Shown here: piece by piece, positions 1 through 64,000 of the stretch
Layout: each line of letters begins with the position of its first letter
Position numbering within the stretch: the first letter of the stretch is position 1
Assembly (NCBI RefSeq): GCF_026210795.1
Contig: NC_089454.1
Coordinates: 2,170,001-2,234,000 of the forward strand
Length of the DNA stretch: 64,000 nucleotides
Reading direction: 5' to 3'
Source of the DNA: Rhizophagus irregularis
Taxonomy: Eukaryota > Glomeromycota > Glomeromycetes > Glomerales > Glomeraceae
The notes under the pieces: model-generated
What the model saw: only the letters and a program-made list of their open reading frames with translations
Told to the model about the DNA's origin: nothing
The model's database searches: none
Position numbers and translations under genes: made by a program

Positions 1-127
1 CAGAATTGCAGAAATTACTTAAAAGGTCTATATATGGACAATATGGTATGTTCCATGTGATAGTGAGGTAACTGTATGATGATTAGTGAGTTAATAGTTC
101 AACACTGATTTATATTTTATGATTGTA

Positions 128-1015
128 GAATTTAATATCATAGTTAATCCAAAACGTACAAAGGCATCCAAGTGGATTGCAAATATAGAACAAGTGACTC
201 TTAAAGACCTTAAAGAATTTATATTTGCTTCATATCAATCTCCAGAACTTGAGTAAGATGTTGCAGCACTTACCTTTTCATGCAATGATGAAAAAAATTC
301 TCCTAAAAGTGACCTAGAGTTTCAAAATATGCTTCAATTATTTGTATCAAGAAATAGCCTCAAATTTACTGTATTTATAGAAACATCATTATCCTTTCCT
401 CTTGGACCTTCCCAAAAGTATGTAAACTATATAAACTTAGTGAAGATAGTGATCCAACATTATCTGTATTTCCTCTTCTTACTTGTGGATGTGTAGAATT
501 AAATGATGAAAAGTCACAAGTAATAATCAAACATCTTATAACTGAATTGAATTTCTGTTTCAGAACTATTCCTATTGGAAATGAAGCATCAAAAAGTCAA
601 TATGTTTGTTCATACCTTGTAGCTATTGCCAACCTTTATGAAGATAAATTTAAGGTTTATCCAGAAAAAAATGTCTCAGGTCTGAATGGTCATGGGCCTG
701 TAGATTTTACTTTAATTCAAATTCAAAATTCTAGAATAATTGGCATTACTGAAGTTAAAGATAAAGATTTTTAACAAGGTGTTGCTCAGAATGCAGTTCA
801 ATGTGAATCAGCTTTATCAAATAAGAGAAAAAATTATAACTGATTCTGAGAAATGGTTTTTTTTGGAGTGTTCATCAGATAATGATAGAAAACCTAAGTT
901 TGAATTATCAAAATTAATGGTCATTATATATGGAGATGAAGATATGGAAGATCGGGTAAAAAAAGTTCTTGGTCATATTGCATGGTTGATTAGAACTAAC
1001 AATATATTTATTTAA
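128..1015 (+). pseudogene. Broken Crinkler-like / PD-(D/E)XK nuclease-like gene
   Basis: Conceptual translation gives a coherent protein broken by several lesions. An N-terminal part (about 128-417) is interrupted by an in-frame TAA at 251-253. The frame then shifts near 418 and continues through 774, where it contains KVYPEKNVSG, then GPVDF and ITEVK. A second in-frame TAA follows the EVK block at 772-774. The frame shifts again near 838, and the last part ends LGHIAWLI before a stop at 1013-1015. The spacing GPVDF...EVK resembles the D...ExK core of PD-(D/E)XK nucleases, found in Crinkler-type effector proteins of AM fungi and oomycetes. An open stretch at 3-67 followed by an intron-like gap may be an upstream exon. 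The breaks are read directly; the nuclease label is inferred from the motif and remembered family resemblance. Confidence 0.6.
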
Positions 1016-3291
1016 TAGTTAAGGTATAATGTATACATCAAAAGAATTTAGTTTCATAATATTGTATAATTATTAAGTTTATATATGTATTATTAGTTTA
1101 TATGTATATAATATAATTAAAGAAGAACTAAATTTAATCACTTCATTATCTTATCCATGTTATTGAATACACTCAAATTTATCTTTACCAATTTGTTTTA
1201 CACATATCTTTAAGTTTCACAAATGTTGGCATACAATAAATTTATAATTAACACACACACTATGCATCATAAATATCATGAAAAATTTTCAAAGTTAATC
1301 ATTCCTAAAAATGGCTGGATTTCAGATAGTATTTAATTTCAAAGCATAACAGTATTAAAATCTATATAAAAAGTAATATGTCAACACATATTCAAAACTC
1401 ATGCATATTAAAATTTATGCAAAAAAAATTTCAGAATTATAATACAAAACGATTTAGAAAGCATATTTTTTGTGTTGTATCCTTGAAGCTTTAATCCGCG
1501 TCTTTTGAAATATTGTGTAATACAGAGTAAACATATTTCACGTGATCACCTTGCGTAATGTTGAATCCATACTTCGCTCATATAATAACTTGGGTCTACT
1601 TTAACATAAATCTCTCTAGAACTAAAAGAAATGTTTTAGTTTATATACAAATGTATAGTTTTTTTGTTTTCAAAACGAGTTTTTTTTGTAAGTACTTAAT
1701 TTATTTAAACTTTCGTAAGCTTAATCAGCAAGTTTTTACGAAATAGCTTGCTTTGTTTTAAATAACTTTATTGTTCGAACGAATTTTCACTATATCAAGT
1801 CAAACTTGTTTTTCAAAAAAACTTGCTTCCAAGGATAATAATGTTGATTCAAACTTTACCACCTGAAAACCCCATTAAAACTAAGGTATCCAAAAAAAAA
1901 ATCTTGTTCCCATAATAATTCTGATACTAAAAAGAAAATCTATAAGACCATCCGACGAACCTATAAAATCATGGAAAAAACAAGATAATCAATGTACTTA
2001 ACATTTGTATCAAGAGTACAAATCAATCAATAGAAATAAGCAAAGGTATGTAATATAGTTATATAGAGTTACGATCTGAGGATCATCTGTCATCCGATCT
2101 GGTCAGATGACGGATCATCTGACGGATCATCTGTTTCAGCCGTCAGATTAACTAAAAACTTTTTTTTTTAGGTTTATTTTTTTATATGTAGTTTTTGTGT
2201 TTGCAAATCACTGACATGTTAATCGTATGAAACTATGAGTTCAAATTATTGTTCCACGAATCTAATGATTGATTTTATCTCATAATCTCGCACTGCAATT
2301 GATTTATTAAATGAATGGCAGTATCAAAATTCTTGGAGGATATAACAGATAATCCAACTGAATGCCTACAAAAATAATTTTAATAATTATTATTAAGTTC
2401 AGTTATAAATGTATAGATAATCTTGTTTGAGTTTATAAAATATTATTATTAAAACTGAACTTTTAATATATATTTTTATTTTATATATTCGTTCTTTTTT
2501 CGTCTAATTTTATTACTTCAAATTTTCTTAAATTTTTATTCAATTCCTAACAAGATTGATTTAAATATATTAATTTTCACATTTTTATTTCTTTTCTTTT
2601 CTTTTCCCTTAAATAATATGTTTGTAAATAAAATTATAAAATTGGTTAATATTATTAAAGATGCAAATAAATAATAAACTATGATATTCTGACCCATCAT
2701 TACAATTTTTTTTCTTTGTTCCTTTTTATTGATTTTTCATTAGTAATGTTACAATTCTTTTTAAATTTTTTTTAATCGATCTTGGTTTTTGACTTAAATG
2801 TATAAAAATACATCTTATATTTTATAAGGATTTCAATTCTTATCAAATAATTTATCACATGATTAAAATCGTCATATATTTTCGTGTTACAATATTGTCC
2901 GAATAATAATATTTAAAAAAAATGACATGTTGTAAAGAAAAAGATTAATGAGAAAAAATAAAAATAAAATAGTAAAAATAAGAAATAAATTATATAAATA
3001 GAATTAATATAATTATCATATGACGCAATGTACTTACTTTTTATAAGTTATAATAATTAATTTAAAAAAGTAAATTCATTTATATTTATTTATTTGTTTA
3101 TTTATTTATTTTTTTTACACAAAAGATTAAAGAAAAAGGTGTAGCACAATCTTAATCTCATTAGCATCAAAACTCTAGTGATCGGCTTATCGGAAAAATT
3201 TTTGCCGAAATACGCAATCTGTACTTAATGTGCAAAATCCTTAAAAATAAATTCATTTCTCACAACTTCCAAATAAATCTCTTATTCACTT
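1016..3291. other. Intergenic AT-rich region
   Basis: No coding region is supported; short ORFs such as 1558-1746 have no domain or repeat support. At 2068-2148 there is a small island rich in GGATCATCTG and its near-complement, forming overlapping palindromes. The rest is low-complexity A/T. Confidence 0.6.
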
Positions 3292-4707
3292 ATGCCCTCT
3301 GAAATTGATTCTCTTCCAGTTGAAAACTGGGATATTGATACCCTTATTATTTTTTTACGAGGACAGGACCTAAAATTCGATGATGATGACTTTGAAATTC
3401 TTCGCAGAGAAAAAATAACCGGGTTTGATTTCACTAATATGACTAAAGAAGAATTTGAACGTTGTGGTTTGAAAATTGGTCCATCAAAAAGATTAGTGAA
3501 AGTAGCTGAGATATTAAAAGACCCTTCGAAGTGTTCGTTCTCATACCGTAGTTTGAAACAAGTTTTAAAAGAATACAACAGTAGTAAAATTTTGCCAGGT
3601 ATCTTACTTGTAACCGCAGTCTTTTCTATCAATTTATAGGACTTAAAAATTAAATTTAGTTTCGCTCTTTAAGGAACTTATCCACTTACGGACGAAGATG
3701 AGGAGGAATACACCAATAACAAATCTTTACCGGGTATTTCAATACTATATATTCTAATAGTTATATACGATTTATAAACTAACTTTAGTTCCTCTCCCTA
3801 AGGAACTTATCCACTTAAGGATGACGATGAGAAATTACCACAAAGTGTAGGGAAGATAAAACTACTCAAGAGCGAACAAGAAAGCACAAACGATAAAATT
3901 TCTATATTGCCTCCATTATTTAAAAAATCCATAGGTACGCAAACTACAAACTTTTCTGCAGATCAAAAGAGCTTAACCTACCTTATCCAGGGCTTAATAT
4001 CTAGGAGTCTTTCACATTTTCCTCTTAATGAGTGGGTCTTCATTAATAATACAACGAAGGGTGTATGCAGAATTAGTAGTGTGGAACCACGACTGTCAAG
4101 TGTGTCACTGTATTGTGAGTATGAGCTCGGAAAAGTCTACACCCATCATTATTCGCCAGCATTTTCGGGATATCCTATAGCTCTCAAGAGTCCATTTTCT
4201 CCGTCTGAAAGGATTATTACGGGACTCGATGAGAGCAAGACAAAGTTTATTGATAACATTAATTATGTTATTGAGTTCACGGAAATGCTTGACTTTGTAG
4301 AGCCCGTCAAATCCAGCAGTAACATTTCTAGTTCTTCTACGGCAGTTTCGTCAACAAAAACGATTGCGACACAAACAAGACCTTATGTTGAGGATACCAA
4401 AGAATTAACGTATATTGCGAAAGGTATAATGTTCAAGAGCATTTGTTGGTTCACCTGGGATGAACAAGAGGCATTCCGCCTTGGAAAAAAGAAGGGCATT
4501 CTGCGACTTGTCAGTTCTGACCCTAAACTAGCAGGCGTAACACTGACATGCAATTATCAGCTTTCAAAATTTTTATGCAGTTTTCAAGGTGATATTGGTT
4601 ATCCAATGATCGTGTGTTGTTCATATGGAAGTGTTAAGACTCTGCTCACAGAGGATAAGGAGAAGATTATGGATAATCATAATTATAATTTGACGTTTAT
4701 TTCGTAA
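3292..4707 (+). CDS. SAM-domain protein with duplicated C-terminal module
   Basis: A three-exon gene: 3292-3598, 3674-3733 and 3803-4707, predicted at 423 residues. Both introns (75 and 69 nt) begin GT, end AAG and are phase 1, and the frame joins exactly. Residues about 8-75 form a SAM domain (ENWDIDTLIIFL..., GLKIGPSKRLVKV), a helical protein-interaction fold. Exons 2 and 3 begin with near-identical coding sequence (GTYPLTDEDEE, GTYPLKDDDEK), pointing to duplication of a mini-exon. The rest holds two related blocks of about 110 residues, each opening with a TQT motif (about 168-170 and 312-314) and then a LTYxxxG segment, separated by a Ser-rich linker. The function of the blocks is unknown. 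I see no catalytic motif; an adaptor role is inferred. The start is the first ATG before the SAM domain. Confidence 0.8.
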
Positions 4708-5039
4708 AAATCTTTTTGATGACTTTGGAAGAATATTCAGATATTAGTTTGATTTTTCACAAGTTCGGGATTACCATACAGTATTTTGTTAAAAACCAAT
4801 CGATTTCAAATATACTGTATTGGTTTAAGAGTCTAATGTATTATAAATTTCCTTAACGTGTTAAATTTGTATATATTAGTTACATTAAAATAATATTAAT
4901 TTATTGGTCCATATAATTTATAGTATTCTATCTTTATTATGTATTTTAACTTCGTTTTTTCGTTCTGAAATTTTTTTTTCAATAAATTATTATAATTTTG
5001 TATTTATGAGTTGTGGCCTATGGGGTATCCATAGCATGT

Positions 5040-5077
<38 letters not shown>

Positions 5078-7137
5078 TAATTTTGGAATGGTTACTTTTA
5101 TTTTTGACGTAATAACACCTATACAGCATAGAATGCAATAAAATAATAGATTGAAACGTGGTCAAAACTTTACTTTAGATTAAATGCAATTAACATCGTG
5201 ATTCAATCAATAATTGGTCACAAAACGTTGGATTAAATTCAATCTAATTTTTGATTGATAATTTTGATTGATCATTAACCAAATACTTTACAGCATATAC
5301 TTACTGTATATACTTCATATAATTTTCATTGATACATACAGTATTTATATCGTGATTAGTGTGTAAAGTTCTTGGAAAATAAAGAATCAATAAATTTGAA
5401 TAACTGCATGATTTTATTCGCTTTTTATAATTAACTTTATTGCTTGCTTCAGTAGGGTGTGCTGGACATGATTAGATCGTCTTGAAAATACCATTAGTAT
5501 AAATATTTTTTTTTGCATATTGTTTTTTATTTTCTTTTATGTTTATTTCTCATTATTTTACAACATTATTGTAATATATTTACTGCTGTACACAATAGAT
5601 GTAAAGGATAAAATTGAAAAATGGTTTAAATTACAAAAATGAATGCAGTTTACTCAATTTTTATCATTTAAAATGTAACATAAACTTGAATGTTAAAACT
5701 ATATTTGACACTAACAGTACTAAATTAATTTCTGTATTAATTTATAATTGATGAATTCCATAGGCTTCCAAGCTATTTAACATTACAGCAACATCAAAAA
5801 TTAAACGATATCGTTAGGATGATCTTAACGGTCTCATTTTAATATCGTAACAATTACCAAAATGTCATCAAAATGATACCAATTTGTATGATATTGTTGC
5901 TATATTATTTTGATCTCATTTTGATTTCTCATAATAAATATTAAAATGATGTCGTTATTTTGATGTTATTTTAATATCGTAATGGCAATGGTTATCAAAA
6001 TGCAATCAATAAATATTATTTTGTTATCGTTCAGCCCAATAGGAACATGCAGATTTTCATAGACATATCTACGTGACCATTTTCATCCAATCATTTAGTA
6101 GTCCTGTCCAATAAATATATTGTCTATGATTATAACTGAAGAGTGAAGATTTCGGTTAAGTTAATAAAAACTGATTTGTGATAAAACGTAAAGATCACAA
6201 ACAAATGCGTGTGATGACTAAAACTTTCGAATTTTTCTCTCGTTTAATTGTTTGGGCTCATTCAGTTTAATTTACGGTTGGAATTGGAATTGTAGCAGCT
6301 TTAGAACGAACGCGGGAACACATAATACATATATTTTTTCTGTATAATTATATTTCACTGATGTTATTCAATAAGGAAAATAAGAAATACGTTTTCGATC
6401 TAAGAATACTATATATCAGTTCATCATACTCGAGAGACTATAGCTATCTATATATGCAAGGACTTATTTGTCCATATGCTCTAAAATTAAATCAAATTAA
6501 TGAAGTGGTTAAGAGAAATCAAAGAAGTATTCTTCCCTGAGTAAACGGATGCGTAAAATTACAAAATTATTTTCTTGCATAACATAATTTATTTTAAAGT
6601 TTTAAATAATTCAAATAATATAAAACCCGTGTAATAAATTTTTATTTGTTTAATGTCGCAATAAATGATATGATACGAAAAATTTTCTATGCATGTTAAA
6701 AGCGTTTTGATTTGTGCTAATAAAAAATTGGTTATAAATTAAACTAAACATTAAGCTATAAAAAAAAATAAAGCTTTAATAGCAGGTAAACTTATATGCA
6801 GTGTTGAATTTGATTGAATATACTTATTAAATAGTAATAAAAACAGCGTTTTCACAAGTTTCACAAGAGTGAGCGCTATAAATCACAAAAAATATATATG
6901 GTATATAGAAATTGTTAATTTCTCTCGCATTTTTAACTCTGCCCGGAATTTCGACCTAATGAGTTTATTAAGTGTGGGGCGCAGTATTATATTTAGTTTA
7001 GATACTTAGAATTTAATTTCTATTTTGTTTACTGCGTCCGCAAAGACGTAAAAACTATTGATTTTGAAAATTAGAAGTTGTTAGAAGGAAATTGTATTAA
7101 GGTCATTATTTTATTATTTAAGATGATTCGACTGAGT
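4708..7137. other. Intergenic AT-rich region with short repeats
   Basis: No gene is supported. Around 5800-6020 there are repeated TTTTAATATCGTAA and CAAAATG words in direct and inverted orientation, probably remains of a decayed repeat. GGCGCAGTATTATATTTAG near 6977 recurs near 25592, so it is dispersed, but its nature is unclear. Confidence 0.5.
5045..5073. repeat. (AT)n microsatellite
   Basis: An uninterrupted AT dinucleotide run of about 29 bases. Confidence 0.9.
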
Positions 7138-7145
7138 CGTCATAG

Positions 7146-8367
7146 TAGTGTTTCGATCCGGGCAGAAACTGTCATCCGGATAAATTAAAAAAAATATCCG
7201 GTTTCTATCCGGATTATCCGACTCAGATAAAAATCCGGATATATCCGGGTAGAAACCGAAATCCGGATAGAATTATTTAAATTTTTTTTACTGTAGATCA
7301 TTTTTAATAAATAAAATTCGTGGCATTCATTTAATTTAATGTGGCATTTAATTAATTAAATATATGGCATTTAATTAACTACTAAATTCGTGGCATTTAT
7401 TAAATTTATGACAATTAAATTTCGTGGGATTGATATAAAAATTTATTTATAGCATTTATTTTTTTATTTATAAATTTAAGTACAGTTAGTTAATGTAGTC
7501 CTAAGCCCTAACCAAAATAAATAAATACTGTAATCATTTTCTTGGATTTTTTTGTAATTTCACTTGAAACATATTTTTGAATAGTGGAAAATAATTCATA
7601 AAATTATGGAAAACAGTAACGTTCAAGATTATATTACTCTAAGTGAAAATGAAGAGTCCAGTGATGAAGTTACAGAAATTGCTCTAATACTAAAAAGAGG
7701 ATGACTTAAAAAATTATCTAGGACACTTGGAAAATAAAGGATGATAAGTGCTAGTAAAATAAGTTAACTGTACTTGAATTAACAAGTCAAATATCAAATA
7801 ATCCAAATCCCTTTAAACTAACTACTACAATGACTAAACCACAAACAAAAGTGAGTTGGGTATGGGAATATTTTGTTAGAAAACAAAGTGAAAATGGAGA
7901 AATACGTACATATTGTCAGTTTATATCAGATAATGGAGAAAATGTACAAAAAGTTATAAATATGATGGATCTGTTGTTAAGCATGGAATAACACCACCCA
8001 CAGAACACATTATATCTGAAAACAAATCAATAATAAATGCCGCGAATTTAATATATTAAATTCAAATTATGTGACAAATCTTGTGACATAACTTAAAATT
8101 TTTCCTTGTGGTTAACGAATAATTAAAACAATAAAAAAAAATATTTAAAGCAATCATATATAATATTTTAACTCATCTGAAAATATATGAAATGTTATGA
8201 TTTAAATTTTTTTAAAATTTTTTTTTATTTTTTATCCGGATTCCGGGTCAATCCGACCATTTTTTATCCAGATATTTATCCGGGTAAAAACCGTAATTAT
8301 CCGGATACCTAAAAAAAAAAATTATCCGGGTTTATCCGGTTGAACCCGGCAACGGATCGAAACACTA
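7146..8367. mobile_element. Non-autonomous hAT element, 1222 bp, with transposase relic
   Basis: The termini are inverted repeats: TAGTGTTTCGATCCG at the left and its complement CGGATCGAAACACTA at the right. The element is flanked by a perfect 8-bp duplication CGTCATAG (7138-7145 and 8368-8375), the size made by hAT transposases. Both subterminal regions are packed with ATCCGG/CCGGAT words, likely transposase binding sites. The interior keeps a decayed reading frame with a BED-finger fragment. It is therefore best read as an internally deleted derivative of an autonomous hAT element. Confidence 0.88.
7605..8035 (+). pseudogene. hAT transposase N-terminal relic (BED finger fragment)
   Basis: An ATG at 7605 begins MENSNVQDYITLSE and soon hits stops. 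Further on, near 7833-7990, the frame reads VSWVWEYFVRKQSENG then TYCQFI, matching the start of BED zinc fingers (W-x-x-F/Y-F ... C). The expected continuation lies in another frame (YDGSVVKHG), so the finger is frameshifted. No RNase-H-like catalytic core or dimerisation domain remains. It is inside the hAT element, which supports the call. Confidence 0.65.
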
Positions 8368-8980
8368 CGTCATAGTACTAATTAAGATCGGCATTATCAC
8401 AAAGGAATGTGATTGAGACTACAATGAAGTGCGGAACTACGAAATAATGTACATTGTGACAATGACATCGGAAATTAAGAATTTAGAATTATAAAAAATT
8501 TATTAAAGATAATTTCTGCAGAATGAATTTATTATGGAATTATCAGAAGCAGTTTGATACGGAATTTGCATGAAACTCACACGGAATTCACATGATTAGG
8601 ACACTGAATTTATGATGATTTGTAATGTAATTTGGTCATAAAATTTACCACTTAAACTACAGTTTATTGCTAGTTACATTATAAAAATTAATTTTAAAAA
8701 TAATATTTATTAAATAAATATAAAAATAAAATAAATACAATTATAATTATGAAAAGTTCTTTCCTAACTATTGCAAACTAAAACAAAAAGAAACTTTGAA
8801 TTTCCTAGTAGATAAACAACTTCTCCTATCTACCTATAAGTCTAGATTCATCCAAGTCTTCTAGAATCTAACAACCTAAAAAACAAAAAAAAAAGAAACT
8901 TAAAAATGTTTCTTTAACTCAATTAGAAGCCAAACTTCACTGCAATCATCCAAGTCTCCAAGAGTTAGCATTTCTAAAGT

Positions 8981-9895
8981 TTGGAGTCTTGTAACAGAAA
9001 GACCTACAATAGAGAAAAAAATCCTAAAGCATTCCACAATAAAGAAACAATCTACAAAAAGAAACAATCCATGAAAAAAATTAACCCACGAAAAAGAATT
9101 GACCCACGAAAAGAAACAACCAACGTAAAAAGAATTGAGAATAACCACAAAAAAGAAACAACTAGAGCTTAGATCCGGTGAATGATCCTAATGGGTTATT
9201 CAGTGAATATCCTAGGATTACGGATATATCCGTTCACTTTTAGATAGGATATCCGGATTTTGCTTAAAAAAATAGGATATTCACTGAATATAATCCGGAT
9301 ATCTTAGGATATGATGTAAATATGATGTAAATATGATGTAAATATAATGTAAACATGATGTAATAAAATTTTAACAATGGAATATTACTTAATATTAATC
9401 CCATATGTATTTTTTTTGAAATGAGATTACGTTCCCATCTGAAAAGTAGTCTAGAGTTAATTCAAAAAAAAAAATATTAGCTTAAAGAAACAGGATGTCT
9501 ACTAGCCAAAAACGTAATATAATAGAAGTACAGTAGATAGTAATATTGAGAATTACCTAGATTTTGATAAATGTCAAAATATAGATGACGAAACAACAAC
9601 AATAATTCAGCTTTTAAGATGCTTTTAGAATCTGGTGGCCATAATCAGGATACGAATAAAATTTAAAAATAAACTCAATGAATATCCTATGAATATCCGG
9701 ATTTTACCATCCGGATTAATATTTAGAATTGATATCCGGATATCCGGATTTATAATACATATTCAGTGAATATCAACGGATAATCCGGATCTAAGCTCTA
9801 GAAACAACCCACGAAAATGAAACAACCCACGTAAAAAGAATTGATCTACATAAAAAGAATTGACTCACGTTAAAAGAACTGACCTGCTCAACTGA
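8981..9895. repeat. Degenerate GAAACAACCCACG minisatellite, split by a hAT MITE
   Basis: From about 9045 to 9162 and again from 9801 to 9895 the sequence alternates imperfect units GAAACAAyCCACG and AAAAAGAATTGACCCACG. The two halves were one array before the 638-bp element inserted. The ORF across 8981-9172 is a by-product of this repeat and is not called as a gene. Confidence 0.7.
9163..9800. mobile_element. hAT-type MITE, 638 bp
   Basis: Perfect 16-bp terminal inverted repeats, TAGAGCTTAGATCCGG and its complement, are flanked by a perfect 8-bp duplication GAAACAAC (9155-9162 and 9801-9808). Subterminal regions carry repeated ATCCGGAT and TCAGTGAATATC words. A short tandem run of GATGTAAATAT units lies at 9312-9362. 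No transposase frame remains. The terminal pattern TAG..TTxGATCCGG matches the elements at 7146 and 16204, so the three probably use related transposases. Confidence 0.88.
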
Positions 9896-11230
9896 CAAAA
9901 AAAAATATATCAACCTATAAGACAGAAAAAAAGAATAAAATATAAAATAAAAGAATTTTAAAAAGCCTAAAAAAGGGAATAAAAAAAATTTTTTAAAAAA
10001 ATGACAAAGTTAGGAAAAGGAGAACGATGAATAAAGTTAGAAAATAAGAAAATATTTTTTTATAAAAATGGGGATATATATATATACAATAAAAAGAAAT
10101 TTTTTTTTAAAAAAAAAGAAAGGGGTAGCAAGTGGAGAATGAAAAAAATAAAATCAAAAAAAAATTTTTTTAAAGGGGGTGACGAAGTTAGAAAATAAAA
10201 AGAAAAAATAAATTTTTAAAAAATGACAAAATAAGAAAAATAAAAGAAAGAAAGGAAGATCAAAAGCAGAGTTATCAGTATAATAAATATATATGAAATA
10301 CAAAAAACGTATCACAACAATAAACAATCACGTGATCACATGTTATGATAGGAATGACGATGAAATTATTATCTAAAATTCTAAAAAGGATTAAGTTTAA
10401 AAATTCTGTGTATTAATTTTCCGTATATATTCTTATACATTAAACTTTTTTTAAAATCATTTAAAAATGAATTACGTATTAAATATATGGAATTGTTATA
10501 CGGAATCTATAAAAACGTATGTCAAACGTATACACATTAATGATTATTTGACTGAACTAAAAAGGAAGTCTTATCAATTACGTAAATATTACAAATAAGC
10601 TTATTGACTTATTGTGTATTATTAAATAGTTAAATAAATTAATACGTAAGCTCCTAGAAAATCAGGTTGAGTTTTTGATTATGATTATGGTTTGTTTTAT
10701 GTAATTGATATTATATCCTCTACGCATATATATATGATATGATTTTTTTAACTCAACTTGGTAGATTTTCTTTTTTACAGATCGTCTTATGCGCAATAAC
10801 TGCGTGTAGAAGTATCATTCAAACTATTGATGATCTTCATAGGTGCATTATCTTATATTAAACGAGTCTTAACCTAATTAGGACAGTGTAACAATCTACT
10901 ATCTGTATGCAATGTTACATTATGCGATAAATTATATTACATAAAATACCTTGATGCATTACGTCATCTGGATTATATATTAATCTTTATAGAATCTTTA
11001 CAGATAAAATACCTATAGTTTTCTGTGTCAATAATGTTGTAATATCGATCAGCCAAAAAAATATCGGTCAATAAGTCTAAATATGGTTATAAAGTTATAC
11101 GCTATTAAAACAATGTTCATGTGTTATCTGTTATGAATTTAATATCTACTGATATGGAAAGATGAATAAAGTGAGTTTGTTGTACAAAATACAAACTTGA
11201 TCGGTATGCGAGTGTTGATCTGTCCGTAGA
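9896..11230. other. Intergenic, A-rich low complexity
   Basis: Mostly poly-A/T-interrupted sequence, with no supported gene. A short TA run lies near 10075-10086. Confidence 0.5.
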
Positions 11231-11383
11231 CCCTGTAAAAAAAGTCGATCCGTTTTTATATTCCATCTTTTTTCCGTAAAAGGCTCATATTTCCGGAATT
11301 AATAACCTTATATCACGGAATTTATCGAATTATTTACATTTTCGGAGTTTTTACAGAAATAACGGATAAAATTTTTTATAGGG
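11231..11383 (-). mobile_element. CCCTATAAAA-ended MITE, copy A
   Basis: A 153-bp unit begins CCCTGTAAAAAAAGTCGATC and ends ATTTTTTATAGGG, so the ends are imperfect inverted repeats. Inner landmarks are TTCCGGAATTAATAA and ATCACGGAATTTATCG. The same unit recurs at 12444 (opposite orientation), 33282, 39469, 47822 and 60942. There is no coding capacity. Confidence 0.8.
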
Positions 11384-12443
11384 CGCAAGGGAAGTAAAAT
11401 AAGGCAAACAAGGAGGAATTAATTTATGTAACAAATTTCGGGGACAAAAAACCGCAAAATTTAATAGTCAGATCAGATTGTTTAAATTGTAATAATAAAA
11501 AAAAAAATTTCGGTTTATATAAGGAAAAAAAAATAAAAAAAAATTTTTTGTTATAAGAAAAAAAAATAAAACCAAATGCGCTACAGAGATCGGTCAAACA
11601 ATCAATATTTATTATGGAAAAAACTAAATAGAAATAAGGAGTTTCTATGATTACATACATTTTTAGATATATAAAAATAAAAATAACATACTTTTTTTGT
11701 GCTAAAATATATACTATATTGTAAATTACTGCCTTTTTTATAAGTTATTGACTTTTTTAAATAATTCTATCAAGTTATTTGTCTTTAAAAGATTTCAATT
11801 ACTTTTTACAAGAATTTTTAAAATTAAAGTCCAGTAACTTGATTTTGTGATTGCAGTTTTGTGCTTTTTAAAAGCTCCTAACTCGGGCTATCCAATGGTA
11901 TAAAGATCATGTGATTTCGTTAGATGGAGGGCGCAAAATTGCATTTTAAAGTTTGTGTTACATTTACATAAGATATTCGGTTCTGGCTAAAATTAATAGA
12001 AATTTTTCCATTACTCATGAACCACAAATTGATAATCTATCAAATTTAAGTAAAGGGAAGTCCAGTAACATGATTTTATATTTGTAAAATTAATTTTTAA
12101 TTTATACTTCTGGCGGAATAGATTCTTTCGTTTTTTTAATTTCATATATAAAACGATATATATAATTAACCCTTAATTAAAATTGCCAAATTTCTCCGAT
12201 TGTTACACGGATCACGAATTAAACTTGTTAGGGCAGTGACATATCTTAGCTAATATTAGTTTCATAAGGAGCTTTATCCAGGTAAGATCTTTTTTCATTT
12301 TGTGTCATGTAAGATTTTGCTTAACCCGCCCCCTAAATATTAGCTAATATATGTCATTATGTCATGACCTTAGATAATCTTTTACTTAATAAGAAGAAAT
12401 AAAAACATTTTTATTGATTTATTTTAATTCAATCATTTGATCT
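11384..12443. other. Intergenic, with a small hairpin near 12236-12360
   Basis: No gene is seen. GTGACATATCTTAGCTAATA at about 12238 is mirrored by a complement near 12340-12362, giving a roughly 25-bp imperfect inverted repeat round a loop of about 75 bp, possibly a decayed MITE. Confidence 0.45.
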
Positions 12444-13419
12444 CCCTATAAAAAATTTTATCCGTTATTTCTGTAAAAACTCCGAAAATATAAATAATTC
12501 GATAAATTCCGTGATATAAGGTTATTAATTCCGGTAATATGAGCATAGCGGACATGCTTTTATCACCTTGCCGATCATTTGTCGATCATATATATATATC
12601 ATATCACTTCTACTTTGAAGCATCGGGTAAAGCCATAAATGCTCGGGCAAATTATACTAATTGTTTTTTTTGTCAGTTTAATTTATGAAAAATATACTAT
12701 AAAAGTATTATGGCAAAAAAAAATGTATTGCCAAAGTTAGCCTTGAACCAAAATTTCCAATAATTTGATAATTGCCGATCATTTGCCGATCATCTGCTAA
12801 TCTGATTTTGAAGCTTCGGGCGAAGCCACAGATTTACGGGCGAAACTTGAAATTTTTAAAATATATTATTTAGGTATTCAAGAATCAATGGTTAAAATAA
12901 ACCAGCAGAATTTTAGATAAACCAAAAGTTATCATTAAAAGAATGTTTATGAATATTATTAAAATATATATTAGGAATATTAGGAAAAAATTTTGGCAAA
13001 ATTTTATGAACTGTTTAAAGAATTATTTTTTGTTTTATTTATTTAAACAACAAATTTGATCATTAAAAATTATATTGTTCATTTTTTTATAAATAGTCTT
13101 TAAAATTTTGTGAAGAAATACTCATTTTATTAGAATTTAAAAAGTTAGTACTAGTAAAAGTTGCCCAATAATGATGCAATCTTGATAAAATTTAATATGC
13201 AGTAAATCTAAATGAATATTAAGCTGTCTGTAGAATTTGAGTATATATTATTTTCAACCAAAGCCAATCAATTTAATTATAGCGAAGAGATAAAATTGAA
13301 TAAATGATCGACAAATGATCATCAAAATTGTGATAAAATAGGGATGTCCGCTATGCTGGTAATATGAGCCTTTTACGGGAAAAAGATGGAATATAAAAAC
13401 GGATCGACTTTTTACAGGG
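12444..13419 (+). mobile_element. CCCTATAAAA-ended MITE, copy B, interrupted
   Basis: It starts CCCTATAAAAAATTTTATCC and ends TTTTTACAGGG. The left portion (12444-12541) and right portion (13358-13419) join to reproduce the unit seen at 11231. The gap is exactly a second element plus its 9-bp target duplication. Confidence 0.82.
12542..13357. mobile_element. MULE-like MITE, 816 bp, nested in a MITE
   Basis: The termini are a perfect 14-bp inverted repeat AGCATAGCGGACAT, extending imperfectly to about 50 bp through TTTATCAC and CGATCATTTGTCGATCAT. It is flanked by a perfect 9-bp duplication GGTAATATG (12533-12541 and 13358-13366), the size typical of Mutator-like transposases. Removing the element plus one copy of the 9-mer restores the host MITE sequence. 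There is no open frame, so it depends on a transposase elsewhere. Its termini differ from those of the intact MULE at 34598. Confidence 0.82.
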
Positions 13420-13672
13420 GCGTAATCATGAAATAAAAGTCCTTAACTTTCGTTCGTGCAAGCTTCTTATTTATCTCTATCAGATCAATTAAATCCAGTC
13501 ATTTCAATGATATTCTTTTTAAGTGACATTCCAAATTTAGCATTATTGATGGCGATTTAAGATGATAATAAGTTACTAATCGTTCACTTAATGTATTTGA
13601 AACTTATATAAGTAGTTTATTATAAAAATTGCATGAACGGTCCCTAACAACTAATATATAATTATTATATAA

Positions 13673-13956
13673 GGCCACACAAATTCAATTTTTCGGTTCA
13701 CGTAACATTGAAATTTAAAATTGGGGGGTTTATTGTTTATTAATAAAAAAGTTTATATATAAAATCATGACATCTGATTGGTTAACTTTTAAAGGGGAGG
13801 GGTAATTAAAGAATTTATTTCGCTCCAAAAGTTCTCAGCCACGTGATAAACTTACCGCCAATAAAATTACGTATTGATCACGTGATAATTTTTATTGAAA
13901 TTTGATAAAGTGACCCGGCCGGGTGAAGTGTACCGAAAAATCGAATTTGTGTGGCC
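13673..13956. mobile_element. PIF/Harbinger-like MITE, 284 bp
   Basis: Ends GGCCACACAAATTC...TTTTTCGGT and the complement form an inverted repeat of about 30 bp with few mismatches. The flanks are TAA on both sides (13670-13672 and 13957-13959), the 3-bp duplication expected of Harbinger elements. The interior contains two CACGTG palindromes and no coding region. Confidence 0.68.
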
Positions 13957-14534
13957 TAATATTTATCACGATATAAATCTAGCAAATGTTATTACACTAC
14001 TTTATAAGAGTTTGAATAGTAAATCATATGCTTGTACTATAAAATTACTTTTATTAAATATTTTTAAATGAAAACTTAAATTAAAAGAATGATTTTGAAA
14101 TTTCAAAGCATAAAAGTATTATGTGTGGTATTATTATTTTTTGCTATAGATATAAACTAATATGAGTACAAGTTCTATTTTCATAATGAACTTTCTAATG
14201 ATAACGATTATAAAAACTTAAGTGTTGATATTAATTATACATTTATTTAATTTCTTATTTAATTTCTTAATATAAATTTGAAATTTCTTTTTGCTTAATC
14301 CTTTTAGGAATCGTCATAATTAATTATTTGCTTATAAAGCTATAAAAACCGATTGTAACATTCATTCATTTCGAGGAATTTGCGAATTTTTAAGATATTT
14401 ATGAGTAGTTTGCCAATTTAACGTATAAATCGAATTTTTTTTAAAATGTTCGTCGTGAAGATTTTGCCAATTTTAAAGTATAAAACGAGTTGAGAAAACC
14501 AATTTCTAAATAAAATTTCGGTATTTATCGGAAA
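13957..14534. other. 3' flank of the Asn-rich gene, conserved among its copies
   Basis: The block TTGCTTAATCCTTTTAGGAA followed by ATAATTAATTA at about 14291-14326 recurs at 30887 and 42139 at the same distance downstream of each paralogue. It marks the duplicated unit and may include the transcript 3' end. Confidence 0.55.
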
Positions 14535-15740
14535 TCAATCTGTTGTTACGGATGAGTTAATATTTATATCGTGGTCATTACATGGCATATCATTTATATC
14601 ATCATAATTTCGATCAACGGCTGTTATCGGAATATCTTGTGTCGTTATACTCTCATCAGAAGTGTATTGCTGTGGATAAGCGTTGCGAGTATCTCGATGA
14701 TTATCAGTAGTTGAAACATCGTATGCTAATACATCATTCTGAAGTGAATTTGTATTTCTATTATAATCTGGTATCGTCTCTCTTTCAGGGATTTGACGTT
14801 GTGGAAAATTATTGAGATCAGCTCGAGTATCTTCAACTTCATTTTGGTAAGGCAAGCAACTTTTTTGATTATCAATCATTGAAGTCGCTTGTGTTGTCAT
14901 CAAATTATCCTTAATATTCTCATGAGATGTGTTTGTATTTCTATTATTATATACTGGTCTCATTTCTCTCTCAGCTGGTGACACATTATTGAAATCAACT
15001 TGTTGCTGTGGATGAATAGCATTATGAATGTAACCTCCAACTTCATTAGCATTATTTTGATTGTCGTTCATCGGTGTCGCCATTATGTTATTTCCAATAT
15101 TTCTATACAATGAATTTGAATTTCTATTGAAGCTTGGTCTCATTTCACTTTTAGGCGAGATATTGTTGAAATCAATTTGTTGTCGTGGTTGAGTGACACT
15201 GTAAGTATAGTCTACGACGTCATTTTGATAAAATCCATTTCCATTTTCAAAATTGTTTTGATTATCATTCATCGGAATCATTTGTTCTGTACTTCGTTCA
15301 TGAAGCTGGTTCATATTTATATTAGAATCCATCCTCATTTCACTTTTGGGAATGTGATTTTGCATAAGGTAAAAGGGAAGGATTTGTTTCAAGTCTCGCT
15401 CTAGATTTAATATTTGATCCAAAGACAATGATTTTTTTCGTTCAAAGTTATTCATGCCAATATCCATCCCGTATATTTTTTTATTTAATATTTTTATAAT
15501 CAAAGGACGTGAAAATAATTTACATTTTACGTAGTAATTAATTGTAGAGCCATGATAGCAAAATCCATGATCATAATCATGATCATCTAAGACAGAACCT
15601 CGTAAAATAATTTGACAAGTTATATGATAAAAATTATTATCTTCTGGTATATAATGAAAAAATTTACATTCATTCGTTTGAATAGCTTGAGAAATCGATA
15701 CGTTATCAGTAAAATTATTCATCATATTTCTTTGATACAT
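14535..15740 (-). CDS. Uncharacterised Asn-rich protein, paralogue 1 (401 aa)
   Basis: I do not recognise this family. A single exon starts MYQRNMMNNFT and runs 401 codons without interruption. Residues about 20-135 form a conserved, probably globular region (ITCQIILRGSVLDDHDYDHG, INYYVKCKLF, LKQILPFYL) shared with the copies at 31144 and 42306. The rest is low-complexity, rich in Asn, Gln and Asp, with repeated RxxYNRNTNS-like and PQQQVDFNN-like units, and is probably disordered. There is no signal peptide, membrane segment or catalytic motif. The tails of the three copies differ by in-frame insertions and deletions, while the head is conserved and all frames stay open, so coding function is likely. 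It is the first gene of duplicated unit 1. Confidence 0.72.
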   Translation of the reverse strand: MYQRNMMNNFTDNVSISQAIQTNECKFFHYIPEDNNFYHITCQIILRGSVLDDHDYDHGFCYHGSTINYYVKCKLFSRPLIIKILNKKIYGMDIGMNNFERKKSLSLDQILNLERDLKQILPFYLMQNHIPKSEMRMDSNINMNQLHERSTEQMIPMNDNQNNFENGNGFYQNDVVDYTYSVTQPRQQIDFNNISPKSEMRPSFNRNSNSLYRNIGNNIMATPMNDNQNNANEVGGYIHNAIHPQQQVDFNNVSPAEREMRPVYNNRNTNTSHENIKDNLMTTQATSMIDNQKSCLPYQNEVEDTRADLNNFPQRQIPERETIPDYNRNTNSLQNDVLAYDVSTTDNHRDTRNAYPQQYTSDESITTQDIPITAVDRNYDDINDMPCNDHDININSSVTTD

Positions 15741-16203
15741 TGATGGAATTCCTGAATAAAATAGATAACCGTTAAAATATTAAGTTATTTGTCCTAGAAT
15801 CAATCTTTATTTATAAAATAATTTTGAAATGATATACTGTAGGCTCATTTATATAATTTATATATTAAATTTTATCACTATCTCAAAACCTTTTAGGGCA
15901 AACCAATAAAATACAAACAATATAAAAAAAAAGGTTTTTAACTGGACTGAACAAAATGTCCACCTGATTATGTTGTGTATCGCTCTTTTCCGCATCTAAG
16001 ATTTTTGGTGTATCGCAGTTGATTGACATTTTTCCCATTTTTTTCCAGTTATAGTAACCGTCTCCTTTTTCCGAGAATTGAAGATGCACCAATAATAGAG
16101 CTTATTCGATCAACTCAAATTTGGAAGAAATTTTATTAAAAATAATGGAAATAAAGTATTATAACTGAAGGAATAGAACTAGAACAAAAAAGGAATGACT
16201 AAA

Positions 16204-16354
16204 TAGGGGTTCGATCCTATTTTTTAAAGTTATTCGGATAGAATCCTAATTCCTATCATCATATTCGGTTTATAATCCGGGTCTAGTAATTATCCGAAAT
16301 TTATCCGGATTGACGGATTAATCCGGAATACGTGGATTTAAGATCAAAACCCAA
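16204..16354. mobile_element. hAT-type MITE, 151 bp
   Basis: The left end TAGGGGTTCGATCC and right end GATCAAAACCCAA form imperfect inverted repeats. It is flanked by the 8-bp duplication TGACTAAA (16196-16203 and 16355-16362). The interior has several TATCCGG/CCGGAT words as in the elements at 7146 and 9163. Its GGTTCGATCC resembles a tRNA B-box but belongs to the terminal repeat. Confidence 0.75.
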
Positions 16355-16362
16355 TGACTAAA

Positions 16363-19300
16363 TGAAATGAAAGAAGGGAGAAACAAAAAAGGAATAAATT
16401 TAATGTACGAATATTTAGTAAATGAATACGATGATTGAATTAACCAAGCTCAGTTCCTAGATGATGAAACAGTTCGGCCACATCAATTTGGATTACTAAT
16501 TAATCTAATTATGTACATTTTTATAAAGTTCAATGTTTCATAATAATACAATTATTTATTTTCTATTTATTTACAATGTTGCTTTTTTTTCTGAAATAAC
16601 GCAATTAGGTTTAATTAGTGATAAATAGTAATTTCTGTAAAACATTAATCAAGAAATTCTCGATAATTTTGTTACACAAGAACTCCAAAAACTTGTCCCG
16701 TAATTATTTATTATTATTGGTCGTATATTTATATTGGTTAACGTCACGAGGTACAATGTTATTTAACGCTGATCATTCGATTTCCCGATTTCAGATTTTT
16801 CGAATCATCACATGATGATCGGATTCTTGGTTTTATGATCGGCATACATATTTTTTAATTAATTTCATTAGGAAATAGGGAATACAACATACTTTTTTTT
16901 TGACATAAACAAAAAACTCCTTTTTCTGATTTAAATTGTTTTTGAGAAATAGAAATATCCCTTTAAATAATTAATCTGGAATTATTGTATTGCTCCTTTT
17001 TCTTATGCATATCCTTAATTAAGATTGACCTTGTTGTTATGTAGATATCTTTTTTTGAACCAATCATACAAAGTTCAAAGAATAAAATCTTTTTTTTTTT
17101 ATTTTCCTATTTTTGGTCATTAAGAGAAAGCGCTTAAAAAGGTTATTTCTTACATTGCTTGTATATCCAAACAAAAAAAAATAAGTTTTTATTTATTTAC
17201 ATTTTATGGATTATTATTTTATTAAATATTATTTATAGAATAATACTGTACTGCATATTACAAATTATTGTAAAAATTTACTATGTATAAACTAAAAATC
17301 ATTAAATATTTCAAATAGGAAAATTATAAAAATATATGTCATAGTTTATTTTTTTTTTGTTCAAATAAAATTCCGACTTTTGTGTAATTTAATTTTACAA
17401 TCACTTTTAATTTATGAAATTATGGAATTAATTTTACTCATTTCATAAACAGAAAAAGAATAAGAATATATATATATCAATAACGATTCTTACATTACTT
17501 ATCTAGTTCTGTTAATATTTTTTATCAAATGATTAAAGACTTGAAATAAATGGAACCCTCAAAGATAATATGATGGCTAAATTTTACATATTTTTCTTAT
17601 TATTTTTTATTATTATCATGTAGTGCATATATATCAAGCATTTATATTGTTAAATAAAAGCAATTTCGTTTAACGTCTTTAGTTTAATTAGGTATTTCAT
17701 ATATTACTATCAGAATTATGGAATCCACAATAATGATATGAAATAATACATAACAACAGTAGCCTACAAATCTGTAAAAATAATGTAAATTTAAAGTAGT
17801 ATGAATTATTCCAGATTTAATATTTCTTTTCTTCCTTGGCACTTGGTAGTATTTCTTATTTTACGCGTATGGCAGATAATTGTCTATACACCAATAAAAA
17901 TATCTGTGCCACAAATTGATACGACCATATTATTAAATTTTTTTAGTTATTTCAATACGACCTCTCGTACTGTATGTGCTAAGTTGAGAAACTTTGCTTT
18001 TTTTAAAAAATCATTTCCATTATTAATAAAATTATAATAAATATATTCAATAAAATAACGATCTTTAGTGTTACGCAACGCGACGATAATTATGTATTAA
18101 AAATATATAATGTTTATTATTTCTGCTTTTCGTCTTTCCATCTGATAGCCCTAGTTCTTTTTGTTTCTACTATATTCTCTTTAATCTCTGATATTGCTAC
18201 CGCAACCAAAAAAAAATCTGATCGCTCAGAAAAAAGACTTAATTAAGCAAGAACCCAAATTTAACTGCCAAAAGCTAGTAGTGGCTGGTTTTTTACTGGG
18301 GAGTATTTTAGCCCAAGGTTCTCCCAAGTCCCAACTAAAAAAACGCACCCAAAAACTCCAGTTCAAACTAATAGCGAATATTCTGAAAAAAAAAAGCATT
18401 AAGAACTTCAAAAAGATAGAAAACTTACATAATTTTTACTATATTTTTATTTATTTACATTTTTTTATAAAAATTTTTTACATGTTAACTAATAGTTGTT
18501 ATTTCGCATATTTTGGGTATAAAATTTTATAAGCTTTAAAAATGTTTTTGGATTCTGTATAATGATTCTAACTGTGTACATTTTTTTTTTATATAAAGTA
18601 TTTTAGAATATAACGCGCATTATCACTCATTTTATTTATTAAACTAATAAATAATAAGTAAATCACTTTAAAATATAGTGATTAAATTTTCAAATACTAT
18701 TAAAATAAAATAAATATATTTGTTTTCATTGTTTTTATCGTATTTGTCTTTCGCGCTGGTTTTTAGATGTTACACAATTACTATAGCCAATCCCTATCTT
18801 TCGGCAAATTATTTAGCCAGTTGTTATATAATATGTAAGTGATATATGTATGATATCGAAAATATCTTGTGCATGAACTGCACAAAACTTGGATGAAAAT
18901 CAAAAATCAAAAAATTATTTTAAAATTTTTTTTTTTTGTGTAACCTGTGGACGTTTGAGATTTATTTTAAGTATATTTAGTATATTTGATCATTATAAAA
19001 TAATAAAAGTAATATATGTAAATTTATCATTACTGAATAAAACGCGAAGTATAGTAAGTTTTATTGTAATTTGATAGAGCAATCAACAATCAACACACCT
19101 TTCGCACCGAAAAAAATTATAAACGATCCTTGAATTGTTTGATGGGATAAGAAAATAAATAAGTTTAGTAACAAGAAAAGTGATAGAAAGAAGATAAGAA
19201 GATTTCCAAAAACGTCAAGAACGAAACACAAGAACAGATGCAACTAACCATGTGACGTTCATAAGTTGGAAGGTAAATTACTTCCTAATCTTGTTTTTGG

Positions 19301-19477
19301 CGAAACTAGTAATATAAGGTCTGCCCAAACTCAAATTGTAAATTTAAGATCATAATAAATCGTCTTTTTTTGATTCACTTTAAAATTTAAATTAATACAA
19401 TCAGTTAAGTAATTGAATAAAACATATTTAAAATTATATTATTTTATATACTGTATATAGAATATGATATAAAGCAG
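16363..19477. other. Intergenic portion of duplicated unit 1
   Basis: No gene is supported. Anchors shared with unit 3 lie here: AAGCGCTTAAAAAGGTTATT at 17128 (also 46830) and CAATAAAAATATCTG at 17892 (also 49280). ORFs at 16618, 17801, 18194 and 18889 have no family support and are not called. Confidence 0.5.
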
Positions 19478-19740
19478 CAAGAAAACGTGGCAAGAATACT
19501 CTTGTACGCCTTTACTTCGCCTTCATTAATAATACTACAACAATGACTGCGCATTATTAATTTAAAGTGGCTCGGCTCTTCAATTGTAAATTTTAGCATG
19601 GCGCTACGTAAAAAAACGTGGCAAAAATGTTCTTGTACGCCTCCTTTACTTTGCCTTCATTAAATAATATGATAAAATAAAAATAATATAATTATGAAGC
19701 AACTTAATTTGAAATATTGTCATATAGAAAAATTTTCTTA
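19478..19740 (+). repeat. Dispersed repeat, copy 1
   Basis: A stretch of about 260 bp contains ACGTGGCAAGAATACTCTTG and a second internal ACGTGGCAAAAATGTTCTTG, then a TACGCCTCCTTTACTTTGCC segment. It matches 21671-21975 in the same orientation with substitutions and small indels. The nature of the repeat is unknown. Confidence 0.65.
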
Positions 19741-20330
19741 TATAAACATTTTGAAAATATTTTTATAACAAACTAGGGGTAGCCCATTGCTTCGCACCGG
19801 GATTAGTAAGCTGTTTTATATTAATGTAGTAATGAATAATGAAAAGAAAATTATGATATATGTTTAAAAACTTCAAGTTTTATTATTGTTCATAATTAGA
19901 AATCTAAAGGAGAGTAAATAAATGATAATAAAATAAAAAATAAATTTAATAAATTTAAAAAAGGTGATAAAAAAAAAGGCTAAGATGGAGTTCTTAGAGC
20001 TTAGAAAACATCTCTTTTCATTTGCTAGAATATTTTTTTTTTGTATATTATGGCAAAAAAATTTTTTTATGTGTGAGATAAACTTTTTTTTGTATATTTG
20101 AAAAATGTAGTATTATTATAGCATGTTTAAATATTTTGAAAGATTTCATTATATACAATGTTTTTGGTCTGAAGAAATATATTAATAATGTATTATAATG
20201 ATAAGAAATTAATATAAATTTTATTTATTGTATAAAGTAGATGTTACAGTACTGTAGAATATTTTCAAATTTATTATAAATAGTTTTATTGATATTAGGA
20301 GAAAAAACGCTCACTGAATTATTATTATCA

Positions 20331-20570
20331 GGAGAAAAAAATCAATATAAAAAAATTTTATTAGGGAAAACGCCAAATAATTCTCTTTTATATACTAAAG
20401 TCTATTGAATTGATCTATTATTATGGGGAGAAAAAAATTAATATGAAAAATTAATATGAAAAAATTTCATTAGGGAAAACGCCAAATAATTCTCTTTTAT
20501 ATACTAAACTCTATTAAATTGATCTATTATTATGGGGAGAAAAAAAATAATATGAAAAAATTTCATTATC
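20331..20570 (+). repeat. Tandem repeat, about 96-109 bp unit, 2.3 copies
   Basis: Units begin GGAGAAAAAAA at 20331, 20427 and 20536 and share TTAGGGAAAACGCCAAATAA and TTCTCTTTTATATACTAAA. The second unit is longer because of a local 13-bp duplication. No coding role is seen. Confidence 0.8.
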
Positions 20571-22168
20571 GATTATAGAAATTTATCATCATTATTAAAA
20601 AAAGCTAATAATCTATCTATTCTAATAGTTATTTGTATTAGTAAAATGCCAGTTACTCGAGAAACTAAAAATTGGTATTAGCAATCACAAATTTGCCGAT
20701 CAAAAGCATTAAACACTTAAGTATAGATCAGGCGCAAATCTGGCGCAGGGGAATGATGCGTTGCACAACTCAGAAATTTAGATTAACCTGTATAAATATC
20801 GAATAACGGTTTCACAGGAATTTTTTTAATAAGATAGAATTCAGAACAAAAAAATTTGGAATCATGCAATTAAAATTTTTATTGTTAATTTTTGGCTTTA
20901 ATATTGTTTTAGCGAGTAAATAATTAATTCTTTACATTAAAAAAAAATTTGTCCTTTTTATTGAAATTGATATTAGTAATTAAAACAACAATAATTTAAT
21001 TCATCATTGACGCTAAACGTGACGCAGATGCACAAGATTATCCTTAGTTTTGTAGCATTTTATAAATATGAATTTTAACAAATATTCTAAATCGAATATA
21101 TAACTTTTTATTCCAAAGTAAATCTTCTATCTACCACCGTTAAAAAAGATGTCTTTTTTTTGGATACACTATAAAATTTAATTAAATTTATATGATCAAA
21201 ATATTGTTACACAAAGCTTAAAATTGAATCTATCTTTTATTAATCATTTTACTAAAAACTCCAAGACTCTAAAAGATTCCCATGAACATCATATTTATTT
21301 ATCTTCTTTTTTTTTTGTTGGAAACTATTCTTAAGAAATATTGCAAGGTAATTACGTTCGTTTGTTAAAAATGGGCTTCGCAGTCTATAGATTATTTAAG
21401 AACAAAGTTACGTTCAGATATTTCACATTTTAATATAAAAATTTTAAGAATTTGGTCTGAGAACCTCATATTTTGTAAATATTTCTGAGTTTTTTAAATC
21501 TGATTGTTGTGTAATGACGATATGGTATCTTGGCGTGACAGCTGTGACACCCTAATATGATGTAAATAAATACTTAATGTAATCAATTCCATTCCAATAT
21601 CAATATAATACTAGCCGACGTCATAACATAGTTCAAGTTGTTGATTCAATTTGTTCGTCTCATAAAATTCTACGTGGCAAGATTACTTTTGTATACTTTC
21701 ATTGCGCCATCGTTAATAATACTACAATTTTACAGATGACTGCGATTAGAAATAATTATTGATATCAAAATCTCATTATTATTAATTTAAAGTGATCTGC
21801 TCTTTCAATAGTGAATTTTAACATAGTGCAATTAGAAAACCGTGGCAATAATACTCTCGTACGCAGTACGCCTCCTTTACTTTACTTTCATTAAATAATA
21901 ATATAACAAAAAAGAAAAAAAAATATAATTATGAAGTAATTTAAGTAATTTGAAATACGTGTCATTATAGATATATATAATATTGAATACTTTGAAAGAA
22001 AAAAGAGAAAAATATTTTTATAAAAATTCACGAATAAAAAATCTAGAATCATACAATTAACATATTTATTGTTGTATGTTGATTTTCGTCTTTACTACTT
22101 GTTTAAATAAATTATATTCCTTTTTATGCTAATAAACACCATTGACGCGGATGCAGAATGTGTCAGCA
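20571..22168. other. Intergenic, 3' side of the BTB-TLDc gene
   Basis: No gene is supported apart from the second copy of the dispersed repeat (21671-21975). TTGACGC followed by GACGCRGATGCA-like words occurs near 21008 and 22143, hinting at an older duplication. Confidence 0.45.
21671..21975 (+). repeat. Dispersed repeat, copy 2
   Basis: A direct-orientation relative of 19478-19740: TACGTGGCAAGATTACTTTT, TTAATTTAAAGTGATCTGCT and TACGCCTCCTTTACTTTACT are all in the same order. Confidence 0.65.
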
Positions 22169-24229
22169 TTACATTATGATTTGAAATACTTCATAATCTT
22201 CTATCGAGAAATAATCTTCAGTATCTCTTATCTTTTTTTCATAACTACATTGTTTACATTCATTATAATTATACTCTTTTGTATTATCGTCAGACACACT
22301 TATATAAAGATCCTCACCAAACGAAGGACCACAATAATTTTGATTAACTAATGCTTCATCCATATTTTTTACACGACTAAAGATTGGATCCTTAAAATTA
22401 TTCTTACTTTTAAAAGAAAATATAAAACTATCTTTAGTCTTATTAATAAACCCTGGAGATTTCCATACTAAAGGATTATATCCACCAATAATTTCTTCTG
22501 TTCCTTTTAATTTAATGAATGTAATAGTACAAGTTTTATTATCGCATAATGCGTGAAACTTTTTTGGAGTGAATCCATCTCTACTTCCTCTCAATAATAA
22601 TTCAAATTTATATGGTAAATATAATTCTTTGGTATACGCAAATTTAATATTAACATCGATTTTATCAAACCATAATGAAATTATAGAAATAATATTTAAA
22701 TTAACAATTTTTGAATCAATAATTCCATCAATATTCCTATGTCTGGGAAACAAAATATTATCATTTGGTTCATTATCAGGATCCAGATAAGATTTTAATA
22801 AATCTTCATAAAGTTGGCATCTTAAAAGCTTTTTGTAAGGTCGAACTTTTTGCAAGAAATCTTTAGATGAAAGACTAAAGAATCTAATTAAAGGTAAACA
22901 ATGTTGCAAAGTATCTTTCATTATTCGGAAATCATCTTCTGACCAAATAGTAGGTTCTGAAATAAGTGTTGGATTCTTTCCAAGTCCCCATTTTAATACA
23001 TATTCCCAAACTTCAATTTCTTTCATTTGTAAATCATCTCTCTCAATCAGTGAAATTAAAGATTTTTCAGAAAGTGAAGTAAAATCAAACGATCTAAATA
23101 TTTTTTCAGGCGATTTTGCCATCAAATCTATACAAAATTTTTGGAAATCTAACAAATTATTGGATTGAAAGCATATCTGGTATATATGTTCAAAATGTTG
23201 TTGCATCCATTCTGCCTCATTTTCAATTAAATATCTTTGTAAATAATCAGATATTTCTTTTTGAAGAAGAAGTTCATCGACGGCAACCACTAGCTTTAAA
23301 ATATTTGAGGCATCTTGCTCATTTAATGAAATAGTACCACCATAAATGTATCTATTATAATAAATGATAAAACATTAAGAATTTATTAAATTTGTTTGAT
23401 TTTAAAACGTTTGACGATGAATACCTTAAAATAATTTGAAAAACTTCAGTTGTAATGTTAGGTTTTACAAAATAAAATTTTTCATCCTCTCTTTTCATGT
23501 ATTGGTTATTTGACAAAGCAGAACGAAAATACTCTGATCGTGTTCCAATTATTTGAGAATGTAGTTTATACTCACGGCCAGTTACTTCATCTCCAACTCT
23601 TACAATCATATCATAACGCTCTCCTGTTTCAAGTAGTTTAATAAAATCATTGGGAACAATGACTAGAAACAATATTAACAGAATGTTAGGAAATTAATTA
23701 TTCTGAAAAGAATAATTAAGGACAAATCTATAATTCATTATCTTATTCAACAAAGCAACAAAGTAGACAGATACAGAAAAAGAAATCATGAGAAATATAC
23801 TTTACCTTCCTTTTTTACCTTAATCTCTATTGGTGTTTCATATCGGTTAATAAAACTATCATCAACTATTTGTCCAAATTTTAATGGTTCTATCGAATTA
23901 TGTTTATATACTCCAATTAAATCCATCTTGAAATTATCTAGTCCATTTAATTTTATTTTTGCCTCTTCTACCAAATCAGAAACATCTTCACCACTAAACG
24001 CTATTTTTACAGGTTCCTCATTAAATTTCACCCAAATAATTTTCTTATATTTTCCTTCTTGTTCCAAGAAAGGAACGGGTTGTATTAAATCATTATCGTT
24101 ATATCTTTCATTTGTACCTTGTTCATTTTGTAATGGTAAACAGGGTGGTTCTTCATTAACGATTAGATGTGAGTTACATGGGAAAGAAGAATACGAGACC
24201 CTTTTAGCTTTAAAATAAATCATAAACAT
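22169..24229 (-). CDS. BTB-BACK-TLDc protein with N-terminal ubiquitin-like header
   Basis: Three exons on the minus strand: 24229-23806, 23662-23425 and 23351-22169, with introns of 143 and 73 nt, phases 1 and 2. They splice to an uninterrupted 614-residue protein. Residues about 60-140 (KKIIWVKFNEEPVKIAF ... ETPIEIKVKKE) resemble the ubiquitin-like header of Crinkler-type proteins. Then comes a BTB domain (about 150-235: YDMIVRVGDE, HSQIIGTRSEYFRSAL), a BACK domain (about 245-390: FCIDLMAKSPEKIF, EVWEYVLKWG), and a TLDc domain (about 430-610: LLLRGSRDGFTPKKFH, GGYNPLVWKS, DSFIFSF, FSIEDYEVFQI). BTB-BACK proteins usually act as dimeric or Cullin3-linked adaptors, and TLDc domains are tied to oxidative-stress protection and V-ATPase binding; the substrate is unknown. 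The ATG at 24229 is the first in the open frame. Relics at 41.8 and 51.0 kb also carry the header. Confidence 0.82.
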
Positions 24230-24240
24230 TCATTTAATTG

Positions 24241-25433
24241 TTATCCATTCTTCTCTAGTACTAGGAATAATTGATATTTCACCAATTTCCACAAAATCAT
24301 TATCATGCCTTTACCTTCTTTTGATAATTCTCCTGGTGGATCATAAATTCTTTTTACATCAACTGTTCTAGCTAATTTTTTATAATACCATGGAGTTATA
24401 GAATCTTTTGAATCAGGATTTTGTTCAAAGATTAAATTAGTACGACCATTAATTAACATTTTATTCATGGTTATCATCTCTTTTTCTAATATAGTGAAAA
24501 AATATTCTCTAGTTCCTAAATCATCAATTAATGGATCTGTTGAAATGAAAAATAGTCGTTGTTGATTGATTGACTGTTGATAAGTAGTTTTTAATCGTTG
24601 TAAATCGTGGAAAATTTTATACATAGTTTCATTAACGGATGCTTCTTTGATACGACGTAATAATTCTGTAAGAAGTCTTACGATTATTAAGAAAAATATT
24701 CCTAAACTTTTTCAATAAAAAATATAGAATTAGTACACTAGATAAATAATATAGTTATGCGCTATACATTACTACTTACGAGGATGGAATAAATGCGTAA
24801 CGTTCGCGTGCTAGCAATGCTTCAGCGTTAACTATACGATCTACAACAGAATTACGTCTCAACAACGTCTCCAACATTTTCATCACATTATTATAAAGAA
24901 ATTGTTCCTTTATTTTAAAGTAAAGCATTTAATTTATTAGAATACATAATACACATTACATTTAATAAGTTAAAAAAAAATAAACTTACAAGGTTTGTAT
25001 AAACGGCCGTAAAGATGGCATGAACGTATTTTTCCAAATTACAATCAGTAATCGCAGTTCTAGTCAATAAACCCAATAAAGGTAATATAACATATTGGAA
25101 TGATAATACATCATCCCTAAGACCCGCATCACATGACATTGGAAAATTCATAATTTCTCTCAATCTTCTAAGGCCACTTTCTGGATTACCTAATTCAGAT
25201 ACAATTTCTTCTACTTTATAACCGGTTTTAGGATCCGTTGCTACTAAAGCGGAACTAACAAAAAATCTAACATCATTTTGATTCCAAGGACCATCCTTTT
25301 TTAATAATCTCTTCCAAATATGTTTAATAGGATCCCCATTAGTAATAAAAATTATTTTATCACTACCCTTATAAGATAATTCAGAAGAGCTAAAATTTGA
25401 AATAATGGTCTCAGGAATACTACGTCTTGACAT
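24241..25433 (-). pseudogene. Truncated ZNFX1-like gene, N-terminal region only
   Basis: Three exons (25433-24990, 24907-24780, 24676-24241; introns 82 and 103 nt) join to 335 codons starting MSRRSIPETIISN. The segments GLRRLREIMNFP, FTAVYTNLEQFLYNNVMKML and LLRRNSVVDRI resemble the helical region that precedes the helicase in NFX1-type zinc-finger (ZNFX1) proteins. Near 24310 the open frame leaves the expected one: the alternate frame reads RHDNDFVEIGEISIIPSTRE, as in ZNFX1 relatives just before the helicase, then stops at about 24234. No helicase or NFX1 fingers follow; the header-BTB gene begins at 24229. I read it as a 5' remnant with one frameshift. Family assignment is from remembered similarity. 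It could still be a short expressed protein. Confidence 0.55.
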
Positions 25434-25680
25434 GATATTATCATAAAGAAGAGAATTTTTTTCTTTTTTTAGAATGAAAAAAGAAATGATGACCTATTAT
25501 GTTGTATCTCATGTATGACATGGCGTAAAATTAGTTTTCAGAATCGATGCCGATCATGTAACCATTGTAATGCCGAGTAAATTTATTAATTATGAGGCGC
25601 AGTATTATATTTAGGATTAGTGTATAATTGCATGACGTAACGACGTTCAACTAGTAGATCATTAAGTCAAGTGATTAGGA

Positions 25681-25805
25681 TTAACGTACGGTGAGGGTGT
25701 ACAATATTAACGTACAAACTGGCCCGAGTTTAGAAGTTATGCACTTGCACGTGACAGCGTTAATGCCAGTTTGTACTTTAATATCGTACACCCTCACTGT
25801 ACCCC
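25681..25805. mobile_element. Hairpin MITE, about 125 bp
   Basis: Arms of about 40 bp (25681-25723 and 25765-25804) are near-perfect inverted repeats with landmarks GTGAGGGTGTAC, then ATATTAA, then GTACAAACTGGC. The loop is about 40 bp. TAGGAT occurs just outside both ends (25675 and 25805 areas), a possible 6-bp target duplication. Confidence 0.65.
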
Positions 25806-27495
25806 TAGGATAACAGCTGATTAATTTACGAAATTTATATCTGTGTTAATTTACTTTTAAGGAAAATGATTGAGGATCAACAATATTGAAAATCAAATAT
25901 TCTAATTAGTAAAAAGGATGCGTAGTAATTTACTTTTTAGTTAAAAGGCAGACCAATTCGATCTTGTCAAAATCAGGTTACGAATTTTGAGAATTATTTC
26001 TGAATTTTAGGATAAATATTTAATCGTTATTTAGTATTATTAAACCAAGCATAATATTGTATTTATTTATATTATTAATAAAAGTATTATTTTGTTAAGC
26101 CTAAGGTGGCAACTGGCAACGTGATTTATCACGGGCTTAGGTCTTACACCATAATTGAAAGTCTGACCGTTTGTACCAAATTTGAATATTATAAACTTGT
26201 AATATACCGTAATATACTAAATATTTCCTTCTTTATTTACACAAATATAAATGAAGATGCAAGTTTAATAAAAATATTAATTTTGAATGATCAACATTTT
26301 TTTAATTCATTTGTTGATACTTGATACATGCGTATACATGCTGTACGTATAGTACTATAGTGCTGTATTTATGAAAATCTCTCCTTTTGGGTAGAATTGG
26401 CAATGATATACGGATAAATAAAGTACAAAACGACTTTAGTTAATATAGATAGCATTTTTACCCAGAGTCTCAAAAAATTGTCTAATTACATTTTTTATAT
26501 GGGGTGAGGAATATAGAATCTCACATGAGGTGAATTTTATAATTTAAAAGAAAAAAGGTATAGCATATGAATTAATTAAAACCATAAATTCAATTTATCA
26601 AAGGTTTAAAAAAGCAAAAGTTACCTATAAAAAAAAAAAGAATAATATATATATATATACAATTAATATTTTAAAAAATTCAATTTAAGGATACAGTATA
26701 CCAAAAATCAGCTAATAGTATAGAATACACTGTGAAATTCGATATACCGGAATCTCGATATAACGGATCATAAATAAAATCTTGATATATCAGAATTGGG
26801 TCTGAAACGGATTATCATAACGTATAATTAATTTACCCTCGATATAACAGAATTCTTGATATAACGGATGGTTCCATTATATCGAGTACTGTACAGCATA
26901 ACGGCGGTATTAACGGCTGATCATATGAGAAATTGCGAATATACCTAGTAGTCCAGTTAGTGACTTAGTGTATATGTGGCATAAGTATGATCACAGAATT
27001 ATGTAAACGTTGGCGACCAGGAGATAAATCACTTTTTTATAAATTTGCAAAAATTTAAAAAAATCGCAATAAAAAAGACAAGGAGAAAGTGATAAAAACG
27101 CGTAGTAAAACCGTAGTAATCACCTTTTAGGTAATCACAAAAACGATAATCATGAAATGATAATCACATTACACAGCAGTGATCTGTAGGGGGGTAGCAC
27201 AATTTTGAAAAAGCGCGATAATCGGATAATTAAAGCAAAGAAAATCGAGTGTGTAACGATTTATCTTTCATTTCTCGTGCCTATATGTCATATCTGTGAT
27301 GCCGCAATTAATATCATGTGATCGTGATGTGTATATAAAACTGAGACTACCGTGGCGCAACGCACTTTCTGAAAAAGATGCCAATTTCAGAGTATCGGGT
27401 GCGAAATAATTCAGCCATGATGTTTTTTGATCAGTCTGAAGAATGGAGCCGTAACTGGGCATAATCAAGTGTGACTAATTATCTTACTTTTAGGA
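25806..27495. other. Intergenic with a pogo-like MITE
   Basis: No gene is supported. The ORFs at 26106 and 27268 lack any domain. A short (AT)n run lies at about 26646-26660. Upstream exons of the gene remnant at 27496 could lie near the end but cannot be fixed. Confidence 0.4.
26728..26891. mobile_element. Pogo/Tigger-like MITE, 164 bp
   Basis: The two sides carry several CTCGATATAACGGA and TTCGATATACCGGA words in opposite orientation, the typical end sequence of fungal and animal Tigger/pogo elements. The right terminus reads CAGTACTCGATATAA on the minus strand and the left CACTGTGAAATTCGATATA. TA dinucleotides flank both ends (26726-26727 and 26892-26893), as expected for this superfamily. 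Confidence 0.62.
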
Positions 27496-29629
27496 TGAAA
27501 AAAATTCTTTCGAGGTTAGAGAATTTTGGCGGGAGAGAAATCTTCGAATTCTCTTTGAGGAAACGACTATGAAAAGCACTGAAACAATTATCGACCAAGT
27601 TAATATAGTACAGGACGAAGCGAGCGATGTTTTAATTCTCGGTAAGAAGAACAATCTAAAGCGGCTACTATCTGGTATGTTTATTAATAAATTTACTGCT
27701 ATTCATTATTTTCTTTTGTCGGCTCAGTTGATTTTCGTACTTCATGAGATTTTGAAATTGGAAATAATACCAAAGATTATCGCAAACTGGGAAATGTACA
27801 GTATATAATAAATCAAATAACCCGCACATTACCAAAAAATAATAACCGAGGTATTACGTTTTAGAATGAACTTAGACCACATACTCAAGAAGACAAGGTA
27901 GTTTCAACTAAATTTCAATGGATTTTTTGTATTTATATGTATAATGTTCTTTCACATTTACTAATAAAAAAATACGTTTATCAATAAAAAAAAAGACAAG
28001 GTAGTTTATTTTTCTATCATATTTTTAATGTTCAGTCCGCGATAAAAAATTCCGTCTCGCTGTGCATATAGATTAGACCAACCGCATACAATGATGAGTC
28101 TTCCTTGTTTATAGAAGTCGATGAGGATATTAAAATGAAGAAGCTGCCGTAGTACTGACCGCTTCTTCAAGTGATAATGATGCGTTCACTTTCGGAGATA
28201 AGGATATGGAATTATTTACTAACCGGTAAGTATTATTTTGTTCTTGCACAAACCTCGATTTTTGTAGAGACCATCTAACTGTCATCTAAACATAGATATC
28301 AGGCCATGAAGGATAATAAAAAATGGAAGCTCAGTACGGGGACGTATGTTGGAGACGTCTTTTACTCGTGATAATTGCATTTTTTCCCTAGATCGTACGA
28401 GTGTAATACGCTGTGGTGCTAAATTAAGAATTTTCTACTAACTAATTGATGACCTACTTCATTGTATTGACACCCTTGCAAAAGTTAAATTTAGATGTTA
28501 TCGTTCCATTCATTTAGCATTTTATAATGAATTGATTCTTTTATAGGACTCGAGAAAAGGCATTCGCAAGGCGCTCTATTCTCCTCACCCTTGAATAGTA
28601 TGTGAAAATTATAATCCTCTTGTTGATTTCACATATGAACAAGTGAGGACAACAGTATCTGATTAGTAAGTGAAAACCTCTTATAATTCATAACTTTTTT
28701 TAGCTTATCAATAGATAAATACTTTGTAGGGTCCGTTTGCTGGAATTGGAACCAAATCCATTAACAATCACACAAGATTTACCGGAAGCTGGTTCCGAAT
28801 CAATGCCTGGAGGACGCTTGACATAGCCTTTTCAGACATACCTTTTGCGTTATTTGTTGGGTAAGCAGAAGAATCATTGTTATATAATTATCATTCACTA
28901 AATCTATGTTTAACTTAGCTTCTTCTTATTAGAGGCAAAAGGCTGGAATAGCAACTAGGGAGAGGAAAAATCGCAGCAGAACTTTAAGTAATGTAGGTCC
29001 AATGAAACGTAAGGCTATTGGGAGGAGAGGAGACGGTTACGTTCGAGATTGGGCAGCATCCGAGGCCAGACCCAAATGGAAAGGGGAGCAGGGCACCGAG
29101 CTCATAAACGAATGTTGTTTGACCTTACCAAAGATAATGAAAGATATTTTCATTAATCTTTCTCGAAAAATAAACTTTGAAGAAGACAAAGTACGCATGA
29201 TTAATACCCAGGTTCATTCATGTGGGCTTGTATTGCATTGATATGTTTGGAATTGAAACTTATTTAAATTGCTAACGTTACAGTATTTATTTATGTAGGA
29301 GCTATTTTAACAAATCTTGATTGTCCAAAGGGTTATGTATGTCGATATATGAAAGAAGGTCCATTTGAGATATATGCTGACGCAAAGCAATGTAACAATA
29401 CATTGAATGCTCTTGTTTCTATCATTTACGCCAAGGTAAAGTCTCATCTATTTGTTTTATCTTAAATTTTAAGAGAAATTGATTATTATTTTTCTTTAGT
29501 GTGTAATTTTACAGACAATGGGAAAATTTGAAGAGATGGAAAAATCTACAGAAAACTGAAAGAACGGAAGTCCCTGATTGTCATCCCACACCCAAGAAAA
29601 GAAGAGCCGATTTGCTTAAGCAGAAATGA
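27496..29629 (+). pseudogene. Eroded multi-exon gene of an expanded fungal family
   Basis: Exon-like pieces with plausible GT/AG ends lie in order on the plus strand. They are about 27496-27673 (ends NNLKRLLSG), 27725-27800, 27865-27898, 28120-28230, 28740-28860 (TGSWFRINAWRTLDIAFSD), 28935-29217 (KNRSRTL, KRKAIGRRGDGYVRDW, EQGTELINE, KIMKDIFINL), 29283-29436 (LDCPKGYVCRYMKEG) and 29513-29629. The order SWFRxNxWRTLDxAF - RKNRxRT - GRRGDGYxR - GTxLxxE - LPKxxKDI - D/SPxGYVCR matches a family I remember as abundant in Rhizophagus proteomes; it has no function that I can name. Several joints shift frame (28140, 29550) and stops lie between pieces, so it is probably decayed; an intact gene with unrecognised splice sites remains possible. 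It ends with a basic KKRRADLLKQK tail in one frame. Confidence 0.5.
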
Positions 29630-31143
29630 GTAATTAAAGTGATACATTTATTCTTGCATTTTTACATTTGTAATAATAGTTTGGCATTGAAATTACTAAA
29701 TAAAGTCTAAATAATAATAAATATTTTCGCTCACATTGAGCTCATGATTTACTTTTAGTATATGCATGCTGTATGTATTCGTGTATGTGATGCGGTGTGG
29801 GATGTATAACAGTGCATTGGGAAAATAAAGATTTAACGTGTTATTTACGATCACTGATGTATTTTTCCTAGAAAAAATAAATAAAATGTATGCTATTACA
29901 GATCGTAATCCCAAAATTTTATTAAATCTGGATGTTTATGCCATTATATTCTATTATTTTTAAAATAAGATATGTAATATAGATTATATATAACAAATAA
30001 CTTTCTTAGTTCGTAACATAATGTGTTGATATCGGATGAATCTGATGAGTTTATTTGACATATATACTAAGAAAAATAAATTACAATAATTTGTCTCTAA
30101 ATTCTCTAAATGATAATTATCTTTAGCTTCTGACAAAAATTTCATCTGATTAAAAACAATCATAATTTACAAATATGCAAAATTCAAATTTTAAAAAAAA
30201 TAAGCAAATTCAGGTTTCTCGCGTTATGAATTGTATGTTTGATAAAATTAGGTCCATCCTTCAATAATCCTAAATGGATAACATTTCTTATACCATAATT
30301 ATTTAGTAAATAATTTTTTTTGCAAAAAGGAACTCTATTTAATTTTAGAGATTTATCATTGATAAAATACTTAACGACATTAGCATTTACTTTATAATCG
30401 ATGGTAAAAAGGGTTCAGAGTTTAGATTCGTTATCCGCTTGAATATTAAATAAAATTTTAATTTACGATTACGAATAAATGGTTGAAACAAAAAATTTTA
30501 AAATAAAATATTCTTCAAATAATTAGTAGTTTATCCATGAAATTTATTTCAATTTTATATATAGCCAATATCCGTTATCTAAATAAAGATCATCGGCTGC
30601 TAAGCCATAGGTCTTTATACAATGAAATCTGAAAATTGTTAAATCATATACTCGTTTCACATAGTAATATACTACATTAATAAAATTTCAAAGTTATTAT
30701 GTATATCACGCTATTAAATCAATTTTAAAAAAATTTATTGCCCGGCGGCAACATCAAAACTTATAAAACTTATTATATTTACTAATAATAAAAAAGTAGC
30801 GATGCTAAAACTTAAATTTGATATTAATATAACATAAATATTATACTTAATTTGAAAATTTTCATACAACGTTTTCTAGTATCTTTTTGCTTAATCCTTT
30901 TAGGAATTATCATAATTAATTATTTACTATATAATTCACGTTCACTATTAAATTATTATAAACCGATTTTTAAATTTTTCGAATTTGCCAATTTTAACAC
31001 GAATTTTTAAAATATTTGTGTGAAGAATTTGCCAATTTTAACGTATGATATAAAACGAAATTTTTAACATGTTTGCGAAGAATTTACTAATTTCAATATA
31101 AAACGAATTGGGAAACTAATTTCTGGATTATAAATTTCGGAAA
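29630..31143. other. Intergenic; distal part belongs to duplicated unit 2
   Basis: There is no supported gene. From about 30660 the sequence parallels 41930 onward (ACGCTATTAAA..., GGCGGCAACATCAAA), marking the start of the segment shared by units 2 and 3. The conserved TTGCTTAATCCTTTTAGGAA block is at 30887. Confidence 0.5.
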
Positions 31144-32286
31144 TCAATTTGTTACGTCATGGTTATCATTGTATGACACGCTATTGTCATCATAAATTTG
31201 ATTATCATTTGTGACCGAAATAGCTTGTGTTGTCATTCTTTCAGCAGGAGTGTAGAGATCAACTTGTTGCTGTGGATAAGCGCTGCGGGTATCTCGATGA
31301 TCAAAATTATTATCAGTAATTGAAACATCATATGCTAATACATCATTCTGAAGTGAATTTGTATTTCTATTATAATCTGGCATCGTCTCTCTTTCAGGGA
31401 TTTGACGTTGTGGAAAATTGTTGGGATCAGCTTGTTGAGTATCTTCAACTCTATTTTGGTGGGATCCTTGATTATTATTCTCGATATTTTCATTGGACGA
31501 ATTTGTATTTCTGTAATTATTGTATACCGGTCTCATAGGTGGTGATATATTATTGAAGTCAACTTGTTGCTGTGGATGAATATCATTATGAATGTAACCT
31601 TCGTTAACATTATTTTGGTTGTCGGTCGTCATTACGTTATTTCCAATACTTCTGTGAAACGAACTTGAATTTCTATTAAAACTTGAGACATTGTTGGAAT
31701 CAATTTGTTGCTGCTGTGGTTGAGTGACATTATAAGTATAATCTACGACATCATTTTGATAAAATCCATGATTTCCGTTATCAAAATTGTTTTGATTCGA
31801 AATCATTTGTTCTGTATTCCGTCTTTGAATTGGATTCATATTTATATTAGGATCAATTCTCATTTCACTTTTGGGAATGTGATTTTGCGTGAGGTAAAAT
31901 GGAAGAATCTGTTTCAAGTCTTGTTCTAGAATTAATTTTTGATCCAAAGACAATTCTTTTTTTCGTTCAAAGTTATTCATGTCAATATCTATCCCGTATA
32001 TTTCTTTATTCAATATTTTTATGATCAAAGGATGTGAAAATAATTTACATTTAACATAATAATTTATTGTAGAGCCATGATAAAAAAATCCATGATCGTA
32101 ATCATGGTCATCCAAGATAGAACCACGTAAAATAATTTGACAAGTTACATGATAAAAATTACCATCGTCCAGATGAAAGAATTTACATTCATTCATTTGT
32201 ATAACTTGAGAAATCGATAAGTTGCTTTGCTGAATCGTTGTTGTCGGTTGCAAAGCAGTAAAATTACTCATGTTTCTTTGATACAT
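31144..32286 (-). CDS. Uncharacterised Asn-rich protein, paralogue 2 (380 aa)
   Basis: A single uninterrupted exon of 380 codons starts MYQRNMSNFT. The conserved head (about residues 28-142) includes NFYHVTCQIILRG, DHDYDHGFFYHG, INYYVKCKLFSHPLIIKIL and LKQILPFYLTQNHIP. It is almost identical to the copy at 42306 and a little further from the copy at 14535. The tail is Asn/Gln-rich with PQQQVDFNNISP, RPVYNNYRNTNSSNEN and RQIPERET units. I see no motif of known function. The gene opens unit 2; its 3' flank and upstream flank are also duplicated in unit 3. Confidence 0.72.
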   Translation of the reverse strand: MYQRNMSNFTALQPTTTIQQSNLSISQVIQMNECKFFHLDDGNFYHVTCQIILRGSILDDHDYDHGFFYHGSTINYYVKCKLFSHPLIIKILNKEIYGIDIDMNNFERKKELSLDQKLILEQDLKQILPFYLTQNHIPKSEMRIDPNINMNPIQRRNTEQMISNQNNFDNGNHGFYQNDVVDYTYNVTQPQQQQIDSNNVSSFNRNSSSFHRSIGNNVMTTDNQNNVNEGYIHNDIHPQQQVDFNNISPPMRPVYNNYRNTNSSNENIENNNQGSHQNRVEDTQQADPNNFPQRQIPERETMPDYNRNTNSLQNDVLAYDVSITDNNFDHRDTRSAYPQQQVDLYTPAERMTTQAISVTNDNQIYDDNSVSYNDNHDVTN

Positions 32287-34588
32287 TGATGGAGTTATAA
32301 GATTGAAGGATTATAAATGTAGGATACTACTGTACAAAATTTAATTATAAATAGGGACTTTACAAACTCACGTGATTTATAATAGTGAAAATCACCTATT
32401 TCATTTTTGGATACTATCGACGTTTTATTAGACGGATCAACGGATCGTCGGATCGTAATTCGTTCATTTTGTTGGTCACAAAAAAAACCTATGCTATTAC
32501 AGATTAGATAATTTGATACAGGTTGGCGGAAATATTCTGAAACTATTTATTTTTTTTTATGTATTATAATAAATTGTAATAAGGTTGTAATAAGGTCTTT
32601 CATATAACAAAATATTTTTTGTATTATTTGTATTTGAAATATAATTAAGCTCTTTACTTTTTAAGCTAAATTCTAGCAAATTCCTTATAAAATACGTCTG
32701 TTCACAGTAATTATTGGACAAGATAATTAAGTTTATAATTTTGTAACTTTATTTTATTTACTGCAAAATAATATACAAAGAGTGATACGAATATTTTTTC
32801 TCCCTCCGAATAATCCCTTTTCAAAGCAATAATTTCCTCCCATACTCTATAAAAAATTTTCTCCGATAATTAATCATATTTTTAGACTTTATTCCAAAAA
32901 ATTCGGACATGCTTATCAATTTTCTAAAAATTTTTACAGAGATAGAATTCTAACAAAAGTTTCACACCAAAATCGATTAACTATGTAAATAGAAACTATC
33001 TTTCTTTAAATACTCGAAAATTTCGTTAAAGCAATCAGCAAGAATATTATTGATATTTTTAACTGAGAAAAATTCTTTTCCGTGAAATATTTTGTTTCAC
33101 TCTGCTGATTAGGTCTTAGATAAAGTTATGAATGAGCATACATAATTAAAAAAGAAAAAAGAAACGATTATTATTTATATTAACTTCGCCAAAGTTAATT
33201 CTCATGCTGCGTACATGTATAATCGGATATATTGATATTCGATTCCAAATTCTGAATACCAGTTATTTTTCGGTCACAGAACCCTATAAAAACTTTTATC
33301 CGTTATTTCTAAAATCAAATAATTCTCCGTGATATAAAGTTACTAATTCCGGAAATATAAGTCTTTTACGGAAAAAAGATGGAATATAAAAAACGGATTA
33401 ATTTTTTTTTACAGGGGACCAATAGGAATTAATGCTACTAATACTAATTTCATTGTTTGGACACAAACCAGGATTATCTTTTAGAATAAATAAGAATCAA
33501 AATATTAACCGCCGAATACCGAATAAAAAATATTCGAATAAATCCAGATACAAACTTTATAACTATTTAATAATGCATACTATAATAGAAAAGCTATGGA
33601 GTAATGTGTTATTTGGCAATAGAGAAAAAATTTAAAGATATATAAATAGGTTAATTTTAAAAAATAACATTTAAACAAAAAAGGAATATAATAAATTTAA
33701 CGAATAGTATATTTAGTAAATGGATGCAGTGTTCGGAAAATGAATTGAAATGATAAAGAGTTCAAACGCAAGTGATTGTTTAAATGATTAGGCTATTTTC
33801 TAAGTGGTGCTAAAAGTTTCGGTTTGTAAAAAACCAATTAGAAAACCGGCAATTAACAATTTAATTTGACAACTAATATTTTTTAAAAAACTTTAATATT
33901 CCATATTAATACAGTTTTATTTACTTATTTTGTTATTTTAAATAAAATAAATATAATATTCATTAATCCATTAAATGATGACATCCTGAATCGATAATTA
34001 ATTTTCTTGCATTACCGAATTAAATGTTTATTTTGGTTTTAATATAACGAATAACCACACACATCTCCTTCGGAATAAATTTGGAATAGCTAATCAAAAT
34101 ATTGGCTCATTTTAGTGTAATAAATGAAAAAAAAATAATGAACGCGAGAGTAAAGAAAATAAAGCTGTTCTTTTATATAATAAATTATTATTCTTTATAA
34201 TAAACTAGGGAAACGGTAACCGTTACAAAGTTCGGAGTTTATTAAGTTTATTACGTTGGAAATGATACAATAATATGAAAGAAGGGCAAACAAAGAAAAA
34301 AAGTAAGCCGATATTTAATTTACATTATTTTGATTCACTAATTTATTTCGCATTTGTTGTAAATTTGTACAAAAATAATTTGTATTGTTTCATATTTGTT
34401 ACAAAATTTTACAAAAATAATAAAAATTCTAAAAACTTTTACATCAAAAATTTCCAAATGTAAAAATGGAAAAAAGAATATTTATTGATCGACCAATACA
34501 TGGATTAATGACAGATCGGAATATTTCCATCATTTGAATGAACCAATTATATATCGACTCAAAGGTCAAGCGGGCGGATAACGGTACA
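32287..34588. other. Intergenic part of unit 2
   Basis: It shares order and sequence with 43449-44530 of unit 3, for example AATAAGAA-CAA--ATTA-CCGC near 33488/44091 and TGTTATT(T/A)GGCAA-TAG near 33606/44199. A CCCTATAAAA-ended MITE sits at 33282. ORFs at 33432 and 34275 have no support. Confidence 0.5.
33282..33416 (+). mobile_element. CCCTATAAAA-ended MITE, copy C
   Basis: It begins CCCTATAAAAACTTTTATCC and ends TTTTTTTTTACAGGG, with the family landmarks TCCGTGATATAAAG, TTCCGGAAATAT and AAAAGATGGAATAT in order. It is absent at the collinear place in unit 3, so it inserted after that duplication or was lost there. Confidence 0.78.
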
Positions 34589-34597
34589 TTTTGTACC

Positions 34598-34812
34598 GCA
34601 AATATATCGTTTTTGATTAAGGAGGTGATGCTTTTTGATTATAGAAGTTAGTTGTACAAACTGTTGTATCGTTTTTGATTATTGAAAAAATAAATGTATC
34701 ATTTTTGATTATTGAAAAAAAATTCTGTCGTTTTTGATTATTGAAAAAAAAATTCTATCGTTTTTGATTATTGAAAAAAAATGTATCATTTTTGATTATT
34801 CGATAGTATCAC
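34598..34812 (+). repeat. Left terminal inverted repeat of the MULE
   Basis: It starts GCAAATATATCGTTTTTGAT and ends GATAGTATCAC. It contains about five direct units of roughly 26-33 bp, each with TTTTTGATTATTGAAAAA, plus two TTTTTGATTA copies near the outer end. Such subterminal arrays usually bind transposase. Confidence 0.9.
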
Positions 34813-35083
34813 GTTTTATTTATTTAATTTATACTAAACAAGTTAATGTATCATTGTATAACATTTAACGCGTTCACATAATACTTTTCTTCACACGACA
34901 AATGGTTTAATTCTTTTTCTTTTCCAAAAATTTTGATTTCTCTTTTGATATTTTTTTCTTTATTATATAATAGTTTTTATAATATATTTTGCGTTTTATA
35001 ACCTTGTTTATATTTTTTACGTGATAATTATTTGTAATAATTTTCTTTCTATAAATTTGTGTAATGTTACTATATATTATAAT

Positions 35084-38000
35084 ATGGAAACTTACGAAAA
35101 TCAAATCAAATACAACGATGATGGCTCAGTAAATGTACCATTTGGTCGTGCTGCGGAATGGTATATATCAAATGCAAATCTTTTAAAAAATCATCGCTTA
35201 AAAAATCAAAGTAGACAAGTTACTCCTAAACTTGTTAAAGCTGGAATCTTAACGGTAGAACGTGTACAAGGGGCAATAGATTACTTAGCATGGAAAACTA
35301 AAACTGGAACAGTAAAATCAACAAATCGTATTGATGATATTTTAGTTTTAACCAGTTTAGGAAGAGATTTGGTTTCTCAAATTGAATTAGGATTAGCCAA
35401 AAACCAACAATGTTGGTATTGGGTTATGTATTGTTCAGGTGATGGAGGCAACTGTCAAAGATTATGTGGTAGTGTTGGAAAATGTAATGAAAATTGCGAA
35501 AATTATAATTTACGAAATAATTTGAAAAATGGAAATGATATGCACCATTGTAGTGTCAGAGTTATTTCTGAATGTCAGTTATCTTGGCTATCATTAGAAA
35601 ATCCATTGCGAATTACCATTCAAGGAACTCATCGTACATTTCACAATAATAATATTCCTAAAATTTCAAGAATAAATTTAACTTATTCTGTCAGAGATTC
35701 AATAGCATTAAGCAGAAGAGCAGACCACAGGACAGCCAAAGGGATAAAAGCGAAATTATTAACATCACTTAATGGTGCATCAGAAGATGTAATTAACAAT
35801 GCATTAGCAAGCCAACGTATAATATGTAATAATGACAAACTTCGGCAATTTGTTGCCAGAGATGATAAGAAATTAAAGGATGATACTGGTCCTTGGACTC
35901 AGCTTGATAGTTTAGTAAATAATATATTAAAATCTCAAGGTTTTATATTATATTATCAAATAGCAGACATTAATCAACCAGCTGATTCACCTGACCGATA
36001 TTATCAACTTACAATTTCTGATGAGTTTTGGTTAAAAAATGCTCGTAATTACGGTAAAATCTGTATCGGAATAGATGGTAAATATGATTTAAATTTGGAC
36101 CGTGCACCGGTATTATCAATTGTCACTGAGAATAGTGCTGGTTGCGGATTGCCTGTTGCATTTGGTAAGTAAAATTTGACATATATTAAATTATTTAGTA
36201 TATAATTTATTGTAATTTATTAAATTGTAAATAAAATATATATATTAGCGCTATTTAATAAGGAAAATCATCATACTATAAAATTGGCTATTGACGCTAT
36301 TAAAAAAAATATCCCATGTGATAACGAGTTCTGTGAACACAAGTGGTACTATGAAAATCTTTTATCTGGAAACGGATTTCAACGAGTTCGTGAATGTCAA
36401 AACAATAATTGGAAGCCATATATCTTAATTGATAAGCATAGACCATCTAAACTTGCTATCCAAAATGCTTCACATAAACCAATTTTATGTTGGTTTCATA
36501 TTATGAAAACTTTTAGTGAAAATTTAAATAAATGGCAGATACCTGCAAAATTCAGGTAAGTTATATATTATATTAATTTTTTTTTATTAAAATTGATAAC
36601 TAAATTAATTATTTTATTGTTTAGATATCCAATAGCATTAGCGTTTAAAATTGTAGGTCGTAGTCGAACTGAAGAAACTGCCATTGAAATGGCTAAGAAA
36701 TATATTGAATTTATTAACACTCTTCCGTTGGAAAAAACCAAGAAAGATAAATTAATAGATGATTTATCTAAAAATTGGATGTGCACAGAGTGGCGATTAA
36801 GTTTTATTGATGCTGGTCGTATTTCCAAAAATATTACAAACAGATTTCCATGGACTACAAACAATTTTACAGAACGGATCAATAGGACAATTGAAGCAGT
36901 ATATAGTGGTAAACAAACACCATTGACATTTATTGAACGAATGTATGGAATAAATTTTCAAAGTGAAACTATTGTAAGTCATGAAGATTTAAATAAGTTT
37001 GAATCTGGTTTAGTTACTTTATTCAATACTCAAACGATTGAACAGGTAAGAATTTTTTCGTTATCATTTTTAATTAATATTATTAAATTAATTTATTTTA
37101 AATTATTTATAGCAAACTAAAGATGATATATGTTGTGATAAACTTCGAAGATTAAATCAAGGAAGATTAGATTTTCTTCTTAATATGGTTAAGATATCAT
37201 CAGACCAAAATACTTTTCTTGTCAAAAAAAAATCTGATGATTTATTTGTATCTTTTTATGATGATAAGCCTTTACGTCTAGATGAGGAAATTGTACGAAA
37301 ATTAAATGATATGGTCAATTTTCTTATGAAATCTTTATTATCCGAAAATATAATATTAGAACAAGGATTTCATATATGTAATGTTATTACTGGTGAATGT
37401 ACGTGCTGGGAATACATATGGAATAGTTCATTACGTGATAAATGTAGGCACTGTCATGCAGCCACTTTGCTTATAGAAACACAACAAAAAGGACATCTAG
37501 AAGTTGTAAACGAAGCAAAGAAAAATCTTGTTCATTATTTTCGTAATAAGGAACGAGTAGTTCCCGCGTCTATAAAAAATAATGTAATATATCAAGGTGA
37601 CATGGAAGATTCTTATCAAGAAATTATTAGATTATATAATATGCAAGGTAAGATGTTTGAAATAATTTTTTAAAAAATTATTATTGTTATTTATTATATT
37701 AATCTTACTTTTGCTCACTAGGTAATAAAATATTTTATCCACTTAAACGGTCATCTCAGGAGATTAAAGATCCATTTCGGCCAGCAGAATTAAGTGAAAG
37801 AACAAAATCAAATTTAGGCGCACCTCCTAAATTATCTGCTAAACCTCGATCGTCCCATAGAATAAATTTATTACCAAACCAATCACAATCTGGTAATACG
37901 TTTTCTATACAACAAAGGAAAACAAAACAAATTCGAAATCTTAAACGAAAACGAGAAGATAATTTATCTTCAATTAGTACTGGTAAAGATATAGATTTAA

Positions 38001-38886
38001 CGTAATAATATTAATATCTGTATTATTAATTTCTTTACCTATATTTATTTAATAGATAGAAGTACATCTTCATTTGCATCATCATCATCGTTTATAATGC
38101 CAAGCCCACCCCGCAATGTATTTCAACATCTTCCAGAACTGCCATCTAATGATGATTTAAACTTGGATTTAGAATTGGATTTAGTACCTAATTCTCACAA
38201 TTTATGCCCCTATTGTGATAATATCCTACCAGATACTTTACCAGAAAAAATAAAAGACCAGTTACAAAATCTACAAAACAAGCCAATCACAGAAGAAGAA
38301 CGTTGGTCTTTTTGTATAATGCATCATGGTGAATTGAATATTGTTCCACATGGATTATCAAAAGGATATCCTGAATATATCGATTTTAATGTACTTCCAT
38401 CACGCATAATCAAATTTGAAAAAGATCTCATTGAAATTATTAACGGAAATATTTCAAGTTACTATTGGGATATTGCATCTTCAATATATAAAGAAGTCGG
38501 ATATAATAAAGCCAAGGCGCCAATGATGCTCATGAATCGATTTGAAGTTTTTCAGGTTGGTAATTATCTGTTTGAATATAAATTTTGTTTATATTTTATT
38601 AATTAGTTTTACTAATTTACAGCCAGGTTATTATGGATTTAATGGGTTATATACTATTGTTAATACTTTAATAGATTTGTTTGTTAACTCTAATAATCTT
38701 ACAAAAGACCAAACGTACCCATTAGACCCTATGGATTTTATTTACGAAGTTCTAGTACCAGAAGTAACATTACGTCTGATTCAGGAGGACCGTAATAATA
38801 GTATAACACTTGAAGATGCGAAAGAAATTTTAAATGATAGTATTGAATTTGGAGTTTATATGCATAGCAATGAAATAGATGATTGA
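35084..38886 (+). CDS. MULE transposase fused to SWIM finger and RTC4-like domain
   Basis: Seven exons: 35084-36164, 36249-36555, 36625-37045, 37113-37647, 37722-37982, 38056-38555 and 38623-38886. All have GT..AG introns (66-84 nt) with matching phases, giving 1122 residues. A Cys/His cluster (about 110-156) resembles a zinc ribbon. The DDE core shows D331 in CIGIDGKYD, D422 in YILIDKHRPS, the CWFH motif at 441-444, and a candidate E546 in TTNNFTERINR. A SWIM finger CxCx12CxH follows at 699-716. A basic Ser/Pro linker leads to an RTC4-like domain (about 915-1115): LCPYCDNILPD, FCIMHHGE, HGLSKGYPEYIDFNVLPSRI and PGYYGFNG. MULE transposases cut and paste DNA between their terminal repeats; yeast Rtc4 is linked genetically to telomere capping. 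The exon 5-6 junction (37982/38056) keeps frame, so I read one fusion protein; without it, a stop at 38006 would give two proteins. The start at 35084 was chosen over 35021. Confidence 0.87.
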
Positions 38887-39140
38887 TTAATACTATTGTC
38901 TTTTAGTTGTAATAAAGACAAATTTTGAGAAAATAAAGATTAAATTTATGACATATAAATGTTGGCAATTCTTTGTTTTAAATGGCTTAATAAAAATATA
39001 CAAGAAGCAGTAAATAGTAAGGAAACAAAAATAACGATTAATAAGATTAATAATTTGAAATTATTTAGTGGGTTATTAAAAATAAAGTCTCCGATGTGCA
39101 AACGCAAGATACAGTATGTCGAATCTATGCATGTGACCAT

Positions 39141-39355
39141 GTGATACTATCGAATAATCAAAAATGATACATTTTTTTTCAATAATCAAAAACGATAGAA
39201 TTTTTTTTTCAATAATCAAAAACGACAGAATTTTTTTTCAATAATCAAAAATGATACATTTATTTTTTCAATAATCAAAAACGATACAACAGTTTGTACA
39301 ACTAACTTCTATAATCAAAAAGCATCACCTCCTTAATCAAAAACGATATATTTGC
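39141..39355 (-). repeat. Right terminal inverted repeat of the MULE
   Basis: An exact reverse complement of 34598-34812 by reading, including the TTTTTGATTA unit array. It begins GTGATACTATCGAATAATC and ends ATCGTTTTTG in complement form at the outer edge, next to the TTTTGTACC duplication. Confidence 0.9.
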
Positions 39356-39468
39356 TTTTGTACCACCTCATCCAAAACATACTGTATATAGACGCTCCGG
39401 ACTAATAATAATAGTTAATTGAAAATATGACTTTTTGAATAATATTATTTATACTTTTATTTAAAATA

Positions 39469-39607
39469 CCTATAAGAAAAGTCGATCCGTTTTTTATATT
39501 CCATCTTTTTCCATAAAAGGATCATATTTCCGGAATTAATAACTTATATCACGGAATTTATCGAATTATTTATATTTTAGAAATAACGGATAAAATTTTT
39601 TATAGGG
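39469..39607 (-). mobile_element. CCCTATAAAA-ended MITE, copy D
   Basis: The same unit as 11231, slightly shorter: GTCGATCCGTTTTTTATATT, TTTCCGGAATTAATAACTTA, ending ATTTTTTATAGGG. The left terminus is degenerate (CCTATAAG). Confidence 0.75.
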
Positions 39608-39772
39608 CTAGCAAAAAAGAAAAATAAAAATAAACATTTAACTAAATCTTCCAGTAGAAAAGTAGAAAATATTTTCGAAAAAGAAAAAATAAAAAAAAAA
39701 TCATTTTACAAAATTATTATTATAAATTATACTTATAACACAAAGAAATAAAAGTCTTATTATATTATATAA

Positions 39773-40095
39773 GGGCGGCCATTATTCGTACCCCATTTTT
39801 GTTATTCGTACCCCTTCCTCTGTAATAAATTATGATCTACAAGCGGCCCTATAAAAAAAGTTTTCCAAACACTGTTCGGTTTTTTGTTCAGAAAATTAAC
39901 CCCCTCCGCATCTTGTATTATATTGTAACAAATATTGTATAATAACGTACGAGTGTTCGGAAAATCGACCCCATTCCGAATATTTTATCAGACAAACATT
40001 TTTATAGGGCCATTCATTGAAAAATGAAAGTTAAATGACAAACTAGTTGGGGAGAGGGTACGCATAACAAAATCGTGGGTATGAATAACAGCCGC
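39773..40095. mobile_element. TIR element, 323 bp, enclosing a second TIR unit
   Basis: Outer inverted repeats of about 45 bp contain GCGGCCATTATTCGTACCCC and TTGTTATTCGTACCC and their mirrored forms. They are flanked by the 8-bp repeat TTATATAA (39765-39772 and 40096-40103), which is AT-rich and so only moderate evidence. Within it, 39847-40009 is bounded by CCCTATAAAAAAAG and ATTTTTATAGGG, with mirrored TTTTCCAAACACT / AGTGTTCGGAAAA. This is either a nested CCCTATAAAA-type element or a subterminal palindrome. Confidence 0.6.
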
Positions 40096-40103
40096 TTATA
40101 TAA

Positions 40104-40874
40104 ATGTGTGTAATACATAATAACTATAATATACAAAACTGCTGTTTAGAGATATTTTAACAATGTTGCAATGATAATAGTAATAATAGTATTTTCTTCA
40201 AAATAATAATTGTAATAACCAATAGGACGCCGACGATTCAACTATATTGTTTTGTTGTTGAGAAAATGTGTTCTCCTCGTCCTATTTGTCCGATTAACCC
40301 TTATTTATTTACTAAACAAATTTGCGCTTGGCGTCGAATTCATATGATTATCCTTTTTTTGATTTTAGAATGTTTAGAATGTTTTTTAGGAAACGCTTAA
40401 ATAAATTAAAATTAAGATTAAAATGGTTAGTAAAAAATAATGATGCAAAGTTATAAACTATTATTACAATTTGCCTTTTTTGGACCTGGCCACTCGGATT
40501 TTTATTTTAACAAATAACCCACAGCCTGGTTTGTCAATGTTGTACTAGTGTACCGTAAATGATATTGGTAGTTTGTTACCCGGGCTAGTTGCTGTGGTGC
40601 GGGAACTGCAGATTAAACTTCGTATAATTAATTATATTTTATTATAGCAGAAATAGATAGGTTTTTTGTTATCAGTTACTATAATTTTATTATAGTTTTT
40701 AGTTTTAAGTTATACGCTTATTGCAGATCGCCGAGCGAGTATACACCTTAAATTTAAGTTACGTTCTTGTTATACACTTTATTTACGATCTACCAATAAA
40801 ATTGTTCTGTTCCCATCACGTGACTGAGTTATGATTATTAAAATCACGTGAAACTTTTTGAGAGTAACTCTACT
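40104..40874. other. Intergenic part of unit 2
   Basis: No gene is seen. TTGCCTTTTTTGGACCTGGC and CGGATTTTTATTTTAA at about 40471-40510 match 45047-45086 of unit 3 in the same order. Confidence 0.5.
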
Positions 40875-41893
40875 TCCTCTTAACATTAAATTTGCATATA
40901 CAAAAGAATTATATTTACCATATAAATCTGAATTATTATTAACATCAATTTTGTCAAAACATAATGAAATTATAGAAATAATATATTTTTGAGTCTATAA
41001 TTCCATCAATAATATTCCTACGTCTTACTAGGAAGCAAATATTATCATTTGGTTTACTTACTATCAGGATTCAGATAAGATATTAATAATTCTTCATAAA
41101 ATTGACATCTTAAAAGCTTTTTGTAAGGTCGAACTTTTTCTAGATGAAAGACTAGAATCTAATCAAAGATAAACAATGTTGTAAAGTATCTTTCATGATT
41201 CGGAAATCATTTTCTGACCAAATAGTAAGATCCGAAATAAATTTGGGTTCTTATCAAGTTCCCATTTTAATGCATATCCCAAACTTCAATTTCCTTCATT
41301 TGTAAATCATCTCTTTCAGGTGATTTGGCCATTAAATCCGTACTACAAAATTATTAAAGTTCTAATAAGTTATTAGATTGAAAGCTTATCTGGTAAGCAA
41401 GTTCAAAATTTGGTCTCATCCCTTATTTTCAATTAAATATCTTTGTAAATAATCGGATATTTCTTTTTGAAGAAGTTCGTCAGCAGCTCATTTAATATAA
41501 TGGTAAATGTATCTGTTACTATAAAATGATAAAATATTAAATTTTAAAATTTTTGGCAGTAAATACCTTAAAGTAACTTGAAAAACTTCAACTGTAATGT
41601 TAGATTTTACGAAATAAAACCTTCCGTTTTCACTTTTCATATATTTGTTATTTGGTAAAGCAGAACGAAAAATAGTCTAATCGTGCTCCAATTATTTGAG
41701 AATGTAATTTAATCTTGAAATTATCCAGTCCGTTCGAAACATCTTCACCACTATATTTATAGGTTCCTCATTAAATTTAACCCAAATCATTTTTTTATAT
41801 TTTCTTTTTTGTTCCAAAAAAGGGGCGGGATATCTTTCACTTTCATTTTGTTCATTTTCTGATGAGAAGCAGGGTGGTTCTAGCGATTGGACG
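40875..41893 (-). pseudogene. BTB-BACK-TLDc pseudogene (unit 2)
   Basis: It is collinear at nucleotide level with the intact gene at 22169-24229 but much shortened. Part of the TLDc region, the BACK region, the BTB exon and the header exon are all recognisable in order on the minus strand (for example AAAGCTTTTTGTAAGGTCGA at about 41112 and AGCAGGGTGGTTCTA at 41869). Many small deletions and insertions break every frame, and the 3' half of TLDc is missing. The header remains, so the header-BTB fusion predates the duplication. Confidence 0.82.
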
Positions 41894-42305
41894 TGAATAA
41901 CTTGAGAAAGAGAATGAGCTTTATCGTATATAATAAAATTTCAAAGTATTATATATACGCTATTAAAAAAGACAATTTTTTATTTAAAAATTTGTTGACC
42001 GGCGGCAACATCAAAGTTTTGATATTAATACATCATAAATATTATAATTTTTTGATTCTTAATAATTTACATATCTTAACAATTTGTTAATAATTTTAAA
42101 TACCGTATATTTTTTCATACAAATTTGTATTTTCTTTTTTGCTTAATCATTTTAGGAATTATCGTAATTAATTACTTACTATAAACTGGTTGTAATATTC
42201 ATAAAAATTAAAACGTCTACAATCATATTATTATAAGCCGATTTAAATTTTTCGAAGAATTTGCTAATTTTCAGCATAAAACGAATTGAGAAAATAATTT
42301 CTGGA

Positions 42306-43448
42306 TTAAAAATTTCGATATTTGTCGGAGATCAATTTGCTGGATGAATTAATATTTACGTCGTGGTTATCATTGTATGATACGTCATTATCATCATAAT
42401 TTTGATTAACATCAGTGATCGGAATAGCTTGTGCTGTTATTCCCTCGACAGGAGTGTAGAAATGATATGTATCTCGATGGTCAAAATTAATATCAGTCAT
42501 TGGAACATCATGTGTTAATGTATCATTCTGAAGTGAATTTGTATTTTTATCACAATATGGTATCGTCTCTCTTTCAGGAATTTGACGTTGTGGAAAATTA
42601 TTTTGAACATCTTTAGTATCTTCAACTTTATTTTGGTGGGATACTTGATTATCAATCATTGAAGTTACTTGTGTTGTCATTAAATTATTCTCAATATTTT
42701 CGTTAGACGATTTTGTATTTCTATAATTATTGTATACAGGTCTCATCTGAGGTGGTGATATGTCATTGAAGTCAACTTGTTGCTGTGGATGAATGACATT
42801 GTGAATGTAACCTCCGTTAACATTATTTTGGTTGTCGGTCGTTATTACGTTATTTCCAATACTTCTGTGAAATGAACTTGAATTTCTATTAAAACTTGAG
42901 ACATTGTTGGAATCAATTTGTTGCTGTGGTTGAGTGACATTATAAGTATAATCTACGACATCATTCATCGAAACCATTTGTTCTGTATTCTGTCCCCGAA
43001 TTGGATTCATATTTATATTAGAATCAATCCTCATTTCACTTTGGGGAATGTGATTTTGCGTGAGGTAAAATGGAAGAATCTGTTTCAAATCTTGTTCTAG
43101 ATTTAATTTTTGATCCAAAGATAATGATTTTTTTCGTTCAAAGTTATTCATGTCGATGTCTATCCCGTATATTTCTTTATTCAATATTTTTATGATCAAA
43201 GGATATGAAAATAATTTACATTTAACATAATAATTTATTGTAGACCCATGATAAAAAAATCCATGATCGTAATCATGGTCATCCAAGATAGAACCACGTA
43301 AAATAATTTGACAAGTTACATGATAAAAATTACCATCGTCCAGATGAAAGAATTTGTATTCATTCATTTGTATAACTTGAGAAATCGATAAATTACTTTG
43401 CTGAATCATTGTTGAAGCAGTAAAATTATTCATGATTCTTTGATACAT
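42306..43448 (-). CDS. Uncharacterised Asn-rich protein, paralogue 3 (380 aa)
   Basis: A single open exon of 380 codons starts MYQRIMNNFTAST. The head is nearly identical to that of the 31144 copy (NFYHVTCQIILRGSIL, YYVKCKLFSYPLIIKIL, LKQILPFYLTQNHIP). The tail is Asn/Gln-rich, with different in-frame gaps: it lacks a stretch after NTEQMVSMNDV and ends NINSSSKLISDKYRNF. I cannot assign a function. The reading frame has survived in a unit whose partner BTB-TLDc gene is dead, suggesting separate selection. Confidence 0.72.
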   Translation of the reverse strand: MYQRIMNNFTASTMIQQSNLSISQVIQMNEYKFFHLDDGNFYHVTCQIILRGSILDDHDYDHGFFYHGSTINYYVKCKLFSYPLIIKILNKEIYGIDIDMNNFERKKSLSLDQKLNLEQDLKQILPFYLTQNHIPQSEMRIDSNINMNPIRGQNTEQMVSMNDVVDYTYNVTQPQQQIDSNNVSSFNRNSSSFHRSIGNNVITTDNQNNVNGGYIHNVIHPQQQVDFNDISPPQMRPVYNNYRNTKSSNENIENNLMTTQVTSMIDNQVSHQNKVEDTKDVQNNFPQRQIPERETIPYCDKNTNSLQNDTLTHDVPMTDINFDHRDTYHFYTPVEGITAQAIPITDVNQNYDDNDVSYNDNHDVNINSSSKLISDKYRNF

Positions 43449-45624
43449 TGATGGAGTTAAAAGATTGAATGGTTATAAATTAAATTTTTAATCCTTGGAT
43501 CAGCACATAAAATCACGTGATTTCGTATTAGTAAGAATACACTAATTCATTTTTGGATACTATCAACATTTAATTTACATCGTGGAAAGTTCTATTATGT
43601 AAAACTTTCTTTTTATTCGTTCATTTAGTTGGACAAAACGCTTATGCCAAGATTCTATAGTATTGCAGATTAGATAATTTGATCATTGTATGCAGATTGG
43701 ACGGACCTAATAACTATATAATATAGATTAAAATAAAATAATGTTTTTAATAAATTATTTTGCATAAATTTTTCTAAAATTGTAAATTGTATCACCACTT
43801 TTTGCTGTGATAGTCCCCTTAAATATTATACAGTCAACTTTCCCCAGCAAATCCCTTATAAAATAGTAACAGTTTTGTGTAATTTTTTTTCTAATAATAT
43901 ACAAATAATAATTTCCTTTTCACATTAAAATCTATTACTAATAGACAATCAGCAAGAAGTTGACAAGGAATTATTGATATTTTTAACAGAGAAAAAAAAA
44001 AGTTTTTATCGAGATAAATTTATTAGCATTAATAGCAATAACAAGTATTCAGAATTCAGAATCAGATATCCATATAGATATCTTTTAAAATAAATAAGAA
44101 CCAAGACATTATCCGCAGAATATCCAAATTAATCTCTTCAAATGATTAGATGTTAATCAGATATCCGGAATAATATATACATATAAAATTAGCATGTGTT
44201 ATTAGGCAAATAGGGAAAAAATTTTAAAGATTATATAAATAGAATTATTAACGAATGGTACAGTATATTTAGTACAGTGTTTGGAAAATGATTTGAAATT
44301 GATAAAGGGTTCAAGCGTATAATAACGTCATGAATTGCGTGGATAAAATTTCTCGCATTACCGAAATACAACCTGATGATTGGCATAACGGGAATGATGC
44401 ATTATTTAAACATCACATAATATCAAAACAATAACGAAATTGAAGTTCAAAAATATAAACCAATCAAAAATTGGCTTGTTTTAGTGTAATAAATGAAAAA
44501 AAAGCTCAAAAAGAAAAAAAATAATAATAATAATTAACGCGAGAAGAAAATTTTTTTGAAGTAATTACTATAACACCAAGGTACTTATTTTCACATGGAT
44601 TGGTTAAAAATTTGTCCGTCAGTGGCAAAATTTATAGCCGATCACACAATTGACCACGTATTATTATCGTACGGATCTAGCCATAACAGAAAATTTATTT
44701 TTAATATGGATGAAAGACTATTAAGGAAATACTTTTGATAATTAATAAAATACGGTATTCTTATTTTTAATATAACAAGCTTTTTCCGATAAAATCATGT
44801 TACGCCATTATGGTCATATTTCCTCCTACTGTTCTATTTACTGATTACCCTTTATTTAGCCTTTATTTATTTGCTACACAAATTTAATCTGATCATCGAT
44901 AAATGGTCATTTTTCTAGTTTTTATCGAAAAGGCTGTCATCGAATAATATCCGAAATAATTGGAATACAATTCAGTCACGTGATCTTTTTCTGGAAAATT
45001 TTTTATAGGGCGCTATCAATGATTAATTCTATTTTCACATCATAATTTGCCTTTTTTGAACCCGGCCTCCCGGATTTTTATTTTAAGAAAAAAATTTTTT
45101 AACCAATAAAATAAAATTTAAATTCATTATAATAATCCACAGCGTAATCTTCATATGTTACAAATAATTTCCTATGTCAAACAAAATTCCGGGATTTTTA
45201 AAAACGGTACACTAGCACAAAATTTTTAAGCTTTCTAAATACCAATTCTTTTATTGAATATTGAACGAGAAAAATTGATGTTTCTTGAAAAAATCATTTT
45301 AAACAATATATGCAGTACATTATTGTTTCATCTAATTGGAAAATTTTAATAATAAAATTTAAATTTCTCTTTATATTATAAATTGTTATGGTGTTTGTTA
45401 TAGTAAGCGGTATGATTAAATTGAAAAAATGAATATTATTTAAACATTATTTTATTATGATAATTTGGCCAAGTCATCAAAAACTGTCACTTAATCACCA
45501 GCGCGGTAAGATGGGAAGTGGCAAGGGACGAAAATAAAGGGAAGAGAAAGGAAAGACAAGAAGGAAAAGAAAAATTATGGACGTATTAATCCTTTTCTTT
45601 TAGTTGATTGATTTTATAGAAATG
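43449..45624. other. Intergenic part of unit 3
   Basis: It is collinear with unit 2 as far as about 45090. A lone TTTTTTATAGGGCG end near 44999-45012 suggests a truncated CCCTATAAAA-family element. No gene is seen. Confidence 0.45.
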
Positions 45625-45850
45625 GAAATGTTGATCCTATAACAGGTTCTCCAATTTACTGTCTTCAAGAAAGCGATGATACTTTATGGTATCGGATCTG
45701 GACAAGAAGGAAGCGTGAGAGGGCAAGAGTAAGGGAGCAAAGTGCGAGAAGGAAAGGCAGGAAGGAAAATTGGAAGAAGGAAAGAGTAAAAGATAAGGGT
45801 AAGAGAGGAATAAAGGTAAAAATACAGAAATTTTCTAATCATGACTAATA
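45625..45850 (+). other. Purine-rich tract, possible orphan exon
   Basis: After a TTTTCTTTTAG acceptor-like site near 45602 one frame stays open to a stop at about 45846. It reads RNGNVDPITGSPIYCL, then DDTLWYRIW, then a long Arg/Lys/Glu-rich stretch encoded by an A/G-rich strand. The basic part may simply reflect the purine bias. No neighbouring exon is found, so it is not called as a gene. Confidence 0.25.
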
Positions 45851-46045
45851 TGATGATTTAAATAATGTTATAATAGATTTAAGCCAGATTCGGCAACTCT
45901 TCCACATATGATAGAAGCTCAATTATAATGAATATCAGACAAGAATGAAAGAGGACCGAAATATATATACAGCAGAGGTCGTGACGGTCAAAATAAAGCT
46001 GTACACATTTTTTCAGGGTAATTATATTTGAATATATATTTATCC

Positions 46046-46513
46046 AGTACGATACGAATTTGCAAACCTGTACGGTACGGTTGATCAATTTTTGTGATAA
46101 TCATTTTGTACCGTACCGTACTGGCTCTATAATAATCTCTCTATATATAGAACCAGTACAGTACAGTACGGTTATTGTTTTAAATGGACATTTTGGACAT
46201 TAGTGTCCAAATTATTAAAATGAAAATTTTGGACATTGGTGTCCAAATTACAAAAATGAACATTTGGACATTGGTGTCCAAATTACAAAAATGAACATTT
46301 TGGACATTGGTGTCCAAATTATCAAAATGAACATTTTGGACATTAGTGTCCAAATTATTAAAATTGACACTGGTGTCCAATTAATTATATGCTAAATGTA
46401 CCATACTGATTTTCTCTTTAGTACGGTACGGTACGGTCATGTTGATCAAATTTTGTAATTTTGTATGGGTGATCAACCGTACCGTACAGGTTTGCAAATT
46501 CGTACCGTACCGA
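46046..46513. mobile_element. GTACGGTACGG-ended TIR element, about 468 bp
   Basis: Inverted repeats of about 42 bp at each end share TACGAATTTGCAAACCTG and TACGGTACGGTTGATCA with three mismatches. TTATCC occurs next to both ends (46040 and 46514), a possible target duplication. The interior has more GTACGGTACGG runs around a palindromic minisatellite. There is no transposase. Confidence 0.72.
46183..46380. repeat. Palindromic minisatellite, about 35-bp unit, six copies
   Basis: Each unit holds the near-palindrome TTGGACATTGGTGTCCAA followed by ATTAxxAAAATGAACATT. About six copies occur, the last one truncated. The apparent minus-strand ORF through it is only the repeat translated. Confidence 0.85.
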
Positions 46514-46519
46514 TTATCC

Positions 46520-47203
46520 TACTACCTTCATATTTCGGCCAGGATTACCTATAAAAGGAAAGATCACCATGATTCGTAAGCAAAAATCAAAACCTTATAT
46601 ATTTCGGGTCCTCGAATTTAAAAACTTACAAGTAAATCAAAAAAAAAAAAGTTGCCATGATCAATAAAAGAAGCTGTAGTTTCTAATTGCGAGAAAATAT
46701 GATCAAAGATTATATCTATATATAAAATATTTACAATAATTAAAGCAGAAAAACTGATGTGGAAAAGATTCTTGCAGATGGGAATGACTCGTTAATAGGT
46801 GAATGTTTACATTATTTTGAGAGAAGAGGAAGCGCTTAAAAAGGTTATTTCAAAAGGTAATTTCTTACATTCAGTAGTATGATAGACTAACACCAATATT
46901 GAAATTTTTCTAACGTGACAGTAACGAATAAAAACTTTTTGATTTATACTTTTTTTTTTTTGACTTAGCTGTTAGTGCATATTCAAATTTATTACATTTT
47001 TACTTTATTTTACATTAAAAATATCGAATAATTTTGAGAAATCATAATAATTTCCTAAAAATAAAATAAAATACGAACAAATTACTGTACAAAAAATGTT
47101 TTATTTACAATTATTTTATATATTCCTTCATAAATTTTATTAGTCAGTCATTACAACGCACTTTTTCGTAGCGCTGAACGAGTGTTTACAAATTTACCCC
47201 TGT
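46520..47203. other. Intergenic part of unit 3
   Basis: It contains AAGCGCTTAAAAAGGTTATT at 46830, shared with unit 1 (17128). No gene is supported. Confidence 0.45.
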
Positions 47204-47360
47204 CCTATAAAAATGAAATGTGTTAATATTTGTGTTCATGTATAAAAAGCGTCTAAAAAAGCACAACAAAAAAACAAAAATTAAACAAATGGTGCTTTTT
47301 TAGACATTTATTACACATGAGCACAAATATAAAACAAACAACACATTTCGTTTTTATAGG
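47204..47360. mobile_element. Palindromic MITE, CCTATAAAAA ends, 157 bp
   Basis: The left half (CCTATAAAAATGAAATGTG, GTGTTCATGT, TCTAAAAAAGCAC) is mirrored by the right half (GTGCTTTTTTAGACATTTAT, ATGAGCACAAAT, ATTTCGTTTTTATAGG). The same family occurs at 53142-53321. No clear target duplication is seen here. Confidence 0.75.
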
Positions 47361-47821
47361 CTGGGCATGCAAAATTTTAATCAGGGTAGAGGTCTAGAAG
47401 GCTGCATTTTGGAACCAGTCCTGCCTGTCCAGAGACCCGAAGCATTGTACAATTAACAATTATAATTTTCTAGATTTTAATATTTAATCTTTTTTTTCTA
47501 ATAAAAATGTTTTAAATCTTAAAAAAACAATTGGTTATAAATTAGATCATCTTTAAGCAGCGATTTTGTGAATTGTGATTTACACAATTATACAATTAAA
47601 AATATAAACTAAAAATAAAAATTCAAATTTATATTACATGTATGAATATTATGATGCAGCAATTATTTGAAAAATAAATGAAGATTTTAAGAATTTTACG
47701 TAAAATCACAAATATTGAATTGCCCTTACAAGAAATCTGTTGGCTTAATTTTTAATGTGGCACAGCTAAATCATAAATTTGTGACTCATCTTTGACACAA
47801 TTTTAATTTATGAAAATTAAC

Positions 47822-48007
47822 CCCTATAAAAAACTTTATCCGGATTTTCTGTAAAAGCTTTATAAGCTTAGCCCTTCACGGATCTATTCACAGAAATGTA
47901 AATAATTCAATAAATTCCGTGATACATAAGGTTATTAATTTTGGGAAATATGAGTTTTTTACGGAAAAAAGATGGAATATAAAAAACAGATCGACTTTTT
48001 TTTACAG
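47822..48007 (+). mobile_element. CCCTATAAAA-ended MITE, copy E (long subtype)
   Basis: It starts CCCTATAAAAAACTTTATCC and keeps TTCCGTGATACATAAGG and AAAAAGATGGAATAT. Relative to copies A-D it has an extra segment with CCCTTCACGGATCTATTCAC, also present in copy F near 60983. The right end is TTTTTTTTACAGAG. Confidence 0.72.
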
Positions 48008-49320
48008 AGTAAATAATTATTGTTGTAATTTATTTAAAATATAGGGAAATCAATTTGACCATAGTTTAATTTAATTCTTTGGATAAGTTAAATTCAGCCG
48101 GAATTAAATAGAAAATTTGGCCAGAATTATTGAAAATCTGAACCGGGACGTTAGCGTAATGATGATTTGTCACGTGGTACTAGGAACAGAATTAAAAATT
48201 GTGAATCGTCAACAAAAATGCAAATAATTAATTTATATGATACAAACAATAATTCATTGATGTACTTAATGCATTTTATCAAAGAAAATTAAAATGATAT
48301 TACATAATCGATCACTCTGATAATTCTAGAGTGTTTTTGTATATACAAAACAATAATATATACTTTTTATACGTTAGACATACAAATAAAATTGAAAATA
48401 TTTCTTTAACTTTATTAAAACTATTAAATCATATTACTGATAATTTAAACCATTTAAACTCTTTAATCTTTATCAATCTAGTACATTCGTTACATTCGTT
48501 ATGTAACACGTTGTTTTATAGCTTATTAGTAACAATTTGACTTTGATTATCAAGATGGCATAATTAAATAATTAATACATAATTTTGAAATAGTTTTAAT
48601 GTATCAGACATTTACTAATCGGTGATTTATGTTTAATACAACCAGTTACTAAGTTGTATAAAAATACTATTATGTAAGCAGTTACTCGGCACAAAGTGAC
48701 CTCGTAACTGCGGCAATATCCGCGTGCCTTACATATATTTGCAACTACTCGACATTTTAACTATTACAGTAAATATCACCAGCGGCGATGGTGTAATGCC
48801 GGCCAGTATTTTATTAGATTTTAAATTCCGGCCAAAAGTACATCATAATGCTGGTATGGTGATCATCTCACCAGTGAGCTTCCAAGTTAATATACTGTAA
48901 ATCTTATTGAAGTAAATATTTTAATATTGTTAATCAATTCTGTTATTTATTCCCGTTAATAAATTTTTTATCAAACGATAAGACTTGAAAATAAAGAAAA
49001 TTATAAACAAGTGAAAGAATATATATAAAGGCTAGGTTTTACATATTTATTACTATCTTGTAATGTTATTTTTATACTGCAAAATAAAATCAATTGCATA
49101 ACGTTTTGATATACTGAGTTATTTCCTATGCAAGATAACGATAATTGAAATTTAAACATTGTAAATGTTTGTATTTATTCAGGGGTTAACATTTTTTCTT
49201 CCTTAACAGTATTTCACACTTCATGTATGGAGTTAAATAATGTAATAATGTGATACTTGCCTAACTAGTGCCTACACGTCAATAAAAATATCTGCGCCTC
49301 AAAGTGATACATTATACTAT
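48008..49320. other. Intergenic part of unit 3
   Basis: No gene is supported. CAATAAAAATATCTG at 49280 and the region 48920-49060 resemble 17490-17906 of unit 1 in the same order relative to the BTB-TLDc locus. Confidence 0.45.
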
Positions 49321-51112
49321 AATTTGAAATACTTCATAATCTTCTATCAAAAATTATTTTCAGTTTCTCTTATCTTTTTTTCTTAACTATATTGTTTACA
49401 TACATTATAGTTATACTCTCTTGTATTATCTTTAGATACACTTATATAAAGATCCTTGCCAAATGAAGGACCACAATAATTTTTGACTAACTAATGCTAC
49501 ATTCATATTTTTTACACGACTAAAGATTGGTTCCTTAAAATTATTCTTACTTTTAAAAGAAAATATAAACCTATCTTTAGTTGTATTAGTAAATCCTGAA
49601 GAATTTCATATCAAAGGATTGTATCCTTCAATAATTTCTTCCGTTCCTTTAATTTAATGAATGTAATGGTACAAGATTTATTATCGCATAACACGTGAAG
49701 CTTTTTGGGAGTGAATCCATCTCTGCTTCCTCTTAATAATAATTTAAATTTATATGGTAAATATAATTCTTTTGTATACGCAAATTTAATATTAACATCG
49801 ATTTTATCAAACCATAATGAAATTATTGAAATAATATTTAAATTAACAATTTTTGAATCAATAATTCCATCAATATTCCTATATCTAGGAAGCAAATATT
49901 ATCATTTGGTTTGCTATCGATAAGATTTTAATAATTCTTTATAAAGTTGACATCTTAAAAGCTTTTTGTAAGGTCGAACTTTTTCTAAGAAATCTTTAGA
50001 TGAAAGACTAAAGAATCTAATTAAAGGTAAATAATGTTGTAAAGTATCTCTCATGATTCGGAAATCATCTTCTGACCAAATAGTAGGATCCGAAATAAGT
50101 GTCGGGTTCTTATCAAATCCCCATTTTAATATTTATTCCCAAACTTCAATTTCTTTCATTTGTAAATCATCTCTTTCAATAAGTGAAATTAAAGATTTCT
50201 CATAAAGTGAAGTAAAATCAAATAACTCAAATATTTTTCCAGGTGATTTGGCCATTAAATCCGTACAAAATTGATGAAGTTCTAATAAATTATTAGATTG
50301 AAAGCTTATCTGGTACGCAAGTTCAAAATTTAATTTCATCCATTCTGACTTATTTTCAATTAAATATCTACGTAAATAATTGGATATTTCTTTTGAAGGA
50401 GCAGCAACCACTAGCCTCAAAATTTCTGAAGTATCTTGCTCATTTAATAAAATGGTACCACTGTAAATATATCTATTATAATAAAATGACAAAATATTAA
50501 GTTTCAATATTAAATTTTATTTTGATATTAAAATTTTTGACCGTAAATACCTTAAAATAATTTGAAAAACTTCAGCTGTAATGTTGGGTTTTACGAAATA
50601 AAACTTTCCGTTTTCTCTTTTTATATATTTGTTATTTGACAAAGCAGAACGAAAATACTCTGATCGTGCTCCAATTATTTGAGAATGTAATTTAAACTCT
50701 TAACCAGTTGTTTCATCTCCAACTCTTACAATCATATCATGACACTCTCCTGATTCAAGTAAGTTATTGAAATCATTGGGAAAGTTGATTAGAAAAAAGA
50801 AAAATATTGCAGAAAGTTAGAAATAATTAAATAATTAAGAGTTTAGGGAGGCAGTTAAAAAACAATTATTTTACTAAGGACAAATCTACAATTCATTTTC
50901 ATTACAATGACCTAACCCTTTGTTCAACAAATTAATGATAAGAAATTATTATAGAGCATACTTTACCTTCTTTTTTAACCTTAAACTCTATTGGTGTTTC
51001 ATACTCCAATTAAATCCATTTTGAAATTACCCAGTCCGTTCAATATTTTTTTTGCCACTTCTATCAAGTCAGAAACATCTTCACCATTAAGCCCTATTTT
51101 TACAGGTTCCGA
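49321..51112 (-). pseudogene. BTB-BACK-TLDc pseudogene (unit 3)
   Basis: It is closely similar to 22169-24229 throughout. The disabling changes seen are a one-base deletion near 49650 that shifts the TLDc frame, an in-frame TAA in the BACK motif VWE*ILKWG near 50133, an in-frame TAA in the BTB motif TG*EFKLHS near 50701, and other small indels. A deletion of about 80 bases in the header exon near 51004 joins TGTTTCATA directly to CTCCAATT. Homology stops abruptly at about 51110, after TACAGGTTCC, where unrelated DNA begins. Confidence 0.88.
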
Positions 51113-53135
51113 ACCAGTCCAAACAGGACAAAAAGAAAAACTCGAAATCCAACAAGGGGAAAAAGGCGGGTATTAAACAACCGACCAAGTCACGTGATAA
51201 ATCAAAAAAAATGAACAATGACACACGCTCCTTGTTGAAATTAATCCTGAATCTCCTCTCCTAGATTTTGAGTAAAATCCTTCTGAAATAGAAGGCGTTA
51301 AGTCATCATAATAACACCATTTTGACCCCCTTCTATTCTCTTTTTGTAGGATCCACGATAGTGCGTTGGTGAACTTTATGGCGTCGTTTAGGTGTTTTGA
51401 AGATGACGGTAGTTGTAGGTTCGGTTCGTGGGTTTTTTTTTAGCTTTTGCTTTTTCCCTTCCCCCTTTTTTGGTCATTTTCTTTTCCCCAGTGCGTTATT
51501 TATTTTCGTTTCGTTTGTACCTTATCGGTCGGGTTAGGGTTTCAACCTTTCAATAATGTACTGTAGTTCAGGGTCTGGTGTACGCTGGATGATTAATTTT
51601 TTATTGTGTCCTAATTATGTAAAACTATATATAGCCTGTTTCCGACTTCACATAAAATAAATAAAAAATAAATCGATGTTAAAATATGCAGCTCAATTTA
51701 AAAAATGTAAAAATATACTAACACGTGGTAAACAATTGAGCTTTCGAATAATTCTGATAGTTTTCCGAACATATTCAAAATTAAGACTTGGTTTTCTTTT
51801 AATAATCTTATTGTCTTTTCTTTTATTTTTTTAGTTTCATTTTACACTTTTTACATATGATACCAATTATAATGACAACTATTTATAGAATACAGTAGCT
51901 TTGATTAATTAAATCGTAATGCCATTTAATAGTTGTTGAAAGAATATTACATTGATCTCATTTGTTTTACATAATAAGAATGATGCAATGCAATCATGAC
52001 ATTATACATTTGTGATAATACATAATACGTGTATAATGTAATAATTTTTTATTTTTATTTTTATTAAGCAATGTGCTGTAGATTGTATTAATTAATAATA
52101 ATATTGTACATCATCTAATTACGCATGGTGTTCATGATTATAAAAAGATAAGTATTATTATTCTAAATGAATAAAAAAATTATTTATTTGCTTGTTTAAT
52201 AAGAGTAAACTTTAGGTATTATATTAATTTTTTTAAACCAAGATTTCTTTTAATTGACTTTTTCTGAATCGTACTTGGTGTTGCTTTATCTATTCCTTTT
52301 AATTTGGAAAAGCCATTTATTATAAAAAGTTTCAGACGAAAAATCTATCAAATTAATTGAAGTTTACGCAAATATACTTAATGAGATAGAATGAGATAAG
52401 AACATAAAGAAACGTCAGATGCGGCTGCCGCAGCATTTTTTCGTGTGCCAGGTTCGTGGCTTAGCCAGCAGATTGTGGCGCAACAAAAATAATTTTTTTT
52501 TTAATAATATATAACTTCAAAAATTACTAGTTAGATGTAATTTTGGCTGCTCTTCAGGTTTACTTAGAACGGCAAAGGCGATTTTAAATATCATTATTGG
52601 CTAATGTAACAAAAATTTTTCTTTCACAAAATCCATTTTGGAAATGATCAACAAAGACGGTAGAATCAATCATTTATATGTAAAGTCAAAATCGTCATTC
52701 GTAATCTTTATCCTAATCCTAAGTAAACTTGCAGAGCAGGCGAAATTACACCTACAATATAAGTTTAAAAACTTTATGTGAAGAAAAAATCCTTGATGAT
52801 GTTTGATGTTTTTTTTAAAAAATTTGCTGTGCCAGGCACACAAAAAAGGGGTGCCCCGCCGCAGTATCCGGAGAAGTCCATTTCACCGAAACGGCTAAAC
52901 CCATTTCGCCAAATGGACATTTTGCGAAAAATTTTTTATTCCATTTGGTTATTTTATTGTTTTTATATTAAATACGTAAAAAAATGTTTTCTAGAAAAAT
53001 TTTTGAATTAGCTGATTTTTATTAAATCTCGTTGTTTCGCTTTTACGTGAATAAATGTTTTCAGAAAATAAAGTTATTTATTTACTATTTCTTAATTGGT
53101 ATCAGTTACTTGATTGTTAAAGTGATAATATCCTT
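51113..53135. other. Intergenic, GC-richer patch at 51113-51560
   Basis: Beyond the pseudogene break the sequence has longer G/C runs and a GGTTCGGTTCGTGGG stretch, unlike its surroundings. At 52380-53020 there are short apparent frames without support, including 52778-53011. Nothing is callable. Confidence 0.4.
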
Positions 53136-53141
53136 AATATC

Positions 53142-53321
53142 CCTATAAAAACGAAATGAGTTAAATTTGTTTAATATTTGTGCTCATGTGTAATAAATGT
53201 CTAAAAAAGCACCATTTTGTTTAATTTTTGTTTTTTTGTAAGACATAAATTGGACAAATTGATGCTTTTTTGGACGTTTTTTACACATGAACACAAATTT
53301 AACACATTTCATTTTTATAGG
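53142..53321. mobile_element. Palindromic MITE, CCTATAAAAA ends, 180 bp
   Basis: The same family as 47204-47360. The ends CCTATAAAAACGAAATG and CATTTCATTTTTATAGG pair over about 60 bp, with shared words TGTCTAAAAAAGCACCA and ATTTGTGCTCATGTG. A perfect 6-bp duplication AATATC flanks it (53136-53141 and 53322-53327). Confidence 0.8.
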
Positions 53322-53942
53322 AATATCCTGAAAAAAAAAAATCTTTAAAATAATTTGATTTTTATTTTCATTGCTTTTTATTAAAATGTTAATCGCTACC
53401 ATTTTTGGCGAAATGTCCATTTGGCGAATAAAAAATGTGGCACACTTTTTGATTGCCATAATGCAAATGGTCTATCATAAAAACTATGATTTACCTTATT
53501 TTGAAATTTTTACAATAGTTCCTATAGTCAATCATTCAATCATTTAATGAAGTTATTTATTCAACACGAAAGTTATTATAATTGGCAAACAAAATGTGCC
53601 ACACTATATTTGTGAAAATTGTAAAATTTGGATATAAAATTTATTTTCAAACATTTATTTCGGTTATGCGCTCGGTTAAAGAATTCCATCAGAATTTACG
53701 TAAGCCAAATATACTGTATATAAATAAGATGTTCCTCCATACATTAACACTATCAAAATTTTGACTTTAACCCACGTACCTCATCATTCAAATTTCTTGT
53801 AAAAGATCGATTTTTTCACAATAATATATATATATTATTGAGCTTAAAATTTATAACATTCGTAATCTATTTAAGATTCACTACTAAATTTTGCAATTTT
53901 TTTTTAATTTGGAATAATTTTAAATTTTTTATCTTAATAAAT
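53322..53942. other. Upstream region of the Sel1-kinase gene
   Basis: No gene is supported. A TATATATATATTATT run at 53823-53838 lies about 110 bases before the chosen start codon and may serve as an AT-rich core promoter element. Confidence 0.35.
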
Positions 53943-56900
53943 ATGTTGAGGAACAAAATTGATGAATTTGTTAAACCACATTATGTAAAGAAGGCTGACC
54001 TTGCAAAATTATATTATAATGGAAAAGTAACAGAAGAGAACTTAGATCATCATGCAATGCATGATCTTGCAAAATTATTTTATCGCGGAAAAGAAACAGA
54101 AAAGAATTTAGAAAATGCATTTTATTGGAATCAAAAAGCAGCAGAAAATGGTAATATATGTGCAATATGTACTTTAGCTGTATGGTATAAAAATGGAGAA
54201 AGAACAGAAAAGAATTTAGAAAAAGCCTTTTATTGGAATCAAAAAGCAGCAGAAAATGGAGATACTGATGCAATGTTTTACTTAGCCCATAGCTATTATA
54301 GCGAAGGAGGAACAGAAAAGAATTTAGAAAAAGCCTTTTATTGGTACCAAAAAGCAGCAGAAAATGGTAATTGTTATGCAATGTCTAATTTGGCATTTTG
54401 TTATTACAGTGGAGAAGGAATGGAGAAGAACTTAGAAAAAGCCTTTTATTGGTATCAAAAAGCAGCAGAAAATGGTAATGGTTATGCAATGTCTAATTTG
54501 GCAGTTTGTTATTACAATGGAGAAGGAATAGAGAAGAACTTAGAAAAAGCCTTTTATTGGTATCAAAAAGCAGTTGAAAATGGTAATGATGATGCAATAC
54601 TTAATTTGGCTGTATGTTATTACAGTGGAAAAGGAACAGAAAAGAATTTAGAAAAAGCCTTTTATTGGTTAAAAAAAGCAGCAGAAGATAGTAATAACCA
54701 TCATGTTACTATGCATGATTTAGCTGAATGTTATTATGATGGAGAAGGAATAGAAAAGAATTTAGAAAAAGCCTTTTATTGGCATCAAAAAGCAGCTGAA
54801 AATGGTAATAAATGTGCAATGAATCATTTGGCCAGTTTTTATGAAAATGGAGAAGGAACAGAAAAGAATTTAGAAAAAGCCTTTTATTGGTGTCAAAAAG
54901 CAGTTGAAAATGGTAATGATGATGCAATATTTAATTTGGCTGGATATTATCACTATGGAAAAGGAACAGAAAAGAATTTAAAAAAAGCCTTTTATTGGAA
55001 TCAAAAAGCAGCAGAAAATGGTCATATTAATGCAATGTTTATTTTGGCTATATATTATTATAGTAAAAAAAATTTAAAAAAAGCCTTTTATTGGTATCAA
55101 AAAGGTGCTGAAAATGGTTATGCTAATACAATAAAAATGGCCTTTTATTGGTATCAAAAAGCAGTTGAAAATGGTCACACTAATGCAATAAAAATGACCT
55201 TTTATTGGTATCAAAAAGCAACAAAAAATGGTAATGATAATGCAATAGTATTTAATTTAGCTGTATGTTATAGAAATGATAGAGAAATAGAAAAGAATTT
55301 AGAAAAAGCCTTTTATTGGTGTCAAAAAGCAGCTGGAAACAATAATGACAATGCTAGGAATATTTTAGCTAAGCATTATTATAATGGTGAAGGAACAGAC
55401 AATAACTTAGAAAAAGTCTTTTATTGGCTTCAAAAATCAGCTGAAAATGGTAATGAGCAAGAAAAATATATTCTTTCATTATTGTATTATAATGGTAAAG
55501 GAACAGAGAAGAACTTAGAAAAAGCCTTTTATTGGAATCAAAAAGCAGCAGAAAATGGACACACTAATGCAATGTTTAATTTGGCTATATGTTATTACAA
55601 TGGAAAAGGAACAGAAAAAAATTTAGAAAAAGCCTTTTATTGGTGTCAAAAAGCAGCTGAAAATGGTCACACTAATGCAATAAAAAAGTTTTTTTATTGG
55701 CATCAAAAAGTAGTAGAAAATAGTAATGACCATTATGCTATGTATAATTTAGCTGATTGTTATTATAATGGTAAAGGAATAGAAAAGAACTTTGATGAAG
55801 CTTTTTATTGGTATCAAAAAGCAGCGGAGAATGGTAATAAATGTGCAATGAATCATTTAGCCAGTTGTTATAAAAATGGAAAAGGAACAGAAAAGAATTT
55901 AGAGAAAGCTTTTTATTGGTGTCAAAAAGCAGTTGAACATGGTAATAAATGTGCAATGAATCATTTAGCCAGTTGTTATTACAATGGAGAAGGTACAGAA
56001 AAGAATTTAGGAAAAGCCTTTTATTGGTTAAAAAAAGCAGCAGATAATAGTAATAACCATCATGCTATGCATGATTTAGCTGAATGTTATTATTATGGAG
56101 AAGGAATAGAAAAGAATTTAGAAAAAGCCGTTTATTGGCATCAAAAAGCAGCTGAACATGGTAATAAATGTGCAATGAATCATTTAGCCAGTTGTTGTTA
56201 CAATGGAGAAGGAACAGTAAAGAATTTAGAAAAAGCCTTTTATTGGCATCAAAAAGCAGTTGAAAATGGTAATGATGATGCAATATTTATTTTGGCTGGA
56301 TATTATCACTACGGAAAAGGAACAGAAAAGAATTTAGAGAAAGCTTTCTATTGGTATCAAAAAGCAGTTGAAAATGGTCACATTGATGCAATGAATCGTT
56401 TAGCCAGTTGTTATTACAATGGAGAAGGAACAGAAAAGAATTTAGAAAAAGCATTTTATTGGTATCAAAAAGCAGTTGAAAATGGTAATGATGATGCAAT
56501 ATTTAATTTGGCTGAATATTATCACTATGGAAAAGTAACAGAAAAGAATTTAGATAAAGCTTTCTATTGGTATCAAAAAGCAGTTGAAAATGATCACATT
56601 GGTGCAATGAATCGTTTAGCCAGTTGTTATTACAATGGAGAAGGAACAGAAAAAAATTTAGAAAAAGCCTTTTATTGGTGCCAAAAAGTAGCTGAAAATA
56701 GTAATAACCATCATGTTATGCATGATTTAGCTGAAAGTTATTACAGAGGAGAAGGAATAGAAAAGAACTTTGATAAAGCCTTTCATTGGCATCAAAAAGC
56801 AGCTGAAAATGGTAATAAATGTTCAATGGATCATTTAGCAAATTGTTATGAAAATGGAGAAGGAACAGAAAAGAATTTAGATAAAGCATTTTATTGGTGT

Positions 56901-58960
56901 CAAAAAGCAGTTGAAAATGGTAATGATGATGCAATATTTAATTTGGCTGGATATTATCACTATGGAAAAGGAACAGAAAAGAATTTAAAAAAAGCCTTTT
57001 ATTGGAATCAAAAAGCAGCAGAAGGTGAACACACTAATGCAATGTTTAATTTGAAAATATATTATAATGATGGAAAAGGAACAGAAAGTAATTTTAAAAA
57101 AGCCTTTTATTGGTGTCAAAAAGCAGTTGAAAATGGTCACATTGATGCAATGAATAGTTTGGCTTTATGTTATCACAATGGAAAAGGAATAGAAAAGAAT
57201 TTAGAAAAAGCCTTTTATTGGTATAAAAAAGCAGCTGAAAATGGTAATATATGTTCAATGAATCATTTAGCTGAATGGTATGAAAATGGAGAAGGAATAG
57301 AAAAAAATTTACAAAAAACCCTTTATTGGTACCAAAAAGCAATTGAAACCGCGCAAAATAATTCTAAAACTGAAAATAATACTTGTATTCATTATGATTT
57401 AGGTAGAAAGACAAAACTAATTAAGTCAATGGAAAGATTTATAATTGAATCAGAAGAAGTGAATTATAATGAATGTAATGAATGCCATATGAAAAGAAGA
57501 CCTTCAAAAAAGAATCAACAAATTTGTATAATTTGTTATCAAGCAAAATTATTATATAAACAAAGTGGAAATGAAACTATAGACGAATTCATCAAATATA
57601 CACAAATTAATTTTATTCAAGAATCTAGCAGAATGAAATTTATTTCCTATGATCGATTTAAAAACATAGAATTTATTAAAGAAGGAGGATTTAGTAAAAT
57701 TTATAAAGCTACATGGATTGATGGTCCACATAGTTGGAATGAAGAAAAAGAAGATTTTGAATATAAAGAACCTAATATAATAGTTGCTTTAAAACAGCTT
57801 AATAACTCTGAAAATATTTTACTTGAAGAGTTAAAAGAGGTAAGCAGATTATTTTATTTAATTTTAACAATAATTTATTTTTTTAATATAATAAGGAAAG
57901 CTTACATTAATTTTATAATTTCAGCTTTTAATGATTTATATTGCTGATATAAATAGTAATTTCATTAATTCTTCACTTTATTTAAATGAATATTATGGAA
58001 TTACTCAAAATCCCGATACTAAAGATTTTATTATTATTATGAAATATTATAAATTTGATTTGAAGAATTATATAACAAAAAGTAAAGACTTTTATAATAT
58101 TGAATGGAATAAAAAATTAAAAATACTCAGAAATATTGCCGTAGGACTTAAACATCTTCATAATAAAGGTATTATTCATCGAGATTTGCATAGTGGAAAT
58201 ATTCTTTGTGAAAATGATGATGATGTAGTAATAAGTGATTTAGGAATTAGTAAATCAGCAATGGGATCCACAAATGATAATGAGAGTGTATATGGTATTA
58301 TTCCATATATGGCTCCAGAGATTTTGCAAAGAAAAAAATATACTATATGTTCGGATATTTACAGTTTTGGTATGATCATGTGGGAACTTATGACAGGTAA
58401 ATTACCATTTGAGGATCAAACTATAGATGTTGGACTTATGAGTAAAATATGTTATGATGGTCTTCTCCCCCCAATAACAGCTAATGCACCTAAGGGTTAT
58501 ATTGAACTGATGCAAGAATGCTGGAATTCTGATCCAATTAAAAGACCAGAAGCTGCTAATATATTAAATGAAAGGTTACGTGATATGTTAAGTGAAGAAG
58601 TTAGTAATCCGACAGAAATTATAAAACCGACAGATATTGCACCTATAGATAATCCAAAAAGTAAACAATTAAGCAATGAAATATTTACATCAAGTTCAAA
58701 AGAACTAGGTAATTAAACCTGATTTACTAATTAAAATCGTTTTTTTATACTATTAAACTTAATACTTTTTGTTAAATTATTTAGAGCCACTTTATCCAAA
58801 AAAAAGAATGATTGAAAATAATCTAATTGAAGATACTAATTGTGGTATGTTTCGTTAAATTATCTTCGTATAACAAATTAAAAGTCAATATTAATGAACT
58901 TATTACTTTTTAGGATATTGTTATAAAACGAAAGCAAATGAATTTGACATTAAAATGTAA
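53943..58960 (+). CDS. Sel1-repeat protein kinase, 1595 aa
   Basis: Four exons, 53943-57839, 57925-58708, 58785-58844 and 58914-58960, with GT..AG introns of 85, 76 and 69 nt, join in frame. Residues about 33-1136 are roughly 30 Sel1-like repeats of 36 residues, consensus A-LA-CYYNGEGTEKNLEKAFYW-QKAAENG, forming an alpha-solenoid for protein binding. A CxxC...CxxC cluster follows (about 1178-1199). The kinase spans about 1239-1550: Gly loop KEGGFSKIYKA, VALKQL lysine, HRDLHSGNIL catalytic loop, DLG in place of DFG, YMAPEIL and SDIYSFGMIMWEL. All key catalytic residues are present, so an active Ser/Thr-type kinase is likely; the target is unknown. The tail ends NCGYCYKTKANEFDIKM. If intron 3 is retained the protein ends at 58716. 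The ATG at 53943 is preferred over 53838 because the extra 35 residues are hydrophobic A/T-driven sequence. Confidence 0.86.
54040..57348 (+). repeat. 108-bp coding tandem repeat (Sel1 array)
   Basis: About 30 units of 108 bp share runs such as GAAAAGAATTTAGAAAAAGC and CCTTTTATTGG. Near 55080-55230 three shortened units keep only the second helix (KMAFYWYQKAVENG). Minus-strand ORFs across this block are shadows of the repeat. Confidence 0.9.
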
Positions 58961-60941
58961 ATTTTGAATTAGTAGACTTATTATTTATTTATTTCATTTA
59001 TTAACTGTATATTGCAAATAAATTATATTTGGATTCATTATTATTTCGTAAATATTAGTCTCCCTATTACGTAATTGATTGTGAAACATAGACTAAATAA
59101 ATTAGCCTTTTTTGACGAACTCTGCATTTTACGTATTAATCATGAAATCACGCCCCCGTATTAAAAAATAATGTTATTTGAAATTTTTTAATCGTGTATT
59201 GTTTATATTGTTTTTTAATCATTTATTAATATCTGTATTATTAAAATTTTCTTCATATTTTTTATTGAATTCATTGAATTAGTACTCATATAATATTGTT
59301 ACGATAAAAAAAAAATGTGACGAAATCACGTGATATAGCTGTTGATCAATGGTAATTACCGGGACGATTAATATTACCGATGAATGATCAACGTCACATA
59401 ACGGGAAGATCAATGTTCGAAATGTTTAATATATCAAATATATTAAATATATTGCACATATGGTATATATGGCACATATTAAACATTTTAAACATTTTTA
59501 GTTTGGAATTTTATGTATATATAGACCTGTAATTAGACCTGTAATTAGGATAATTCAATAAGAACATGTGTGAAGAATTTAATTAATAAAATGTTTACCC
59601 TTTAATATACACCTTAATTTTAAGTTTGGTTTTATATGGTTAATCTGCTTTCCTTTATTTGTGTCTGATTGTATGCGCCAGTGTGAAGCGATACTCTATT
59701 CACATCTGATTGGATTGATTTTAACATATACGTTGATCATTAAAATTACCTTCTGCTTTATTAAATATAAACATTTTTTAATGTATAGCTTATTTTTAAG
59801 CTTATAAGAACTGACCTCTAACAATATAATGTTATTTGAACTTTTTTTTTATATATTTTTCTTTAAATTCATTGAATTTTTACGTATTGTTGAATTTTTT
59901 TTATTGTAATGTATATCTTAAATAAATGTAAATGTATTTATTAAATATATATATAAGACTATATTCTGTTATAAAAATTACTTATTATACTAAATAGTTC
60001 TGTTTATCCAATTATGATTATTAAAAAGTGTTTGTTTAAAATCACGAGAAAGCAATAAAAAAAATTGATTACTTTCTAAATGATATGATACCAGATGCAT
60101 TTATTTTATTCAAGTTTTTAAAAAAATAAAGATGAACAATTCGAATATTTTATCTCACAAAATACCGTATTAATTGAAGGCTAATGAAATGAAACGAAAT
60201 TACGCACCTATTCGTAAATATAAAAAAGTCTTTCATCTTAATAAAATTTATATAGTAAAATTATTTTTTTATGAAAATGATATATATATATATATATATA
60301 TACCATTTTATAGTTTTATAATTGAACCTTAATGTTATTTATACTCAAAATAAAAATTTTACATCTTGTTTCAATTTCTCATAATCATCCATTAGCGATA
60401 TATTTATTATTTTATTCAAAATAATATTGGATTATTTTATTTATTTTATTCTAAAGAACTGCAAATTTCAAATAAATGTTTTAATGGATTTAGAGAATCA
60501 ATATTAACTTAATTTTACAATCGAGAATTATATTTAAAACATATCAATTAAAAGTAATACGCAGCGCACCATTAATTTTTGAAAATTAATCAAATAAATT
60601 GAATAATTGTTACCTATTGCCATTAAATAAAAAAAAAAATTTACATTTTAAAGTTATCAGGAATTTCTATATTTAAAGCTTCTAGGACTACAGCTGCACA
60701 ATCTTTACTTTACAATTTATTAATTTTTTCCCAGCTCCGTGTGTTTCTAAAAATAGGTCTGGGTTTGAGACTGTGGATTCAAAGCAATGTGAGCAGCCAA
60801 GTCTGGAAGAGTTTGGGTAATGCAAAAACTTCTGTTTTGGTAGAAGCAAAATGTGCGATAGCAGCTTTAAAAGTGATAGGGATATCAAGGTTCATGCCCA
60901 TTTTTGTTGTATTGTCTTCGTTACAAAGTAAGGAGTCATCA
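58961..60941. other. Intergenic AT-rich region
   Basis: No gene is supported. A (TA)n run lies at about 60280-60302, and nested ATATATT/ACATATT palindromes lie near 59430-59500. The ORFs at 60688 and 60741 overlap on opposite strands and lack domains. Confidence 0.5.
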
Positions 60942-61629
60942 ACCTACATCTGTCATTTCTGTAAAAACTCCATAAAAATGAGCCTTTCACGGATCCATTC
61001 ACGGAAAATGTAAATAGTAATTTGATAAATTCCGTAATATAAGGTTATTAATTCTGGAGATATAAGCCTTTTACTATGGAAAGCCGTCCTTGACAAAAGG
61101 TTGATATCCAGACATCATGTTGGATAATGTCTAGACATCATGTTTGATATATGTAGAATAATGTTTGTACATCATTCAACATGATGCTCAAGCATCAACC
61201 GACATGATGTCTTAGACATTATGTTACCAAATATAGTAAATTTTATTTTGTGTAACTCATAAATATACTATATTTGGCAATTTGATCAGCATGATGTCTA
61301 GACATCATGTCGGTTGATGTCTTTCACATCATGTTAAATAATGTACAAACATCATCCTACATATATCAAACATGATGTCTAGACATACCATCATGATGTC
61401 TAAATATTATATTTCATGATGTTTGGACATCAACCTTTTGTCAAGGACGGCTTTCCATATTTTACAGAAAAAAAGATCTGTGATCAAAATAATTCAAAAT
61501 TAATTAAATCACCTGATAAATTATTACCTGGCGAAATTTTTCAAAAAGTCGTTGTTATATATTTCCTGTACTTTATCTTCAATGGATAAATATGGAATAT
61601 AAAAAATCTGATTAACTTTTTTTACAGGG
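60942..61629 (+). mobile_element. CCCTATAAAA-ended MITE, copy F, interrupted
   Basis: It keeps TTTCACGGATCCATTCACGG, TTCCGTAATATAAGG and the terminal TTTTTTTACAGGGG. It is split by the foldback element at 61075-61459, and a further non-family stretch of about 115 bp lies at 61478-61592. The left terminus is degenerate. Confidence 0.7.
61075..61459. mobile_element. Foldback MITE, 385 bp, ACATGATGT-rich
   Basis: The two halves are inverted repeats almost to the centre: the outer 30 bases (TATGGAAAGCCGTCCTTGAC...) match perfectly, and the rest of each arm of about 190 bases matches with scattered changes. The arms are built from ACATCATGT, TCTAGACATCATG and similar words. A 6-bp duplication TTTTAC flanks it (61069-61074 and 61460-61465), and removal restores the host MITE. 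There is no coding capacity. Confidence 0.85.
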
Positions 61630-62850
61630 GTATGTCCAGTAATGATTGAGATTGAATATTAAAACAAATATACTGTAGAGTAGGTCATTTTTCAACGAGG
61701 TTGACATGTCGAGAGAGAATGGATAAGTGTATAATTAATAGTGTTAAATAGTGGGTGAGTGGGAGATGCCCATGTAACTTTATAATCAGTGATCGACAGT
61801 AACTCTGGCCAAGTTTATAATTCCGGCCAGAATTAAAACTTTTGCGTACTTGTTTGTCCAAAATCATATGATGTATAATGTCATAATTTAGGCTATTATA
61901 ACCCTATATCAGTTAATTTCAACCTTAGTATGAATGACCCAAGAAGTGGAATAAAGGTAAATCAAAAGATAAAGGTATGTAGCTGCCTAAAATAAAAGAC
62001 CGCGTGAGTGAACAGCCCTCTCCTGTAGTTACTGGGTATCAAAACTTTTTGATGACAGTGATGAAGGTCAAAGATAGGGAGTAACGTTTAGCTGCATAAT
62101 CAATAGAAGGATTAATTCGTCAACTTCAGACAAAAAAAGCAATATTTAATACAGAGTATTTTAATAATTTTTTCTTATTTAAAAATTTTATGCACAGTTT
62201 ACATAATATTAATCTATTTTATTTAAATTTAATTCATCAATTGCAAAAAATAAAAATATCGATCGTGTAGCCATAGTTACTTTTTTTTAAAAAAAAAATC
62301 TCATTGGATAGTTAAAAACTTAAAATTAGAGAATACAATTGTCTAATAAAACAGGAAACATGAATAATTCCAGAACTATAGCATATTTTCGGCAAAAGAA
62401 TGAATTAATAAAAAGACAAACACATTCGTTACTTTGAATATCCAGTAGTTAAAATTAGAAGAGGATATTTCAATGTTTTATGCTTTAAGACCGACATGTC
62501 AGTATATTGATTAAAAAAGATCTAAAGAAAAAAGATAGTCAATTTTCCGCTAAATAAAGGCTATTTGTGAATTTAGCTGAGTCCGTAGATTCATTCGAAC
62601 CTTTCATTTAGAAATTTTCATTTGTTCATACTCTTTAAATTTATATGTATTATATTTTATTGTAACTTAGTATATAATCTTTATTTAAGAATCGTAATTC
62701 ATACTTTGCAAGTTTAATTATCATGTGTTATATCCAATCCGTATTTTGTAATAAGTAATAAAATGTTTATACCATAATATAATATTTTTGAATTATAGAG
62801 TGATACTAAATCTTAATATTTTTATACACGATTCTTGACAAACCATTTTA
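61630..62850. other. Intergenic AT-rich region
   Basis: No supported gene and no clear repeat. It lies downstream of the BTB-TLDc relic. Confidence 0.5.
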
Positions 62851-64000
62851 TTAGTTATCATTTATAATCTGAAATACTTCATATTCTTCTACAGAAAAAT
62901 CATCTTCCATCTTTCTGATCTGTTTTTCATAAGAATTTTCCTGACAGTAACTTTTTTTATTTCTAAAAGAAGCTACACCTTCATGACCTCCATATATTGT
63001 AAGGTCTTTATCACCAATAAATGATGACCCGTAATGGTAACAATAACATATGGCATAATATTCATCCTTTACTCGACTAATAATATGATCTTTAATACTT
63101 TCTTTATTCATAAAAGAGAAAATAAAGCTATCTTTGGTAGTACCATAATCGCGGAAAATTCCATAATCATTTTTCCATTCAATCGGGTTATATTCTCCAA
63201 GAATTTCATTGGTATCTTTTACTTTAAATATTGTTACAGTATGAGATTGATTATCACATATTTCATGAAATCGTTTAGCTGTAAATCCATCACGAGATCC
63301 AAGAAGAATTAATTTGAATTCATATGAATTTTTTAATTCATCTGTAATTTCTAATCTATTAATCCATTTTGAAATTAATTCAGCATGTTGAGTTGTAATA
63401 ATTATTGAATCTAAGTTTTTAGAATTTTTGTCCAAAAAGTATTTAATCGTATCTTCATATAACTCTTCAGGAATAATCTTTATGCCTTATTCAAGAATTC
63501 TTTAGAAGTAAATTTAGTAAATTTAATAAAAGTAATAAATTGTTGCAAAGTATTTTTCAAGGATTTAAAATCATCATTTGAATAACATGAAGGGTCCAGG
63601 ATTTTGAGCAATACCCCATTTAAGTATATGTTCCCAAACTTGAACTTCTCCCATTTCATGATTATCATGTTGAATAAGAGAGATTAAAGCTTTTTCTGGA
63701 ATCGAAGTAAAATCACATGAACTGAAACGTTTTTCTGGATGTTTAAATATTAACTCTGTGCAAAACTTTGAAGATCCAAAAAGGAATCATTTTCAATGGT
63801 CATCTGGTATATTAGATTAAAATTTTGTTCTGTCCAGTTTTCATTGTTTTCAATCAAAAATAATTGTAAATGGGAAATTAATTCTTGAAGACTTAATTCA
63901 TTAGCGGCAACCAAGATCTTAACCAAGATCTTAATAATATCTAAAATATCATATTCTATTAAAGAAATTCTTCCTCCATAAATATACCTAAGATATAATA
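62851..64000 (-). pseudogene. BTB-BACK-TLDc gene, frameshifted, cut by window end
   Basis: The minus-strand sequence encodes BACK and TLDc regions, with the BTB exon beyond the window. The TLDc part is open (LILLGSRDGFTAKRFHEICD, ILGEYNPIEWKNDY, DSFIFSF, FSVEEYEVFQI). Upstream, three frame changes are visible: near 63478 after TSKEFLNKA, where about seven bases of the YKKI segment are missing; near 63600 after LKWGIAQNPG; and near 63768 in LDLQ-KFCTEL. A 12-base tandem duplication, AAGATCTTGGTT twice, adds KILV at about 63912-63935. It is a different subfamily from 22169, nearer to common Rhizophagus TLDc proteins. It is probably dead unless assembly errors explain all the shifts. Confidence 0.75.

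Follow-up and report, generated by a model that had tools for sequence, protein, structure and literature searches.

A Mutator-like element of Rhizophagus irregularis encodes a transposase joined in frame to a putatively captured RTC4 domain

Results

A transposase gene that continues into an RTC4 domain

The window analyzed here, a 64,000-nucleotide stretch of the Rhizophagus irregularis genome (C26:2170001-2234000), contains a complete Mutator-like element (MULE) bounded at 34598-39355 (4758 bp), and the transposase gene of this element continues in frame into an RTC4 domain. The reading that we favor as a whole, and consider fairly probable, is that of a recently mobile MULE carrying a captured, host-type RTC4 domain, which would be under selection and serve as an interaction module, with no apparent telomere targeting.

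The spliced product of the gene was predicted to be 1122 aa, encoded by seven plus-strand exons in a single open frame. Exon 1 (35084-36164) carries the N-terminal part of the transposase and the first catalytic D (D331), exon 2 (36249-36555) carries the second D (D422) and CxxH (C441 and H444), and exon 3 (36625-37045) carries the catalytic E (E546); these residues match the D-D-CxxH-E pattern of MULE transposases. Exon 4 (37113-37647) contains a CxC..CxH pattern at residues 698-718, which we take to be a SWIM-like motif; the SWIM profile gave no match in the window protein up to E 1. Exon 5 (37722-37982) encodes a linker, and intron 5 (37983-38055), of phase 1, separates the transposase from the putatively captured segment. 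In this segment, exon 6 (38056-38555) carries a PSP motif (M883 at 38097) and the RTC4 region with its CxxC..CxxH residues (C919, C922, C955, and H958), and exon 7 (38623-38886) encodes the latter half of RTC4, running from PGYYG to the stop codon.

The Pfam RTC4 profile (PF14474) matched residues 999-1116 with E 7.9e-23 and a score of 81.3 bits, the cut-off being 23.7, and the MULE profile (PF10551) reached 27.2 bits (E 5.6e-6) against a cut-off of 27.6. Two further, weaker Pfam matches seen up to E 1 were below their own cut-offs. In an alignment of 32 rows, counted with gaps and including 3 rows that are not transposases, the catalytic D, D, C, H, and E of the window protein were conserved in 24, 30, 21, 21, and 23 rows, respectively. 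The CxxC..CxxH residues were intact in 10 of 11 RTC4 rows, the first C being absent in L025. A search of the sequences of solved structures returned a single match, a glutaredoxin (E 0.55), which was taken as chance.

A previous sequence-only reading of this DNA had proposed the fusion of a Mutator-like transposase to an RTC4-like domain across the exon 5-6 junction (37982/38056). The junction is indeed bordered by GT..AG, is in phase 1 on both sides, and leaves one open frame across the transposase and RTC4; the profile match above the cut-off bears out the name of the domain. The PGYYGFNG block of that reading is also present, with the stretch leading into it revised: the best reading of intron 6 is 38556-38622, which yields FQPGYYGFNG. 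Retention of intron 5 would lead to a stop ending at 38005, rather than at the 38006 of that reading.

The RTC4 exons lie within a mobile element

The gene is flanked by two 215-bp terminal inverted repeats, at 34598-34812 (plus strand, beginning GCAAATATATC) and 39141-39355 (minus strand), which are 100% complementary. Outside these repeats, the 9-bp target site duplication TTTTGTACC occurs in identical copies at 34589-34597 and 39356-39364. Because these repeats and duplications enclose the gene, the RTC4 exons lie within the mobile element. The left repeat includes a tandem array of a 30-bp unit (x4.7; plus strand, 34665-34800), with a matching array at 39153-39289 in the right repeat, and these units are possible transposase-binding sites. 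Neither the inverted ends nor the target duplication was mentioned in the sequence-only reading. Folding of the inverted repeat DNA gave nothing above shuffles, and no tRNA (ARAGORN) or Rfam match at gathering scores was detected in the window.

A genome search with the inverted repeat gave 33 matches, including 10 pairs less than 10 kb apart, and an RTC4 match was found inside all 10 of these paired-end copies. Perfect 9-bp target duplications, each different, were present in eight copies; the other two were without any. Identity to the window copy was 98.3-99.98% in the nine others. The closest, on C31, differs from it by about 1 base (99.98% identity) and occupies another target site. Recent movement therefore follows from these two near-identical copies at different target sites, and by this comparison the element appears to be recently mobile. 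Judged by exon indels and stops, three of the 10 copies (window, C31, and C11) were in frame, and the remaining seven contained frame-breaking indels or stops. The copies at L010 and L011 were longer (5836 and 8239 bp, respectively), with extra DNA inside. A degraded copy of the window family, L026, is spanned by a wider, possible eleventh pair on C26 (1364753 and 1387969).

The GT..AG borders of intron 5 were retained in 10 of 10 paired-end copies. The donor at 37983 was likewise kept in every copy, and an alternative donor at 38002 was lost in L011. The deposited gene models P0001, P0003, and P0034 of R. irregularis and P0002 of R. clarus, all of which are predictions, are joined at this position. 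An accident of assembly or annotation was ruled out by the 10 copies and the second species.

Joined relatives and a second fused family

P0002 of R. clarus is annotated as a full-length fusion of 1123 aa and is 87% identical to the window protein. Identities were 167/192 in RTC4, 295/327, 182/200, and 231/275 in the transposase parts, and 100/123 in the linker, so that RTC4 is conserved about as well as the transposase parts. P0001 (R. irregularis; 50 member sequences) and P0003 are close relatives that are also joined; PF10551 is listed for both, and P0002 is without it. The frame, the profile, the presence of RTC4 in all 10 copies, and the R. clarus protein together support a fusion of a MULE transposase with RTC4.

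A second fusion, P0021, is partial, with 50% identity in RTC4, and was located at L023. The L023 family is about half-identical to the window family and has RTC4 after the transposase. Both ends of L023 carry GCAAATATATC[AG]TTTTTGATT, a 21-bp motif as in the window family. No target duplication was visible at L023, and a frame change is present in its linker. L021 is a fragment of the same family. A transposase tree built from 21 rows placed the three fused ones together with weak support (58/28). For P0005 to P0012, relatives with 42-52% identity, no Pfam domain is listed, and the PGYYG block was absent in six of them that were inspected; these models are perhaps cut short. A DNA search with L023 returned further transposase-like places (e.g. 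C9:4113009, C7:23470, and C32:1583442), with no RTC4 there in the RTC4 genome searches.

RTC4 next to FAR1-type MULEs

RTC4 was found at a minimum of 21 places in the genome: the 10 paired-end copies, L026, L023, L021, L022, and seven others. This count is a lower bound, and further degraded pieces exist (e.g. C3:2090454 and C10:2065267). Five of the seven others (L019, L020, L024, L025, and L027) are situated on the same strand as a FAR1-type MULE, or what is left of one, and downstream of it; the remaining two, L018 and L028, are RTC4 fragments belonging to these families. L019 matched the MULE (E 1.7e-24) and FAR1 (9.9e-11) profiles. For SWIM, L019 scored 17.5 bits against a cut-off of 19.6, and L020 and L024 were above the cut-off. 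The frame of L019 was open from the transposase through RTC4 under several first-intron choices, the three later introns having GTAAGT donors. L019 is enclosed by imperfect 52-bp inverted ends (2727-2778 and 6927-6978; score 45, compared with a maximum of 35 in 60 shuffles), at which no target duplication was seen. These ends are, by eye, unlike those seen in the window family, and a search with the window transposase at E 1e-3 found no match in L019, of which L027 is a copy. Inverted ends above the shuffled control were not found at L020, L024, L025, L027, L021, or L022, and they were detected at one of the four FAR1-type loci tested. The 5′ end of L019 (2711-2796) resembles eleven other places at 74-82%, some being family copies and others perhaps short related elements.

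RTC4 was thus found in three MULE settings: the window family, L023, and the FAR1-type L019. Chance neighborhood of RTC4 and MULEs was rejected for the 11 RTC4 places outside the ten paired-end copies: three of them (L019, L020, and L025) lie within 3 kb downstream of a MULE on the same strand, for which the chance is about 6e-7, or 1e-5 with 407 candidates, in a test counted by eye on places that include L026 and are not all independent. On the other hand, at least 150 MULE-domain places were scored among the 407 candidates, compared with at least 21 RTC4 places. Because RTC4 is rare among MULEs in this genome, it is not required for MULEs generally.

Selection on the fused domain

In comparisons of the window copy with each of the eight copies that differ from it, dN/dS was 0.12-0.36 in RTC4 and 0.16-0.67 in the transposase; the linker had 0-1 silent changes per pair. 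These pairwise values are not independent, because the copies are mutually related, and the counts are small. In RTC4 of the window copy and L013, changes were found at 4 of 113 silent and 2 of 463 changing sites (Fisher p 0.015). Among the FAR1-type families, the L020-L024 pair had 50.5/110 silent and 64.5/433 changing differences in RTC4 (dN/dS 0.23), and dN/dS was 0.22 for L018-L020 and 0.17 for L018-L024. The constraint was weaker in L019-L027 (0.46) and L021-L023 (0.45). These substitution counts support the view that the RTC4 domain is under purifying selection and would be maintained as part of the transposase.

Origin of the RTC4 segment

L022 contains an RTC4 gene, and no transposase was found there in the tests made; we take this locus as the host RTC4 gene. 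A search with its 1885 bp returned L022 itself as one full match and a 77-bp match (77%) on C10, beside a FAR1-type relic. In L022, the CxxC exon is immediately preceded by a phase-1 intron and PGYYG by a phase-0 intron, the latter in common with the window gene. This phase-0 intron was found at seven of eight loci, with the acceptor only at L025. L019 and L023 keep both introns, whereas the window family has only the second. A PSP motif lies 169-200 nt upstream of CxxC at L022, L019, L021, L023, and L025, and 102 nt upstream in L012 and L013 of the window family, in which the intervening intron is gone. The motif was not found at L018, L020, L024, or L027; at L028 a PSP stretch lies near stops, and L026 offered no anchor for this comparison. 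From the shared introns and the upstream PSP motif, it therefore appears that the captured unit was genomic DNA, namely the 3′ portion of a gene of host type.

In the RTC4 tree, which had few outgroups (Amanita) and from which Dipodascopsis was omitted as a long branch, L022 grouped with the FAR1-type L019, L020, and L024 (95/94), apart from the window family and the tentatively placed FAR1-type L025. Uniting the window family with L023 and L021 in a single clade was not rejected (p-AU 0.112). Several captures seem likely because a single transposon RTC4 clade without L022 had a p-AU of 0.0501; by this topology, RTC4 DNA was perhaps captured from the host type more than once.

Insertion sites and telomeres

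The sequence-only reading had suggested that RTC4 could steer target choice or protect ends, and mapping of insertion sites relative to telomeres was performed. With contig ends standing in for telomeres, the insertions, only ten in number, were spread over the contigs, the nearest contig end being 109 kb away (KS p 0.40 against uniform). TTAGGG was absent from the 25-base flanks of the paired-end copies. Neither telomere targeting nor protection of ends by RTC4 is supported. According to the description of this assembly (PMC10234402), 17 of its 32 scaffolds run from telomere to telomere and a further 14 have a telomere at one end; among the matches listed, C2 begins with TTAGGG arrays. Three transposase-like places at which RTC4 was not seen (C7:23470, C14:33040, and C23:17439) are less than 35 kb from the contig start, unlike the ten paired-end RTC4 copies. 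A short TTAGGG array at C1:7983820 lies about 0.9 kb from a MULE-domain place (C1:7982688-7982969), and more arrays are located near 7.995 Mb.

Discussion

We propose that the 3′ portion of an RTC4 gene of host type, together with its introns, would have been taken as DNA into the C-terminus of a MULE transposase and then kept by selection as part of a DDE transposase with a SWIM-like motif. RTC4 may be an interaction module that binds zinc and would bring the transposase into contact with the nuclear partner of host Rtc4. Cutting and joining could thereby be coupled to the break handling or chromatin of the host; such a tether is put forward tentatively. A general interaction module is preferred over telomere targeting because the ten insertions are not near contig ends, and a role of RTC4 at DNA breaks is possible. 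The presence of RTC4 in a distant MULE of the same genome suggests that the piece helps elements. Somewhat speculatively, RTC4 could be a recurrent module of fungal MULE transposases, acquired from the host gene by distinct MULE clades independently because it links the transposase to a host factor of break handling or chromatin, with the RTC4 expansions of other fungi being partly transposon-borne.

MuDR makes two proteins. By analogy, the gene could produce a transposase that terminates within a retained intron 5, alongside a second protein, RTC4, begun near M883, as the open frame of intron 5 to the stop ending at 38005 and the deposited model P0035, which begins at the matching methionine, would allow. 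We give this little credence, since GT..AG of intron 5 is kept in every copy, P0001, P0002, P0003, and P0034 are joined models, and the frames of L019 are joinable through its own introns. The idea that RTC4 is passive cargo, picked up in Pack-MULE fashion and without a role, draws on the known capture of gene fragments by MULEs (PMC6431247, in the part concerned) and on the rarity of RTC4 among MULEs here. It is improbable in view of an RTC4 domain that shares the reading frame of the transposase encoded by the element, occurs in 10 of 10 paired-end copies, in R. clarus, and in a half-identical family, shows the signature of purifying selection, and keeps CxxC..CxxH in 10 of 11 rows.

Yeast Rtc4 is found in the cytosol and nucleus and is genetically linked to telomere maintenance, its function being unclear in the relevant passages of PMC6162548. 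Together with the host-type domain and its conserved CxxC..CxxH, this link would fit an RTC4 that mimics or competes with host Rtc4, damping break signaling or silencing and thereby protecting the element. For this purpose a free copy would serve equally well, yet RTC4 is here part of the transposase, and we consider mimicry unlikely. The same genetic link and the yeast name are what speak for RTC4 steering insertion to telomeres or capping ends, which is highly improbable given ten insertions at least 109 kb from contig ends and flanks free of TTAGGG.

The element resembles SWIM-type MULEs in its long inverted ends, 9-bp duplication, D-D-CxxH-E core, and putative SWIM-like motif, and differs from them in having RTC4 at the C-terminus of the transposase itself. 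Like plant Pack-MULEs, it holds a host-type gene segment within MULE ends. Pack-MULEs, however, are without a transposase of their own and use one supplied in trans (PMC6431247, same part), whereas this element encodes its transposase, with RTC4 in frame and apparently under purifying selection. The profile match, CxxC..CxxH, and the PGYYG block are shared with fungal RTC4 proteins (PF14474; yeast Rtc4), from which the present domain differs in being transposon-borne; Amanita P0032 and Dipodascopsis P0033 are listed with PF14474 alone. The MULEs of R. irregularis described by Dallaire et al. 2021 (PMC8647823) belong to the same species and superfamily. As stated in the sections concerned, MULE-MuDR elements are expressed in spores and MULEs occur near expanded gene families; the relevant text contains no RTC4 fusion, and neither 'telomere' nor 'fusion' is used anywhere in the main text.

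No RTC4 fused to a transposase was found in the main texts of the open-licence literature, in which 'restriction of telomere capping' and 'transpos' co-occur only in rust-genome work. The main text of a fungal co-option screen (PMC10799480) does not contain Mutator, telomere, Glomero, Rhizophagus, or SWIM, and PMC12062965 does not contain MULE, RTC4, telomere, Rhizophagus, or Glomero. MULEs with captured host sequence are known; a fused RTC4 domain that appears to be selected was found in none of the open-licence papers searched. Proteins filed as telomere-capping in fungal genomes can be transposases, and R. clarus P0002 has such a UniRef name. RTC4 is expanded to 45 in Puccinia novopanici, compared with 15 in P. 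sorghi (PMC9370660, in the part consulted), and our guess is that expansions of this type may be partly mobile elements. Transposases that keep RTC4 can be used to test the function of the domain, because mobility can be scored.

Elsewhere in the window, a Sel1-repeat frame (28 Sel1 stretches) is followed by a kinase-domain frame at 53748-58716, and expanded genes of the Sel1/kinase type have been reported near MULEs in R. irregularis (PMC8647823, in the sections concerned). Three minus-strand orphan frames (14535-15779, 31144-32310, and 42306-43472), two of which flank the element, are similar to one another and gave no Pfam match at E 0.001. TLDc-domain frames are located at 22169-23374 and 62851-63486, the first of which also has BACK.
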